The notes below the pieces were generated by a model. The model was not told the origin of the DNA. It searched no databases and worked only from the letters and a program-made list of their open reading frames with translations. A stretch of DNA of 57,695 nucleotides from Micavibrio sp. (GTDB taxonomy: Bacteria > Pseudomonadota > Alphaproteobacteria > Micavibrionales > Micavibrionaceae), in contig JAQGJB010000097.1 of NCBI GenBank assembly GCA_028290825.1, forward strand, positions 1 through 57,695. Direction: 5' to 3'. This document shows, piece by piece, positions 1-57,695 of the stretch (positions within the stretch are counted from its first letter, which is position 1; every line of letters begins with the position of its first letter). The position numbers and the translations under genes are program-made.

Positions 1-42
1 ACAGCGAAGAAGTAATGCGACAAAACATTGAAAGAAAAACAG

Positions 43-789
43 ATGCTTCAAATTAAAAACCTCCACGCCACCATCGACGGGAAGGAAATTCTCAAAGGGC
101 TTTCACTCGATATCCCGGATGGCGAAGTGCATGCCATTATGGGGCCGAACGGGGCAGGGAAGTCGACGCTGTCTTACGTGCTGTCGGGCCGTGACGGGTA
201 TGAGGTCACTTCGGGGACGGTGTTGCTGGACGGCAAAAATCTCCTCGATCTTGCACCGGAAGAACGGGCGGCTTCGGGGTTGTTCCTGGCGTTCCAGTAC
301 CCGGTGGAAATTCCCGGGGTACAGATGACGACGTTTTTGAAAACGGCGCTGAATTCCATTCGCAAACAGCGCGGGCAGACCGAACTGGATGCGCTCGATT
401 TCCTGAAGCTGATGAAGGCGAAGCAGAAGGAACTGAACATCGGCGATGACATGCTGAAACGCGCGGTCAATGTCGGTTTTTCCGGCGGCGAGAAGAAGCG
501 TAATGAAGTATTGCAGATGGCGATGCTGGAACCGACCCTCGCGATCCTCGATGAAACGGATTCCGGTCTGGATATCGACGCTCTGCGCATCGTCGCGGAC
601 GGTGTGAATGCGCTGCGCTCACCAAAGCGCAGCTTCCTTGTCATCACGCACTATCAACGCCTTCTTGATTACATCGTGCCGGATCACGTCCATGTTCTGG
701 CCGACGGCAAAATCGTAAAATCCGGCGGCCCGGAACTGGCAAAGGAACTGGAACTGAAGGGTTATGCCGGGATTGGTGAGGCCGCTTAA
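43..789 (+). CDS. sufC: SufC, Fe-S cluster assembly ATPase
   Basis: Cytosolic ABC-type ATPase of the SufBCD scaffold, which assembles Fe-S clusters on sulfur delivered by SufS. The 248-residue product has the usual length. It shows Walker A GPNGAGKST near residue 35, the SufC-type signature FSGGEKKRNE and Walker B LAILDETDSGLDIDAL. No membrane segment is present, as expected for SufC. I prefer the ATG giving MLQIKNLHA, the usual SufC amino terminus, over an in-frame TTG five codons upstream; neither has a strong ribosome binding site. The stop overlaps the sufD start (TAATG), so the two are translationally coupled. sufB probably lies just left of the window, but only a few bases are visible. 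Family assignment is secure. Confidence 0.96.
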   Translation: MLQIKNLHATIDGKEILKGLSLDIPDGEVHAIMGPNGAGKSTLSYVLSGRDGYEVTSGTVLLDGKNLLDLAPEERAASGLFLAFQYPVEIPGVQMTTFLKTALNSIRKQRGQTELDALDFLKLMKAKQKELNIGDDMLKRAVNVGFSGGEKKRNEVLQMAMLEPTLAILDETDSGLDIDALRIVADGVNALRSPKRSFLVITHYQRLLDYIVPDHVHVLADGKIVKSGGPELAKELELKGYAGIGEAA

Positions 790-2018
790 TGAATACCGAG
801 CGTAAAATTTCGCAATTCCCCGTCAAGTCGCCGTATTTCCCGGAGACGTCGGAGAATATTCTGCGCGCGATGGCGGCAACGGACGATGCCGACTGGCTGT
901 CCGCCCTGCGCCTGCGCGGGGTTGAATATCTGACTGCACGCGGCCTGCCTACGCCGAAGCTGGAAGGGTGGAAATTTACCAATCTGATTCCGCTGGTGAA
1001 GAATTACACCACGCACGCCGAACTGAACTTCGTTATGAAACCGGTTGCGGGCGTGAGCGTCGAACCGATTGCAGAAGCGGCGGAAGAACAATGGGTTCGC
1101 GATCTGCTGAACACTGATATCCCGGGCGAAGAACACAATTCCGATCCGTCGATGATGCACCTTGCTAACGTTTTTTTCCGTGACGGGATTGTGATTGACG
1201 TTGCGGCGGGCGTTGAAGTGGCCGAACCGCTGATGATGGATGTGATCGCGGGGGACGAGGCGTTTTCGTCGGCGCAGTCGGTCATCCGCCTTGGTGCCAA
1301 TGCGCGCCTGACCATTATTGAAGATCACCGCAGCGACGGAAGGCTCTGGAAAAACATCCTGACGCGGATCGTTCTGGGGCAGGGAGCGAAGCTGACCCAT
1401 GTGCGGATTCAGGAAGATTCAAACGATGCGGTTTATACGCAGGCGACGAATATCGAGCTGGCCAAAGACGCGGCTTATGAAGGATTAAATCTTGCTGTCG
1501 GTGGATCGTTAAGCCGTAACCAGGTCCGTGTGGCGATGAATGAAACCGGCGGGGTGTGCCATATCAATGGCGTCAATCTGATGCGCGGCAAGCAACATGC
1601 GGATACGACGATCCTTGTCGAGCATTTCGCGCCGCATTGTGAGTCGAACCAGAATATGCGGACCATCCTGAGCGATCAGGCGCATGGCGTCTTTCAGGGC
1701 AAGATCCATGTGCATCAGGCGGCGCAGAAGACCGTCGGTTATCAGCTCTCCAAAGCCCTGATCCTGTCCGAAGGGGCGGAGATGGATACCAAGCCGGAAC
1801 TGGAGATTTACGCAGACGATGTGAAATGTTCGCACGGCGCGACCACCGGGCGTCTCGATGATGAACCGTTATTCTATATGCAATCGCGCGGCATTGCGCG
1901 CGATGCGGCACGGGCTTTGCTGATCAAGGCGTTTGCTGCCGAGGTTTTGGCCGTGGTGGAAGGGCAGCCTTTCTATGAGTCGCTGATGGAAAGGGTTGGG
2001 CGATGGCTGGAAAACTAA
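789..2018 (+). CDS. sufD: SufD, Fe-S cluster scaffold subunit
   Basis: Subunit of the cytosolic SufBC2D Fe-S scaffold. The 409-residue protein has a variable helical amino-terminal part and, from about residue 130, the SufBD beta-helix core. The conserved carboxy-terminal segment VKCSHGATTGRLDDE, with its Cys and His, is the SufB/SufD interface region. The position directly after sufC and before sufS, and the length (SufB is nearer 480), mark it as SufD rather than SufB. It starts on the last base of the sufC stop codon. Its end overlaps the start of sufS by 16 bases, a tight operon arrangement. Confidence 0.93.
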   Translation: MNTERKISQFPVKSPYFPETSENILRAMAATDDADWLSALRLRGVEYLTARGLPTPKLEGWKFTNLIPLVKNYTTHAELNFVMKPVAGVSVEPIAEAAEEQWVRDLLNTDIPGEEHNSDPSMMHLANVFFRDGIVIDVAAGVEVAEPLMMDVIAGDEAFSSAQSVIRLGANARLTIIEDHRSDGRLWKNILTRIVLGQGAKLTHVRIQEDSNDAVYTQATNIELAKDAAYEGLNLAVGGSLSRNQVRVAMNETGGVCHINGVNLMRGKQHADTTILVEHFAPHCESNQNMRTILSDQAHGVFQGKIHVHQAAQKTVGYQLSKALILSEGAEMDTKPELEIYADDVKCSHGATTGRLDDEPLFYMQSRGIARDAARALLIKAFAAEVLAVVEGQPFYESLMERVGRWLEN

Positions 2019-3256
2019 GCCCCATTCAGCAGGCAACGATGGCCAGCTTCCGCAATGATTTCCCCGTGCTGTCGAAAACCATGAACGGTAAGCCCGTCGC
2101 TTTCCTCGATACGGGATCAAGTGCGCAGAAACCGCGCGCGGTTATTGATGCAATGAAGGCGGCGATGGATACGGAGTATGCGAATATCCACCGCGGGCTT
2201 TACCAGTTTTCACAGGTTACGACGGCGAAGTTTGAAGCCGTGCGAGCGAAGGTTGCCGATTTCATCGGTGCTGTGTCCGAAAAGGAAATCATCTTCACCC
2301 GCAATGCGACCGAAGGCATCAACCTTGTAGCGCAAAGCTGGGGGCGCGCAAACCTGAAAGCGGGGGATGAGGTTATTATCTCCGGTATGGAGCACCACGC
2401 AAATATTGTCCCGTGGCAACTCCTCCGTGACCAGATCGGGATTGTTATTAAGGTCATACCGGTTTTGCAGGATGGAAGGCTGGACCTTGAATCTCTTGAA
2501 AAACTGCTTTCCTCCAAGACAAAATTAGTCTCTTTTGTCCATGTTTCCAATGCTTTGGGAACAATCAATCCCGTATCAACGATTATTAAATCAGTTTCTG
2601 CTTATAATAGAAATATCAGGATTTTAGTAGACGGATCGCAGGCCGTGGTGCACGGCGCGGTCAATGTATCCGCACTTGGCGCGGACTGGTACGTGTTCAC
2701 GGGACACAAGCTGTATGGACCGACGGGGATTGGCGTTCTGTATGGCCGTTATGAGTTACTGCAATCCATGCCGCCTTATCAGGGCGGGGGGGACATGATC
2801 GAACGCGTAACGTTTGAAAAGACAACCTATAAAGATGCCCCGGCCCGTTTCGAGGCAGGAACTCCCGCCATTGTCGAAGTGCTGGGCCTCGGCGCCGCCA
2901 TCGATTATGTGGCCGCGATCGGCATGGACAACATCGCTGTGCGCGAACAGGAGCTTCTGGCCTACGGCCTTGAGCAGCTTTCCGGCGTTCCGGGTCTGAC
3001 CCTTTACGGCCCTGCCGAAAATCGCGCGGGCATTATCAGTTTCACAGCAGACTGGGGCCACCCCAGCGATATCGCCATGGTCCTGGACCAGTGCGGGGTC
3101 GCGGTGCGGTCGGGGCATCATTGCTGCCAGCCGCTGATGGATCAATTTGGTATCGATGCGACGATCCGCGCATCGTTTGGTTTATATACGAATGAAGCCG
3201 ACATAGATCAGCTCGTTCAGGGGATAAAAAAGGCGAGGGATTTATTGGGAGAGTAG
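2003..3256 (+). CDS. sufS: SufS, group II cysteine desulfurase
   Basis: PLP enzyme that takes sulfur from cysteine and passes it to the SUF scaffold. At 417 residues it is a normal group II desulfurase. The PLP lysine is K236 in TGHKLYGPTG, and the catalytic cysteine is C374 in RSGHHCCQPLM. The residue after it is a second Cys (C375), where E. coli SufS has Ala. No SufE is seen in the window. The gene overlaps sufD and is followed after one base by the next GTG start. A stretch inside the gene, about 2521-2640, is only 33% GC (40 of 120 bases) against 59% in the next 120 bases. The reading frame is intact across it. Confidence 0.95.
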   Translation: MAGKLSPIQQATMASFRNDFPVLSKTMNGKPVAFLDTGSSAQKPRAVIDAMKAAMDTEYANIHRGLYQFSQVTTAKFEAVRAKVADFIGAVSEKEIIFTRNATEGINLVAQSWGRANLKAGDEVIISGMEHHANIVPWQLLRDQIGIVIKVIPVLQDGRLDLESLEKLLSSKTKLVSFVHVSNALGTINPVSTIIKSVSAYNRNIRILVDGSQAVVHGAVNVSALGADWYVFTGHKLYGPTGIGVLYGRYELLQSMPPYQGGGDMIERVTFEKTTYKDAPARFEAGTPAIVEVLGLGAAIDYVAAIGMDNIAVREQELLAYGLEQLSGVPGLTLYGPAENRAGIISFTADWGHPSDIAMVLDQCGVAVRSGHHCCQPLMDQFGIDATIRASFGLYTNEADIDQLVQGIKKARDLLGE

Positions 3257-3257
3257 T

Positions 3258-3779
3258 GTGAATTTGAAAGTAGCAGGGTTTACGGCACTGACACTTGGGG
3301 TATTGGGATTTTTTATGGCGGACGGTATACCGAAGCATGGTGTTGCTTCTACGGGTACGTTCTCAAAGAAAGCCTGTCTCAGTTCGATCGAAAAACATTC
3401 CAGCAAGGATATGTTTACAAAGGACACCGCTAACGGGTTATGCGGCTGTCTTGCAGATCTGGGACTGACGAGGGAGACGGCGGATTTTAAAACCGTCAAA
3501 TCCTGTCTGGATAAACATCTGGGTGGGACTATAATTAATGCCTGTGAAAAGGACGAAGCCGCACGGCAGGCTGCACGCGACAGGCCCAAATCGCCGGAGG
3601 ATGAAATGAGGGACGATTCCAACGTGTTTGGCCCATCAATGAATTGCTCTTGCGTGTCGGAAAAGTCGGAAGAATGGGTGTGGAAGAATTTTGAGGCCGG
3701 CATGCGGTCCAGGGTAATGAAGAACGAGGAAGCGAACGATTTTGCCACCTCGATGATGAATGAATGCAAATGGAAGTAA
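3258..3779 (+). CDS. Cys-rich predicted exported protein inside the SUF operon
   Basis: Not recognised. The 173-residue product begins with a short hydrophobic segment (VAGFTALTLGVLGFFMA) that could be a signal peptide or membrane anchor. The rest is hydrophilic and charged, with eight cysteines, several paired as CGC and CSC. The GTG start is preceded by GGGAGAG in the end of sufS, one base after its stop. The next gene, sufT, follows within a few bases. It is therefore almost certainly co-transcribed with the SUF genes. A link to Fe-S biogenesis is suggested only by position. If exported, it would not meet the cytosolic SUF proteins directly. Confidence 0.75.
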   Translation: MNLKVAGFTALTLGVLGFFMADGIPKHGVASTGTFSKKACLSSIEKHSSKDMFTKDTANGLCGCLADLGLTRETADFKTVKSCLDKHLGGTIINACEKDEAARQAARDRPKSPEDEMRDDSNVFGPSMNCSCVSEKSEEWVWKNFEAGMRSRVMKNEEANDFATSMMNECKWK

Positions 3780-3783
3780 GGTT

Positions 3784-4197
3784 ATGCAGCATACCGCCGA
3801 TGAAACCATGGTCCGGAACGCTTTCGGAGCCGATTACGACGAACTGGCCGAACCGCCAGATGCGGAGGTAACGCGCGACCATCCCCTATGGCCCGCAATC
3901 CTGAAGGGTCTGCGCGGTGTTTACGACCCTGAAATTCCCGTGAATGTTTATGAACTCGGCCTGCTTTACAAAATCGACATCCGCGATGCCGCTGATGGTA
4001 AGGCCGATGTGTTCGTTGAGATGACCCTGACATCGCCTGCATGCCCCGTTGCGCAGGAAATGCCAGGTATGGTGCAGTCGGCGATCTTTCCGGTTGAGGG
4101 GATCGGTAATGTTGATGTTGAAATCATCTGGGACCCGCCCTGGGACCCGTCGAAAATGGCGGAAACGGCCAAGCTGCAGTTGAATATGTTTACGTGA
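3784..4197 (+). CDS. sufT: SufT, MIP18/DUF59-family Fe-S maturation factor
   Basis: Small cytosolic protein of the MIP18 (DUF59) family, which helps Fe-S protein maturation and is often encoded in SUF operons. The signature segments are DPEIPVNVYELGLLY and TLTSPACPVAQEMP, the latter carrying the conserved cysteine. The amino-terminal 40 residues are variable and acidic. I chose the ATG giving a 137-residue protein because AAGG lies just upstream. An in-frame ATG eight codons earlier lies within the preceding gene and is a possible alternative. It is followed after 59 bases by the A-type carrier gene. Confidence 0.9.
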   Translation: MQHTADETMVRNAFGADYDELAEPPDAEVTRDHPLWPAILKGLRGVYDPEIPVNVYELGLLYKIDIRDAADGKADVFVEMTLTSPACPVAQEMPGMVQSAIFPVEGIGNVDVEIIWDPPWDPSKMAETAKLQLNMFT

Positions 4198-4256
4198 GCG
4201 CGATATTACTGTCATCCCTTGCCAGGCTCGGGGAGCAGTAAAAAAGGAATAATGAA

Positions 4257-4595
4257 ATGATCAGCATTACAGACGAAGGCGCAAAAGCCATCAGGGAAAA
4301 GACAGCATTGAATCCCGATGCGGTCGGCCTGCGCCTCAAAATCAAGACGACCGGGTGTTCCGGCAACAGCTACCAGATGGAGCATGTGCTGGCAGAAGAC
4401 CTGAAGATGGATGACAGGTTCGAAAAGGACGGGGCTGTGCTCTACGTGCCTAAAATGTCGTCTTGGATGCTGGCGGGTATGGAAGTCGGTTTTGAAGAAA
4501 CAAAAATGAAAAGCGGCTTCATCTTCAATAACCCGAATGAGGCCGGACGCTGCGGTTGCGGTGAGTCTTTTACGGTTAACCAAAATTTAACCTAG
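4257..4595 (+). CDS. sufA: A-type Fe-S carrier (SufA/IscA family)
   Basis: HesB/IscA/SufA-family carrier that receives Fe-S clusters from the scaffold and hands them to target proteins. The 112-residue product has the three family cysteines: one in TTGCSGNSYQ near residue 35 and two in GRCGCGESF near the end. AAGGAAT precedes the ATG. It is the last gene of the SUF operon and is followed by a strong terminator. SufA, IscA and ErpA cannot be told apart by sequence alone here; SufA is chosen from context. Confidence 0.9.
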   Translation: MISITDEGAKAIREKTALNPDAVGLRLKIKTTGCSGNSYQMEHVLAEDLKMDDRFEKDGAVLYVPKMSSWMLAGMEVGFEETKMKSGFIFNNPNEAGRCGCGESFTVNQNLT

Positions 4596-4610
4596 ACCCT
4601 CTAAAACACA

Positions 4611-4638
4611 AAAGGCCTCCGCTGGGCGGAGGCCTTTT
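4611..4638 (+). terminator. Intrinsic terminator of the SUF operon, bidirectional
   Basis: A perfect 10-bp stem (AAAGGCCTCC and GGAGGCCTTT, loop GCTGGGC) ends in a T run. The opposite strand also carries a T tail, so it can end the minus-strand operon from 5992 to 4661 as well. Confidence 0.9.
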
Positions 4639-4660
4639 TGAATTCTGAATGGTCTATCTA

Positions 4661-4768
4661 CTAGCTTGGCAGTGGAGCCGGTGTATGGATAGACGGAGCT
4701 GGTGTACGTGCAAATACGCTGACGTCTGCGTGTCTTGCTGATGCTGCCTTGATTGCGCCTCTGGTCAT
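4661..4768 (-). CDS. Candidate 35-residue peptide, last gene of an unknown operon
   Basis: Short open frame of 36 codons including the stop. Directly upstream of the ATG is a strong GAGAGAGGG ribosome binding site at good spacing. The predicted peptide starts MTRGAIKAASARH and ends with a Pro/Ala-rich tail in which TPAP occurs twice. It has no cysteine and no membrane segment. It lies 25 bases beyond the stop of the preceding minus-strand gene and just before the bidirectional terminator. It may be a genuine small protein of that operon. No family is recognised. The good ribosome binding site and the fit between gene end and terminator are the main support. Confidence 0.5.
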   Translation of the reverse strand: MTRGAIKAASARHADVSVFARTPAPSIHTPAPLPS

Positions 4769-4793
4769 ATTTTTGCCCTCTCTCTTTTTTTAG

Positions 4794-5378
4794 TTAGTTT
4801 ACTTCTATGTAAAGCTTATAAAAGAGTTCTTTCATTTGAGGGCCTGGGCCATCGCGTTTAAAACTCTCGTATAATTCACCATGACCCATACGCAACATTG
4901 CGTCAACAAATTCCGTATGACCCTTTTCATAGCTCTCTGAGGTTATTTTACACATTACAGTGAGGGAGTCAAGTATTTTTGTATCAAAGGCAATGGCCTG
5001 ATCCACTGAACTCATTGAATCATCAGGGTTTTTTTGCCCTAAAAATTGCAATTGCGCTTGCCGTAAATAGGCGGCGGTATCCAGAATTATCTCAGGCGAG
5101 GGTGTGGATAACTCTGGCGCAAGCCCGATATAAACGGTTTTTGCCTCAGGAACGAAGCCGGAAGCGCCTTTGGCCTTGATAACGCGTATAGCGACTCGGT
5201 TCTGTGACGCCATTTCCAGAAGGTCCTGACCCGTCTGGGTCTGGGATAAGGCGGCCATAATGGCCTGGCGCACTTTTTCTTCCTGCGGATGATTGTAATC
5301 AACGCCGCCGACATTCGGTTTCGGCGTGCTCTGGCCGAAGGTGCCCTGCAGGTTGCTGAAAGGGGAATCCTGGGTCAT
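4794..5378 (-). CDS. Unassigned protein, second gene of a minus-strand operon
   Basis: Not recognised. The 194-residue product is soluble, with no signal peptide or membrane segment. It has a Gln/Pro-rich start, then a compact region from about residue 30 onward. That region contains short beta-like stretches (VAIRVIKAKGASGF, AKTVYIGLAPEL) followed by helices. An HExxH or other obvious catalytic motif is absent. Its ATG overlaps the stop of the upstream gene (ATGA), so the two are translationally coupled and probably work together. It is followed by the 35-codon ORF. Confidence 0.75.
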   Translation of the reverse strand: MTQDSPFSNLQGTFGQSTPKPNVGGVDYNHPQEEKVRQAIMAALSQTQTGQDLLEMASQNRVAIRVIKAKGASGFVPEAKTVYIGLAPELSTPSPEIILDTAAYLRQAQLQFLGQKNPDDSMSSVDQAIAFDTKILDSLTVMCKITSESYEKGHTEFVDAMLRMGHGELYESFKRDGPGPQMKELFYKLYIEVN

Positions 5379-5992
5379 GCGTTCACTCCTTCGCCGGAAT
5401 GATCAAGGGATGAGTTCATCAGCATTTGTGTTCCTGTGATATTGACGCGGCCACCGGCGTCAACCTGCACCGTGGCACGCACGAGTGTGTCGAGATACCA
5501 GAGCGAAGTTGCGATGACAAAATTTCCGCTGCCGTCCATGGTGATGTCTGCGGGCTGATGCATAGCCTGAATGCTCGCCATCTGATCCGGCCCAAGCGCG
5601 TCTAGCGCGGGATTGTCATGCGGGTTGTCAATCACATAGACATCACCGTCAGGCCCGGAAACATGGGCGAAAAAGAAGCTGATGTAATCGAGAACGTTAT
5701 GCGCACTGAGCGACAGGTTACCACTGTCATTAGCGCGGTAAATTGGTGTCGTGCTGCCGTCGAGGTGATGATAGGTGCGGCCATCGCCGATATAATCAAA
5801 GGAGAAAGAGGGCAGCGAAGAATAATTGGTCAGGCGGTAGACAAGGTAGTTTTTATAGAAGGGAAGCTTGGCGCATTTTGCCTCGCTGGTGCCGAGCGAA
5901 AAAAAGATATGGTCGCCAGACGTCTTTACGCTGTCGATCATGGCGACGGTACGGTCGCGGTCTAATTTATGCCATTGGTTTGTTGCGAGCAT
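5375..5992 (-). CDS. Unassigned protein, first gene of a minus-strand operon
   Basis: Not recognised. The 205-residue product is rich in aromatic and small polar residues and looks beta-rich (for example GSGNFVIATSLWYLDTLVRA). It has a single cysteine and no signal peptide or membrane segment. AGGA sits four bases before the ATG, supporting this start. It is coupled by a 4-base overlap to the following gene. A plausible -10 box (TATATT on the minus strand near 6040) lies upstream, but I find no convincing -35. Confidence 0.75.
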   Translation of the reverse strand: MLATNQWHKLDRDRTVAMIDSVKTSGDHIFFSLGTSEAKCAKLPFYKNYLVYRLTNYSSLPSFSFDYIGDGRTYHHLDGSTTPIYRANDSGNLSLSAHNVLDYISFFFAHVSGPDGDVYVIDNPHDNPALDALGPDQMASIQAMHQPADITMDGSGNFVIATSLWYLDTLVRATVQVDAGGRVNITGTQMLMNSSLDHSGEGVNA

Positions 5993-6071
5993 GCGGTCCT
6001 GTAGCCGGGGTAGGGCGAATCTTTTTAACCCGTCTAATATAGCGGGAATAAGGGGTTAGGCGAGAATAAAA

Positions 6072-7067
6072 TCAGGCAACATCGGCAAGATTATGTCCTT
6101 CCTGAACAAATTTCAGGGCATCCTGGAAGAGTTGCGAGGGGGTGGCCTCCGGCTTGAAGGCCTCGGTCGACAGAAACCGCCGCCACGCCTTGCCGCCACG
6201 CTGGCCCGCGAACAGGCCCATCATGTGACGGGCAACTGTCTTTACCGGGGTCCCATAGGCCTGGAATTGCTGCTCTGCATAAGGGATCATGGACAGGGCA
6301 ATTGCATGACGGTCTGGTGCGTTATGGTCAAAGAAACGCTGTCCGATCCGGGCCAGAATGTAGGGGTTGGAATAGGCTTCGCGGCCGATCATAACGCCAT
6401 CAAAAACATCTCTGTTTTCGGCAATCTGGTCACAGGTGGTAATCCCGCCGTTCAGGACTATGCGCAGTTCGGGATGCGCCTGTTTCACCTGGGCGGCCAC
6501 ATCGTACCGCAAAGGCGGGATTTCACGATTTTCTTTCGGGCTTAAACCGTTCAGCCACGCCTTGCGGGCATGGATGATAAACATCGTGCAACCTGCTGAT
6601 TTTACAGTATCAATAAAGTTCATGAGGAAGGGCAGATCGTCGCAGTCATCAACCCCGATCCGGCATTTTACCGTCACTGGGATTTTGACGGCGTTCATCA
6701 TCGCCGCAACGCTGTCGGCCACACGGTCTGGGTCCTTCATCAGGCAGGCGCCAAAGGCCCCGTTCTGCACCCTGTCGCTGGGGCAGCCGCAGTTCAGGTT
6801 GATTTCGTCATAGCCGTAATCCTCGCCCGCTTTGGCGGCATCGGCCAGAGCCTTAGGATCGCTGCCGCCAAGCTGCAGGGCGATTGGGTGCTCTGCTCCG
6901 GAGAAGCGGAGATGCCGGTCACGGTCCCCAAACAGGATCGCCCCCGTCGTCACCATTTCGGTATAAAGCCGGACATGCGGCGATATCTGCCGCAGGAAAT
7001 AGCGGCAGTGACGGTCGGTCCAGTCCATCATCGGCGCGATGGAGATTTCGAAAGGGGCTTGATCCAT
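6072..7067 (-). CDS. dusA: DusA, tRNA-dihydrouridine(20/20a) synthase
   Basis: FMN enzyme that reduces uridines in the tRNA D-loop to dihydrouridine. The 331-residue protein is a TIM barrel with the DusA-type start (SIAPMMDWTDRHCRYFLR). It also has the substrate/FMN segments ALQLGGSDP and NLNCGCPSDRVQ, the catalytic cysteine in GAFGACLM, and HARKAWLNGLSPKENR, which is typical of DusA rather than DusB. It is divergent from the SH3-domain gene at 7120, and the 52 bases between them must hold both start regions. Confidence 0.96.
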   Translation of the reverse strand: MDQAPFEISIAPMMDWTDRHCRYFLRQISPHVRLYTEMVTTGAILFGDRDRHLRFSGAEHPIALQLGGSDPKALADAAKAGEDYGYDEINLNCGCPSDRVQNGAFGACLMKDPDRVADSVAAMMNAVKIPVTVKCRIGVDDCDDLPFLMNFIDTVKSAGCTMFIIHARKAWLNGLSPKENREIPPLRYDVAAQVKQAHPELRIVLNGGITTCDQIAENRDVFDGVMIGREAYSNPYILARIGQRFFDHNAPDRHAIALSMIPYAEQQFQAYGTPVKTVARHMMGLFAGQRGGKAWRRFLSTEAFKPEATPSQLFQDALKFVQEGHNLADVA

Positions 7068-7119
7068 TTATAGCTTTCGCATACCAAAGTGGGCGCATAA
7101 TGAGTTAAAGTAAGAAGAG

Positions 7120-7668
7120 ATGTCCAGCATTTCCCCACCGAACAGGTTATTTTTCGTTTTTTTAGTGCTTTACGGGCTGTTTTTGATCCAGCCTGTAATG
7201 GCGGATGACGTTCCGCCCGAGCTTCAGGGTTCAGGCCGCCCCGTTCCGCGCTTCGTAACCATTGATACGAATAAAGCATATGTCCGTACCGGCCCTGCAC
7301 CGCGCTATCCGGTAAAGCTGGTCTATAAGAAAATCGGCTTGCCGGTTGAAATAACACAGGAATTTGATGTCTGGCGTAAAATAAAAGATATTGATGGCGA
7401 TGAGGGCTGGATCAACAAGGCGCTTCTGTCCGATAAACGCGGTGTCATTATCCGGTCAGCGCAGGGCAAAGATAAAACGCAGGCCCCTGTTGATTTAAGG
7501 GAAGAGGGCAGGATGCAGGCCCGCATCATCGCACGCCTTGAAAGCGGTGTTGTTGGAAGACTAGGTAAATGTACTGAAAACTGGTGCCAGATAACAAGCG
7601 GCGGTTATCAGGGCTGGGTGCAGAGAAATTATCTCTGGGGCCTTTACCCCAAGGAAGAAATTAAATAG
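7120..7668 (+). CDS. Secreted SH3-domain protein
   Basis: Exported protein of 182 residues with a clear signal peptide (FFVFLVLYGLFLIQPVMA). After it come two bacterial SH3-like units. The first, roughly residues 45-105, reads NKAYVRTGPAPRYPVKLVYK and then WRKIKDIDGDEGWINKALL. The second, about 115-175, includes QARIIARLESGVVGRL and WCQITSGGYQGWVQRNYLWG. Such domains (SH3_4 type) are common in alphaproteobacterial periplasmic proteins and are thought to bind cell-wall or protein partners; the target here is unknown. AAGAAG precedes the ATG. Confidence 0.85.
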   Translation: MSSISPPNRLFFVFLVLYGLFLIQPVMADDVPPELQGSGRPVPRFVTIDTNKAYVRTGPAPRYPVKLVYKKIGLPVEITQEFDVWRKIKDIDGDEGWINKALLSDKRGVIIRSAQGKDKTQAPVDLREEGRMQARIIARLESGVVGRLGKCTENWCQITSGGYQGWVQRNYLWGLYPKEEIK

Positions 7669-7755
7669 GCGAAGCGCAATTACTAAGCCTTTCAATAAGC
7701 TTTGGTGATAGGAAAATCAGCCTCTTTACACTACCGGGCCAAATCACATAGCCTA

Positions 7756-7778
7756 GTTATCAACAGGGTTATCAACAG
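7756..7778. repeat. Two direct copies of GTTATCAACAG
   Basis: The 11-mer GTTATCAACAG occurs at 7756-7766 and 7768-7778, a 12-base period. TTATCAACA differs by one base from the E. coli DnaA box TTATCCACA. The pair sits in the 200-base gap before the gene at 7869. It could be a DnaA-binding pair or an unrelated regulatory repeat. Confidence 0.6.
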
Positions 7779-7868
7779 CCCTGTCTGATTCGGTTTCCCT
7801 GCCGGATTAATCCTCAAGCTTTTCTCGCCCACCAGTTTCCCACACCAACTTTGTCCGAGTACGAAGCC

Positions 7869-8840
7869 ATGTTTGATTCCATGACTGCCAAGGCCGATTC
7901 CATCGGCCCGATCGTAAACGCCTTGATTCAACCCTGTACGCATCCGAAACACGGTGTGGACGGGATGAAGCTGATCCAGCTTCTGGCCGGGATGTTTGTC
8001 GAAACGGTACTGTTGTTCGACGATGCGGATGAAGGTCTGGGCGCGGTTTATAACCGCCTGGCGGACGATCTGGGTTGCGAGCCCATGGTGGGTCCGATCG
8101 GCGATCTGGCGTTGCCGGCACCGACCATTATCGACCGCGAGACGGAGCAGGGACGCAGTATCGCCCGACGCCTCTTTGTTGACTGGCTGCACTGCCCGCG
8201 TGATTTTTTTGAACTGGGCCTGGTCGTCGCCCATCACCTGATCGTTGCCATGGAGGAAGACGGGGTGCCGCGTGCGGAATCCTTCCGCATCCTGGTCGAA
8301 TGCGCCAATCGTGGCCTGGCTTACGAGATCGCGGCGCAGGAACTCTGCGACATCGTCATCGACCAGAAAATCGGGCTTGAAGGCTGGTCCCTGTCGGAAA
8401 GCATCAGCGGCCTGTCGGCCATTGCCGGGCGCTCGCTTGCCTTGTCCTTTACCCATACGCAGGTGAGCGCGTTCCGGGGCAGGGATCTGCCTGAATACCT
8501 GGACAAGGTCGCCTATGTCATGACGCAGGAGGCGATCCGCCTCGGCATCCCGGCGGGCAGCGACTGGCGGTTCGGCCTCGCGGCTAATGATCATCCCAAC
8601 TCCGCGCCTTATGAACTGATCGCCGCACTGGAGCCTGTGTGCCGCGATTTCTTCGTGGTAATCAATCTTCACGCTCTGACCGATCAGGCCGTGGCCTGCG
8701 CCAAGGCTGCGGGGCGGATGCTGGCCATGGCATCAGGCGGGGAGCGTCCGGAGATTGAACCGGTAATCTCAAAACCCCTTGCAATGGCGGCAATGACTGA
8801 AACCTACAAGACGGTCTGCAGGGAATATGCTGTAGGATAA
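7869..8840 (+). CDS. Unassigned cytosolic protein
   Basis: Not recognised. The 323-residue product is predicted to be mostly helical and soluble, with no signal peptide. It is acidic in its middle part and has scattered cysteines without a clear metal motif. Codon use matches the GC-rich housekeeping neighbours, and the whole frame is clean, so it is real. The start is uncertain. The ATG is preceded only by a weak GAAG, and an in-frame TTG lies six codons upstream with no ribosome binding site. It stands alone between an SH3 gene and a convergent unknown gene. Confidence 0.72.
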   Translation: MFDSMTAKADSIGPIVNALIQPCTHPKHGVDGMKLIQLLAGMFVETVLLFDDADEGLGAVYNRLADDLGCEPMVGPIGDLALPAPTIIDRETEQGRSIARRLFVDWLHCPRDFFELGLVVAHHLIVAMEEDGVPRAESFRILVECANRGLAYEIAAQELCDIVIDQKIGLEGWSLSESISGLSAIAGRSLALSFTHTQVSAFRGRDLPEYLDKVAYVMTQEAIRLGIPAGSDWRFGLAANDHPNSAPYELIAALEPVCRDFFVVINLHALTDQAVACAKAAGRMLAMASGGERPEIEPVISKPLAMAAMTETYKTVCREYAVG

Positions 8841-8853
8841 AGGCTCGTGTGAA

Positions 8854-9384
8854 TCAGAGCTTCAGTTCTTTCACGGCCTTTATTACACGTTTGTCTGTGA
8901 TGTCGGGAAAACGCCCCTGCATCGCTGTCACGCATGCGGCATCTTTCAACTGCTTGCGGATATCCGGAACAATCGCGCGAACAGTTTTCGCATCCAGTCC
9001 CTTTTCAAGGGCGACAACCGACAGGGCCATTGTGACTTCGGGGCGGCAATAAATATATTCATGGTATTGGGGGTCAAGGGCCGCGATATAATGCTCAACC
9101 TTTTTAAACTCCCCGGCCAATCGCCGTGAAGGGCAGTGCTCGGGTGTTTCAGAGGACTTCCGGGCATTGAATTCGGACGCAAGATTTTCCTCATGAAGGT
9201 CAGCCCCAAGGCGGCCTTTTTTACCTGTCTCACGTTTGTCCGGATACTTTTTGTCCTCGTGACTAAGCCCATAAATGACGCAGACATGCTTGACGTTCCA
9301 GACATCCTCATCACTGTGGAAATTCAGTGAACCGCGGATACCGCGGCGAAGGTCTTGGGCGATTTTTTCCGAACTAAAATTCAT
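8854..9384 (-). CDS. Unassigned protein
   Basis: Not recognised. The 176-residue product is charged and soluble. It starts MNFSSEKIAQDLRRGIRGSL, and the carboxy-terminal half looks helical (ALSVVALEKGLDAKTVRAIV). The gene is convergent with the gene at 7869 (13 bases between stops) and divergent from fabA. AAAGG lies about eight bases before the ATG. No signal peptide or membrane segment is seen. Confidence 0.65.
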   Translation of the reverse strand: MNFSSEKIAQDLRRGIRGSLNFHSDEDVWNVKHVCVIYGLSHEDKKYPDKRETGKKGRLGADLHEENLASEFNARKSSETPEHCPSRRLAGEFKKVEHYIAALDPQYHEYIYCRPEVTMALSVVALEKGLDAKTVRAIVPDIRKQLKDAACVTAMQGRFPDITDKRVIKAVKELKL

Positions 9385-9565
9385 GGCCGGGCCTTTTTTT
9401 ACGGGGACTTAATTAAGTGAGGATGCCTTCCAATAATAGTTTCTATGGAAAGTGTCAAATAAAAATTGACTGTTATCCGGGTTGGGACTTGGACTTCAGG
9501 CAGGAGCCGGACCCAGCCGCCGCTTGCTCAGAGCTATGTAAATGTATTAATTTGTAACAATCGGC

Positions 9566-9595
9566 TTGCCTCACCATGGCATTCTTTCGTATAAG
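9566..9595 (+). promoter_or_regulatory. Sigma-70-like promoter of fabA-fabB-fabI
   Basis: TTGCCT (-35) and TATAAG (-10) with an 18-base spacer lie about 28 bases before the fabA start, in a 238-base gap that otherwise holds no gene. Prediction from sequence only. Confidence 0.55.
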
Positions 9596-9622
9596 TTACC
9601 GCATCCAATAAAGGGTAATGAC

Positions 9623-10171
9623 ATGAGCAACTTGGCTGAAAAAATGACCGCGAGCTTTACACCCAAATCAAGCTATTCCTATGAAGACCTCATTGCCTGC
9701 GGGCACGGGCAGGTCTTTGGCCCCGGCAATGCGAAACTGCCGTTGCCACCGATGCTGATGTTTGACCGCATCACTGAAATCTCGGCGACAGGCGGGGTGG
9801 CAGACAAGGGCTTCCTCAACGCCGAATTCGATATCAAACCTGATCTCTGGTTCTTCCAGTGTCATTTTGAAGGTGACCCGGTGATGCCGGGCTGCCTGGG
9901 TCTGGACAGCCTGTGGCAATTGCTGGGCTTCTACCTCGGCTGGACCGGAGCACCGGGTTCGGGCCGCGCCCTCGGTCTTGGCGAACTGAAATTCACCGGC
10001 CAGGTCTTGCCGGAAACGAAACTGGTCCAATATCATCTGGACATCAAACGCGTCATCAACCGCAAGCTTGTCCTCGGCGTTGCCGACGGCCAGGTGATTG
10101 CCGATGGCAAAGTCATCTACGAAGCGACCGATCTGAAAGTCGGTCTGTTCGACAATCCACGCTCTCTCTAA
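9623..10171 (+). CDS. fabA: FabA, 3-hydroxydecanoyl-ACP dehydratase/isomerase
   Basis: Hot-dog-fold enzyme that dehydrates 3-hydroxydecanoyl-ACP and isomerises trans-2- to cis-3-decenoyl-ACP, the branch point to unsaturated fatty acids. The 182-residue product carries the active-site region [19 protein letters not shown], with the catalytic His and, at its end, the Asp. The ATG giving MSNLAEKM is chosen because AAGGGT lies just upstream; a longer in-frame frame starting at 9566 runs through the promoter. It is the first gene of fabA-fabB-fabI. The irr/fur-type regulator that often precedes this operon in rhizobia is absent here. Confidence 0.96.
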
Positions 10172-10191
10172 CCAGAGTCAGGAATACAATC

Positions 10192-11433
10192 ATGACAGAC
10201 ACGATCAAAAAACGCCGTGTGGTGGTAACCGGTCTTGGCATTGTTTCATGCATTGGCAACAATGCCGAAGAAGTCATGGCATCCCTTAAAGCAGGGAAGT
10301 CAGGCATCTCTGCATCCGAAGATTACAAGGCGCGGGGTTTCCGCAGCCAGGTCTACGGCAAGCCGAACATCGACCTTCAGGCCGCGATCGACCGCCGCCT
10401 TTTCCGTTTCATGGGCGAGGCCGCGGCCTATACGCATCTCTCCATGGTGCAGGCCGTCGCAGACGCAGGACTAACGCCTGAGCAGGTCAGCAACCCACGC
10501 ACCGGCGCGATTGTCGGCTCTGGCGGACCATCGACCCATTATCAGGTTGAAGCCGCGAAGACTGTCGAAGAAACAGGCAGCCCGAAAAAAATCGGCCCGT
10601 TCGCGGTTCCAAAATGCATGTCGTCCACCACATCGGCGACACTTTGCACAAACTTCAAGATCAAGGGCGTAAACTATTCAATCTCATCCGCCTGCTCAAC
10701 ATCGGCGCATTGCATCGGCAACGCGGCGGAGATGATTCAATGGGGCAAGCAGGACATTATGTTTGCCGGTGGCGGCGAGGATCTGGACTGGACGCTGTCA
10801 TGCCTGTTCGACGCGATGGGCGCAATGTCTTCGAAATATAACGACACCCCGGAAAAATCCTCCCGTGCCTATGACGCGAACCGCGACGGCTTCGTGATTG
10901 CGGGCGGCGGCGGCATTCTGGTTCTTGAGGAACTGGAACACGCAAAGGCGCGCGGCGCAAAAATTTATGCCGAAATCACCGGCTATGGCGCGACCTCAGA
11001 CGGCGAAGATATGGTTGCGCCGAATGGCGAAGGTGCGGTCCGCTGCATGCAGCAGGCGCTTGAGACCGTTAATGGCCCGGTCACCTATATCAACACCCAC
11101 GGCACATCCACGCCGGTCGGCGATACCAAGGAAATCGGCGCCATTCGCCAAGTGTTTACAGGCAAAGATGTCCCGCATATCAGCTCGACCAAATCCATGA
11201 CAGGCCATTGCCTGGGCGGGGCAGGGGTGCAGGAGGCGATTTACTGCCTGCTGATGATGCAGGGTAAATTCGTCGCGCCAAGCATTAACATCGAAACCAT
11301 CGATCCAGACTTTGCCGATATGCCGATCGCCCGTGAGCGTATCGACAATGTCGACCACACTACAATTCTCTCCAACTCCTTTGGCTTTGGCGGTACGAAC
11401 TGCACTTTGGCCTTGTCCCGCTACCTGGAATAA
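10192..11433 (+). CDS. fabB: FabB, 3-ketoacyl-ACP synthase I
   Basis: Condensing enzyme that elongates the cis-unsaturated acyl-ACP made by FabA. The 413-residue thiolase-fold protein shows the nucleophile cysteine in [11 protein letters not shown] and the two active-site histidines in [11 protein letters not shown] and [10 protein letters not shown]. It ends with the family's NSFGFGGTN loop. The start follows AGGA and lies 20 bases after fabA, giving the FabB-type beginning [14 protein letters not shown]. Pairing with fabA supports FabB over FabF. Confidence 0.96.
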
Positions 11434-11437
11434 TTTT

Positions 11438-12250
11438 ATGACCGACTTGATGAAGAATAAACGCGGCCTGATCATGGGCGTAGCCAATGATCACTCAATT
11501 GCCTGGGGTATTGCCCGCACCTTACGGGCGCATGGCGCGGAACTAGCCTTCACCTATCAGGGTGACTCACTGAAAAAGCGCGTCGAGCCTCTGGCAAAAG
11601 AGGCCGGCTCTACTTTTATTCTCGATTGCGATGTCCAGAATGAGGGCCAGGTTGGTTCCGTTTTTGATGCGATTGAAAAGGAATGGGGTGAGCTGGACTT
11701 CCTGGTTCACGCCGTCGCTTATTCAAACAAGGAAGAATTGAAAGGGCGTTATGTCGACACTACGCTCGAAAACTTTTTGCAGACCATGCATATCTCTTGT
11801 TATTCCTTCACCTCTGTCATGCGCCGCGCCGCGCCGCTGATGAAGAATGGTGGCTCGGCCATTACGCTGACCTATTACGGTGCCGAGAAGGTCATGCCAA
11901 ATTACAATGTCATGGGCGTTGCCAAGGCCGCGCTTGAGGCGTCGACACGCTACCTCGCCGCCGATCTCGGCCCGCAGGGAATTCGTGTGAATGCTGTTTC
12001 CGCAGGCCCGATGCGGACGATTGCCGGTTCGGCTATCGGCTCCGCCCGCGTCACCTATAAATACAATATGCTCACCTCGCCGCTGCGCCGCGCCGTGGAA
12101 CTCGATGAACTGGGCGGCACGGGCCTCTATCTGCTCTCCGAACTCGGCGGTGCGGTGACGGGGGAAACGCATTATGTTGATTGCGGATTTAACGCCTTGG
12201 GTATGCCGCAAAACCTGAATGAGGTCATGGCTGCTCTTGGCGGCGATTGA
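11438..12250 (+). CDS. fabI: FabI, enoyl-ACP reductase (NADH)
   Basis: Short-chain dehydrogenase-type enzyme that completes each elongation round by reducing enoyl-ACP; it is the triclosan target in other bacteria. The 270-residue product begins with KRGLIMGVANDHSIAWGIA, the FabI cofactor-binding pattern. The active-site Tyr and Lys are in YNVMGVAK (Tyr-x6-Lys). The start is four bases after the fabB stop, with no clear ribosome binding site of its own, so translation is probably coupled. It ends the operon before a strong terminator. Confidence 0.96.
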   Translation: MTDLMKNKRGLIMGVANDHSIAWGIARTLRAHGAELAFTYQGDSLKKRVEPLAKEAGSTFILDCDVQNEGQVGSVFDAIEKEWGELDFLVHAVAYSNKEELKGRYVDTTLENFLQTMHISCYSFTSVMRRAAPLMKNGGSAITLTYYGAEKVMPNYNVMGVAKAALEASTRYLAADLGPQGIRVNAVSAGPMRTIAGSAIGSARVTYKYNMLTSPLRRAVELDELGGTGLYLLSELGGAVTGETHYVDCGFNALGMPQNLNEVMAALGGD

Positions 12251-12285
12251 TCGACTGGTTATTCAAGGTTGATTAGCTAGAGCAT

Positions 12286-12320
12286 AAAAAAATCCCCTAT
12301 TAGTAATAGGGGATTTTTTT
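12286..12320 (+). terminator. Terminator after fabI, bidirectional
   Basis: Perfect inverted repeat built on AAAAAAATCCCCTATTA and its complement around one central G, ending in seven T. It also suits the convergent mscL/ugpQ unit on the minus strand. Confidence 0.9.
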
Positions 12321-12343
12321 ACTCTGAGGGCACTCAAAAAAGA

Positions 12344-12745
12344 TTATTTTTTAAGCAGATCGCGGATTTCCTCCAGCAGAATTTCCTGGCGAGGCGGCGG
12401 CGGTGCTTCGGCATCGCCGGTATCCTGTTTACGCTTCAGTTTGTTCATCACTGTAATAATCATGAACATCGCCCAGGCGACGATCAGGAAGTTGACGATG
12501 GTCTGGATGAACAGGCCATAGTTGATTGTCACGGCGGCGACATCGTCGTGCTTTTCGATCATGTTCCATTTCAGGTCACTGAAATTGATACGGCCCATGA
12601 GCGCCCCGAGGGGCGGCATAATCACATCTTTAACCAGGGAGTTGGTGATGGAGCCGAACGCCGTCCCAATGACAACACCGACCGCAAGGTCGATAACGTT
12701 GCCCCGCATGGCGAATTCGCGAAATTCTTTGACGAGTTTAAGCAT
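12344..12745 (-). CDS. mscL: MscL, large-conductance mechanosensitive channel
   Basis: Inner-membrane channel that opens under high membrane tension to release solutes during hypo-osmotic shock. The 133-residue protein has the conserved amino-terminal helix (KEFREFAMRGNVIDLAVGVV), TM1 near 15-40, a periplasmic loop, TM2 near 75-98, and a carboxy-terminal helix ending LLEEIRDLLKK. AAGGA precedes the ATG. It lies 15 bases downstream of the phosphodiesterase gene, so the two may be co-transcribed. Confidence 0.96.
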   Translation of the reverse strand: MLKLVKEFREFAMRGNVIDLAVGVVIGTAFGSITNSLVKDVIMPPLGALMGRINFSDLKWNMIEKHDDVAAVTINYGLFIQTIVNFLIVAWAMFMIITVMNKLKRKQDTGDAEAPPPPRQEILLEEIRDLLKK

Positions 12746-12760
12746 GGATTTTCCTTTATT

Positions 12761-13513
12761 TTAATGAACTTTCATCAGGTTCTGCGCGATGACGTCCGGG
12801 CAGTTGCTGAACATTGAATCCACACCGAAGGCTTGCAGCTGACGTGCTAGCTGCGGATCATTGATTGTGTAGACCATAACCGGCTTTTCAAAATCAATGA
12901 TGTCTTCGATCAGTTCCCGGGTCGCAATCTTCTTGCCGATATTGACCGTTGCGCCATCAAGGTATTCAACGATATCGCGCCAGTTTTCAGGCATGTCTTC
13001 ATCATCATCGAACAGGACGCCGCGGTACCAGTCCGGCGCCATATCAAGAGCGACCTCAAGACAGACCGGTTGAAAACTGGATATTAGCAAACGCTCATGA
13101 TCATCCCAGATGCGAGACATGACATCGAGCGCAACCTCAGCCGTTTCTTTTTCACGACCGGGGGTCGGTTTGATTTCGAGGTTTAGGCCGAGATTCTTGG
13201 CCAGAATGACATCAAGCGCATCTTCAAGCGTCGGTATTTTCGCACCCGAAAAACTGTCGCCGTACCAGGCCCCTGCGTCGAGATCGCGCAAGTATTCCCA
13301 GTCATGATCGGCCACGTTGCCAAAGCCGTTGGTGGTCCGTTCCAAGGTATCGTCATGCATGATGATCGGTACGCCGTCCTTTGACAGCATCACATCAAGC
13401 TCCACCCATTCCGTGCCGAGGTCGGCAGCAGTAATGATGCTTTCCAGCGTATTTTCTGGTGCATACGCACAAGCGCCGCGATGGCCGATGACTTTTGGGA
13501 GTTTTAAGGGCAT
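12761..13513 (-). CDS. Glycerophosphodiester phosphodiesterase (UgpQ-like)
   Basis: Hydrolyses deacylated phospholipids to glycerol-3-phosphate and an alcohol. The 250-residue TIM-barrel protein shows the family motifs: HRGACAYAPENT with the catalytic His near residue 11, ELDVMLSKDG, HDDTLERTTNG, and LEIKPTP. No signal peptide is present, so it is the cytosolic UgpQ type rather than periplasmic GlpQ. It is upstream of mscL on the same strand and divergent from the acidic protein gene at 13588. Confidence 0.9.
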   Translation of the reverse strand: MPLKLPKVIGHRGACAYAPENTLESIITAADLGTEWVELDVMLSKDGVPIIMHDDTLERTTNGFGNVADHDWEYLRDLDAGAWYGDSFSGAKIPTLEDALDVILAKNLGLNLEIKPTPGREKETAEVALDVMSRIWDDHERLLISSFQPVCLEVALDMAPDWYRGVLFDDDEDMPENWRDIVEYLDGATVNIGKKIATRELIEDIIDFEKPVMVYTINDPQLARQLQAFGVDSMFSNCPDVIAQNLMKVH

Positions 13514-13540
13514 GGCATTTGATACCTTTTTTGAACTAAT

Positions 13541-13570
13541 TAGACAAGCAGGCTGTGCACGATGTAAAAT
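13541..13570 (+). promoter_or_regulatory. Putative promoter of the gene at 13588
   Basis: TAGACA (-35) and TAAAAT (-10) are separated by 18 bases. The predicted transcript start, near 13577, falls after an in-frame GTG at 13555, which favours the ATG at 13588 as the true start. Confidence 0.4.
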
Positions 13571-13587
13571 TAAGATATATTAAAAAA

Positions 13588-14544
13588 ATGGTATTTTGGC
13601 GCAAGAAACCACCGAAAGATCCCGACGACTTCCTTGAATCCCAAGGCGGCGCGCACCTGCCTGCGGCCTCCGGCCGTAAGCCTAAACCCGGTTACGCGCT
13701 CGATCCCGTGAAAGAAGATGCTTATCGCTATATTGTCGATAGCGTTGACGAAGATGACGACGAAGACGAAGACGAGTCCGAAGAAGGGTCGCAAAGCGGG
13801 TCAGGCGGTGGGGGCAGACGCCCGCGCGGCGATAAAAAACAATCCGTTGGTGAATCGGTCAAGGGCAATGTGGCCGTCGGCGGCGCATCAAGCAAGGGTG
13901 ACGGCGATCGCAAAATGACCGACAAGCAGCAAAGCAAAATCATGGCGAACGCATCGGTGAAGACCCGCGCGATGGCGGATGGCGGCGATGCGATGGACAA
14001 GGCCCGCAGCGGTTCATTCAAAACACTGGATTCCGAAGTCCGCAATATGAGCGGCCGTGATCTTTATGATCAGCTCTCCACCAATCCAACCCAGATGGAA
14101 AAAATCTCCACCGTCGAAGTGCAGCAGAAAATGATCGCCGATGGCTTCGGCAAGCAGCTTGAAGTTATGACGAGCGGAACTTATGAGGCATCCCAAACCG
14201 CGGGACGTAAGGAGGTCATGAACGCCCTGATGGCCAAACCGATCAGCGATATGACCCCCGACGAACAATCCTTCATCTGGGACAAACTGGTCGAGCTGGG
14301 TCAGGCAAGCGGCCAGTTCGACGGCAGCCTTGATATGCTAAGCTCTGCAGTAGGCGGCTTTGTAATGAGTTCGCCGTCAGGCGAGAACCTGGTGAAAGAG
14401 GGGCGTGTTCTGTTGGGAACAGGCCGTTCCCCGCTTCGGGAAGCATTCACCCAGGCCGTTCATAACATCGCTACGAAAATGGTGGCAAAGTATCATCAGG
14501 TCCTGAAGCACGAGATAAAACCACCCGGTCCGGGCGGCAGGTAA
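13588..14544 (+). CDS. Unassigned protein with an acidic low-complexity region
   Basis: Not recognised. The 318-residue product begins basic (MVFWRKKPPKDPDDF). From about residue 52 it has a run of Asp/Glu (SVDEDDDEDEDESEEG) followed by a Gly/Ser linker. A helical region from about 125 to 290 is rich in Ala, Met and Gln. There is no signal peptide or membrane segment. The helical part repeats statements of the type ISTVEVQQKMIADGFGKQ and might be a protein-binding domain. An in-frame GTG 11 codons upstream is an alternative start, but the predicted promoter argues against it. No good ribosome binding site is visible, so translation may start on a very short leader. Confidence 0.7.
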   Translation: MVFWRKKPPKDPDDFLESQGGAHLPAASGRKPKPGYALDPVKEDAYRYIVDSVDEDDDEDEDESEEGSQSGSGGGGRRPRGDKKQSVGESVKGNVAVGGASSKGDGDRKMTDKQQSKIMANASVKTRAMADGGDAMDKARSGSFKTLDSEVRNMSGRDLYDQLSTNPTQMEKISTVEVQQKMIADGFGKQLEVMTSGTYEASQTAGRKEVMNALMAKPISDMTPDEQSFIWDKLVELGQASGQFDGSLDMLSSAVGGFVMSSPSGENLVKEGRVLLGTGRSPLREAFTQAVHNIATKMVAKYHQVLKHEIKPPGPGGR

Positions 14545-14563
14545 ATTTCTTCTTTAGGATTGC

Positions 14564-14593
14564 AAAAAGGGCGGCATTTCTGCCGCCCTTTTT
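14564..14593. terminator. Bidirectional terminator between convergent genes
   Basis: A perfect 13-bp stem (AAAAAGGGCGGCA and its complement) with a TTTC loop has T runs on both strands. It ends both pnp (minus) and the gene at 13588 (plus). Confidence 0.92.
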
Positions 14594-14615
14594 CTTATTC
14601 TTTCAGTCGCAGGAA

Positions 14616-16772
14616 TTAGCCTGCGTCGCGTTCGCCGTCTTCGTTACGGGCAGGTTTTTCTTTCGCGGCGATGATCTCGCCGGTTTCCTGGTTAACGCGT
14701 TTCATCGACAGTTTGATTTTGCCGCGGTCATCGAAGCCGACGAGCAGGGCTTTCACCTGGTCGCCTTCTTTAACAACGTCGGTTGTCTTGGCAACGCGGG
14801 CATCGGCGAGTTCAGAGATGTGAACCAGACCGTCTTTGCCCGGCATGAAGTTGACGAAGGCACCGAAATCGGTGGTCTTCACGACTTTGCCGTCATAGAC
14901 AACGCCAACTTCCGGATCATCTGTAATGCCTTTGATGATGCGGATGGCGTGATCGATTGATTTCATGTCGACAGCCGAAACCTTGATCGTGCCGTCATCA
15001 TCGATATCGATTTTGGCGCCGGTGGTTTCAACGATCTCACGAATGACTTTACCGCCGGTTCCGATGACTTCACGAATTTTGTCTTTCGGAATGGTCAGGG
15101 TCGCGATTTGTGGAGCGAATTCGCTCAGTTCCGTCCGCGCCGCGGTCATGGCTTTTGCCATTTCGCCGAGGATATGCAGACGGCCTTCACGAGCCTGTTT
15201 CACGGCGATGGTCATGATCTCTTCGGTGATCGAAGTGATTTTGATGTCCATCTGCAGGGCGGTGATGCCCTTGTCGGTACCGGCCACTTTGAAGTCCATA
15301 TCGCCGAGGTGATCTTCATCACCAAGGATGTCGGAAATCACAGCGAAGTCTTTGCCTTCTTTAATCAGGCCCATTGCAATACCCGCAACCGGACGGATCA
15401 GCGGAACGCCCGCATCCATCAGGGAGAGTGATGTACCGCAAACAGTAGCCATCGAAGACGAGCCGTTCGATTCAGTGATCTCGGACACGGTACGGATCGT
15501 GTACGGGAAGTCCGCAGCCTTTGGCAGCAACGGGTGGATTGCGCGCCATGCCAGTTTACCGTGACCGATTTCGCGGCGGCCCGGAGGTGACATACGGCCG
15601 ACTTCACCAACCGAGTAGGATGGGAAGTTGTAGTGCAGCATGAATGCCAGTTTCGATTCACCGACGAGAGCGTCAATGGTCTGTTCATCCTGACCGGTGC
15701 CGAGTGTGGTCACGACGAGCGCTTGTGTCTCACCACGTGTGAACAGGGCCGAACCGTGTGTGCGTGGCAGAACACCAACTTCGGAAACGATCGGACGGAT
15801 AGTTGTTGTGTCACGGCCATCAATACGGGAACCGTTTTTCAGGATCTGGCCACGGACAACGTCCGATTCCAGTTTGAAGAACGCGTTGCCGACCATTTCC
15901 TTGCCGATTGATTTGTCTTCACTGATGAAGGCTTCCATGGCTTTCTTTTTGATCTCGCCGACTTTTTCCTGACGGGTCAGTTTTACTTTTTCGGTGTAGG
16001 CGGTGGCCAGTTCGGATTCAAACTTGGCTTTGATGTCCTTGTTCAGTTGTGCGATTTCAGGGCGCACTTCTGTCACCGGCCATGGTTCTTTCGCGGCCAT
16101 TTCAGCAAGTGCAATGATGCCGTCGATGGCAGGCTGGAAAGCGTTCCAGCCGAACATGACTGCACCCAGCATGATGTCTTCGCTCAGTTCCTGTGCTTCT
16201 GATTCGACCATGAGAACGCCTTCTTTGGTACCGGCAACGACGAGGTCGAGGACGGACTCGGCGGATTCTTCAATGGTCGGGTTCAATTTGTATTCACCGT
16301 TAATGTACGCAACACGCGCACCGGCAACCGGACCCATGAACGGGATACCGGAAATGGTCAGGGCAGCAGAACAGCCCAGCATCGCAACGATATCGGCAGG
16401 GGTTTCGAGATCATGTGAAACGACGGTTGCGATAATCTGCACTTCGTTGAGGAAACTTTCCGGGAACAGCGGGCGGATCGGACGGTCGATCAGACGGGAT
16501 GTCAGTGTTTCGAATTCGCTTGGACGCGCTTCACGTTTGAAGAAGCCGCCCGGGATCTTACCGGCTGCGTATGCTTTTTCCTGATAGTGAACGGAGAGCG
16601 GGAAGAAATCCTGGCCTTCCTTGATCGATCGCGCACCAACAACGGTACACAGAACGGACGTTCCGCCCATGGTCGCGAGCACAGCACCATCAGCCTGACG
16701 GGCAATTTTGCCTGTCTCGAGGGTGACTTTCTGGCCGCCGAAATCGAATTCTTTACGGTAGACGTTAAACAT
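14616..16772 (-). CDS. pnp: PNPase, polyribonucleotide nucleotidyltransferase
   Basis: Phosphorolytic 3'-5' exoribonuclease, a core enzyme of RNA decay and usually part of the degradosome. The 718-residue product has two RNase PH domains (about 10-145 and 320-455) joined by a helical linker. A KH domain near 550-610 has the GxxG loop [12 protein letters not shown], and an S1 domain near 620-690 includes [20 protein letters not shown] short acidic/basic tail follows. AAGGA precedes the ATG. In most Alphaproteobacteria pnp directly follows rpsO; here rpsO lies 8.3 kb upstream, so pnp needs its own promoter or tolerates a long spacer. Confidence 0.97.
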
Positions 16773-17094
16773 ATAGTTTTCCTTTTGTGTGGTGTCACTC
16801 CCAGGTCCCCTATGGACATGAGATGACGGTCATAAAATGACGCTTCGGACGTTGGGGGAGGGGTTCGGTGGACGATCAAAACCAGCAGTAAAATCTGGGC
16901 TTAACTGTCAACCGGAACGCCGCCTCCGGACCTTGCGCCAACTGCTGTTTTAATACGATTAAATGCGGGCATAGTCAAAGGAAATGTGCCGCATTCTGGT
17001 AAATAAAGCGATGTTGACCTCAGGGGCGGGGGCTTTAATATCACGGGCGAAAACAGAGGCGGCGGTAAAATACGATAGATAAGGCAGACTGATA
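16773..17094. other. Intergenic region between pnp and the gene at 17095
   Basis: 322 bases separating divergent genes. I see no protein-coding frame with a ribosome binding site. On the minus strand a TTGACA at 16906-16911 could be the -35 of a pnp promoter, but its -10 is poor. On the plus strand a good promoter is present at 17014-17041. The roughly 135-base pnp leader may carry regulatory structure, as pnp leaders often do, but I cannot identify a specific element. Confidence 0.5.
17014..17041 (+). promoter_or_regulatory. Putative promoter of the genes at 17095 and 17635
   Basis: TTGACC and TAATAT with a 16-base spacer, about 54 bases before the ATG at 17095. Confidence 0.5.
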
Positions 17095-17610
17095 ATGACT
17101 GACATAAACCAACTCTCAACAGGGGCCAAGGTGACTAAAACTGCGGCTGACATAGCCACTATCGGTTTGAGTTTTGCTTTTGCCGCCGCAGCCTGCAGGA
17201 CAGGACCGTATGCAGGCGGGGCGGCGGCGGCTGCCGTAACCCTACCTGTTCTATATTCGATGATGGGAGTTGTGTTCCGCCATTTAGGTCAGCCCGAAAA
17301 CCCGTTCGTTCATGAGATCAGCCGACAAACTGGCCTGCAGATAACAGCGGGCGCATTAAAAAATATTTTTGCCGACGTAAAATCCGCAGCGATTGCGACG
17401 GCAATATTAGGATTCGTCGGATTGACCGCAGGTGTGCTTGTTTCCGAAACGGAAAAATCCTCTGAAAGAGCAGAGGCGCTTCGCAACAGGATGACGCTGC
17501 CCGGTGATACTTTAATCAGGGCGAAGGGGTTGTGTAACCAGCAGACACGTTACTCCTATGTGATTCCCTATACCCACGAAGGCAGGCAATACAAAATTGT
17601 TTGCCCCTAA
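17095..17610 (+). CDS. Unassigned membrane protein
   Basis: Not recognised. The 171-residue product has three likely membrane segments: about 19-37 (Ala-rich), 41-61, and 98-116 (AILGFVGLTAGVLV). A hydrophilic carboxy-terminal domain of about 55 residues carries two cysteines (KGLCNQQTR and KIVCP), possibly a periplasmic disulfide. The ribosome binding site is weak (AAGG at long spacing). It lies 24 bases before the next gene and probably shares its transcript. Confidence 0.65.
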   Translation: MTDINQLSTGAKVTKTAADIATIGLSFAFAAAACRTGPYAGGAAAAAVTLPVLYSMMGVVFRHLGQPENPFVHEISRQTGLQITAGALKNIFADVKSAAIATAILGFVGLTAGVLVSETEKSSERAEALRNRMTLPGDTLIRAKGLCNQQTRYSYVIPYTHEGRQYKIVCP

Positions 17611-17634
17611 GCCACCGACCTTACGGAGACCGGA

Positions 17635-18324
17635 ATGCGTTTATTAATTCTGCTGTTAATCGCTTTATTTATTTCTGCGCCTGTAATTGCGGCAGAGCAG
17701 GGTATGATCGTTATTAACCCCGATGGGACGGTGACGGAATCGGGCGCGGCAGCGGATCCTATGGCGCGTCACAATGCCGCCCGGGCTGCTGTCATCAAAT
17801 CGGAAAAAATCAACCCTCCGGAACCGGATACCCCGAAACCGGTCATGAACCTGGAGCCGGAACCCGAGCAAAAAGCGGAACCTGCGCCCGTGCCGGAAGC
17901 TAAGCCCGAGCCTGTCAAAGTAAAGCCGCCTGTTAAAAAGCCGGTGAAGCAGAAGACCTCACCGGTAAAGGCCGCCACACCGAAAGCAACAAAATCTAAA
18001 AAACAGGCTGCTGCACCGGTTCAGAATGCGGCAGGGGCGGAGCCGTCACCGAAAATAAAATGGAACAAGCCATCGAAGAAAAAACTGAAGCCCATTACAA
18101 TCGAAACTGCGCCTGTGAATGCACCCGAACCTCAGACACCTGTCGCGCCTATCAGTCGTGATCAGGCGCTTCGTGCCGCTATTCAGGTTGCTCCGCCATT
18201 CAGATCATCGCGCGTCGTGCCGGCTGAAGACAACGGGCGTCAGATTTACCGCGTAATTCTGCAGACCGAGGATGGGGAGCAGGAGATCCTGGTGAACAGG
18301 CAGACCGGAGAAATTCTTCGCTAA
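17635..18324 (+). CDS. Secreted Pro/Lys-rich protein with a PepSY-like tail
   Basis: The 229-residue product has a signal peptide (LLILLLIALFISAPVIAA). A long low-complexity middle (about 50-160) is dominated by Pro, Lys, Glu and Ala, like proteins that span the periplasm or contact the cell wall. The carboxy-terminal 60 residues end in YRVILQTEDGEQEILVNRQT, a pattern typical of PepSY domains, which occur in protease-inhibitor and cell-surface proteins. GGAG precedes the ATG. The terminator begins right after the stop. The PepSY call rests on motif shape only. Confidence 0.72.
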   Translation: MRLLILLLIALFISAPVIAAEQGMIVINPDGTVTESGAAADPMARHNAARAAVIKSEKINPPEPDTPKPVMNLEPEPEQKAEPAPVPEAKPEPVKVKPPVKKPVKQKTSPVKAATPKATKSKKQAAAPVQNAAGAEPSPKIKWNKPSKKKLKPITIETAPVNAPEPQTPVAPISRDQALRAAIQVAPPFRSSRVVPAEDNGRQIYRVILQTEDGEQEILVNRQTGEILR

Positions 18325-18353
18325 AAAAAATCCCTGGTTTTCAGGGATTTTTT
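18325..18353. terminator. Bidirectional terminator after the gene at 17635
   Basis: A perfect 12-bp stem (AAAAAATCCCTG and its complement) with a GTTTT loop, between convergent genes, has T runs on both strands. Confidence 0.9.
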
Positions 18354-18357
18354 GGTT

Positions 18358-18684
18358 CTAACCACGCATACCCTTGATGATTTTAGGGGAGGAGGGATCA
18401 GAAGAAGAAGGTCCCGGCGAATTGTGAAGCGCACCGGAAATAATACTATCTATCGATTGGGATGGGTCTGGCATAAGCGTAATGGCCTGCTGCCCCCTTT
18501 TGGTATGACATTTGACAGCGGTTGGCTGGATCAGGACCGACGCGGCGCTAAGGGTTGAGGTATCATTGTTGCTATAGACATCGTCCTTGTCGGGATTGGA
18601 GCGCATCGCGCTCATCAGGGCTTCGGCCTGGCCGAGCAGGGCGGAAATATCGTCGGTGTTACGGGCAAAGCAAATCTGTTTCAT
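18358..18684 (-). CDS. Small unassigned protein
   Basis: Not recognised. The 108-residue product starts with a short helical part (TDDISALLGQAEALMSAM) and ends in a Ser/Pro-rich, probably disordered tail. It lies four bases after the stop of the gene at 18689-19099 on the same strand, so the pair forms an operon closed by the terminator at 18325-18353. There is no signal peptide or membrane segment. Confidence 0.55.
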   Translation of the reverse strand: MKQICFARNTDDISALLGQAEALMSAMRSNPDKDDVYSNNDTSTLSAASVLIQPTAVKCHTKRGQQAITLMPDPSQSIDSIISGALHNSPGPSSSDPSSPKIIKGMRG

Positions 18685-18688
18685 AGTC

Positions 18689-19099
18689 TTAGTCCCTTAC
18701 AATAAAACTTACATAGTGGCCGTTTCGTCTGTCAAATCTTCCTGTGACCAGCATCAGTCGCTGTGTCCGCATGACCGTCGCTGCATGGTGGCCCGCCATA
18801 TTAAGAGCAAGTTCGGCATAATCGCCGCCCATCTGCACCACTGAAAGCTTACTCTCTTTTACATCCCACTCAACCCAGGAGGGAAAGTCCATAAAATCGT
18901 GGTCGACAATAACGACAACCTTTTCGTTTTCACACAACATCAGGGTCGGAACTTCCAAAAGGCCCGTCGTGCCATGCTTTCTTGTTTCCTCCTGGATGAC
19001 CGGATCCGGAGGTGAAAGGCCGGTTTCCGGCTTTCTCACACCTAATTTATACAGAAAAGACTTTAACAAAGTCTTTACGTTTTGGCAGAGGGCTGTCAT
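18689..19099 (-). CDS. Small unassigned protein, first gene of a two-gene unit
   Basis: Not recognised. The 136-residue product has a basic helical start (NVKTLLKSFLYKLGVRKPE), then a beta-rich domain (KVVVIVDHDFMDFPSWVEWD, MRTQRLMLVTGRFDRRNGHY). It is probably cytosolic. A 23-base perfect dyad lies 22 bases upstream of its start, where an operator would be expected. It reads in the same direction as the RND genes but is separated from them by that element. Confidence 0.6.
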   Translation of the reverse strand: MTALCQNVKTLLKSFLYKLGVRKPETGLSPPDPVIQEETRKHGTTGLLEVPTLMLCENEKVVVIVDHDFMDFPSWVEWDVKESKLSVVQMGGDYAELALNMAGHHAATVMRTQRLMLVTGRFDRRNGHYVSFIVRD

Positions 19100-19120
19100 T
19101 TGGCGTGATTCTTCAGGTGA

Positions 19121-19143
19121 TGGTTATAGTGTCGCTATAACCA
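19121..19143. promoter_or_regulatory. Perfect 9-bp dyad, operator-like
   Basis: TGGTTATAG, a 5-base centre, then CTATAACCA. There is no T run after it on either strand, so it is more likely a protein-binding site than a terminator. It lies between the RND permease stop and the start of the gene at 19099. Confidence 0.5.
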
Positions 19144-19191
19144 TTCTTACCTTAAGTTCTTAAGAAAACGTTCAGGAGAGGGGAAAGTTCC

Positions 19192-22100
19192 CTAATCTGC
19201 ACCAAGCTCGGCAATTTGCTGGTTTCGTTCTGAATCGGCGGCCTTGCGGTGGTCTTTGGCCAGGATTGTATAAACCGAGGGCAGAACGAACAGCGTAAAC
19301 AACGTGCCGATCAGCATCCCGGAAACAATCACCACGCCGATTGAGAAACGGCTGGCCGCACCCGCGCCATCAGCAAGGATCAGCGGAACCAGACCAACCA
19401 CCATCGCCGCCGTCGTCATCAGGATCGGGCGGAGACGGACGCGGGCGGATTCCTCGATCGCCTGACGGCGGTCAAGGTTATGCTCCACCTGCGCCTTGTT
19501 GGCGAATTCAGTCATCAGAATGCCGTGCTTGGAAATCAGCCCGACAAGCGTCACGAGACCAATCTTGGTATAGATATTCAGCGTCGCTGCCCCGAAATAA
19601 AGCGGGAACAATGCACCGCAGATCGCCAGCGGCACCGAAGTCATGATAACCAGAGGATCGCGGAAAGATTCGAACTGCGCCGCCAGCACCAGGAAAATCA
19701 CCACAACGGCAAGGCCAAGTGCGACGAGGAGTTGATTGCCTTCGTGCACATACTGGCGTGAATCGCTCAACCAGTCATAGGTGAACCCTGCGGGCAGGAT
19801 TTTTTTGGCGGTGGTTTCCATGAATTCCACAGCCTCCCCCATCGACACGCCGGGCATCGGCATGGCGGAGAAAGTGGCAGAGTTCAACTGGTTAAACTGG
19901 GTCAGTACGTCGGGCGATGTCGACATGGTGGTGGAGATGACGGTCGACAGGGGAACCATCGCCCCTTCGGTCGTGCGCACATAATATTGCGTCAGCGATT
20001 GCGGGTTGATGCGGTCCGCGCGGCGCACCTGCGGTACAACCTCATAGGAACGGCCATCAAGATTAAAACGGTTGACGTAGTTTTCACCCAGCATCAGCGC
20101 AAGCGTTGCGCCGATATCCGCCATGGTGATGCCAAGCTGGTTCGCCTTGTTGTGGTCGATGTTCAGGTTGACGACCGGCGTATTGAAGTTCAGGTCCGTG
20201 TCAGCGATCATGAACTTTCCGCTTTTCATCGCTTCAGCCTTCAACTGCTCCATCGCCCTGTAGACGACATCATACCCTTGTGTGCTGCGCAGGACCATCT
20301 GGAACGGCAGACCGCCGGTCGAGCCGGGCAGCGAGGGAATCGGGAAGGCAAAGACGCTTTCGCCGGAAATCATACTGACCTTGCCCTGAAGATCGCCCTG
20401 AATTTCCTTGGCGGAACGATCACGCAAGGACCAGTCTTTCAGTGTCAGGCCGCCGAAACCGGCATTCGGTCCGCCCATGCCGACAAGGATGAAGGTCGAG
20501 GCGACTTCGGGGGTTTCCTTGAAAATTTTCTCAACCTGGCGGCCATAGACCATCGAGTAATCGAGGTTGGCGTATTGCGGCGCTTTGGTCGCGGTCAGGA
20601 CGATCCCCTGATCCTCTTCCGGTGCCAGTTCCTGTTGAGCGCCGCTGTAAAGAACATACAGCGAGCCGAAAATGCACAACGCGAAGAACAATGTCACGGG
20701 ACGGTATTTGAGGGTGCTCTCGAGACGGCGGGCGTAGAAACCTTCGATTTTTGCAAAAACCTGGTTGATTTTCAGCGCCAGACCCTGCTTGTCCATACCT
20801 TCCTTCAGAAGGAGGGAGCACATCATCGGCGACAGGGTCAACGCGACCACGCCTGAAATAATCACAGAACCGGCGAGTGTGAACGCAAATTCCTTGAACA
20901 GAGAACCTGTTACACCGCCCATGAAGCCGATTGGCGCATAAACGGCGGCCAGCGTAATCGTCATAGCGATAACTGGCCCGATAATTTCACGGGCGCCGAC
21001 AATCGCGGCCTGAACCGGTGTCTTGCCATGTTCGATATGCCGGAAGACGTTCTCTACCACCACAATCGCGTCATCGACCACAAGGCCGATGGCCATCACC
21101 ATCGCCAGCAGCGTCAGAAGGTTGAGCGAGAAACCCATGGCCAGCATCAGGAAGGCCGCGCCGACCAGGGAAAGCGGAATTGTCACCAGTGGAATAATCA
21201 CCGAACGCGGCGAGCCGAGGAACAAGAAGATCACGACCACAACGATCAGCATCGCTTCGCCAAGGGTTTTAGCAACTTCGTGGATCGAGGCGTTAATGAA
21301 CACGGTCACATCGAATGGAATTTCAACTTCCATTCCGGGCGGCATGGATTTGCGCAGTTCGGGCAGCTTGCCGCGAACGTCCTTCACAATATCGATCGGG
21401 TTGCCAGACGGCGTAGCGGTGACGCCGATGAACACGGCCTGTTTGCCGTTCATCAGGGCGCTCTGACCGTAATCCTGCGCGCCAAGCTCCATCGTGCCGA
21501 TATCGCTCATCTTCACGGTGCTGCCATCGACGGATTTGACGACCATGTTGCGGAACTGGTCGACACTGGTCAGACCGGTATTGGTGGAGATGTTGGTCAG
21601 GATATAGCTGCCCTTCATCTGGCCGGGTGCGGCCTGATAGTTGTTCGCCTGAATAACGGCGGCAACATCCGACGCAGTAATGCTGCGTGCGGCCATTTTC
21701 GCGGGGTCGAGCCACAAACGCATGGCAAGCGACTGCCCGCCGATAATTTCGGCAGACGCAACGCCGGGAACGGCGGCCAGCATCGGCTGGATCACGCGGA
21801 TCAGGTAATCGGTGATCGAGGCGGAGGGCAGGGTATCACTGGCGAAACCCATATACATGATGGCGGAAATGTCGCCTGTGGATTTGAGGAGGATCGGGTC
21901 ATTCGCTTCACGCGGCAGGATATATTTCACCTGGTTCAGCTTGGTCTGAATATCGACCATCGATGAATCGGAATTGGTGTTCAGGCGCAAATGCGCCTCG
22001 ACCGTGCTCATACCCTGGGAGGATTTGGAAACGAGGTATTCAACGCCGTCGGCGGTTGCGATGGCCTGCGCGATTGGCGTGGTGATGAAACCCTGCATCA

Positions 22101-22272
22101 ACTCGGGCGAGGCGCCCGGATAACCTGTGCTGACCGTAATCACCGCTTGCTCGATCTGCGGGAACTGGCGGACCGGCAGGTTGAAGGCCGAGATCAGGCC
22201 TAGCAGCAGGATCAGCGTACTGAAAACGAACGCAAAAACCGGGCGTTTGATGAAATGATCGGTGAAGGCCAT
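19192..22272 (-). CDS. RND-family (HAE1) efflux permease
   Basis: Inner-membrane proton-driven drug exporter, 1026 residues, the usual HAE1 length. The sequence shows 12 membrane segments, the first right at the start (FAFVFSTLILLLGLISAF), and two large periplasmic regions. The proton-relay Asp pair is in GLVVDDAIVVVENVFRHIE in TM4. Carboxy-terminal TM blocks include GLISKHGILMTEFANK. It forms a pump with the fusion protein encoded upstream; no outer-membrane TolC-type gene is present in the window. The substrate cannot be read from sequence. Confidence 0.94.
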   Translation of the reverse strand: MAFTDHFIKRPVFAFVFSTLILLLGLISAFNLPVRQFPQIEQAVITVSTGYPGASPELMQGFITTPIAQAIATADGVEYLVSKSSQGMSTVEAHLRLNTNSDSSMVDIQTKLNQVKYILPREANDPILLKSTGDISAIMYMGFASDTLPSASITDYLIRVIQPMLAAVPGVASAEIIGGQSLAMRLWLDPAKMAARSITASDVAAVIQANNYQAAPGQMKGSYILTNISTNTGLTSVDQFRNMVVKSVDGSTVKMSDIGTMELGAQDYGQSALMNGKQAVFIGVTATPSGNPIDIVKDVRGKLPELRKSMPPGMEVEIPFDVTVFINASIHEVAKTLGEAMLIVVVVIFLFLGSPRSVIIPLVTIPLSLVGAAFLMLAMGFSLNLLTLLAMVMAIGLVVDDAIVVVENVFRHIEHGKTPVQAAIVGAREIIGPVIAMTITLAAVYAPIGFMGGVTGSLFKEFAFTLAGSVIISGVVALTLSPMMCSLLLKEGMDKQGLALKINQVFAKIEGFYARRLESTLKYRPVTLFFALCIFGSLYVLYSGAQQELAPEEDQGIVLTATKAPQYANLDYSMVYGRQVEKIFKETPEVASTFILVGMGGPNAGFGGLTLKDWSLRDRSAKEIQGDLQGKVSMISGESVFAFPIPSLPGSTGGLPFQMVLRSTQGYDVVYRAMEQLKAEAMKSGKFMIADTDLNFNTPVVNLNIDHNKANQLGITMADIGATLALMLGENYVNRFNLDGRSYEVVPQVRRADRINPQSLTQYYVRTTEGAMVPLSTVISTTMSTSPDVLTQFNQLNSATFSAMPMPGVSMGEAVEFMETTAKKILPAGFTYDWLSDSRQYVHEGNQLLVALGLAVVVIFLVLAAQFESFRDPLVIMTSVPLAICGALFPLYFGAATLNIYTKIGLVTLVGLISKHGILMTEFANKAQVEHNLDRRQAIEESARVRLRPILMTTAAMVVGLVPLILADGAGAASRFSIGVVIVSGMLIGTLFTLFVLPSVYTILAKDHRKAADSERNQQIAELGAD

Positions 22273-22295
22273 GCTACATTCTCTCTTTTTTTAAT

Positions 22296-22397
22296 CTTCT
22301 CCTTCACCCCCGCGGGGAGAAGGCCGGTATGAACGGGCCGCCCATCTGATTTGTGAGTGACTTCTTACCTAAAGACCCTCACCCGCACGGGAAAGGG
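22296..22397. repeat. Two imperfect palindromic repeat units in the RND operon
   Basis: Two GC-rich palindrome-like units lie in the 136-base gap between permease and fusion-protein genes. One is CTTCTCC...GGGGAGAAG at 22296-22322. The other is CCCTCACCCG with CGGGAAAGGG at 22376-22397. They resemble the dispersed CCCT...AGGG intergenic palindromes common in proteobacterial genomes. They may stabilise or partly end the upstream mRNA. Confidence 0.55.
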
Positions 22398-22408
22398 CTT
22401 CACGCTGA

Positions 22409-23542
22409 TTACTCGTTTGTCGGTTTCGCCAGTTTCTTCTGATAGTCGTCAGCGAGGGCATCTTCCTTGGCGAGTGATACCTGCGCCCCGGGGCTGAGCT
22501 TCAGCTGGCCGCTGGTCACGACTTTTTCGCCAGCCTTAAGGCCGGTCATAACCGCAACCTTGTTGTCGAAACGTGTGCCCGTTTTGATGAAGACGCGGTC
22601 AACGGTCAGTTTCTCCTGGCCCTTGTCATCCTTGGCCGATTTCAAAACGTAGACCGAGTCGCCATAGATCGTGAAGTCGATCGCCGTTTCTGGCACAACC
22701 GGATAGGTCTGCTCATTCGGCAGAACCACAGTCACCTTGGCATACATGCCGGGTGACAGGGCATTATCAGGGTTGGGCAGGATCGCCTGGACCTTGATGT
22801 TGCGCGTTTCCGTTCCGATCTGTGGTTCGATGGCGTTGATTTTGGCTTCGAAGGTTTTTCCAGGCTGGGAGTCGAGCGTGAAGCGCACCGTCTGGCCGAC
22901 AGCAAGAAGACCCATCGTCTGTTCAGGCAGTGTGAAATTCACATACAGTTCGGAAAGGTCGGTAAGTGTCGCAATCGCCTGACCGGGGTTTACGAACTGG
23001 CCCAGATTGACCTGACGCAGACCGATGCTGCCGTCGAACGGCGCATGAATTTCTTTCTGCGCAATCACAGCCTGGGTGCGGGCGAGGCCGCCTTCGGCAT
23101 CCTGCAACTGGCTTTTAAACTGATCGAGCTGGGTTTTGGTTGTGGCGACGCCAAGCAGTTTCTGCGTGCGGTTGGTATTGATGCGGGCCAGGTTCGCCTG
23201 CGCCTGGAAGCGGGCAAGATCGCCTTTCTCAGGATCGCTGTTCAGCGAGGCAAGCAGATCACCTTTCTTCACAACCGCGCCGGCTTCGAAATTGATCGCG
23301 CTGATCCGTCCGCTTACTTCCGGGGACAGTGTGACCTGGCGCACGGCCTCGAGTGAACCGACGGCGGTCAGCAGATTAGGAATGACCTCGGCCTTTACGT
23401 CCGCGATGGACACAGGTGAGGGTGGCGGAGTCATCGAGGCAAAATATTCGCCCATCATTTTCTTTTTAAATACGCTGAACTGATATAGCCCGCCAAAAAG
23501 CAGCGCCATCAGAATGGCGACGATCACAAAACGTTTCTTCAT
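22409..23542 (-). CDS. RND efflux membrane fusion protein (HlyD/MdtA family)
   Basis: Periplasmic adaptor of the RND pump. The 377-residue product has an amino-terminal anchor (VIVAILMALLFGGLYQF), then the biotinyl-lipoyl half-motif (VSGRISAINFEAGAVVKKGD) and an alpha-hairpin near 105-165. The second lipoyl half is APFDGSIGLRQVNLGQFVNP, followed by beta-barrel and membrane-proximal domains. It has no lipobox cysteine, so it is anchored by the helix rather than by lipid. The permease gene follows. The upstream region shared with gpmA holds a small dyad that might bind a local regulator, but no regulator gene is adjacent. Confidence 0.93.
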   Translation of the reverse strand: MKKRFVIVAILMALLFGGLYQFSVFKKKMMGEYFASMTPPPSPVSIADVKAEVIPNLLTAVGSLEAVRQVTLSPEVSGRISAINFEAGAVVKKGDLLASLNSDPEKGDLARFQAQANLARINTNRTQKLLGVATTKTQLDQFKSQLQDAEGGLARTQAVIAQKEIHAPFDGSIGLRQVNLGQFVNPGQAIATLTDLSELYVNFTLPEQTMGLLAVGQTVRFTLDSQPGKTFEAKINAIEPQIGTETRNIKVQAILPNPDNALSPGMYAKVTVVLPNEQTYPVVPETAIDFTIYGDSVYVLKSAKDDKGQEKLTVDRVFIKTGTRFDNKVAVMTGLKAGEKVVTSGQLKLSPGAQVSLAKEDALADDYQKKLAKPTNE

Positions 23543-23571
23543 ATTCTTGCCCCGGGGTTTCTTGTAGTTTT

Positions 23572-23610
23572 ACGCAGTTGCGTTATAAAGCATAGATAGT
23601 GCGCTTGACA
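23572..23610. promoter_or_regulatory. Divergent promoter region of the RND operon and gpmA
   Basis: The 110-base divergent gap holds TTGACA at 23605-23610 (plus strand, toward gpmA, with a poor -10). On the minus strand there is an overlapping TTGTGT with a TTTATA box. A short dyad ACGCA-GT-TGCGT lies at 23572-23583. The overlap suggests the two units could be regulated together. Weak, sequence-only evidence. Confidence 0.35.
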
Positions 23611-23652
23611 CAAGAAAACAGTTCGGATTTACGGAACTATTGGAGAATATTT

Positions 23653-24288
23653 ATGAATTACCTCGTTCTTATGAGACATGGCCAAAGTCAGTGGAATCTG
23701 GAAAACCGGTTTACGGGATTCAAGAATGTGGAACTGAGCGACCTGGGCCGTGAAGAGGCCCGCCTTGCAGGGCAGAACCTCGCAGCTGCGGGAATCGAAT
23801 TCGATCAGGCTTTCACCAGCACGCTGAAGCGCGCCGCCGATACTGCCGAAATTGCATTGAAAGAATGCGGGCAGGAACGCCTGATCCGCACGATGGAGCG
23901 CCAGGACGCCCTGCGTGAACGCGATTACGGCGACCTGACCGGCCTCAATAAGGACGAAACCAAAGAAAAGTTCGGTGAAGAACAGGTGCAGATCTGGCGC
24001 CGTTCCTACGATGTGCAACCGCCCGGCGGTGAAAGCCTTCAGGATGTGGTCGAAAAACGCGTACGCCCCTATTATAATGCGGAAATCAAACCACTGGTCG
24101 ATGACGGCGAAAACATCCTGATTGCGGCACATGGGAATTCCCTGCGCGGCATCCTCATCGTGATCGGGGTCGAAACACCCGAAACCATCAATCAGGCCGA
24201 AATTCCGACCGGTGCCCCACTGGTGTTCGAAATGGACAACGGCAGGGTGTTGAAGCGGTACTACCTGAACGAAAAGAAAGCCGCCTGA
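23653..24288 (+). CDS. gpmA: GpmA, 2,3-bisphosphoglycerate-dependent phosphoglycerate mutase
   Basis: Interconverts 3- and 2-phosphoglycerate in glycolysis and gluconeogenesis. The 211-residue product starts MNYLVLMRHGQSQWNLENRF, with the catalytic phospho-histidine in RHG. It also has ALRERDYGDLTGLNKDE, and the second active-site His in AAHGNSLRG. GGAG lies seven bases before the ATG. An in-frame ATG-less extension to 23599 is rejected because the family starts here. It is divergent from the RND operon. Confidence 0.95.
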   Translation: MNYLVLMRHGQSQWNLENRFTGFKNVELSDLGREEARLAGQNLAAAGIEFDQAFTSTLKRAADTAEIALKECGQERLIRTMERQDALRERDYGDLTGLNKDETKEKFGEEQVQIWRRSYDVQPPGGESLQDVVEKRVRPYYNAEIKPLVDDGENILIAAHGNSLRGILIVIGVETPETINQAEIPTGAPLVFEMDNGRVLKRYYLNEKKAA

Positions 24289-24312
24289 CAGGATTAAGCG
24301 TTTACATAATTG

Positions 24313-24341
24313 TTGACTTGCCAATTAGTTTCTGCTAATTT
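24313..24341 (+). promoter_or_regulatory. Promoter of the small gene at 24377
   Basis: TTGACT and TAATTT with a 17-base spacer. A dyad AATTAG (24323-24328) and CTAATT (24335-24340) lies within it and overlaps the -10, so it could be an operator. Confidence 0.6.
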
Positions 24342-24376
24342 ACATGCATAGGAATTCACCAGCCCCGGAGCAAGTC

Positions 24377-24703
24377 ATGTCCTTGTATAAAAACGTCTTT
24401 AATATCAGCAGTCAGTCAACGCAGAAAGAGGTTGCTGAGCAAGTGGCCAATTATGCGATGAACCGTAAGCTTCGCGAAGACGACCATGCGGTTGTTCGCT
24501 TGCTGGAACAATCAGATTACCGTTCGTTCCAGAACGCTCACCCCGATGACCTGCAGATTGCAGGATCGCAACAGGACCGCGCAGCCTTCGCCCTGATTGG
24601 AGTGGCGATGGATCATTTTAAAGCGGGCAGCACCGTACCGCAGCAAGATATCCGCAATCTTAAAGCCTATGCGAATGCCCCTAAGATTCAGGCATGGGGC
24701 TAA
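24377..24703 (+). CDS. Small unassigned helical protein
   Basis: Not recognised. The 108-residue product is soluble and probably all helical (STQKEVAEQVANYAMNRKL, DDHAVVRLLEQSD). There are no cysteines and no signal peptide. GGAG lies six bases before the ATG. It has its own promoter and terminator, so it is a one-gene unit. It sits in the segment that separates rpsO from pnp. Confidence 0.68.
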   Translation: MSLYKNVFNISSQSTQKEVAEQVANYAMNRKLREDDHAVVRLLEQSDYRSFQNAHPDDLQIAGSQQDRAAFALIGVAMDHFKAGSTVPQQDIRNLKAYANAPKIQAWG

Positions 24704-24722
24704 CCAATACGCGTATATCTTT

Positions 24723-24751
24723 AAAAACACAGGTTTTTGGCCTGTGTTTTT
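24723..24751. terminator. Terminator between convergent small genes
   Basis: An 11-bp perfect stem (AAAAACACAGG and its complement) with a TTTTTGG loop is followed by a T run. It ends the gene at 24377 and can also serve the minus-strand gene that stops at 24752. Confidence 0.9.
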
Positions 24752-24988
24752 TTATTGCGGGTGAGGGCGTGGCGAACGGAAAACGACTTTAACACGCTGG
24801 TAATTAAAAATCCCGGTATCGCCATCATCGGTATCCGTCTGCACGCAGCAGCCGAATATCTCTTTGACCTGATAATGTTTGCCCACAGTCAGCTTGTAAT
24901 GCGCCGAGCAGCAGCCTGTCGGCTTTTCAATCAGTTCAACAATGTCGCCCCGTTGCGGGCGAAGATCGCGAATGCCTGCTTCAAGCAT
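24752..24988 (-). CDS. Small unassigned protein with two CC pairs
   Basis: Not recognised. The 78-residue product looks like a small beta-barrel (RGDIVELIEKPTGCCSAHYK, KHYQVKEIFGCCVQTDTDD) with two Cys-Cys pairs and one His that might bind metal. AGGAGAG lies just before the ATG, a strong ribosome binding site. It follows the rpsO terminator on the same strand, so it may be transcribed by readthrough or from a promoter I cannot see. Confidence 0.65.
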   Translation of the reverse strand: MLEAGIRDLRPQRGDIVELIEKPTGCCSAHYKLTVGKHYQVKEIFGCCVQTDTDDGDTGIFNYQRVKVVFRSPRPHPQ

Positions 24989-25008
24989 GTTTCTCTCCTG
25001 TTTCTAAG

Positions 25009-25038
25009 AAAAAGGCAGCCATTGCGGGCTGCCTTTTT
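25009..25038 (-). terminator. Terminator of the rimP-rpsO operon
   Basis: A 12-bp stem (AAAAAGGCAGCC and its complement) with T runs on both strands lies about 23 bases after the rpsO stop. Confidence 0.9.
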
Positions 25039-25061
25039 TATATTCTGTTTTGCTGCTGCGA

Positions 25062-25331
25062 TTAGCGGCGAACGCCCAGTTTCTCGATCAGGGCTTTATA
25101 AGCGCCTTCATCTTTCGACTTAATGTAGTCGAGGAGTTTACGGCGCTTGGCAACCATGGTCAGCAGACCACGACGGCTGGACAAATCCTTTTTGTGTTCC
25201 TGCATGTGCAGGGACAGGGCATTGATGTTCTCGGTCAGCAGGGCAACCTGAACGAAGGACGAACCGGTGTCCTTGTCGGTGATTTTGTTTTCGCTGATCA
25301 GTTCTGCTTTACGCTTTACGGCTACGGCCAT
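25062..25331 (-). CDS. rpsO: Ribosomal protein S15
   Basis: Small-subunit protein that binds 16S rRNA early in assembly and also represses its own mRNA in E. coli. The 89-residue product has the usual length and the conserved [19 protein letters not shown] and [23 protein letters not shown] precedes the ATG. It is the last gene of the rimP-nusA-ylxR-infB-rbfA-truB-rpsO run and is ended by a terminator, whereas in most relatives pnp follows directly. Confidence 0.98.
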
Positions 25332-25352
25332 CTTATTTCTCCTTCAAGAGAG

Positions 25353-26252
25353 TTACAGGTTAAAGATCCGCACGGGGAAAACCTCGACGCCTTCGATCGT
25401 GACCAGGGCCACGGCTTTACCGTCATAAACGGCGAGGGCGTCACCTTCACCGAGTTTGCGCAAGCGCTCTACATCGGGTCGGGCTATGAAGGACAACTTC
25501 TGTCCCTGTTTTAACCTTGCGGCTTCTTGTGAATTCAGTTTCAGTGCCGGGATGCCGTCTAGCACTGTCTCCACAGGAAGGACGGCACTATGTCCAGTTT
25601 GTTCAAGCATTTCAAGGGAAATCGCCATATTCTGGTCCATAGGGCCGACTTTTTCCCGGCGCAAAGCCCCGATATACCCCACGGTCCCGAGGGCCAGCCC
25701 CATATCCCGGCCCAAAGACCGGATATAGGTGCCTTTTCCGCAGACGCAGCGGAAACTGGCCTGATCCGCCTCGCTCGACACCAGATCGAGGGATTCAATG
25801 AAAACCGGGCGGGGTTTCAAATCGACGTCTTCGCCCGACCTGGCAAGGTCATAGGCCCGTTCGCCGTCAATCTTAATCGCGGAAAACTGCGGTGGGGTTT
25901 GCAATATATCACCGGTAAAGTTTGGCAGGATAGCCCGGATCTCCTCCGCCGTCGGGCGGTTGGGGGATGTGGCGATGACGCCGCCCTCCAGATCGTCGGT
26001 TGAACGCTGTTCTCCCCAGTGGACAGTGAAGGTATAGGTCTTGATGTGATCGACGATAAAGGGAATGGTTTTGGTCGCTTCACCCATCGCAATGGGCAGG
26101 ATGCCGGTGGCCAGCGGATCAAGCGTGCCGCCATGGCCAATCTTCGCCGGATTGAGAATACGCCTGATCTTCCCGATCGCCTGGGTGGAGGTCAGCCCCG
26201 CCGGTTTATCGAGAGCAATCCAGCCATTGATGATGTCGCCTTTACGCTTCAT
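25353..26252 (-). CDS. truB: TruB, tRNA pseudouridine-55 synthase
   Basis: Makes pseudouridine 55 in the tRNA T-loop. The 299-residue product has the catalytic Asp in GGTLDPLATGIL, the substrate-binding segments HTV-like TYTFTVHWGEQRSTDDLEGG and TPPQFSAIKIDGERAYDLAR, and a carboxy-terminal PUA-like region. It lies between rbfA and rpsO, separated from rbfA by a 136-base gap filled by a large inverted repeat. Confidence 0.96.
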   Translation of the reverse strand: MKRKGDIINGWIALDKPAGLTSTQAIGKIRRILNPAKIGHGGTLDPLATGILPIAMGEATKTIPFIVDHIKTYTFTVHWGEQRSTDDLEGGVIATSPNRPTAEEIRAILPNFTGDILQTPPQFSAIKIDGERAYDLARSGEDVDLKPRPVFIESLDLVSSEADQASFRCVCGKGTYIRSLGRDMGLALGTVGYIGALRREKVGPMDQNMAISLEMLEQTGHSAVLPVETVLDGIPALKLNSQEAARLKQGQKLSFIARPDVERLRKLGEGDALAVYDGKAVALVTIEGVEVFPVRIFNL

Positions 26253-26274
26253 GTCTTTACTCGTTCAACTTGGT

Positions 26275-26374
26275 CGTCATCCCGGCGAAAGCCGGGACCC
26301 ATAGGATTGTTCCACTCGGATAGATTTGTCCTTTTATCACCATCGTAGGGGTCCCGGCTTTCGCCGGGATGACG
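26275..26374. repeat. 26-bp perfect inverted repeat between truB and rbfA
   Basis: The arms at 26275-26300 and 26349-26374 are perfect complements, separated by 48 bases. Each arm is itself a hairpin: TCCCGGC, a GAAA or TTTC loop, then GCCGGGA. This pattern (GTCATCCCGGCGAAAGCCGG) is a widely dispersed intergenic palindromic repeat in proteobacteria. It sits inside a translation operon and in mRNA would form either two hairpins or one long stem. Confidence 0.9.
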
Positions 26375-26388
26375 AATGGTGTGGAGGG

Positions 26389-26766
26389 TTAGTCGGCGTT
26401 AATCCCTTTGAGGATATTCTCAATCTTCTGCGCCTCGTCAAAACTGTCATCCTTCACGAACCGGACCTTCGGTGTCGTGCGCATTTTGACTTTCTTGCCG
26501 ATATCCTGCTGGAAGAACCAGGCGGCTTCGTTGAGGGCAGGGAGGATTTCGTCGAAATTGATCCCGCCGAGCGTCATCACATAGGCGGTGGCGTAGCGCA
26601 GGTCAGGACTGACCCGCACTTCCGTCACCGTCACGGTGCTCGACGATTCGAACAGCACAGGGTCATCGAAGCCACCGTTGCGCAGCGTCTCCGATAATAT
26701 GTGCCGGACTTCTTCGCCGACGCGCAGCATACGCTGCGATGGTGCTGGTTGGGCTTTACGCGGCAT
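26389..26766 (-). CDS. rbfA: RbfA, 30S ribosome-binding factor
   Basis: KH-fold protein that helps 16S rRNA 5'-end maturation. The 125-residue product shows RMLRVGEEVRHILSETL at the start, then TVTEVRVSPDLRYATAYVMT in the core and RTTPKVRFVKDDSFDEAQK near the end. It begins two bases after the infB stop, which implies translational coupling. Confidence 0.95.
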   Translation of the reverse strand: MPRKAQPAPSQRMLRVGEEVRHILSETLRNGGFDDPVLFESSSTVTVTEVRVSPDLRYATAYVMTLGGINFDEILPALNEAAWFFQQDIGKKVKMRTTPKVRFVKDDSFDEAQKIENILKGINAD

Positions 26767-26768
26767 AA

Positions 26769-29387
26769 TTACTCAACCGTTCTCGCTTCTGAAACAACAT
26801 CGAAGCATTCGATCTGATCGCCGGCTTTGATATCTTCGTAATGTTCGAAGGCCATACCGCATTCCATGCCCTTGCCGACTTCTTTGACTTCGTCCTTGAA
26901 GCGTTTGAGGGTTTTGAGTGTGCCTTCGTGGATGACAACAGAGTCGCGCAGCAGGCGGACTTTCGAACCGCGTTTGACGGTTCCGTCTGTAACCATACAG
27001 CCGCCGACCTTGCCGACTTTGGTGATGTTGAACACTTCGCGGATTTCCGCCTGACCCAGGTAAACTTCGCGCAGGTTTGGCGAGAGCATGCCGGAGAGGA
27101 GGAGTTTCGCATCATCGATGATGTTGTAGATGATGTTGTAGTAACGAACTTCCACGCCGTCACGTTCCGCCAGCTGACGCGCCTGAGCGTTGGCACGGAT
27201 GTTGAAGCCGATCAGCAGGGCATTGGATGCCTTGGCCAGAATAACATCGGATTCGGTAATCGCGCCGACACCGGAGTGCAGGATGCGGACTTCGACTTCC
27301 GGATTTTCCTCGCCGATTTTACGCAGGGAACCGATAATCGCTTCGGTCGAACCGCTGACGTCGGATTTCAGAATGACGGAAAGGGTTGTGCGTTTGGTTT
27401 CTTTCTCAACCGCCATAAGCTGTTCGAGGGTCGAGGTGCGGCGGGAGATGGAGCCGGCTGCCGCTTCACGCTTCTTGCGCTGACGGTAGGAGGCAATTTC
27501 ACGCGCTTTTGCATCGTCCTCAACCACGGTGAGGTTATCACCGGCGGATGGCGAGCCTTGCAGACCGAGAACCTCGACCGGGCGACCCGGTTCGGCGGTT
27601 TTGATCTGGTGACCCTTGTCATCGATGATCGCGCGGACGCGACCGGATTCAGCACCGGCAACAAAGATGTCACCGATTTTGAGCGTGCCCTTCTGGATCA
27701 GGACGGTCGCGACGTTACCGCGGCCCTGTTCCAGTTTGGCTTCGATGACCGTACCGAGGGCGGAACGGTTCGGGTTGGCTTTGAGGTCCAGAACTTCGGC
27801 CTGCAGGAGAATGGCTTCTTCCAGCTTGTCGAGGTTCAGTTTTTTCTTGGCCGACACTTCAACGATCTGCGTATCGCCGCCCATGGATTCGGGAACGATA
27901 TCGTGCTGAAGAAGATCCTGCGTCACTTTTTTCACGTTTGCATCGGGAAGGTCGATCTTGTTGATGGCAACAATGATCGGCACTTTGGCCGCTTTTGCGT
28001 GGGCAATCGCTTCGATCGTCTGTGGCATGATCGAGTCATTGGCGGCAACGACCAGGACCACGATATCCGTGACGTTGGCACCGCGCGCCCGCATTTCAGT
28101 AAAAGCGGCGTGACCCGGCGTATCGAGGAAGGTAATTTTCGCACCCGACGGCATTGTAACCTGATACGCGCCGATATGCTGGGTAATGCCACCGGCTTCA
28201 CCGGCAACAACATCGGTCGCGCGCAGGGCATCAAGCAGAGAGGTTTTACCATGGTCGACGTGACCCATGATGGTGACGACAGGCGGGCGGCGCATCAATT
28301 GCTCGCCGGTGTCTTCCGCACCTTCGATACCGATTTCAACATCACCTTCGGTGACGCGTTTGAAGGTGTGGCCGAATTCATGGATGATCAGTTCGGCGGT
28401 GTCCGCGTCGATGGTCTGGGTAATGGTGGCCATCACACCCATTTTCATCAATGCTTTCACGACATCAGGCGCACGTTCCGACATACGGTTCGCCAGATCG
28501 GCAACCGTGATGTATTCAGGCAGAACAACTTCACGCACCTGTTTGACGGCAGTTTCCTGCATCGCCATCCGGGCCTTTTCACGGGCGCGGCGGGCAGCGG
28601 CGAGGGAGCGGCCTTTTTCATGGCTGTAGAGTTTGTCTTCACCGGAAAGCGCGGTCTGCAATGTGATCTTGCCAGGCGTACGACGGTTGTCATCTTCCTT
28701 GCGGGTCGCAGGAGCTTTGACGCCGGTGTTTTTCTTCATCCGGGCGCGGTAGCTTTCTTCTTCTTCCGCATCGGCATCGAGCATTTTCGGTGCGGCGCGT
28801 GTGCCCGGCGGGCCGAATTTGTCGGCAGGGTTTGGCGGCGGGGCGAAGCGGTTTTCAATCTGCTTCTTGGCGCGTTGTTCTTCCTCCTCGATGCGTTGCA
28901 GTTCCGCGATTTCGCGGGCGCGCGCATCTTCGGCGGTATCCTGAACCGGTTCCGGTTTCTTGATGACCGGGGCGCCAAAGCCGTATTCCGGCGTGGCGAC
29001 TGGCTCTTCCGATTTGGCTTTTTTGGACTCTTCATCGGCCTGTTGCAGGGCGCGGATACGGGCTTCACGCTCTTCCGAGGTGAGCTTGCGCAGTTCGGCA
29101 CCCGGTGCGGTGATAATCGGCTTTTCTTCCGCTGTCTGCGGGCGGGCCATCGGCGCGGTGGTTGAACCTGTACGGCTGCGGCGAACCTCGACCGCAACGG
29201 TTTTACCGGAGCGTGAAGGTTGCGACATCACCGGCTTCGGTGCGGCAGGAGCAGGGGTTGCACCACCGCCAGCAGCAGGAGCCGCAGCAGTTGAACCCGC
29301 TGTCTTCAGGGTCAGCGTTTTCTTTGCACCAAGCGTCAATGGAGCCTTTTTGGTTTCGTCTTTTTTCTCAGTATCGGTCATTTTCAA
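26769..29387 (-). CDS. infB: Translation initiation factor IF-2
   Basis: GTPase that places initiator tRNA on the 30S subunit. The 872-residue product has a charged, partly disordered amino-terminal 290 residues rich in Glu, Lys, Pro and Ala. An IF2_N-like region follows ([20 protein letters not shown]). The G domain near 375-540 has G1 [10 protein letters not shown]3 DTPGHAAF and G4 NKIDLPDA, and the carboxy-terminal domains run to the end. Its start overlaps the ylxR stop by four bases. A 774-codon open frame on the opposite strand is a composition shadow. Confidence 0.97.
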
Positions 29388-30094
29388 TCTTCTTCGTTCT
29401 GGGTTTGATCGCGGAATAAGTTCATGCGTTTGACATGAACAAAAAACTTGGTGGCCGTACCGCCGCGCCCGAGGGCAGCGTGGTAAACTTTGTTTGCGCC
29501 GGACGCTTTTGAAAGCTCGTCGCTGGTGAAAAAATCGACGATGCGCGCATTGTTCGATTGCGCATGGAAAGACAGGGTCATGCGGGTGTCGGCATCTTTC
29601 GGTGACGCTGTCAGGTAAATCGAACCCTTGCCGGATTTCAGCATGCCTTCGGTTTTCTCGGCCCCTGTCAGCAATTGCCCGGCTTTCTTGGTCATGGACA
29701 GCATGGAGAGTGCCTGATGACGCAGGCCCGCTTCAATCTGGTCCATCATGTTCGGCGGAATGACGACATCCGCACCGAAAGGATTATCCTTCAGCGCGGC
29801 TTCCATCACAGGACGGTAGAGGTTGACGAAGAATTCCTTACCCGGAAGTTTCTCGGCGAAATCAGGGTATAGCGTATTTTCCGGTCCGATCACGAAACGG
29901 AGAACGCGGTCCTTCGCCAGTGCCTCGCCCGATTGGGCGCAGGTGAAGGTCGGGGCAGGTTTCGGTGGTTTTACGTAGGGTTTGTCGGTTGATTGATCTG
30001 GTGAAATCGAGGCAAGGGTCGGCTGTTCACGCCCGTTATCCACGGGCGTGTTTTCAGTTTGACCGTTGGGTGTTGGCTCCCCGATGGTGATCAA
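29384..30094 (-). CDS. ylxR: YlxR (DUF448) fused to an L7Ae-like domain
   Basis: Putative RNA-binding protein of the nusA-infB operon. The 236-residue product has a Pro-rich extension of about 50 residues, then the YlxR domain (about 50-105). From about 115 to 215 comes an L7Ae/RplGA-type domain ([20 protein letters not shown]). The fusion is usual in Alphaproteobacteria. The YlxR part is unusual: the basic CxxxR start is replaced by [20 protein letters not shown], and the GRGxY-type loop reads [12 protein letters not shown] binding by this half may be weakened. Confidence 0.85.
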
Positions 30095-30103
30095 TCAGCC
30101 TCC

Positions 30104-31648
30104 TCATGATGCCGCAGCAGGAGCCGAAGCCCCAGTGCTATCAGCTGTGCCGTTATCATTTTCATTTTCAAACCAGTGAGCGCGCGCTTCCATGATCATA
30201 GCGTTTGCTTCAGCCAATGACATTGCATTCGAACCCAGAATTTCAACCAGTTCATCACCGGCGAGGTCAGCGAGATCGTCTTTCGACTTCACACCGGCTT
30301 CGGCCAGTTTCAGGATCTGGTCAGGCTTCAGCCCGTCAAAGCTCATCAGGTCGTCCTGGATGCCCAGTTCCTGACGTTTCGATTCCAGCTCCGCTTTCTT
30401 CGCATCGATCCATGCTGTCGCACGGCTTTGCAGTTCGGCAGCAACGTCTTCATCGAAGCCTTCGATTTTCGCCAGTTCGGAAATTGGCGTTTCGATGATT
30501 TCTTCGATGGTAACAAAGCCTTCAGCAACCAGCAGGTGGGTGATGACTTCATCAATGTCGAGAGCTTCGGTGAACAGGGCCGAACGCTTCGCGAATTCTT
30601 CTGCGCGGCGGGCTTGTTCTTCGGCTTCGGTCAGAATGTCGATGTCCCAGCCGGTCAATTGCGCGGCAAGGCGGACGTTCTGGCCACGACGACCGATGGC
30701 GAGGGACAACTGGTCCTCAGGCACAACAACGTCGAGGCGGTGTTTCTCTTCATCCAGAACAACTTTGGAAACTTCTGCAGGCTGCAGGGAGTTCACAACG
30801 AAAGTCGCAAAATCTTCCGACCATGGCACGATATCAATTTTCTCTCCGCCCAGTTCGCCAACAACGGCCTGAACGCGGGAACCGCGCATACCGACGCAGG
30901 CACCGACCGGGTCGATGGAACCGTCACGGGACGCCACAGCAATTTTCGCGCGGGAACCCGGATCACGGGCAACGGCTTTGATTTCAATCTGGCCGTCGTA
31001 GATTTCAGGGACCTCCTGCATGAACAGCTTCGCCATGAATTCAGGCTTGGCGCGGGACAGGAAAATCTGCGGACCGCGAACTTCTTCACGGACGTCATAG
31101 ATCAGGGCGCGAACGCGGTCACCAACCTTGAGGTTTTCACGCGGCAGGGACTCATCGCGGCGGAGCAGGGCTTCAGCTTTGCCGCCGAGGTCGACGGTGG
31201 TGTTGCCGTATTCAACGCGTTTGATGATGCCGACGGTGATTTCGCCGATCTTGTCTTTGAACTCAATGAATTGTTTTGAACGCTCGGCGTCACGGACTTT
31301 CTGAACGATAACCTGTTTCGCGGTCTGTGCGGCGATACGGCCAAAGTCCAGCGGTGGCAGGGTATCAACCAGGAATTCACCAACGGCGACGTCCGGCTTG
31401 ATGCGTTTCGCTTCTTTCAGGGTCAGTTGGCGCGCTTCGCCTTCCGGATCAATCGCTTCAACGACTTCGCGGTAGCGTTTCAGTTCGATGATGCCCGATT
31501 TGCGGTCGATAATCGCGCGGATGTCATGGTCGAAACCGTATTTGGAGCGGCCGGCCTTCTGGATCGCTTCTTCCATGGCGGAGAGTACGATCTCTTTTTC
31601 AATATTCTTTTCGCGGGCGACGACGTCAGCGACTTGCAGCAGTTCCAT
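30104..31648 (-). CDS. nusA: NusA, transcription termination/antitermination factor
   Basis: RNA polymerase-binding factor that promotes pausing, intrinsic termination and antitermination. The 514-residue product has the amino-terminal RNAP-binding domain, an S1 domain (about 135-200) and two KH domains (about 205-345, with [20 protein letters not shown] and [15 protein letters not shown]). The long carboxy-terminal region from about 350 has two helix-hairpin-helix acidic repeats, as in Proteobacteria with the extended form. Its start overlaps the rimP end by 23 bases. Confidence 0.97.
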
Positions 31649-32219
31649 GGTCTTTAACCTCTTCTTCTACTTCGTTTTCGGCGGACTCAGCGTCCGGGTT
31701 TGCTTCTTGTTGTAACGCTTTAAACTTCTTCTGGGTGACATCGATCAGCTCTTTGCTCATCACCAGTTTGGCTTTCTCAATCCGGTCGAAGGGCAGTGCC
31801 ACTTCACCTTTATCCAGTTTGAGAACAACCGTATCTCCATTCTCGGTGCGGATAATGCGACCACGGAAACGTTTCTGCGTTTCAAGCGGCGGATCAATCT
31901 CCAGCTTCACGTCGAGACCTTTGTATTCTTCGTAGTGTTCGAACTTCATCAGCAGCCGGTCAATGCCCGGTGAACTGACTTCCAGACGGTATTCCCCGCT
32001 GATCGGGTCTTCCACGTCCAGAATGGCACCCACAGCGCGGGATACCTGTCTGCAATCTTCAACACCCAGAGATTTTGTCTTCGGGTTTTCCGCCATGATC
32101 TGGATGGTCAGGGCGCCGCCTTCACCGGATTGCTGAACGCAGTAGAGATTAAAACCCAGGCCGGTAACGGTGGGTTCAATCATCTTGGTAATACGTTCTT
32201 CCAGTGGCGTCAGCCGCAT
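31626..32219 (-). CDS. rimP: RimP, ribosome maturation factor
   Basis: Needed for 30S subunit maturation. The 197-residue product has the amino-terminal domain (PTVTGLGFNLYCVQQSGEGG, with EYRLEVSSPGIDRLL) and the SH3-like carboxy-terminal domain (KRFRGRIIRTENGDTVVLKL). An acidic tail of about 25 residues is longer than usual. It is the first gene of the operon, preceded by a promoter and a terminator-like hairpin in the leader. Confidence 0.95.
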   Translation of the reverse strand: MRLTPLEERITKMIEPTVTGLGFNLYCVQQSGEGGALTIQIMAENPKTKSLGVEDCRQVSRAVGAILDVEDPISGEYRLEVSSPGIDRLLMKFEHYEEYKGLDVKLEIDPPLETQKRFRGRIIRTENGDTVVLKLDKGEVALPFDRIEKAKLVMSKELIDVTQKKFKALQQEANPDAESAENEVEEEVKDHGTAASR

Positions 32220-32240
32220 TAACTTTTAGCCCTAAGTAAC

Positions 32241-32267
32241 AAAAAAGGCGGGCCGTTGAGCCCACCT
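32241..32267 (-). terminator. Terminator-like hairpin in the rimP leader (putative attenuator)
   Basis: On the minus strand AGGTGGGC, loop TCAACG, GCCCGCCT, then six T. This gives an 8-bp stem with one G-U pair, between the predicted promoter and the rimP ATG. It would stop transcription before the first gene unless bypassed, so it fits an attenuator. E. coli and related species also have terminators in the rimP-nusA leader. Confidence 0.7.
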
Positions 32268-32297
32268 ATCAAACATGATCAGGTTGTATTGAGGAGA

Positions 32298-32326
32298 TAT
32301 ATAGGGAGATTCCCACACATTTGCAA
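32298..32326 (-). promoter_or_regulatory. Promoter of the rimP-nusA-infB-rpsO operon
   Basis: TTGCAA (-35) and TATATA (-10), with an exact 17-base spacer, on the minus strand. The predicted leader is about 72 bases and contains the attenuator hairpin. Confidence 0.65.
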
Positions 32327-32349
32327 CCTTTATCGGTATTTTTTTGACA

Positions 32350-32377
32350 AACCCTAAATTCGCTGGAATTCAGGGTT
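32350..32377. repeat. 12-bp stem-loop downstream of the frameshifted gene
   Basis: AACCCTAAATTC, loop GCTG, GAATTCAGGGTT, perfect apart from one G-U type pair on the minus strand. It lies just after the inferred end of the minus-strand gene at 32388 but lacks a T run. It may still mark the end of that transcript. Confidence 0.55.
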
Positions 32378-32387
32378 CGGTTAATAT

Positions 32388-32761
32388 TTACAAACCAGGT
32401 TTGGGCAGATGGGCTGTTTGGTCGAAACGGATTCTGATCTCTGCATCAAGCTTGTCGAATGAGCAATAGGACGTTACGTGGGTAAAGCGGTCATAAAATT
32501 CAAGGTTTCTTGTTTTTGCGTTGACGAGAATATCGACCCGGCTTTCCGCAACATTTTCCGATTTTGCGGTAAAATCAGCCTTTGGCCCTCACTGAGCGTG
32601 TTGTAGGGCATCGCGGCAATACTGGCATGGCGCTCGCCCAGCCCGTCAAACCGTTGTGTGCCGGTTGGCTGGCCTGTGATGAAAAAGAGGCTGAGTTCGG
32701 GAACGTTATAGACAGTTTTTATGCGGCTGGTCATCGCGCCAGTGAAAGGGTCTTTCGCCAT
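32388..32761 (-). pseudogene. Unassigned gene with an internal frameshift
   Basis: Two overlapping frames together read as one protein. The first 59-60 codons (MAKDPFTGAMTSRIKTVYN to NTLSEG) start after a very strong AAGGAGAG site. The annotated frame then runs on to a stop at 32474. A second frame, entered near 32583, continues for about 63 codons without a stop (ADFTAKSENVAESRVDILV, ending AHLPKPGL) to 32388. Adding one base near the CAAAGG at about 32583 would join them into roughly 124 residues. This may be a disabled gene, a sequencing slip in the short A run, or frameshifting. The family is not recognised. Confidence 0.6.
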
Positions 32762-32913
32762 TTTGCTCTCCTTGTTGAATATCGCTTTGCTACCGTGTAG
32801 CCGGGTAAAGTGTTGATAAATTATGAAAAAACGGGATTTAAAAAATGCATTTTCATAAGCGAAAATATAGTGTATCTGTTACCGCAGAAAAATAATCATA
32901 AGGAGTGTGTAAA

Positions 32914-33480
32914 ATGTCTTTCTTATCACGGGCTTTCGAAAAAATGTTCTTGTCCCCTGAAAAACTGCAATTGAAGGCTGCTTTCCTGCAGGCTACCCAG
33001 GCTGTCCGCAGCCATGATACGCCAACCCTGAAGGCTGTGTTGGGCAACACAAAATTTGATCAGGATAAAAATCTGTCCTTGCTGGTCGGGGCGATCAGCA
33101 TCGATAATGTTGAGGGTTTCGAAACCATTCTCGACGGAACCGGAACATCTGTTAAAAACGTGCTGACCCTGCATAACTATCTTCCTCTGGCAACACAAAG
33201 CCTCGACACACCGATGCTTCCTTACGCCATAAGCCGCGGCAGCGAGAAGATTTCACGCTTCCTGGCCGGTCACCCGGATACCGATCCTGAGGCGCGCGCC
33301 TGCATGTCGTATTTCAACGCCTGTGTCTGCCCGTCAACAGGCACTGTTTATGCCCATTCCACAACGGTTCGCCTCCGTAAAGCCCAAAGCCTCGCTGAAA
33401 AGATGGGGATGCCAGGGGTAGCGGAGATCATCAGGGCGCGGACGGAAGCCGTAAAAATCCCGTTCGCCAGCCGTAATTAG
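32914..33480 (+). CDS. Unassigned protein, possibly ankyrin-like
   Basis: The 188-residue product has no clear family. Parts such as LLVGAISIDNVEGFETILDG resemble an ankyrin helix pair, but I cannot count repeats with confidence. It is soluble, without a signal peptide. AAGGAG lies eight bases before the ATG. A candidate promoter (TTGATA near 32813) and a perfect 12-base palindrome AAAATGCATTTT (32842-32853) are upstream. It belongs to the block that interrupts the usual trmB-rimP order. Confidence 0.65.
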   Translation: MSFLSRAFEKMFLSPEKLQLKAAFLQATQAVRSHDTPTLKAVLGNTKFDQDKNLSLLVGAISIDNVEGFETILDGTGTSVKNVLTLHNYLPLATQSLDTPMLPYAISRGSEKISRFLAGHPDTDPEARACMSYFNACVCPSTGTVYAHSTTVRLRKAQSLAEKMGMPGVAEIIRARTEAVKIPFASRN

Positions 33481-33508
33481 ATCATGTCCTTCTAATAGAA
33501 AACCAATT

Positions 33509-33543
33509 AAAGCATTGACATAATAATGGAAATGCTTTAATTT
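33509..33543 (+). promoter_or_regulatory. Promoter with a flanking dyad for the gene at 33568
   Basis: TTGACA (33515-33520) and TAATTT (33538-33543) with a 17-base spacer. An inverted repeat AAAGCATT (33509-33516) and AATGCTTT (33531-33538) overlaps both boxes, so a bound repressor would cover the promoter. Confidence 0.65.
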
Positions 33544-33567
33544 GGGGCTTGGGAAGAGAGAATTGAA

Positions 33568-34428
33568 ATGACACAGCGTCATAATCTTAAATCTCTGGAG
33601 GCCTTTAAAAAGGTCGAGCTGAATGGATCTGATATTTTAAGCCAGATCAGCCTGGATATCCGCGGTGAAAATAACAGACAGCCGCGCCCCTCTGATGTGC
33701 GGGTTCTCCTGCGCACGGCGGATCTACAGGGGCAGGAATATCAGTTTCCCAACCATGGTCATCCGGATAATGAGCTGAGCACTGTCGCCTTCAACGGTGA
33801 TAATGCCATCGTCATCATGCCTGCAGGCGATACCACGCGCCGCCAGCTTTTCTCCGCACAGCAGATTATTGACCGGCTGAAAAAAAGCGGGCTGGAACGT
33901 GCGACTCCTGATTTCATCGAGAAAGAAATCGTTCGCGGGGATCTCTCCAGAAAATTCGTTGCACAGGCTTATGGTCCGGCGCCCTTTGTGGCGCAGGCGG
34001 CACGTTTTGTGGATGTTGAGATTCCATCACCAAACGGTGGCACCGAAACCATTATTCCCGACATTACCCAGGATTATGCCGTGGGTATGCGCGCGCCGAC
34101 ACACGAGGAAGCTTTCCTGGTGATGTATTCCGGCAGCCCTAAAGACCTTTTCATGCGCGCCGGCAGTGCGGCAGCGCATTACCTGTCAACGATCGAAAAC
34201 GCGGTTCCCGCCACCCTTAGGGGAACATCGACAGTTGCAGAACATTTGGACGGAATAGGGCAGGTGACCAAGGGTATCGTTCTGTCCGTCGATGCGGCCA
34301 CAGGAGGCACCAAGCCGATCCGCCTTGAATCCGCAAAGGATATCTTCAATATCGAAAAATTGCCTGTCGTCATGGTAAATGACAACCAGCAGGTAATTGC
34401 GCAATACAAACCTGTATTCAAGCCATAA
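33568..34428 (+). CDS. Unassigned cytosolic protein
   Basis: Not recognised. The 286-residue product is soluble and probably mixed alpha/beta, with no cysteine and no signal peptide. Segments such as DYAVGMRAPTHEEAFLVMYS and KGIVLSVDAATGGTKPIRLE suggest a folded enzyme-like or binding domain, but I see no catalytic motif. It has its own strong promoter with an overlapping dyad. It overlaps the end of the convergent trmB by 11 bases. Confidence 0.7.
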   Translation: MTQRHNLKSLEAFKKVELNGSDILSQISLDIRGENNRQPRPSDVRVLLRTADLQGQEYQFPNHGHPDNELSTVAFNGDNAIVIMPAGDTTRRQLFSAQQIIDRLKKSGLERATPDFIEKEIVRGDLSRKFVAQAYGPAPFVAQAARFVDVEIPSPNGGTETIIPDITQDYAVGMRAPTHEEAFLVMYSGSPKDLFMRAGSAAAHYLSTIENAVPATLRGTSTVAEHLDGIGQVTKGIVLSVDAATGGTKPIRLESAKDIFNIEKLPVVMVNDNQQVIAQYKPVFKP

Positions 34429-35140
34429 GTCTGCCGACTTTTTCAAACACGAGGTAAGTCTGGCGTCTCCCCTTGGCGACGCCTTTCGATTCATAGCGCG
34501 TCGGAATCCAGCCCGGGGGCGGGGTTTGCCAGTCCTGCGGGCTGTTGGCCGTCATTCGTAAATCAGGATTATTAGCCGCATGTGTACACATCCATTCGGC
34601 AAGGTCGTCAATATCTGTGGTCATGATCAGTTGTCCGCCTGGCTTCAGCACGCGGACAAAGCGCTCGACATGTTCAGCCTGAACGATACGGCGTTTCCAA
34701 TGGCGTTTTTTCGGCCACGGATCGGGATTGAGAATGTAGATGCCGTCCAGTACATCATCGGCGAGAGCATTCACCACCGCCATTGCATCATCCATGTAGA
34801 CGCGGATATTGCTGTCATCCTGGTCGCGGATGGAGTTGAGCAGGGCGGCCATGCCATTGATAAAAGGTTCCGCACCGATAAAGGCTGTGTCGGGGTGAGC
34901 GAGCGCTTCGTTCTTCACATGCTCGCCATTACCAAAGCCGATCTCGAACCAGAATTTTTCAAAGGGTTTGCCAAAAACGTCCACCGCCTTGAGATTGCCC
35001 CGGTTCAGTAGCTCCTGCGGGATTTGCAGCCGCGCGAGAGCTTCATCGAATACAGATTGCTTCGATGCGCTGAGCGAGCGTGTCTGGCGTCGGCCAAATA
35101 ACTGGCGTGGTTCGGTTTCTTTACGGGTTTCAGGTTTCAT
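34418..35140 (-). CDS. trmB: TrmB, tRNA (guanine-N7-)-methyltransferase
   Basis: Methylates G46 in the tRNA variable loop using SAM. The 240-residue product has the SAM-binding motif FWFEIGFGNGEH and the TrmB signature YILNPDPWPKKRHWKRR. The carboxy-terminal TRYESKGVAKGRRQTYLVFE is also typical. It is downstream of metK, the SAM-producing enzyme, on the same strand; a terminator lies between them, so trmB may rely on partial readthrough. Confidence 0.95.
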   Translation of the reverse strand: MKPETRKETEPRQLFGRRQTRSLSASKQSVFDEALARLQIPQELLNRGNLKAVDVFGKPFEKFWFEIGFGNGEHVKNEALAHPDTAFIGAEPFINGMAALLNSIRDQDDSNIRVYMDDAMAVVNALADDVLDGIYILNPDPWPKKRHWKRRIVQAEHVERFVRVLKPGGQLIMTTDIDDLAEWMCTHAANNPDLRMTANSPQDWQTPPPGWIPTRYESKGVAKGRRQTYLVFEKVGRLMA

Positions 35141-35191
35141 GGCGGGGTTTTAACACTAGAAGAAGGAAAAGATCACGACTTTTCTGCTCAG

Positions 35192-35222
35192 GGAAAAGAA
35201 AACCCCCGCCGGAGCGGGGGTT
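35192..35222 (-). terminator. Terminator after metK
   Basis: A 9-bp stem (AACCCCCGC and its complement) with a four-base loop is followed on the minus strand by TTTTCTTTT. Confidence 0.85.
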
Positions 35223-35245
35223 AACGAATTTTCTGTTTTAAAAAA

Positions 35246-36472
35246 CTATCCGAGAATTTTTCGAAGCCCGTCGATCAGATCCGTCTTTTCCCAGCTGAAA
35301 CCGCCATCGGCTTCCGGCGCGCGGCCGAAATGCCCGTAGGCTGCCGTGCGGGCGTAGATCGGGCGGTTGAGTTTCAGGTGTTCGCGGATACCGCGCGGGC
35401 TGAGGTCGACAAGTTCATTGATGGCTTTGACGATCTGTGCTTCCTCGACGGTGCCGGTACCATGCGTGTTGACGTACAGGGAAAGCGGCTTGGAAACGCC
35501 GATAGCATACGATAACTGGATGGTGCAGCGTTCGGCATAACCGGCGGCGACAATGTTTTTCGCAAGGTAGCGGGTGACATAGGCCGCCGAACGGTCAACT
35601 TTGGTCGGGTCCTTGCCGGAAAATGCGCCGCCACCATGCGGGCAGGAGCCGCCATAGGTGTCGACAATAATCTTGCGTCCGGTCAGGCCGGAATCGCCAA
35701 CAGGACCGCCAATGACGAAGCGCCCGGTCGGATTCACATAGAACTCGGCCTCATCGCACATCCATCCGGCTGGCATCACTTTTTCCACGTAAGGGCGAAC
35801 CATCGCCTTTACATCGGCCTGCGACAGGCCTTCGGCATGCTGGGTTGACACAACGATGGAGGTCGCGCGGACAGGTTTGCCGTTGCGGTATTCCAGCGTA
35901 ACCTGCGACTTCGCATCAGGCTCCAGTTTCGCCAGCACGCCGGAATGGCGGGCCGCGGCCAGAGCCTCGAGAATTTTGTGGGAATAGTGAATAGCAGCCG
36001 GCATCAGTTCCGGCGTTTCATTACAGGCATAACCGAACATGATGCCCTGATCACCTGCGCCTTCTTCCTTGCTTCCCGCGGCATCAACGCCAACGGCGAT
36101 ATCAGCGGACTGGTTATGCAGTTTTACGTCAATATTGACGGTCTTGTAGCTGAAACCTTCCTGATCGTAGCCGATTTCCTTGATTTTATTTCGGACGACA
36201 TCGCGGATCATGTCGTGGGTAATCGTACCGTTGCAGCGCGTTTCACCGACGATAATAACCGTGTCTGTCGTCGCTACCGTTTCAATCGCGCAACGGGAAT
36301 AGGGATCAAGACCCATATGGAGGTCGACCAGCGCGTCGGAAATCTGATCGCAGACTTTATCCGGATGACCTTCCGAAACGGACTCACTGGTGAACAGGAA
36401 ATCCTTCAGTTCGGTGTGCGGTTGGGTGGCTGGGGTAATCTGGGTCATAATTTTCTCTGCTGTGGCTTGCAT
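35246..36472 (-). CDS. metK: MetK, S-adenosylmethionine synthetase
   Basis: Makes SAM from methionine and ATP. The 408-residue product has [19 protein letters not shown] near the start, the [12 protein letters not shown] signature near the middle, and [19 protein letters not shown], which carries catalytic residues. The chosen ATG (MQATAEK) follows GGAGG at ideal spacing; an ATG eight codons later is a weaker alternative. I do not recognise a SAM-II or SAM/SAH riboswitch in the leader. Confidence 0.96.
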
Positions 36473-36505
36473 GTCGGCCTCCGGTTTTAAATAAAACAAG
36501 AGGTC

Positions 36506-36533
36506 AGAATACAGCAGCAAAACCCAATATCAA
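36506..36533 (-). promoter_or_regulatory. Putative promoter of metK
   Basis: TTGATA and TATTCT with a 16-base spacer on the minus strand, giving a leader of about 28 bases. Confidence 0.5.
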
Positions 36534-36575
36534 GGGGCCGAACAGGAAAAGATACAGATTTTAGGGCGAAAGAGC

Positions 36576-37043
36576 CTAGCTCTGGCTTGCGACGAGAGCC
36601 TTGAGCATCTTGATGAAGTTCTTCCGAACCGCCTCGTCCTGAACCTGGTAATAGGTGCGGACCAGCTCAAGCGTCTCTTTGCGCTCCATCAGATCGCCCT
36701 CGGTCCCTTCGAGCCAGGTGAAATCTTCCTGTTTCGATTCAGAGAAGCCATAGGCCTGAGCAGGGTTCTTGACGTTATAACCCTCGAAGAAGAAATTAAT
36801 CCCCACATCCAGAATCTGGCTGAGGTGGAAAAGGCGGCTGGCGCTGACGCGGTTCGCGCCGCGCTCGTATTTCTGAACCTGCTGGAAGGTGATGCCCAGC
36901 ATTTCGGCCAGGCTGCTCTGGCTCATATTCATGAGACCGCGACGCAGTTTGACACGAGATCCAACGTGGACGTCGATAGGGTCCGGCGAGTCCGAACTGC
37001 CTTTGCCGTAGTAGCGGGGTTTTAAAACTGACTTGGTGACCAT
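36576..37043 (-). CDS. XRE-family helix-turn-helix regulator
   Basis: DNA-binding protein of 155 residues. The XRE-type domain (about 28-85) reads GSRVKLRRGLMNMSQSSLAE then GITFQQVQKYERGANRVS, which is a canonical helix-turn-helix. A helical carboxy-terminal part follows. This regulator sits between lnt and metK in many Alphaproteobacteria, so the position is conserved. The ATG giving MVTKSVLK is preferred over one 19 codons upstream. The target genes are unknown; metK is an obvious candidate. Confidence 0.9.
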   Translation of the reverse strand: MVTKSVLKPRYYGKGSSDSPDPIDVHVGSRVKLRRGLMNMSQSSLAEMLGITFQQVQKYERGANRVSASRLFHLSQILDVGINFFFEGYNVKNPAQAYGFSESKQEDFTWLEGTEGDLMERKETLELVRTYYQVQDEAVRKNFIKMLKALVASQS

Positions 37044-37174
37044 TGATCTAATTCCATTTTGGGATACCCGGATAAGCAGCAGCGCCCGTCCGGACGGCAT
37101 ATGTCTAGCAGAGGAATGCCATTGTGTGCAATATCAACGAATGGCTACCCCCAGGGACATACTATTTATACATT

Positions 37175-38716
37175 TTAATATGGTTTGCGTAAGGCAAATA
37201 TGAGGCCAAATAAGATCCCCATCCACAACAGAATGATATATCTGCCAAAAATGTTAAACCATGTTCCCGCCGCAGCCGCGGGCAGCGGAGAATCCGCGTA
37301 ACCGGCCACTCCGTACTCTATCCTTTTGGTTATACGTCCATAGGGATCGATTATGGCCGAAATCCCGGTATTTGCCGACCGGATCAAGGGAATTCCTTCC
37401 TCGACCGCCCTGAAAACCGCCATCGTCAGATGTTGATACGGGCCGGGTGAATTCCCGTACCATCCGTCATTCGTCACATTTATCATCCACGCGGGGCGGG
37501 GGGTATTGACGCTGACTTCACCCTGGAAAATTACTTCGTAACAGACCAGCCCGCTATAGGGCGGCAGAGTGGAGACAGACTGGGTGGCTATTCCCTTGCC
37601 GGGGGTAAATCCCGCAAAGCGCACAAACGGATGAAGCGGGATATGGTCTTTGAACGGGATATATTCGCCGAACGGTACAAGATGCGCCTTGTCGTAGCTG
37701 CTGACGGGCTGGAGGCGGTTATCGTAGGTTACAAGACTGTTGTAATAGGACGTTTTCCCATCGGCTGTATCCTCATGCCGCAATGTTCCGGCGATGATAA
37801 AATGGTTCGCTCCGTCATACATCAAGGCTTTCCGGATAAAATCGGAGACATTGGCATCCTGCATCACGTAATCGCTGACCGCCGTTTCCGGCCAGATGAT
37901 GGCATAGGTCTTCCCTGGAACGAACGGCGCGGCAGAAGCCTCGATCAGTTTACGCAGATTGGGGATCAGAAGATCGGGGTTCGCTTTATCCTGCTGCGGA
38001 ATATTCGGCTGGACCACACGCACGATCACATCGTTCCGTTCCTGCACCGGATGATCTTTAAGCCGCATCGCGCCCCAGCCATAAAGCGCAGCCATCGACA
38101 GAATGACAATCAACCCTGAAACCGCCCATTGCGCAGGCTTCGCCCTCTGCAGATAAAGCGCACCCGGAACGCACGCCCAGAGAGCGGTGAGGAACGTCAG
38201 CCCGTAAACGCCAAAGACCGAAGCCGATTGGACCATCGCAGGGCTATGCCCCCAGGCATAACCGTACAGATTCCACGGAAACCCGGTCAGAATATTCCCG
38301 CGCAGCCATTCCGATGCCATCAGGCAGAAAACGAACACGCAATACCCGCGCCAGGTTTTAAAATCGCCCCACCGTGTCGCGGCCAGCGCCGCAAGCCCGG
38401 TAAAGATCGCCAGACCAATCGGCAGGCCGACGATGGCCAGGGGCCACACCCATTTAAATTCGTTCCCGGGCACCAGGAGCGCATTGCCGATCCAGTAAAG
38501 CCCGATAAGGAAATAGCCAAACCCGAACAGCCAGCCGGAAAGAAAAGCCCGCCAGCCCTGAAGGGGCGAGAGCAGAACATAAAACGACGACAGGCAGACG
38601 AACAGCAACGGCCACAACGCCGTCGGCGGCGCAGACAAAGCCATGACCGCCCCGGACATTAAGGTCAGCAGGGCACGCACAACCGGGCGGGCGAAAAAAT
38701 TCCTGGCATTATTCAT
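37175..38716 (-). CDS. lnt: Lnt, apolipoprotein N-acyltransferase
   Basis: Inner-membrane enzyme that adds the third acyl chain to lipoproteins. The 513-residue product has about six membrane segments in the first 200 residues and one at the end (YIILLWMGILFGLIFAL). The periplasmic nitrilase-fold domain lies between. The Glu-Lys-Cys triad is visible in WPETAVSDY, YDKAHLVPFGEY and GLVCYEVIFQG. It follows corC with a gap of nine bases. Confidence 0.96.
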   Translation of the reverse strand: MNNARNFFARPVVRALLTLMSGAVMALSAPPTALWPLLFVCLSSFYVLLSPLQGWRAFLSGWLFGFGYFLIGLYWIGNALLVPGNEFKWVWPLAIVGLPIGLAIFTGLAALAATRWGDFKTWRGYCVFVFCLMASEWLRGNILTGFPWNLYGYAWGHSPAMVQSASVFGVYGLTFLTALWACVPGALYLQRAKPAQWAVSGLIVILSMAALYGWGAMRLKDHPVQERNDVIVRVVQPNIPQQDKANPDLLIPNLRKLIEASAAPFVPGKTYAIIWPETAVSDYVMQDANVSDFIRKALMYDGANHFIIAGTLRHEDTADGKTSYYNSLVTYDNRLQPVSSYDKAHLVPFGEYIPFKDHIPLHPFVRFAGFTPGKGIATQSVSTLPPYSGLVCYEVIFQGEVSVNTPRPAWMINVTNDGWYGNSPGPYQHLTMAVFRAVEEGIPLIRSANTGISAIIDPYGRITKRIEYGVAGYADSPLPAAAAGTWFNIFGRYIILLWMGILFGLIFALRKPY

Positions 38717-38725
38717 GCGCGGAGA

Positions 38726-39679
38726 TTACTCGGAGACAGGTTCTTTGGGAATATTTTTAATACGCAGACGATGTACCCGGCGCGGATCGGCGTCGAGAAC
38801 CTCGAAAACCAGCCCGGAATCATGGCTGACAACCTCACCCCGCGCCGGAACGTGGCCGGCAATGGCGAACACAAGCCCGCCGAGCGTGTCGATATCTTCG
38901 CGTTCTTCGTCAGTCATAAATGTGCCAAAGCGATTTTCGAAAGTTTCGATGTCCACCCGGCCATCGGCAAGGATCGTTCCGTCCGGCGTGATCAGCAATT
39001 GCGGCTGGTCGCTTACCTCGTGTTCGTCCTCGATCTCGCCCACAATGGCCTCGATGATATCGCCGACCGTGACAAGCCCGTCGATCCCGCCGAATTCATC
39101 GACGATAAGCGCAATGTGGCGGCGCGTCGTTTTCATTTCCAGCAGCAGGTCGAGAACATGCATTGCAGGTGAAACAATAGGAACATCCCGCACGATATTA
39201 TCAATGACAATCGGCTGGCCGCGTGCCAGGCAGGCAAGAATGTCTTTGATGTGCAGCGTACCGATCACATCATCCAGCGTTTCCTTGTAAACCGGGAAGC
39301 GGCTGAACTGGCGTTCGGAGAGCAGGGTGAACAGATCCTGTGTCGAGATGGAGCTGTCGATTGCCACGATATCCGCGCGCGGGATCATCACATCGACGGC
39401 GCGAAGGTCGCGCATCGCCAGAATGTTTTTAATCAGTGAGCGTTCATCGGCCGCCAGCGAGGCGTCGACGTTATCTTCGCTGACGAATTCTTTCAGCGTT
39501 TCGTGAAGGGAGTCTTCCTGCCTGTTGCCGCCAAGCATGTTCCTGACAAAATTGCGCAGGCGCGGTTCGCGGACAGGGGCCGGATCATCTTCGTGGACGA
39601 TATGGAGGGGCGGGCGCGTTGCGCCCTCAATACTTGAAGGCTCCGGGTCGGAGTCGATCTTATCGGTCATGTTCATCAT
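38726..39679 (-). CDS. corC: CorC/HlyC-family CBS-domain protein
   Basis: The 317-residue cytosolic protein has a CBS pair (about 85-210, with MIPRADIVAIDSSISTQDLF) and a CorC_HlyC transporter-associated domain near the end. It lacks the DUF21 membrane region, so it is the short CorC type, found next to ybeY and lnt and linked to magnesium and cobalt handling. Its start overlaps the ybeY stop by four bases. Confidence 0.9.
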   Translation of the reverse strand: MMNMTDKIDSDPEPSSIEGATRPPLHIVHEDDPAPVREPRLRNFVRNMLGGNRQEDSLHETLKEFVSEDNVDASLAADERSLIKNILAMRDLRAVDVMIPRADIVAIDSSISTQDLFTLLSERQFSRFPVYKETLDDVIGTLHIKDILACLARGQPIVIDNIVRDVPIVSPAMHVLDLLLEMKTTRRHIALIVDEFGGIDGLVTVGDIIEAIVGEIEDEHEVSDQPQLLITPDGTILADGRVDIETFENRFGTFMTDEEREDIDTLGGLVFAIAGHVPARGEVVSHDSGLVFEVLDADPRRVHRLRIKNIPKEPVSE

Positions 39680-40209
39680 CCATGCATTATGCCGTCATTT
39701 TCACGGATTTTATAGGGGTCTGTTATATCTAAACCCTTAAGTATTTGAATTTCAAGTGATTCCATCTCTTCCGCGTCGTTATCCTGGATATGATCGTAAC
39801 CCAAAAGGTGGAGAATTCCGTGAATCACCAAGTGGGTGAGGTGATGTTCGAAGGGTTTGTTTTCCTCAGCCGATTCCCGCGCCACGGTTTCATAGGCCAG
39901 AATCAGGTCGCCGAGGGCGCAGGGGCCGGGTGTGGTGGGCGCTTCCCAACCGTCCTCACCGTCAAGCTGTGCGAAGGACAGAACATTGGTCGGTTTATCG
40001 CGGTCGCGATATTCACGGTTCAGTTCCTGCACCAGCGCATCATGCGCCAGCACGATACTGATCTCCATCTCCACGCCGCCATCGATCAGTTTTTGCGCCA
40101 CAGGGCAGAGGGCAAGCGTCGCCTCGGCTGCAGTCTCGACAATGGCGCTGCAATCAGGGCAGGCATCATCCCACGCCGGTTCTAAAATCGAAATATCGAT
40201 TTCGGTCAT
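39676..40209 (-). CDS. ybeY: YbeY, rRNA maturation endoribonuclease
   Basis: Metal-dependent RNase involved in 16S rRNA 3' maturation and ribosome quality control. The 177-residue product has the metal-binding HGILHLLGYDH motif with three histidines, and a typical NREYRDRDKPTNVLSF segment. It overlaps both phoH (four bases) and corC (four bases), an unusually tight operon. Confidence 0.95.
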   Translation of the reverse strand: MTEIDISILEPAWDDACPDCSAIVETAAEATLALCPVAQKLIDGGVEMEISIVLAHDALVQELNREYRDRDKPTNVLSFAQLDGEDGWEAPTTPGPCALGDLILAYETVARESAEENKPFEHHLTHLVIHGILHLLGYDHIQDNDAEEMESLEIQILKGLDITDPYKIRENDGIMHG

Positions 40210-41177
40210 GATTTATTCTTGCCGTCCCGCGCGTCATAGGCGTTGACGATTTTCTGCACGATGGAACTCCGCACGATGTCCTTGCTGCCGAAATGGATGA
40301 TGCCGACGGCATCCACATCCTGCAGGATGCCCACGGCCTCCATCAGGCCTGATGTCTCACCCTTCGGCAAATCAATCTGCGACGGGTCGCCGGTAATGAC
40401 CATGCGTGATCCCTCGCCAAGGCGGGTGAGAAACATTTTCATCTGCATGCTGGTGGTGTTCTGCGCTTCATCAAGGATAACAAACGCATTGGTCAGGGTA
40501 CGACCGCGCATGAACGCCAGCGGCGCTATTTCGATATCTTTCGCCAGAATGCGTTTTTCGGCCTTTTCCGCGCCCATAGTGTCGTAAAGCGCATCGTAAA
40601 GCGGACGCAGATAGGGATCGATTTTTTCTTTCAGGTCGCCGGGCAGGAACCCAAGACGCTCACCGGCCTCAACCGCCGGGCGCGATAGGATGATACGTTC
40701 GATCTTTTCCTGTTCGAACAATGCAACGGCCTGCGCGACGGCGAGATAGGTTTTGCCCGTACCCGCTGGACCGATGCCGAACACGGCTTCTTTCGACTGC
40801 ATCATTTCAATGTATTGTGCCTGCATGGGCGAACGCGGCGCGATGTTTTTCTTGCGTACCGAAATCTGACCCTTCACCGAAGCAAAATCTTTCAGATTGG
40901 TATGCGGGGTATTGGTCATGCTGGAATCCTTATCGGCCAGAGAAAAACGAAGCGCGGCATCAACGGTCTGATCATCGACGTTGTCACCTTCCTGAAGCTT
41001 GTTCCAGAGAATGGAGAGAATGTCCCTGGCGCGTTTTGTATCGGCGCTTTTGCCGCTGATCATGACCTGGTTGCCGCGACCGTGAATGGTCACATCGAAC
41101 GCTTTTTCAATATCGCTGAGGTGGGAATTCTGTTCACCGAACAACGCGGGCAAAAGCCGGTTGTCGCCGAAAGTCAT
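40206..41177 (-). CDS. ybeZ: PhoH-family ATPase (YbeZ)
   Basis: P-loop ATPase that acts with YbeY. The 323-residue product has an amino-terminal KH-like part (AFDVTIHGRGNQVMISGKSA), Walker A GPAGTGKTYLA and Walker B FVILDEAQNTTSMQMKMFL. It ends TGDPSQIDLP and then the carboxy-terminal helices. AGGA precedes the ATG. The operon runs phoH-ybeY-corC-lnt; the 127 bases upstream separate it from the KH-like small protein gene. Confidence 0.94.
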   Translation of the reverse strand: MTFGDNRLLPALFGEQNSHLSDIEKAFDVTIHGRGNQVMISGKSADTKRARDILSILWNKLQEGDNVDDQTVDAALRFSLADKDSSMTNTPHTNLKDFASVKGQISVRKKNIAPRSPMQAQYIEMMQSKEAVFGIGPAGTGKTYLAVAQAVALFEQEKIERIILSRPAVEAGERLGFLPGDLKEKIDPYLRPLYDALYDTMGAEKAEKRILAKDIEIAPLAFMRGRTLTNAFVILDEAQNTTSMQMKMFLTRLGEGSRMVITGDPSQIDLPKGETSGLMEAVGILQDVDAVGIIHFGSKDIVRSSIVQKIVNAYDARDGKNKS

Positions 41178-41304
41178 GTATTCCTGTTTTTGGGGCTTGT
41201 TGTCAGTATCGCGTTGTATGGCCGGGTTCTCCTGTTGCCTGTCCTATATCTATATATTACAGGAAAAGCACAGGGGAATAGTTAATACATTGAAATTATA
41301 GATT

Positions 41305-41769
41305 TTATTGCGGGGCTGGCGCAGCAGATCCGGGCGCTGGCAGCCTTACATCGCTTTCAATCTGCGCTTTGGCCAGGGCCAGATTGGCTGGAAATCCCCT
41401 GATGTAGAGGGTATTTTCGTCTTTTCGCATAATATAAGTGTTGGTTTTATCGGAAACGCGCTCAAGCCAGGCCTTTTCAGGGCAACCAAACGCGGCTTCA
41501 GTGGTTTTTTGGCTTACATGAAGCGCCGCAATGGTGATTTTATCCGGATCTGCCGCAACCGCTTCTGCAAAACGGACGTCCAGCTCCATGGCTGCTGCTG
41601 CCTTTTTTGCGCGGCGTTCGCGCCTTTCCTTGGCTTTTGCGATCTGGTCGGGTGTTTTGGCGGAATGTTCGGCCCGGTTCACACGGGTTTCTTCCTCCAG
41701 GGGGGTAAAGCCCTGTTCCCGGTCACGTTGGGTTCTCTTCGGCGCATAAAATATCATATCTTGATCCAT
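41305..41769 (-). CDS. Unassigned basic protein with a KH-like end
   Basis: Not recognised as a named family. The 154-residue product has a charged amino-terminal third with Arg/Lys/Ala runs (AKAKERRERRAKKAAAA). The carboxy-terminal TLYIRGFPANLALAKAQIE resembles the KH-like start of PhoH, in which a beta strand, a Gly loop and a helix follow each other. It may bind RNA. It is on the same strand as, and just upstream of, phoH. The ATG is divergent from the exonuclease gene. Confidence 0.65.
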   Translation of the reverse strand: MDQDMIFYAPKRTQRDREQGFTPLEEETRVNRAEHSAKTPDQIAKAKERRERRAKKAAAAMELDVRFAEAVAADPDKITIAALHVSQKTTEAAFGCPEKAWLERVSDKTNTYIMRKDENTLYIRGFPANLALAKAQIESDVRLPAPGSAAPAPQ

Positions 41770-41838
41770 AAATCATTTTCCGAAATCGTGCAAACTTTTT
41801 TGAAGTTTCATCCGCATAAAAGGTATAATCATCTGATC

Positions 41839-42324
41839 ATGACCCGCATCACAGCCATCGACTTTGAAACCGCGAACTACCGCAGCCATTCCGCCATTGC
41901 CGTCGGCCTGACCGTGATCGAGGATCGCCGTATTGTTGAGAGTGTGGCCTATCTTATCCGCCCGCCGGAAAACTGGTTCGTTCCGAAATTCATCGATATT
42001 CACGGAATTCATCCGCATATGGTGCAAGACGCGCCGAGCTTTGAGGAGCTCTGGTCCCGTATCGGGCATTATTTCCTTGATACCACGATGCTTGCCCACA
42101 ATGCGGGTTTTGATCGCGGCGTTCTGGAGGGGACGGCAGCCTATTACGAACTGGCCTTACCGAAGCTCGACTGGCTCTGCACCGTTCAGATTTCGCGCAA
42201 ACGTTGGCCGGAACTGGAACGTCACAAACTCAATATCGTCTGCGACCATCTGGGCATCGAACTGAACCACCATGATGCGGGCAGCGACGCTCTGGCAGCG
42301 GCGAAGATTTATCTGGCAGCGTGA
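41839..42324 (+). CDS. DnaQ-like 3'-5' exonuclease
   Basis: Single-domain DEDDh exonuclease of 161 residues. Motif I is AIDFETANY, motif II is in MLAHNAGFDRGVL, and motif III is HHDAGSDALAA, with the catalytic His and Asp. There are no polymerase or other domains. It could proofread, trim or degrade nucleic acid; the partner is unknown. The ATG is chosen because the family starts at the first motif; an open extension to 41308 lies over the opposite gene. It is convergent with miaB (12 bases between). Confidence 0.88.
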   Translation: MTRITAIDFETANYRSHSAIAVGLTVIEDRRIVESVAYLIRPPENWFVPKFIDIHGIHPHMVQDAPSFEELWSRIGHYFLDTTMLAHNAGFDRGVLEGTAAYYELALPKLDWLCTVQISRKRWPELERHKLNIVCDHLGIELNHHDAGSDALAAAKIYLAA

Positions 42325-42336
42325 GTTTTTTTAAAA

Positions 42337-43659
42337 TTACGCGACAAGACCTGTCAGTGAACTGCCGGTCGCGCCGGAAACTTCGACTTTGACAATCTTC
42401 CCGAAATTATTCAGGTCGGTTGTCGCGTGAATGGCCTGATTATAAGGCGTGCGCCCGTGCAACTGGTTTTCACTGCGGCCATAGCCGTCGAAAAGCACAT
42501 CCAGCGTTTTGCCTACAGTGGCTTTATTAAACTTTTCGTGCTGGTCGTAAAGCAGGCGTTGAATAACCTGTACACGCTCGTCTTTTGCTTTTTCAGGCAC
42601 AAGACCCTGCATATTCGCCGCCGGTGTTCCGGGGCGGGCGCTGTATTTAAAAGAATATGACGCTGTAAACCCGACATCGCGGATCAACTGCAGAGTTTCT
42701 TCGAAATGCTTTTCGCTTTCGCCTGGAAAACCAACGATGAAATCGGAAGACAGGGCGATATCGGGGCGAACCTTGCGAACGCGTGCGATAATGTCGCGGA
42801 AATGGTCTGCGCTGTGTTTGCGGTTCATGGTCTTGAGGATTTCGTCAGAGCCGCTCTGCACAGGCAGATGCAGGAACGGCATAAGCTGTGGGATATCGCC
42901 ATGCGCGGCGATCAGTTCATCGTCCATGTCACGCGGGTGGGAGGTCATGTAGCGGATACGTTCAATGCCATCGACTGCGGCGACAGCCTCGATCAGCCCG
43001 CCGAGACCTTTAACGCCCTCGCCGTGATAGGCATTCACATTCTGGCCCAGCAGGACAATCTCCACCACGCCGCGGTCGCGAAGTTTCTTGGTCTCTTCAA
43101 TAATCGCCGCAACGGGCCGCGAATATTCCGCACCGCGCGTATAAGGCACGACACAGAACGTGCAGAATTTATCGCAACCCTCCTGAATGGAGAGAAAAGC
43201 CGCAGGCCCTTTATGGCTGGCATGATCGGTAGGCAGGGAGTCAAACTTGCTCTCGACCGGGAAATCGGTGTTTATTACGCGCTCGCCCGTCGCCTTGATA
43301 ATCATCTCCGGCAAAGTGTGATAGCTCTGCGGTCCGAACACCATGTCGACATAGGGGGCGCGGTCGAGAATGACATCGCCCTCCGCCTGCGCCACGCAAC
43401 CGGCTACGGCGATCAGGGTTTTCTTGCCGCCTGCCTTGCGGTTTTCCTTATGTTCGCGCATGCGCCCGAGATCGGAGAAAACCTTGTCCGTCGCTTTTTC
43501 CCGGATATGGCAGGTATTGAGAATAACCATATCGGCATTATCCGGCGTATCGACAGCGCGGTAACCCAGCGGATGCAAAATATCCGCCATCCGGTTGCTG
43601 TCATAGACGTTCATCTGACAGCCCCAGGTTTTGATGAAAAGCTTTTTTTCTGTAACCAT
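42337..43659 (-). CDS. miaB: MiaB, tRNA-2-methylthio-N6-isopentenyladenosine synthase
   Basis: Radical-SAM methylthiotransferase that modifies A37 of tRNAs. The 440-residue product has three amino-terminal cluster cysteines (WGCQMN, LNTCHIR, AGCVAQ), the radical-SAM CDKFCTFC triplet near residue 157, and a carboxy-terminal TRAM domain. It depends on Fe-S supply, consistent with a SUF system in the same region. It is the first gene of the conserved run, with phoH downstream. Confidence 0.97.
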   Translation of the reverse strand: MVTEKKLFIKTWGCQMNVYDSNRMADILHPLGYRAVDTPDNADMVILNTCHIREKATDKVFSDLGRMREHKENRKAGGKKTLIAVAGCVAQAEGDVILDRAPYVDMVFGPQSYHTLPEMIIKATGERVINTDFPVESKFDSLPTDHASHKGPAAFLSIQEGCDKFCTFCVVPYTRGAEYSRPVAAIIEETKKLRDRGVVEIVLLGQNVNAYHGEGVKGLGGLIEAVAAVDGIERIRYMTSHPRDMDDELIAAHGDIPQLMPFLHLPVQSGSDEILKTMNRKHSADHFRDIIARVRKVRPDIALSSDFIVGFPGESEKHFEETLQLIRDVGFTASYSFKYSARPGTPAANMQGLVPEKAKDERVQVIQRLLYDQHEKFNKATVGKTLDVLFDGYGRSENQLHGRTPYNQAIHATTDLNNFGKIVKVEVSGATGSSLTGLVA

Positions 43660-43990
43660 GAGGGCGGTTAAAGCACACCCAGCATAGCAGGATCAATGCT
43701 TTCAATAATATTTAACATAAATTTGCGTATTAGCAGTTAAAATTAGCCAGATCATGCTCAGTCGGTCACTCCAACAACCGGAAGCCCAGACACCGGTAAC
43801 TCTGAGGCGCTATCTTTGCCAGAAAAGGCCTTCCTCCCGCTGAAGGTTTAGATGAAAAGCTTCTTTTCGAATTCTGTCATAACGGGGCTGAGTATATTTA
43901 ATGCTTTGGAAATCGAATTTTATGGCCCTGAAGTCAGAAAGCATTGCCTCTGGCAGAAAAAGAGATATTTCTTAGAAACGGAGAGAAAAC
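43660..43990. other. Long intergenic region between miaB and the BLUF gene
   Basis: 331 bases without a supported gene. It is AT-richer than its neighbours. I find no strong -35/-10 pair, no terminator and no known riboswitch. The BLUF gene has a good ribosome binding site, so the region must contain its promoter and may hold regulatory sites for both divergent genes. Confidence 0.5.
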
Positions 43991-44407
43991 ATGCATACCA
44001 TTACCTATGTCAGCTCGGCTAAAGAATTATTTTCAGACGAAGCTTTGCTTCATCTGCTCGAGAAAAGCCGCGAGAATAATAAAAAGTTTAATATTACCGG
44101 CATGCTGCTTTACAAAATGGGCAACTTTATTCAATCCATCGAAGGCCCGGAAGAAGCTGTACAACAATTATATAGAAATATCCGCGCTGATAAAACGCAT
44201 CATACGGTTCTGACACTCATTGATGAACCGACTGACAGACGGGATTTTCCAGACTGGTCGATGGGCTTTCACAACATTTCCAAAGATTACTCTAAAATTC
44301 CGGCTTACAAGAATTTTATGAATGATTACGTGCCTCCGGTAAAACTTCATGAGATACAATCCGAGGCAAAAGTGCTATTGGAAAGTTTTAGAGGAAAACT
44401 CCGCTAG
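43991..44407 (+). CDS. BLUF blue-light photoreceptor, stand-alone
   Basis: FAD-binding light sensor. The 138-residue protein is essentially a BLUF domain with a short tail of about 40 residues. Every key residue of the AppA/BlrB reference set is present at a constant offset: Tyr6 (TYVSSA), Asn30 (SRENN), Gln48 (GNFIQSIEG), Trp89 and Met91 (FPDWSMGF). The photocycle hydrogen-bond network is therefore expected to work. There is no effector domain, so it must act through a partner, as PixD or BlrB do. GGAGAG precedes the ATG. The dehydrogenase gene starts 17 bases after its stop. Confidence 0.93.
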   Translation: MHTITYVSSAKELFSDEALLHLLEKSRENNKKFNITGMLLYKMGNFIQSIEGPEEAVQQLYRNIRADKTHHTVLTLIDEPTDRRDFPDWSMGFHNISKDYSKIPAYKNFMNDYVPPVKLHEIQSEAKVLLESFRGKLR

Positions 44408-44423
44408 CTGTATCAGGATTATC

Positions 44424-45362
44424 ATGACCCGTACTCTTCTTGCCCTCGGCAACCTTCTCCCAGATGAAATGGCTTTTCTGGAGCAACATTTCCGTGTCAT
44501 CCGCCTGTGGCGTGAGCAGGATCCCGAAGCGGTATTGCAGCAGGAACGCATGAATATCGTCGCCGTTCTCTCGATTGCAGGGGTTCCCGTGCGTACGCAT
44601 CTGATCGAGGCATTACCCAATCTTGAAATCATCGCCCAGAATGGTGTCGGCGTTGATAATATCGACCTGAAATTCACCGCGACGCGTGGCATCGCCGTCA
44701 CCAATACACCTGATGTTCTGACCGACGATACGGCGGATACGGCGCTGGCGCTCCTTCTGGCCGTTGCGCGCCGTGTGTGCGAAGGGGATATGTATGTGCG
44801 TGTCGGTAAATGGGCGAATGGCCCCATGCCGCTTGGCACTTCTCTGGCGGGAAAGACCGCAGGCGTTGTCGGCCTTGGCCGTATCGGTCATGCCATTGCG
44901 CGGCGCTGCGCGGCGTTTGGCATGAATATCGCCTATCACGGACGCAGCAAAAAAGACGTTCCCTATACTTATTACGACGATGTTAAGGTGATGGCAGAGG
45001 CCAGTGATTTCCTCATCCTCGCCTGCGCGGCGACGCCCCAGACGCGCGACCTGATTAATTATGATGTGCTGGAGGCTCTTGGCAAACGCGGCATTCTCGT
45101 CAACGTCGCACGGGGCAGCGTTGTGAAGGAACTCGACCTTCTGGCTGCGCTCAGCAACCGCACCATCGCCGGGGCGGGACTGGACGTCTACCAAAACGAG
45201 CCGAACGTGCCGGAAGCCCTGATCTCCATGGACAATGTGGTCCTCCTGCCGCATGTCGGTTCCGCCACGCTGGAAACACGGACAAAAATGGGGCAGCTTG
45301 TGGTCCAGAACCTGATGGCCCATTTTGAGGGCAGGCCGCTGCTGACCCCGGTTGCGGTCTAG
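44424..45362 (+). CDS. D-2-hydroxyacid dehydrogenase, glyoxylate/hydroxypyruvate reductase type
   Basis: The 312-residue oxidoreductase has the Rossmann motif GLGRIGHAIARR and then IAYHGRSKKD, where Arg-Ser after the second strand points to NADP(H). The catalytic Arg is in VNVARGSVV, the Glu in DVYQNEP and the His in LLPHVGSAT. It likely reduces glyoxylate or hydroxypyruvate (GhrB-like), but the substrate is not certain. AGGA lies before the ATG. The close spacing after the BLUF gene suggests one transcript. Confidence 0.9.
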   Translation: MTRTLLALGNLLPDEMAFLEQHFRVIRLWREQDPEAVLQQERMNIVAVLSIAGVPVRTHLIEALPNLEIIAQNGVGVDNIDLKFTATRGIAVTNTPDVLTDDTADTALALLLAVARRVCEGDMYVRVGKWANGPMPLGTSLAGKTAGVVGLGRIGHAIARRCAAFGMNIAYHGRSKKDVPYTYYDDVKVMAEASDFLILACAATPQTRDLINYDVLEALGKRGILVNVARGSVVKELDLLAALSNRTIAGAGLDVYQNEPNVPEALISMDNVVLLPHVGSATLETRTKMGQLVVQNLMAHFEGRPLLTPVAV

Positions 45363-45449
45363 CTGCACCAAATATGCGCACATTATATATGCGGTATATG
45401 TAGCGGCCTGATAAACCTGCCGATAACTCAAAGTTTTTTGGAAACAGGG

Positions 45450-45479
45450 TTGCATTGCACCACGGAATGCGGGTAATTA
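45450..45479 (+). promoter_or_regulatory. Putative promoter of the gene at 45525
   Basis: TTGCAT and TAATTA with an 18-base spacer. Weak support. Confidence 0.35.
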
Positions 45480-45524
45480 GCGTTCTTAATCAAAAACCAT
45501 AATCCTCAAAAGGGTGTGCCCGCG

Positions 45525-46040
45525 ATGAAATTCCTGCTGACCGTTCTTGCCGTTCTGACCTTAGCTGCGCCTGCCATGGCCGCCGACACCCCCGTCATCA
45601 GCGTCAGCCCGACACGCATCTCCGCCTGCTATACCGAGGATGAAGCCGTCGCCGAACAAGGCATCCGCATCCACAGCGAGCTGATGGTGATCGGCCTGAA
45701 CTGCCAGCATATGACCCCGCGCGGCCAGCAGAATCTTTACCAGGCCTACCGCGATTTCACTTCTAAAAACGCGGATATTTTCTCCGGTTATGAAAGCAAG
45801 CTGATCGGTTATTTTCAGCGGATCGGCACCGGTAACCCTGAAGGGCAGCTGAACGTCATGCGCACCCAGTTTGCCAACAAAATCTCCCTCGACGCAGCGC
45901 GTACCCGTCCGGATGTTTTCTGCTCGCATTATATGCCCCGTATCCAGAAGGCCTCAACCATGAGCCGCGCTGAAATCCAGAAATGGGCGTCCACCTTCTA
46001 CCCCGGCCACCCGGTCAGCCACCCGGTCTGCGGCAAGTAA
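45525..46040 (+). CDS. Secreted unassigned protein
   Basis: The 171-residue product has a clear signal peptide (KFLLTVLAVLTLAAPAMA) with an AMA-type cleavage site. The mature part is soluble, with four cysteines that could form two disulfides (ISACYTEDE, GLNCQHMTP, VFCSHYMP, HPVCGK). No family is recognised. An in-frame GTG three codons upstream is the alternative start; the ATG gives the better signal peptide. Confidence 0.75.
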   Translation: MKFLLTVLAVLTLAAPAMAADTPVISVSPTRISACYTEDEAVAEQGIRIHSELMVIGLNCQHMTPRGQQNLYQAYRDFTSKNADIFSGYESKLIGYFQRIGTGNPEGQLNVMRTQFANKISLDAARTRPDVFCSHYMPRIQKASTMSRAEIQKWASTFYPGHPVSHPVCGK

Positions 46041-46150
46041 GCCACATCCCGCCCGTAATGTTTTGTGTGCAAGTCTGAACGCAGGCTTGCCGCAACGCCC
46101 CGTGCCCCCGTATCCTGTGCTTTCATTACAAAAGAGCAGGGGCTTATTTC

Positions 46151-47578
46151 ATGAATTTATTCCGTAAAAAACCAATCGGCTTTGAATCCGACACGCACGG
46201 CCTCAAGAAATGCCTTAGTGCGGTTGATCTGACCCTGTTGGGCGTTGGTGCGATTATCGGCACGGGTATCTTCGTTCTGACCGGCCATGCTGCTGCAAAC
46301 CAGGCTGGCCCCGCGGTCATGCTCTCCTTCATCGTTTCCGGTCTTGCCTGTGCCTTTGCCGCGCTTGCCTATTCTGAACTTGCCGCCAGTGTCGGCGGGG
46401 CGGGAAGCGCCTATGGTTATTCCTACGCCGCATTCGGCGAATTGATTGCCTGGATAATCGGCTGGGATCTTATTCTTGAATACGGCGTTTCGGTTGCCGC
46501 CGTTGCCAATGGCTGGTCCGGGTATTTCAAGGATGCATTGAATTCCATCGGCCTGGGGCTTCCTCCCGCCCTGACCAAAGGGCCGTGGGCAATTGATGCC
46601 GTGGCCAAACTCCCCGATCCGGGGATTATCAATCTTCCTGCTGCGGGAATTATTCTGGCTCTGATGGTCATGCTGATCGTCGGGATCAAGGGCAGCGCGC
46701 GCCTGAATGCAGGAATGGTTCTCGTGAAACTGCTGACCATTGCCACGTTTATCGGTGTCGCCGTTTTCCACATCGAGCCATCCAACTGGGATAACTTCAT
46801 GCCGTTCGGCTGGTGGGGGCATGATGAAAAGGGTAGCCCTGTCGGCATCCTCGCCGGGGCGTCAGTTGTATTCTTTGCCTATGTCGGTTTCGACGCGGTT
46901 TCGACCGCCGTTGAGGAATCCAAAAATCCGCAGCGCGATGTGCCGATCGGCATTCTCGGCTCGCTGATCTTCTGCACTGTGATTTATATCGTCGTGTCCG
47001 GCCTGCTGACCCTGATCGTGCCATATACTGATCTCGGCGTATCATCCCCCGTTGCACACGCCTTGTTGCAGATCGGTGTGAACTGGGCGTCTGCTCTGGT
47101 GGCTACAGGTGTGATCTTCGGCCTTACCACTGTAATGCTTGTACTTTACTACGCTTTAACCCGGGTCATTATGGCGATGTCGCTCGACGGGCTTCTTCCC
47201 TCGGCTCTTGGCCGCGTAAGCGAAAAGACCCAGACGCCGGTCCGCAACACAGTGATCACGGGTGTTGTCATGGCTGTAATGGCGGGAATGATCCCGCTGG
47301 GGCTGCTTGCCGAACTGGTTAACATCGGCACGCTGGCCGCCTTCGTCCTCGTCTGCGGCGGCGTTATCGTGATGCGCAGGCGCCATCCGGAAATGCACCG
47401 TCCTTTCAAGGTGCCGGGCGGAATAACCATTCCGGTTCTTGGCATTTTTTCCTGCGGCGCATTGATCTGCTTCCTCCCCATCGAAACGCAGCTTCGCTTC
47501 GTCGGCTGGCTGGCCATCGGGATGGTGATTTATTTCGCCTACGGCATAAAACGCAGCCGCCTGAATATTGCAGGTTAA
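46151..47578 (+). CDS. Amino acid permease, APC superfamily
   Basis: The 475-residue inner-membrane transporter has about 12 membrane segments. TM1 has the typical GVGAIIGTGIFVLTGHA motif. The pattern, with AYSELAASVGGAGSAYGYSY in TM2-3, resembles the cationic amino acid transporter branch. The substrate is probably an amino acid, but which one cannot be read. The terminator follows immediately. Confidence 0.9.
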   Translation: MNLFRKKPIGFESDTHGLKKCLSAVDLTLLGVGAIIGTGIFVLTGHAAANQAGPAVMLSFIVSGLACAFAALAYSELAASVGGAGSAYGYSYAAFGELIAWIIGWDLILEYGVSVAAVANGWSGYFKDALNSIGLGLPPALTKGPWAIDAVAKLPDPGIINLPAAGIILALMVMLIVGIKGSARLNAGMVLVKLLTIATFIGVAVFHIEPSNWDNFMPFGWWGHDEKGSPVGILAGASVVFFAYVGFDAVSTAVEESKNPQRDVPIGILGSLIFCTVIYIVVSGLLTLIVPYTDLGVSSPVAHALLQIGVNWASALVATGVIFGLTTVMLVLYYALTRVIMAMSLDGLLPSALGRVSEKTQTPVRNTVITGVVMAVMAGMIPLGLLAELVNIGTLAAFVLVCGGVIVMRRRHPEMHRPFKVPGGITIPVLGIFSCGALICFLPIETQLRFVGWLAIGMVIYFAYGIKRSRLNIAG

Positions 47579-47593
47579 TTAAATTTGAGAATG

Positions 47594-47623
47594 AAAGGGC
47601 GGCATAATAATGCTGCCCTTTTT
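47594..47623. terminator. Bidirectional terminator between permease and SpoIIAA-like gene
   Basis: A 12-bp stem (AAAGGGCGGCAT, loop AATA, complement with one G-U) has T-rich tails on both sides. Confidence 0.85.
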
Positions 47624-47634
47624 CTTGCTGCTGG

Positions 47635-48015
47635 TTATTCGTTAACCCAGGCCAGAGCCGTCTGGAAGTCATCCGCATTGAAATAACGGACTTCGCATTT
47701 ATCCCTCTCTGCTTTGCGCAGTTTCAATTGGGAAATCATCATTGCGGGCGGATTGACTAACGCCATACGGGTTAGATGTGAACCGTATTTAAGGCCGAAG
47801 CCCATATCCATCTTTGTTGCCGCTTCCTCCCACCCTTCAAATTTTTTGTAAAGGATCAGCAGGCGGATTTCACCCTGCCGGGAAAGCATTTCATCAAAAA
47901 GCGTACCCGCGATTTCATATTTATCCGTGGTCAGCAATCCGTTGACAAGAAAACACAGGGCGCGGTCCGTACTTTCCGGCATAATTGATTCCGGCAGATT
48001 TCTTTCAAAAGTCAT
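47635..48015 (-). CDS. SpoIIAA-like (STAS-like fold) protein
   Basis: The 126-residue product fits the SpoIIAA-like family (PF11964), which has an alpha/beta fold related to STAS and SEC14 domains. The characteristic core reads LLILYKKFEGWEEAATKMDM then RMALVNPPAMMI, followed by EVRYFNADDFQTALAWV. Function in this family is poorly known; lipid or partner binding has been suggested. The longest frame is used; an ATG 12 codons in is possible. It is convergent with the permease. Confidence 0.75.
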   Translation of the reverse strand: MTFERNLPESIMPESTDRALCFLVNGLLTTDKYEIAGTLFDEMLSRQGEIRLLILYKKFEGWEEAATKMDMGFGLKYGSHLTRMALVNPPAMMISQLKLRKAERDKCEVRYFNADDFQTALAWVNE

Positions 48016-48192
48016 AAAATGTATAGCCTCGTTATAAAATACCTGGCAGCGCGGAAAATTGTCCGGGATGCCAAAAAATAATATGAATAAGTGCTTGGCG
48101 CGGGAACAATTGTACGGTCAGAGTTTATACAATTTAGTTAAACAGGCCAGATTTTTTCAGCGGTGTAGCCTTACGCTTTGCAAAGTAAAAAA

Positions 48193-48513
48193 TTATGCGG
48201 GGCAGGGCGAAAGAATAACAGGCGTGTAAACCTGCCTGATCCCGCCGTTTTCCAGGGGTTTCTGCTCAAGACTGTAAATCTGAAACATTACGCCGTTCGC
48301 AGGTTTGCTGGAAAAAGGGCGGTTGACGCTGACCACGGCCGCAGCGGGATTGCTGCGGGCCACCACCTGAAATTCGGTTGCCGTATTCCTGATGCAGTAA
48401 TTGGCTGCCCCCTCAAGTGCAAAGCCGATCAGTTGCGGGCCGGCCGGGGCATAGGAAGGATGGCCCGACATTCCCATCGTGGCGGCCATAAATATAGGTA
48501 CAAATCCAAACAT
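48193..48513 (-). CDS. Small unassigned protein, possibly exported
   Basis: The 106-residue product begins with a mildly hydrophobic stretch (FGFVPIFMAATMGMSGH) that could be a weak signal peptide. It has two cysteines (NYCIRN and SPCPA). No family is recognised. A GGAG is present but rather far from the ATG, so the start is uncertain. It lies between the SpoIIAA-like gene and the divergent giant coiled-coil gene. Confidence 0.5.
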   Translation of the reverse strand: MFGFVPIFMAATMGMSGHPSYAPAGPQLIGFALEGAANYCIRNTATEFQVVARSNPAAAVVSVNRPFSSKPANGVMFQIYSLEQKPLENGGIRQVYTPVILSPCPA

Positions 48514-48766
48514 GCTTTTTTATAATCTCCACATGCTTATTCATAATTTAAGCTGACACTATAGAAAAAATCAGCGGGCTCGCAAGGCTGGTAGTGGCAA
48601 TGCCCCGGTCGTCTTATTTAGGAAAATCTGACTTATTTTATAAAATCACACTCTGTGTATAACGCGAATCTTCCTGCCGTTTCATCTTGTTCGGCTCCGG
48701 CCTTCATGACTAAATCGAACTGTTCCAACACAACCAATTTATTGACGACCGATCGGGAGAAGCCTC

Positions 48767-51700
48767 ATGTCGAAGCCATTTTCTATGAATGAAGATGAAG
48801 TAAAAATCATTGAAAATCAACATGATGAAGTATCTTCTTCGGGTGACGCTTCAAATCCGCTGAGTGGCCTCACGGCCCGCCGGAGCAGCGAATATTCAAT
48901 CAGATCCGGCCTGAAAACCATGCGCATTTCCGCTGCGCCGGATCTCGACAATTCCCTGGGCGTCGTTCCCGATGCTGAACCGGTACGCGCCCGCGTGGAG
49001 GCAGATGAAGTTGACGACGAACCGGTTCTGATGCTGTCTTCAATGAACGCATCTTCCCTCGATTCAGGCTTTCTGGGACAAAGCCTGCAGATCGTTGGCG
49101 TCTTCCTCTCCATATTCTGGTTTGCAATCTGCGGCTTCTACCTGTTCGACCAGGCGATGACCGGCAAATTCACCTCCATGGCGCCGCAGGATCTCGGCGC
49201 GATGATCACCGGTTTTCTCGCCCCGATCGCGCTGCTGTGGATGACCATCTCCACCATCCAGCGTCACCGCGATATCCAGCGTTATGCCGAAGTCCTGCGC
49301 GGCGAGATGCAGAGCCTGATCTTCCCGACCGAAGAACGCTCCCGCATCATCAGCAAGGATATCGAGGCCCTGTGCCGTCAGGCATCGGAACTGGCGTCCT
49401 CGTCCAAAGCCGTGATCAAGGCAATCCACCGCGCACGCTCCGGCCTGCGTACGGAAGTCCGTGAATTCGTCGGCATTTCCAAGAAAACCGAATTTCACAT
49501 TGACCGTCTGGCCGACACGCTGCATGAACGCGCCGCGAAACTCGTCGTCCTGACCGAAGAAATTGAAGCCCGCACCGCCACTATCGACACCAAAACCAAA
49601 GAAGGTGCCGATGCCTGGGAAACCGCAACCCAGACCGTTCTGTCACGCGCTGGCGAAATGGAAACGCGCCTTGGTGCAGGGGCCGATAAAATCCTCACCG
49701 CTGCCGATGCTGCGGGTGAGAAAACCAAACAGATCGAAGCCAATCTGGAAGGCAGCTATGCCAACCTTAACAAGGCCGTCGATGATGTCGCCGGTCGCCT
49801 CGACTCTTTGAGCGGACGTTTCGACGAGCACACATCGGGTCTCTCACTCGCGGCTGAAAAAGTTTCCTCGGAAACTGCGCGCCTCAGCACCGAGATCGAA
49901 GGCCAGATCGACAATCTGGAAGACATGACCACACGTACCCTCGAAGCGATGGCTAAATCCAGCCAGACGATTCAGGACCACCGCGAAGCCCTCGATCAGG
50001 GTGCAGAGAACGTTGCGAAGCAGGCCGAGCGTATTGCCGGTACAATCAATACGTCCTTGCAAAACCTCAACGATGCGGCGGACAATATTGTTTCCCGCAC
50101 CGACACACTCGAAATCCGTATTGCCGTTCAGGCCGACTCCCTGCGCGATACCGCCCGCACGCTTTCCAGCGAGGCCGAGGCCATCGAGCAAGCTGGTGTT
50201 TCCGCTGCGCACAAACTCGGTGAAGCCATGGGTACGGCAATGACCGGTGCTGAATCCATTAGCGGCGCGGTTCGTCGTGCGATTGAATCGCTCGAAGCCT
50301 CAACCGCTTCGGCAAAAGATCAGGCGGAATCCCTGATCGCATCGACCAAAACACACATCGAAGAACTGAACGAAGCAGGCGAGGGCAATGTCGAACACAT
50401 CCGTTCCATCGTCACCATGCTGGAACAAAGCCGTACCCAGATCGAGGAGGCGTCACGCCTCACCGACGAACAGGTGAAGAAACTCTCCGACGCCGTCGAA
50501 GATCAGGCCGAGAAAATCACCGTATCGACCGCGAACGTGGTCGACCGGATCGATTCCGTCCGCTCCTCGCTGGCCGACCCGTTGCGTGAAATGGTGGCGG
50601 CAGTTGCCGATGCCGACAGCAAACATTCGGAAATCGAAACCACGCTGCGCCGCCGTGTCGAAGACCTCAACGAAGCCAGCACCAAAGCCCAGGACACTGT
50701 GGAGAACATCCGCAACGTCATGCGCAACCAGGCGCAGGATATTTCGAGCCTCGCGGGGCAGATTGCCGGAAACGCCCGTTCGATCAACGAACAGATGGCG
50801 CAGCAAAAAGACGGCCTCTCCGAACAGGTGCGCAAATCACTTGCCGATGTAGAACTGGTAAGGAAGGCCCTGGAGGATCAGGCGTCACGCCTCCATACGC
50901 TCTCGGATGGTGCGGTCAGTGATGTTTCGCTCCTCGAAGGGCACATTTCAAACCGCTATACCGAAGTCGCCCGTGTCGTGGAAAAAGCCATGGCCGATCT
51001 TGCCAGCCTTGATGACTCGGTTCGCGGCCATGCTGTGACCCTGAAGGGTCACTCGGAAGTCGCAGCCTCATCCATCAGCACCGTCCGCGATGCCCTGGAA
51101 GAAACCGCCAACAACTTCGAACCGCTTTTCGAACGCGCCATCGAACAGGCCAATGATACGCAGGGCCGCTATGACCGCCTGCGTTCATCCTTCGACGACA
51201 CGACGACCAGCAACCTGGAACGCCTGAAACAGATCGGCGTGGTCTTCGACGAGCGTCTGGTGAACCTCAAAACCGGTTCCGACGAAGCCGCCCGTATCCT
51301 CAAGACCTCCAGCGACGATCTGCAGGAACGCGTGATGGACATCGAAAGAGCAGCACGTTCGGCCAGCGTCAAGATGAGCGATATTCAGTCCTCCCTGGAA
51401 AACCAGTCATCCGACATCCATCTGCTGACCGACCAGTCACTGCTGAAAATCGAAAACATCCAGAAGGCCGTGAACGAGCAGTTCCATGACCTGACCGAAT
51501 CCGTTGGCCAGTCTCTGACCCGCATCAATGAGGTTGTTCAGGAACTGAACCGTTCCGCTCTGACCGTTGATACCGTATCCGACCGCGTCGTCGGACGTTT
51601 CACCGATGTTGGCGTTGCCGCCCGCAGCGAAAACGACCGCCTGTCCGACGCGGCCAGCAAGACCGTCGATGTGAGTGCTACCCTGATCGCTCAGGTACGC

Positions 51701-52561
51701 ACCGAAGCCGACGAAATGCTGCGTGCCGCCAAGGATACGCTGATGGAACTGAAGAAAACCGGCGATACCTTTGCAATGCGGACCCTCGAGGTATCAGAGC
51801 AAATGAAAGCATCCCTGCAAACCGCACAATCCTACGGCTCGGAACTCCGCAGCCAGGCGGGTGTGGTCGCGGAATCTTCCGTTGCCTCGTCGAACCGTAT
51901 CTCTCAGGCTGTTGTCGAACTGCGCAACCGTATGGGCGAAATTGATACCGCCGCTGCGGAAGCGACCAGCAAGGTCGAAAAAGCCCGCGACCGCCTGACC
52001 GTGGAATCGGAACGTCTGATCTCCGTCTCGACCGCCGCGACCCGTGCCGCCGACGAAACTGCCAATGCCTTTGGCCGCCAGTCGAACGCGCTCTTCAAAG
52101 CAGCACAGGAAGCCGCCGAGCACATCGATGAAATCCGCAAGACAGAAGGCCGCGTCCAGCGCGATGCTTTCCTGACCTCGGCCAAGTTCATCGTCGAAAG
52201 CCTACACTCCTTGTCTGTCGACCTGACCCGGATGATGGACGGCGAAGTGCCCGAGAAAACCTGGAAAGCCTTCCAGAAGGGCGATGTAGGCGCTTTCACG
52301 CGTCGCCTCAGCCAGCTTGGCAACGAAATGCCGATTGACCGCCTGCGTGACAAATTCGCCAATGACAGCGAATTCCGCACCTATGTTCAGCGCTTCCTGC
52401 GCCAGTTCGAAGATCTCTTCGATCAGGCCACGGCGAACGACCATGGCGATCTGTTGTCTTCGACTTTTGTTTCCAGCGATGTCGGACGCCTCTATGAGGT
52501 CCTCTGCCAGGCTGCCGGACGTGAAGCCAAGTTCAACCGCGAAAGTCAGCGCGTAGCCTGA
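48767..52561 (+). CDS. Giant membrane-anchored coiled-coil protein
   Basis: 1264 residues. Residues 1-105 are acidic and hydrophilic. Two membrane segments follow, about 107-128 and 143-164, with a short loop, so most of the protein is probably cytoplasmic. From about 170 to 1125 it is nearly continuous coiled coil with Ala/Ser/Thr-rich heptads, resembling chemoreceptor signalling domains in composition. The carboxy-terminal 130 residues form a separate, less repetitive domain (RDAFLTSAKFIVESLHSLSV, FTRRLSQLGNEMPIDRLRDK). The architecture is like the polarity scaffold TipN of Caulobacter, but I cannot show homology. GGGAGAAG precedes the ATG. It is a one-gene unit with a terminator. Confidence 0.85.
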   Translation: MSKPFSMNEDEVKIIENQHDEVSSSGDASNPLSGLTARRSSEYSIRSGLKTMRISAAPDLDNSLGVVPDAEPVRARVEADEVDDEPVLMLSSMNASSLDSGFLGQSLQIVGVFLSIFWFAICGFYLFDQAMTGKFTSMAPQDLGAMITGFLAPIALLWMTISTIQRHRDIQRYAEVLRGEMQSLIFPTEERSRIISKDIEALCRQASELASSSKAVIKAIHRARSGLRTEVREFVGISKKTEFHIDRLADTLHERAAKLVVLTEEIEARTATIDTKTKEGADAWETATQTVLSRAGEMETRLGAGADKILTAADAAGEKTKQIEANLEGSYANLNKAVDDVAGRLDSLSGRFDEHTSGLSLAAEKVSSETARLSTEIEGQIDNLEDMTTRTLEAMAKSSQTIQDHREALDQGAENVAKQAERIAGTINTSLQNLNDAADNIVSRTDTLEIRIAVQADSLRDTARTLSSEAEAIEQAGVSAAHKLGEAMGTAMTGAESISGAVRRAIESLEASTASAKDQAESLIASTKTHIEELNEAGEGNVEHIRSIVTMLEQSRTQIEEASRLTDEQVKKLSDAVEDQAEKITVSTANVVDRIDSVRSSLADPLREMVAAVADADSKHSEIETTLRRRVEDLNEASTKAQDTVENIRNVMRNQAQDISSLAGQIAGNARSINEQMAQQKDGLSEQVRKSLADVELVRKALEDQASRLHTLSDGAVSDVSLLEGHISNRYTEVARVVEKAMADLASLDDSVRGHAVTLKGHSEVAASSISTVRDALEETANNFEPLFERAIEQANDTQGRYDRLRSSFDDTTTSNLERLKQIGVVFDERLVNLKTGSDEAARILKTSSDDLQERVMDIERAARSASVKMSDIQSSLENQSSDIHLLTDQSLLKIENIQKAVNEQFHDLTESVGQSLTRINEVVQELNRSALTVDTVSDRVVGRFTDVGVAARSENDRLSDAASKTVDVSATLIAQVRTEADEMLRAAKDTLMELKKTGDTFAMRTLEVSEQMKASLQTAQSYGSELRSQAGVVAESSVASSNRISQAVVELRNRMGEIDTAAAEATSKVEKARDRLTVESERLISVSTAATRAADETANAFGRQSNALFKAAQEAAEHIDEIRKTEGRVQRDAFLTSAKFIVESLHSLSVDLTRMMDGEVPEKTWKAFQKGDVGAFTRRLSQLGNEMPIDRLRDKFANDSEFRTYVQRFLRQFEDLFDQATANDHGDLLSSTFVSSDVGRLYEVLCQAAGREAKFNRESQRVA

Positions 52562-52581
52562 TCACCCGGGGCCTGAGTATT

Positions 52582-52611
52582 AAAGAGCGCCATCAAGGCG
52601 CTCTTTTTTTT
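52582..52611 (+). terminator. Terminator after the giant coiled-coil gene
   Basis: A 10-bp perfect stem (AAAGAGCGCC and its complement), loop ATCAA, then nine T. Confidence 0.9.
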
Positions 52612-52795
52612 ATTCCTCAGGACTAAATCATACCGCGAATATCAAAAACTCTTCGCCATACCTGTCCCTTGCCTTGGCAAAGGATTGCCGATGACTGACA
52701 AATTCTTGGAGTTTACAATCAGGTGAACGCTGCCGTCCGGTGCGTCCTCTGGCTCAACAAGCCATAAAGATTCTTAAGCCCTGTCCGCCAAAGCA

Positions 52796-52924
52796 TTAAA
52801 GGCAGCGTGGATCTTTTTTGTAATGCGCGCTCGGCCCTGAATTACAACCGGCAAAGGCCAGTGAAAAGGCCAGGATAACGGAAGCGGAAATTTCATTATA
52901 CTTATTAGGGCCGTGGCATTGCAC
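52796..52924 (-). CDS. Candidate small lipoprotein, GTG start
   Basis: Open frame of 42 codons with a lipoprotein-like signal segment (ASVILAFSLAFAGCNSG), reminiscent of entericidin-type small lipoproteins, and a short polar tail. The GTG start overlaps the end of the upstream gene and has no ribosome binding site, so translation would need coupling to the upstream stop. The AGC lipobox is good, but -3 is Phe rather than Leu. Weak candidate. Confidence 0.3.
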   Translation of the reverse strand: MQCHGPNKYNEISASVILAFSLAFAGCNSGPSAHYKKDPRCL

Positions 52925-53381
52925 CGCAGACAACAGTCTTCTTCTGCGAAAGACTATACGGATTATCGGCATCTTTTTCATGAACATATTTTTCCGCCAG
53001 ATTAAGCAGTGTTTCATTCCTGTAATCTTTTAAAGGCTGGTCCCTGCTGTCGACAACGGGCATCAGCTGGCCGGTGGTCAGCCTGGAATAGGGGAGCATA
53101 TAATCTCCGGCGGCATTTTGCTTTACGGCGATGATACGAAACTGCACGCAATATGCGGCTGGGGATTTATTTCCTGCGGGTTGCTCATTCATGCGGATGA
53201 ACAGCCCGGATATCTCCGGCGAACCGCCCCAGGCCGAGGCCGGGATGATGGTATAACTGCCCGGTGTATCGTGCAGCATAGTCTGCATATGGCTTGTGAG
53301 AGGCGAAGGCATCACATCGGCACTTTGATAATCACACGCCGAAAGCGCGGCCATCGCAAAAACAGCGGCAATTTTTTTCAT
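52905..53381 (-). CDS. Predicted lipoprotein
   Basis: The 158-residue product has a lipoprotein signal peptide (KKIAAVFAMAALSAC) with the modified cysteine at residue 16. The mature part has mixed structure and two further cysteines (AYCVQFRI, VVCGAMP). No family is recognised. GGGA lies upstream of the ATG. The second, smaller lipoprotein-like frame lies at its 3' end on the same strand. Confidence 0.75.
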   Translation of the reverse strand: MKKIAAVFAMAALSACDYQSADVMPSPLTSHMQTMLHDTPGSYTIIPASAWGGSPEISGLFIRMNEQPAGNKSPAAYCVQFRIIAVKQNAAGDYMLPYSRLTTGQLMPVVDSRDQPLKDYRNETLLNLAEKYVHEKDADNPYSLSQKKTVVCGAMPRP

Positions 53382-53452
53382 AGTTTATTCCCGGAAATGA
53401 ATATTTTTCATAGCAATAAAGCAGGCCACACCGCAAGAGTATATCTATCCTA

Positions 53453-53480
53453 TTGATATAACAAGATAATTTATGATAAT
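53453..53480 (+). promoter_or_regulatory. Promoter of the HAD-IIA gene
   Basis: TTGATA and GATAAT with a 16-base spacer, about 59 bases before the ATG. A short dyad CCTAT/ATAGG (53500-53516) lies in the leader. Confidence 0.6.
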
Positions 53481-53538
53481 CTTTTGGCAAGGAATTTGAC
53501 CTATCCTTTCAATAGGGAACAAGAATCAAGGACTCGTA

Positions 53539-54474
53539 ATGACCAAGACGAAATTCTGCCAGGGCATCTCCGACATCTCCGACAGCTATCAGGCTTTTAT
53601 CCTCGATCAGTGGGGGGTGCTTCACAACGGCGAACGCTGCTATGACGGCGTGATCGATTGCCTGAAAGAACTGAAGGCCCGTAATAAACACATCATTATT
53701 CTCTCCAATTCCGGCAAGCGCGCTGAAGAAAACCGCGAGACATTAAAAAACCTCGGCATCACGCCGGGTATGTACGACGAAATCGTCACCTCCGGCGAAA
53801 TCACATGGCAGGGGCTGCACGACCAGAGCGAAGGGGTGTTCAATAATATCGGCAAGAAATGTTTCCTGCTCAGCCGCAATAACGACCGCTCCATCGTCAA
53901 CGGCCTTGATGAGATTGAAGTGGTGGACGATATCAACGAAGCCGATTTCCTGTTGATCAGTGGGTCCGATGCCCCTGATAAAACGCTGGTTGATTACTAT
54001 GAGCCAATCCTGAAGGCCGCGATCCGCAGGCGTCTGAAGGCTATCTGCGCCAATCCCGATCTGCGCATGGTGGTGGGTGACAGATACGAAATTGGCGCCG
54101 GAATGATTGCGCGCCGTTACGAAGATTTCGGTGGTGTCGTGCATTACATCGGCAAACCGCATAAACCGATTTTCCAGCACTGCATCAAACTGCTGCAGGC
54201 CAAAAATATTTACCCGGGCGATACTGTCATGGTGGGTGACACCATGGCGCACGATATCATGGGCGCCACTACGGTCGAGATCGACACCTGTCTGGTCAAA
54301 TGCGGCATTCACTGGGGCGCGTTCAAGGAAGCAAAAACCCCGGGCGATGTCGACAAGATCCTCAACGTCCTGATCATGCAATATCACAATATCCGGCCCA
54401 CTTACCTCGTGCACATGATGCAATGGGGTAAAGCCCTGCCGGACCGGAAACATAAAAAGCGTAAAACCGCGTAG
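53539..54474 (+). CDS. HAD superfamily class IIA phosphatase-like protein
   Basis: The 311-residue product matches the alphaproteobacterial HAD-IIA group (TIGR01459 type). The nucleophile motif is FILDQWGVLHNG, in which Asp-x-Trp replaces Asp-x-Asp. The Ser/Asn motif is in IIILSNSGKR, the Lys in YIGKPHKPIF and the acidic motif in TVMVGDTMAHDI. The substrate is unknown; the wide class acts on sugar or nucleotide phosphates. AAGGA precedes the ATG. A UUCG-loop terminator separates it from the exporter gene. Confidence 0.88.
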   Translation: MTKTKFCQGISDISDSYQAFILDQWGVLHNGERCYDGVIDCLKELKARNKHIIILSNSGKRAEENRETLKNLGITPGMYDEIVTSGEITWQGLHDQSEGVFNNIGKKCFLLSRNNDRSIVNGLDEIEVVDDINEADFLLISGSDAPDKTLVDYYEPILKAAIRRRLKAICANPDLRMVVGDRYEIGAGMIARRYEDFGGVVHYIGKPHKPIFQHCIKLLQAKNIYPGDTVMVGDTMAHDIMGATTVEIDTCLVKCGIHWGAFKEAKTPGDVDKILNVLIMQYHNIRPTYLVHMMQWGKALPDRKHKKRKTA

Positions 54475-54499
54475 AAAAGTGCCCTTCGGGGCACTTTTT
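54475..54499 (+). terminator. UUCG-loop terminator after the HAD gene
   Basis: A 10-bp stem (AAAAGTGCCC and its complement) with a TTCG tetraloop begins right at the stop codon and ends in five T. Confidence 0.88.
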
Positions 54500-54530
54500 C
54501 TTTGCAGTTCAAAGTGCTAGGTTTGGCCCT

Positions 54531-56291
54531 ATGAGTACCAAGCCAAAAACCCACACCCCCGCCCTGGTCCTGATCCGTCGTCTGACGGCGGCCTATCTCC
54601 GCCCGCAAATGAAAACGCTGGTCGCCTCGCTGATCTTTATGATCCTGTCCGGCGCGATGACGGCGGGGTTTGCCGCGCTGATGAAGCCGATCATGGATAA
54701 AGTCCTTGTCGGGCAGAACACCGAACTGATTTTACCCTTCGGTATCGCCATTCTCGTCTGCTTCGTGCTCAACGGCATTTTCGGCTTTGCTGAAAATGTT
54801 CTGATGAACAAGGTGGGACAGAATATTATCGCCGATGTCCAGTACGATATGTTTTCCAGCTTCATGTCCCTGGATCTTGCCTTCTTCCACGCAAACCCCA
54901 GCGGTCAGTTGATGTCCCGCATCATCAATGACGTCCAGGTTATGCGCAATGCCGTCGCGGATTCCCTGACCGGTATCGGCAGCTCCCTGATCACCCTGAT
55001 CTTCCTTGTCGCTGTCATGTTCCACCAGGACTGGAAACTGGCGTTGATCTCCTTCACCGTGTTTCCGGTTGCCGGGATATGTGTGTCCCTGCTAGGCCGC
55101 CGCCTGCGCAGCATTTCCGGCAATATCCAGCACCAGATCGGCGCTCTGGCTGGCCACCTGTCGCAGATTTTTATGGGCATCAGGCAGGTGAAAGCCTACG
55201 GCATGGAGGATTTTGAAAATCGCCGTGCGAAGGAATCGATCAATTCCGTCCGCAAACTGATCATGAAATCCATCCGCATTGGAACGATGTCGACACCGAT
55301 TAACGAAGCCCTCGTCGGTCTGGCCCTTTGCGGCATGATTACCTATGGCGGCTACCATATTGCCAACGGGCAGGGGACAGTCGGCTCGCTGATCTCCTTC
55401 ATCACCGCTTTCTCCCTGGCCTATGAACCTATCAAACGTCTGGCGAAGCTGAACAACACATTGCAGACCGGCCTCGGCGCGGCGGAGCGTGTGTTTGAAA
55501 TGATGGATATGAAACCGACAATCCTGAACAAACCGGACGCGAAGATATTGCAGTCCTCAAGACCGGGCATCCGTTTCGACAACGCCACCTTTAGTTACGA
55601 GAACGCCGAAACCCAGGCCCTGAACGGCGTAGCGTTCGAAATACCGCCTGGCAAGGTCACGGCGCTTGTCGGCCCGTCAGGGGGTGGGAAGTCCACAATC
55701 ATGAACCTGATCCCCCGTTTTTATGATGTAACGGCGGGCAGTGTGCGCATCGATGGCACCGATCTGCGCGACCTGACGCTGGAAAGCCTGCGCTCTCACA
55801 TCGCCCTGGTGTCGCAGGATATCACGATTTTCGACGACAACGCCCGGGCTAACATCGCCTATGGCCGCGCCGGTGCCACGGATGAGGAAATCACCGCCGC
55901 CGCCATCGCCGCAGAGGCCGATACGTTTATCCGTGCCATGCCCGAAGGCTATGATACGCAGCTGGGCGAAAATGGCGTCAAACTTTCCGGTGGCCAGCGT
56001 CAGCGCATTGCCATCGCCCGTGCCATTCTTCGCAATGCGCCGATTCTTTTGCTGGACGAGGCGACTTCGGCCCTCGACGCAGAATCAGAACAGGCAATCC
56101 AGAAATCGTTTGAGAAGCTTCAGGAGGGCCGCACCACTCTGGTCATCGCCCATCGTCTCTCCACCGTCCAGAATGCCGACCAGATCGTGGTGATGGACAA
56201 GGGCAGGGTGGCGGAATCCGGTACGCATGCCGAACTGCTGGCAAAAGAAGGAATTTATGCGCGTCTTTATATGATCGGCCTCAAGGATTAA
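54531..56291 (+). CDS. msbA: MsbA-like ABC exporter
   Basis: The 586-residue half-transporter has six membrane segments (about 30-300), then an ATPase domain with Walker A GPSGGGKST, signature LSGGQRQR, Walker B ILLLDEATSALD and the H-loop IAHRLST. It resembles MsbA, the flippase of lipid A precursors, which is usual for this length and pattern. There is no adjacent lpxK or kdtA, so a general lipid or drug exporter is possible. It is followed three bases later by the hydrolase gene. Confidence 0.85.
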   Translation: MSTKPKTHTPALVLIRRLTAAYLRPQMKTLVASLIFMILSGAMTAGFAALMKPIMDKVLVGQNTELILPFGIAILVCFVLNGIFGFAENVLMNKVGQNIIADVQYDMFSSFMSLDLAFFHANPSGQLMSRIINDVQVMRNAVADSLTGIGSSLITLIFLVAVMFHQDWKLALISFTVFPVAGICVSLLGRRLRSISGNIQHQIGALAGHLSQIFMGIRQVKAYGMEDFENRRAKESINSVRKLIMKSIRIGTMSTPINEALVGLALCGMITYGGYHIANGQGTVGSLISFITAFSLAYEPIKRLAKLNNTLQTGLGAAERVFEMMDMKPTILNKPDAKILQSSRPGIRFDNATFSYENAETQALNGVAFEIPPGKVTALVGPSGGGKSTIMNLIPRFYDVTAGSVRIDGTDLRDLTLESLRSHIALVSQDITIFDDNARANIAYGRAGATDEEITAAAIAAEADTFIRAMPEGYDTQLGENGVKLSGGQRQRIAIARAILRNAPILLLDEATSALDAESEQAIQKSFEKLQEGRTTLVIAHRLSTVQNADQIVVMDKGRVAESGTHAELLAKEGIYARLYMIGLKD

Positions 56292-56293
56292 AC

Positions 56294-57139
56294 ATGAAAA
56301 AATTATCAGAGATTAAAATTACCCGCCGCAAGATAAAGGAAGTTCTTATCCCGGTGGTCCTGGTCTATGTGCTGCTGCACATTTTTCTTTTTTCGAACCA
56401 GCGTTATTTAATGTACGCGCCTGACACGGCGCGCAGTAGCCCGGCAAGTGCCGGTGCCGCGGACATGATGTCGGTTTCCGTCCATCCTGCGGACCTGAAC
56501 CAGTCGCTTGAAGGTTGGTATAAGGCGCCTGCCGACCCCTCCAAGCCTGTCATTCTTTATTTCCACGGTGACGGCGGCGGCATTGCCGGGCGCGCCGGCG
56601 TGGCCCAGGCTCTCATCAAGCAGGGCTATGGCGTTCTTCTTGCGGAATACCGTGGCTATAGCGGCAATCCGGGAAGCCCCGGTGAGGCAGGTTTTTACGC
56701 CGATGGCGATGCCTATTACGACTGGCTGGTGAAACAGGAAGATATCTCTGAAAAGAAAATCGTTCTCTACGGTGAATCGCTGGGAAGCGGGATCACAACC
56801 TATCTGGCCAGCCGCCACCCGAACGTTGGCGGCATGATTATAGACGGCGGATTCAGCAGCCTGACCGATGTGAATAAACGTTCTATGCCCGGTGTTTTTG
56901 TCTCTCTGGTCTATCTGGATCATTACAACAACATGGACAAAATCAATAAGGTCGTCTGCCCGATTTTGTTTATCCATGGGGGGAGGGATCGTGTCGTTCC
57001 TCTGAAGATGGCCGAGAAACTTTATAAATCCGCGAACCAGCCGAAAACCATGAAAGTTTTCCCCGAGGGCGGGCATGTGAATCTGTACAGCTTTGGCGCG
57101 ATGGACGAGGTTAAAATTTTCCTCGCCTCACTGAAATAG
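56294..57139 (+). CDS. Membrane-anchored alpha/beta hydrolase
   Basis: The 281-residue product has one amino-terminal membrane helix (LIPVVLVYVLLHIFLF), so the enzyme domain likely faces the periplasm. The hydrolase features are an oxyanion region (ILYFHGDGGG), nucleophile Ser in LYGESLGSG, Asp in HGGRDRVVP and His in PEGGHVNLY. It is like ABHD13/YfhR-type proteins; the natural substrate is unknown. It is tightly spaced between the exporter and the DUF192 gene, so they probably share a transcript. Confidence 0.85.
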   Translation: MKKLSEIKITRRKIKEVLIPVVLVYVLLHIFLFSNQRYLMYAPDTARSSPASAGAADMMSVSVHPADLNQSLEGWYKAPADPSKPVILYFHGDGGGIAGRAGVAQALIKQGYGVLLAEYRGYSGNPGSPGEAGFYADGDAYYDWLVKQEDISEKKIVLYGESLGSGITTYLASRHPNVGGMIIDGGFSSLTDVNKRSMPGVFVSLVYLDHYNNMDKINKVVCPILFIHGGRDRVVPLKMAEKLYKSANQPKTMKVFPEGGHVNLYSFGAMDEVKIFLASLK

Positions 57140-57147
57140 GCGGGGGA

Positions 57148-57606
57148 ATGACACGTTTTCTTTTGATGATTGCCCTTGTCATGACCATGACTACGGGATG
57201 CCGTGCCGAAACGAAGCTTCGGGATAATGATATTGTTCCGCTGACGATTACCAGGGAGGACGGGAAGGAGATTGCCCTGAGCGTTGAAATGGCAATTTCC
57301 GACGAAGCTGAAGAAAAAGGCCTGATGTTCCGAACCTCAATGCCTGAGAATTCCGGCATGCTGTTTACCTTCGAACATGAGGCCATACGGGCCTTCTGGA
57401 TGAAAAACACGCTGATCCCGCTGGATATGATTTTTATCCGGAAAGACGGCAAAATCGTCAATATTCATGAAAATGCGATTCCCAAAGACCTGACCCCGAT
57501 TTTTTCGGCGGGTCCGGCCAATGCTGTTCTGGAAATTAACGGCGGACGGGCGCGGCAACTGGGCCTAAAAACCGGCGACACAATTCATCATCCTTTTTTT
57601 CAGTAA
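57148..57606 (+). CDS. DUF192-family predicted lipoprotein
   Basis: The 152-residue product has a signal peptide with a possible lipobox (ALVMTMTTGC). The DUF192 core includes SDEAEEKGLMFRTSMPENSG then FWMKNTLIPLDMIFI. The function of this family is unknown. It lies eight bases after the hydrolase gene. No terminator is visible before the tRNA gene. Confidence 0.85.
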   Translation: MTRFLLMIALVMTMTTGCRAETKLRDNDIVPLTITREDGKEIALSVEMAISDEAEEKGLMFRTSMPENSGMLFTFEHEAIRAFWMKNTLIPLDMIFIRKDGKIVNIHENAIPKDLTPIFSAGPANAVLEINGGRARQLGLKTGDTIHHPFFQ

Positions 57607-57651
57607 TCTTCTTGCACATAAGCCCGCAATACATTAGAACCTCTCTCAAGT

Positions 57652-57695
57652 CGGAGCGTAGCGCAGCCCGGTAGCGCATCTGGTTTGGGACCAGA
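57652..57695 (+). tRNA. tRNA-Pro (anticodon TGG), 5' part
   Basis: The acceptor 5' strand CGGAGCG, the D-arm (GCGCAGCCCGGTAGCGC) and the full anticodon arm are present: stem TCTGG/CCAGA, loop TTTGGGA, anticodon TGG at 57686-57688. The gene runs off the window, so the T-arm is missing. Confidence 0.93.

Follow-up and report, generated by a model that had tools for sequence, protein, structure and literature searches.

It is already in print for other bacteria that NusA limits its own operon through termination in the leader, and a 2016 paper by Mondal et al. is reportedly the primary one on termination in the nusA leader of B. subtilis. The literature gives three cases. NusA-stimulated intrinsic termination in the leader of the B. 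subtilis nusA operon controls transcription into the gene (PMC12288461), the leader of the same operon in Streptococcus agalactiae terminates 31 nt from the start, with a NusA feedback proposed (PMC4448216), and the terminators t1 and t2 lie upstream of rimP in E. coli (PMC6511841). The rimP-leader was described in 2010 as the most ubiquitous attenuator, present in Firmicutes too (Naville and Gautheret, PMC2965389). The initial annotation of the present locus, which spoke of terminators known in gammaproteobacteria, was therefore right and too narrow. In the open-licence literature, no title or abstract among the matches listed concerned an alphaproteobacterial rimP leader.

Here, we analyzed a window of 57,695 nt from Micavibrio sp. 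(the whole stretch of DNA presented) together with the rimP leaders of related genomes. The 5' leader of its rimP-nusA-ylxR-infB operon very probably contains a premature intrinsic terminator, the alphaproteobacterial form of the rimP-leader, with NusA as the best candidate regulator. The analysis carries the proposal of a widespread feedback switch, acting on a core transcription-termination factor, over to a large sample of the class, with counts and controls.

The rimP-nusA Operon and Its Leader

The features of the operon and its leader were as follows, in the order in which they are read.

32321..32326, minus strand, -35-like hexamer TTGCAA (sequence)
32298..32303, minus strand, -10-like hexamer TATATA, with a 17-nt spacer from the -35-like hexamer (sequence)
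32290, minus strand, putative transcription start, an A that is the 8th base past the -10-like hexamer (predicted from the A at this place in order leaders)
32246..32267, minus strand, terminator hairpin AGGTGGGCT-caac-GGCCCGCCT with an internal U.G pair (sequence, terminator scan and fold)
32241..32246, minus strand, T6 tract, where a leader RNA of about 50 nt would be released (sequence)
31626..32219, minus strand, rimP, the first gene of the operon (Pfam RimP_N and DUF150_C over the cut-off)
30104..31648, minus strand, nusA, overlapping the end of rimP (Pfam NusA_N, S1 and KH; TIGR01953 over the cut-off)
29384..30094, minus strand, ylxR-like gene (Pfam YlxR, 27.8 bits against a cut-off of 26.9)
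26769..29387, minus strand, infB, an IF2-like ORF (ORF and translation)

The ORF at 26769..29387 is presumably infB, as judged by its sequence and place. The NCBIfam RimP models also match the rimP product (best E 7.1e-52), yet under that model's cut-off, and its identity to the RimP of sphingomonads was 36-43%. No tRNA gene was found in the window, and no RimP relatives were confirmed in viral contigs.

The window hairpin is GC-rich, with 9 pairs of which 6 are G-C, and starts 30 nt past the promoter-like pair. A hairpin with six T ahead of rimP had been noted in the initial annotation and is present as described, except that its stem has 9 pairs and not 8 bp; 21 nt separate the T tract from the rimP ATG (32219), in agreement with the distance of about 22 bases given there. 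The fold of 32290-32241 was -17.7 kcal/mol compared to -9.4 ± 2.4 kcal/mol in 200 shuffles (z = -3.45), and z was -1.94 with the stretch to the ATG added and -1.14 with 39 nt more. In the terminator scan, the hairpin ranked 1st of 7 candidates in 31000-34000, where 3.8 were expected, and 4th of 31 in 20001-40000. On reading the sequence, no second hairpin was found between the promoter and the terminator of the window. The Rfam scan of the window gave no gathering-level match, to a riboswitch or any other element, and two weak Rfam matches in the leader (E 1 and 6.8) were far under gathering and were rejected as noise. A 12-bp CCC...GGG stem was also seen by eye at 32350-32377, just upstream of the -35-like hexamer; on the minus strand it is followed by an A-run and not by a T-run.

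Comparison with Described Leaders

The leader was then set beside the general form of the rimP-leader (PMC2965389, Figure 2b). It occupies the same place before rimP-nusA-infB. The described form has a G-rich 5' arm and a C-rich 3' arm, GGGc...gCCC, and the window has GGTGGGC...GCCCGCC; the U-stretch after the stem corresponds to the T6 at 32246-32241, and the distance of 21 nt from hairpin to gene is within the described range of 4-130 nt. The general form has no antiterminator, and none is visible in the window type either. Moreover, the described motif is specific to rimP leaders, and the strict motif of the class was largely so too. The window-type stem also has a conserved U one base 5' of the GGG, which is part of a U.G pair in the order; this feature was compared with the written description of the rimP-leader. 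The leader attenuator of B. subtilis is known from experiment (PMC12288461), whereas the window leader is known from its anatomy, and the two were compared by description.

In E. coli K-12, the hairpin nearest rimP is GGGC-TTTA-GGCCC followed by T7, and it has the GGGc...gCCC signature in common with the window. E. coli also has a second CCCCG...CGGGG hairpin farther upstream and the metY tRNA gene in the leader, whereas the window has no tRNA gene and no second hairpin between promoter and terminator. Two hairpins, CCCC...GGGG and, closer to rimP, a GGGC...GCCC-like one, were present in 8 of 25 further loci of the phylum (the best-scoring 25 of 76 with rimP), an arrangement described for gammaproteobacteria in PMC2965389.

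The Rfam family RF01770 (rimP, gathering threshold 47 bits) is named for the same gene and matches the E. coli control genome, but gave no match in the window or in its own genome. E. coli was the only one of 14 control genomes to be matched, so that RF01770 seems to model the longer gammaproteobacterial leader. The Rfam rimP model misses the alphaproteobacterial form.

The Promoter-Like Pair and the Spacing of the Hairpin

The pair TTGCAA-17-TATATA, called a good promoter in the initial annotation, is present, and the scores of its relatives were above those of shuffles; the word "good" was generous. With 8 of 12 consensus bases, the pair is under the promoter scan threshold of 9 and is absent from the scan list, so it is weak evidence taken alone. 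The mean best promoter score was 8.4 in the order (47 leaders) and 7.9 in the class (81 leaders) compared to 6.4 in shuffled sequence, which is the control for a scan that picks the top match in a range of 120 nt and so tends to yield one. The score was built to favor TTG and TA, which also bears on the TTG found in the best match of 44 of the 47 order leaders. The putative start at 32290 is based on the A at positions 7-9 past the -10, present in 28-31 of 40 order leaders.

In the 40 order leaders that scored at least 8 for the promoter, the hairpin core lay at a median of 30 nt from the -10, and 32 of them had it at 26-34 nt. The class median was 45 nt (48 of 81 leaders), and the order leaders looked shorter than the class leaders in this promoter-terminator interval. 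From the hairpin to the rimP start, the core-bearing order hairpins ranged from 12 to 212 nt, as measured to the first matched residue and not to a mapped start. The spacing of the hairpin is thus held to the promoter and not to the start codon, which argues for termination and against masking of the ribosome-binding site. An apparent second small hairpin was seen by eye in the promoter-terminator interval of several class leaders, such as L096, L101, L102, L118, L136, and L137.

Conservation of the Hairpin in the Order and the Class

Among 58 genomes of relatives, the window's own included, 54 had a RimP match, and these 54 leaders were read. Of 190 class genomes, 159 had a rimP match; the 110 leaders read from these were mostly the better-scoring ones and not a random sample. 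A GGUG-type hairpin with a U-run was present in 48 of the 54 order leaders, 47 by script and L023 by eye, where the script had picked a stronger unrelated hairpin. At a score of at least 20, a hairpin with a U-run was found in 81 of the 110 class leaders compared to 8 for the reverse strand and 1.2 per 110 for shuffled leaders; the corresponding numbers in the order were 36 of 54, 1, and 0.0. At the lax score of 14, the class gave 94 of 110 forward and 20 of 110 on the reverse strand, some of the 94 being another hairpin type. A hairpin with the G(U/C)G(G/A) core was present in 81 of the 110 class leaders, and three T columns were invariant across the 48 order hairpins. These results indicated that the hairpin of the rimP leader is not chance. 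The stem is conserved in close relatives, a point on which the initial annotation had staked its reading.

Six of the 54 order leaders were without a clean copy: four had none (L011, L056, L059, and L062), L029 had a stem without a U-run, and L054 had a stem with a mismatch. No hairpin was found at the lax score in 16 of the 110 class leaders. Among these, L146, L164, and L171 carry the motif farther upstream and L091 has an imperfect stem, which leaves 12. In one further case (G052:C228:7021-7054), the position is reversed, with a GGTGGGC...CCCGCC-T6 hairpin not upstream of the rimP match but about 380 nt downstream.

Specificity of the Motif to rimP Leaders

The class genomes were searched with a strict pattern (GTGGGC, 2-14 bases, GCCCRC, up to 4 bases, T5), which was present in 74 of 190 genomes with 87 distinct matches. 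At least 64 of the 87 lay 43-336 nt upstream of a RimP domain, on its strand and one per genome. The remainder comprised 3 antisense matches at the rimP place and 20 elsewhere (5 of the 20 in one genome), some of which may adjoin another rimP since the placement used 150 listed rimP places. The reversed-pattern control gave 15 raw matches in total. In the window's own genome, the rimP site was the one distinct strict match.

A looser pattern, GGTG...CGCC-T6, occurred in 51 of the 58 relatives' genomes and four times in the window's own genome, where by eye the rimP site alone had a GGGC...GCCC stem. Its Watson-Crick counterpart GGCG...CGCC-T6 had at least 14 matches in the window's own genome and was present in at least 57 of the 58 genomes, although these are not all hairpins. 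The near-specificity of the motif to rimP leaders, as judged from these searches, agrees with the statement published in PMC2965389. One class genome (G107) had five strict matches at three places away from the listed rimP, two of which matched on both strands; this is possibly a repeat.

The loci of Sphingobium, Novosphingobium and similar genomes (L032-L041, one of them a MAG named Proteobacteria bacterium) were excluded from the order counts. None of the 10 had the hairpin within 330 nt, and L040 had an unrelated one, so the element is dispensable in some of the class. In the five of these genomes that were searched, the strict pattern gave one match, at a position beyond the end of the rimP-bearing contig. 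With no strict match at rimP in these five sphingomonad-type genomes, the switch seems to be lost or replaced there. These data suggest a loss of the hairpin in the Sphingobium/Novosphingobium group.

Pairing of the Stem and the U of the 5' Arm

The pairing was evaluated on 48 aligned order hairpins (43 distinct) over seven pairs; rows L009 and L042 of this alignment are misaligned in the inner stem. Double-sided changes were found in 12 cells compared to 2.1 in shuffles, and the covariation score was 0.149 compared to 0.091, with 0 of 500 shuffles as high in either case. The number of pairs changed on both sides (3 of seven compared to 1.6 in shuffles, 70 of 500) was not above shuffles, and the number of pair types (6 compared to 6.6) showed no excess. 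The covarying stem pairs that the initial annotation had looked to in aligned rimP leaders were thus borne out by the double-changed cells and the covariation score, while the other two measures stayed at the shuffle level. The paired cells amounted to 97.3% compared to 34-57% with the arms slid, a percentage that is favored because the hairpins were picked for pairing; the comparison of forward strand, reverse strand, and shuffles is the fairer evidence.

The third pair behaved differently from the inner pairs, which change on both sides. In the order it was U.G in 42 of the 43 distinct sequences, the one exception being U-A. Across the class, a U preceded the GGG in 67 of the 81 GGG-bearing leaders, with A (38) or G (29) as the partner. 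The other 14 had C-G (6), G-C (4), A-U (3), and G-U (1), some of which are register artefacts, and the clear exceptions were mostly C-G. The order row of the same count gave 35 U.G and 1 U-A of 39, with L016, L023, and L045 as register artefacts. A C-G pair at this position is more stable (-17.3 compared to -15.4 kcal/mol), and it is rare there (6 of 81). The U of the 5' arm therefore seems to be kept more strictly than stability alone asks.

A plain terminator could use the stabler C-G pair, yet this pair is rare, which led us to the tentative idea that the 5' arm GUGGG might be a sequence read by a protein while it emerges, the likeliest reader being the S1/KH region of NusA or the polymerase. 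We consider this possible, with the odds against it. If it were true, the leader would hold a built-in NusA operator and the feedback would be specific to this one terminator. The kept U with its shifting partner is the detail most worth the attention of specialists, and it offers a testable base for asking what reads the conserved stem.

Proposed Mechanism and Alternative Explanations

The hairpin is present, is conserved, and is linked to a promoter-like pair and to rimP. On this basis we infer the start site, the termination itself, and the setting of its efficiency by NusA. RNA polymerase would start near 32290, transcribe about 22 nt, and then make the GGUGGGC...GCCCGCC hairpin and the U6. 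A part of the polymerases would release a leader RNA of about 50 nt, and the rest would read through into rimP, nusA, and infB. The read-through fraction would most likely be set by a trans-acting termination factor, for which NusA is the best candidate; more NusA would lead to more termination and less nusA.

That the rimP-nusA operon has a conserved premature terminator, the equivalent of those known elsewhere, is well supported by the conservation of the hairpin, the compensating changes of the stem, the near-specificity to rimP leaders, and the held promoter distance. The same evidence supports the earlier proposal of an attenuator-type terminator before rimP as the alphaproteobacterial equivalent. 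As for its regulation, antiterminators were searched by comparing the duplex energy of the 5' segment and the 5' arm with that of dinucleotide shuffles. The mean z was 0.13 in 47 order leaders and 0.02 in 81 class leaders, with no pairing beyond chance. Since no antiterminator is visible, a trans-acting termination factor probably sets the read-through ratio, and by analogy an autoregulatory loop of NusA is plausible. The strong stem could also terminate nearly fully, with another promoter bypassing it.

Attenuation could be under a control other than NusA, such as NusG, RimP, a ribosomal protein, or growth-rate or nucleotide effects on the bare terminator, and we regard this as rather unlikely. 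Nothing in the sequence data singles out NusA, RimP was also mentioned by Naville and Gautheret (PMC2965389), and NusG and NusA are reported to act together on most B. subtilis intrinsic terminators. However, autoregulation of NusA through its own leader is the mechanism given for B. subtilis in PMC12288461, and PMC6511841 and PMC4448216 state that NusA feeds back on the operon in E. coli.

The hairpin as a constitutive terminator, shielding the operon from read-through of the upstream trmB/metK and not acting as an attenuator, is improbable. Among 17 relatives with a trmB match, trmB was co-directional and at most 300 nt upstream of rimP in 13, where upstream transcripts would meet the terminator; two of the remaining trmB were at about 600 nt and two on other contigs. 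However, transcripts of the operon itself must pass the hairpin, since the promoter-like pair precedes it at a held distance. In the window, two plus-strand ORFs (32905-33480 and 33568-34428, with no Pfam or NCBIfam match) part trmB from the rimP leader, yet the promoter and the hairpin are kept; as trmB adjoins the leader in 13 of the 17 relatives, these two ORFs look like an insertion. The argument against a shield is incomplete, since a minus-strand ORF at 32474-32761 remains upstream. This ORF of 95 aa has AAGGAG just before its ATG by eye and no family match, and it is the only co-directional ORF of such size that ends close upstream of the promoter.

A main role of the terminated leader as a trans-acting small RNA is very improbable. 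The anatomy does predict a short RNA of about 50 nt with a strong terminator, but the 5' segment has little that stands out beyond an A-rich start and the CCC of 18 of 40 leaders, and the conserved part is the terminator itself. Attenuation by a leader peptide is hardly credible and was rejected: an ORF of 14 codons does run from the ATG at 32276 through the hairpin to the TAG at 32232, and the position of its ATG recurs in the two closest relatives (L003 and L004), but its length is 14, 28, and 6 codons in the window and these two, no ribosome-binding site was seen for it by eye, and a 5'-segment ATG occurs in 10 of the 47 order leaders, with a frame that continues through the stem in 7, and in 31 of the 81 class leaders, with such a frame in 24, so that the peptide is not conserved across the leaders of the order and the class.

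The CCC lies 7-24 nt past the -10, near the putative 5' end of the RNA. Its count in the order compares to 2.2 in mononucleotide shuffles, and in the class it was present in 13 of 48 leaders compared to 5.7 in shuffles.
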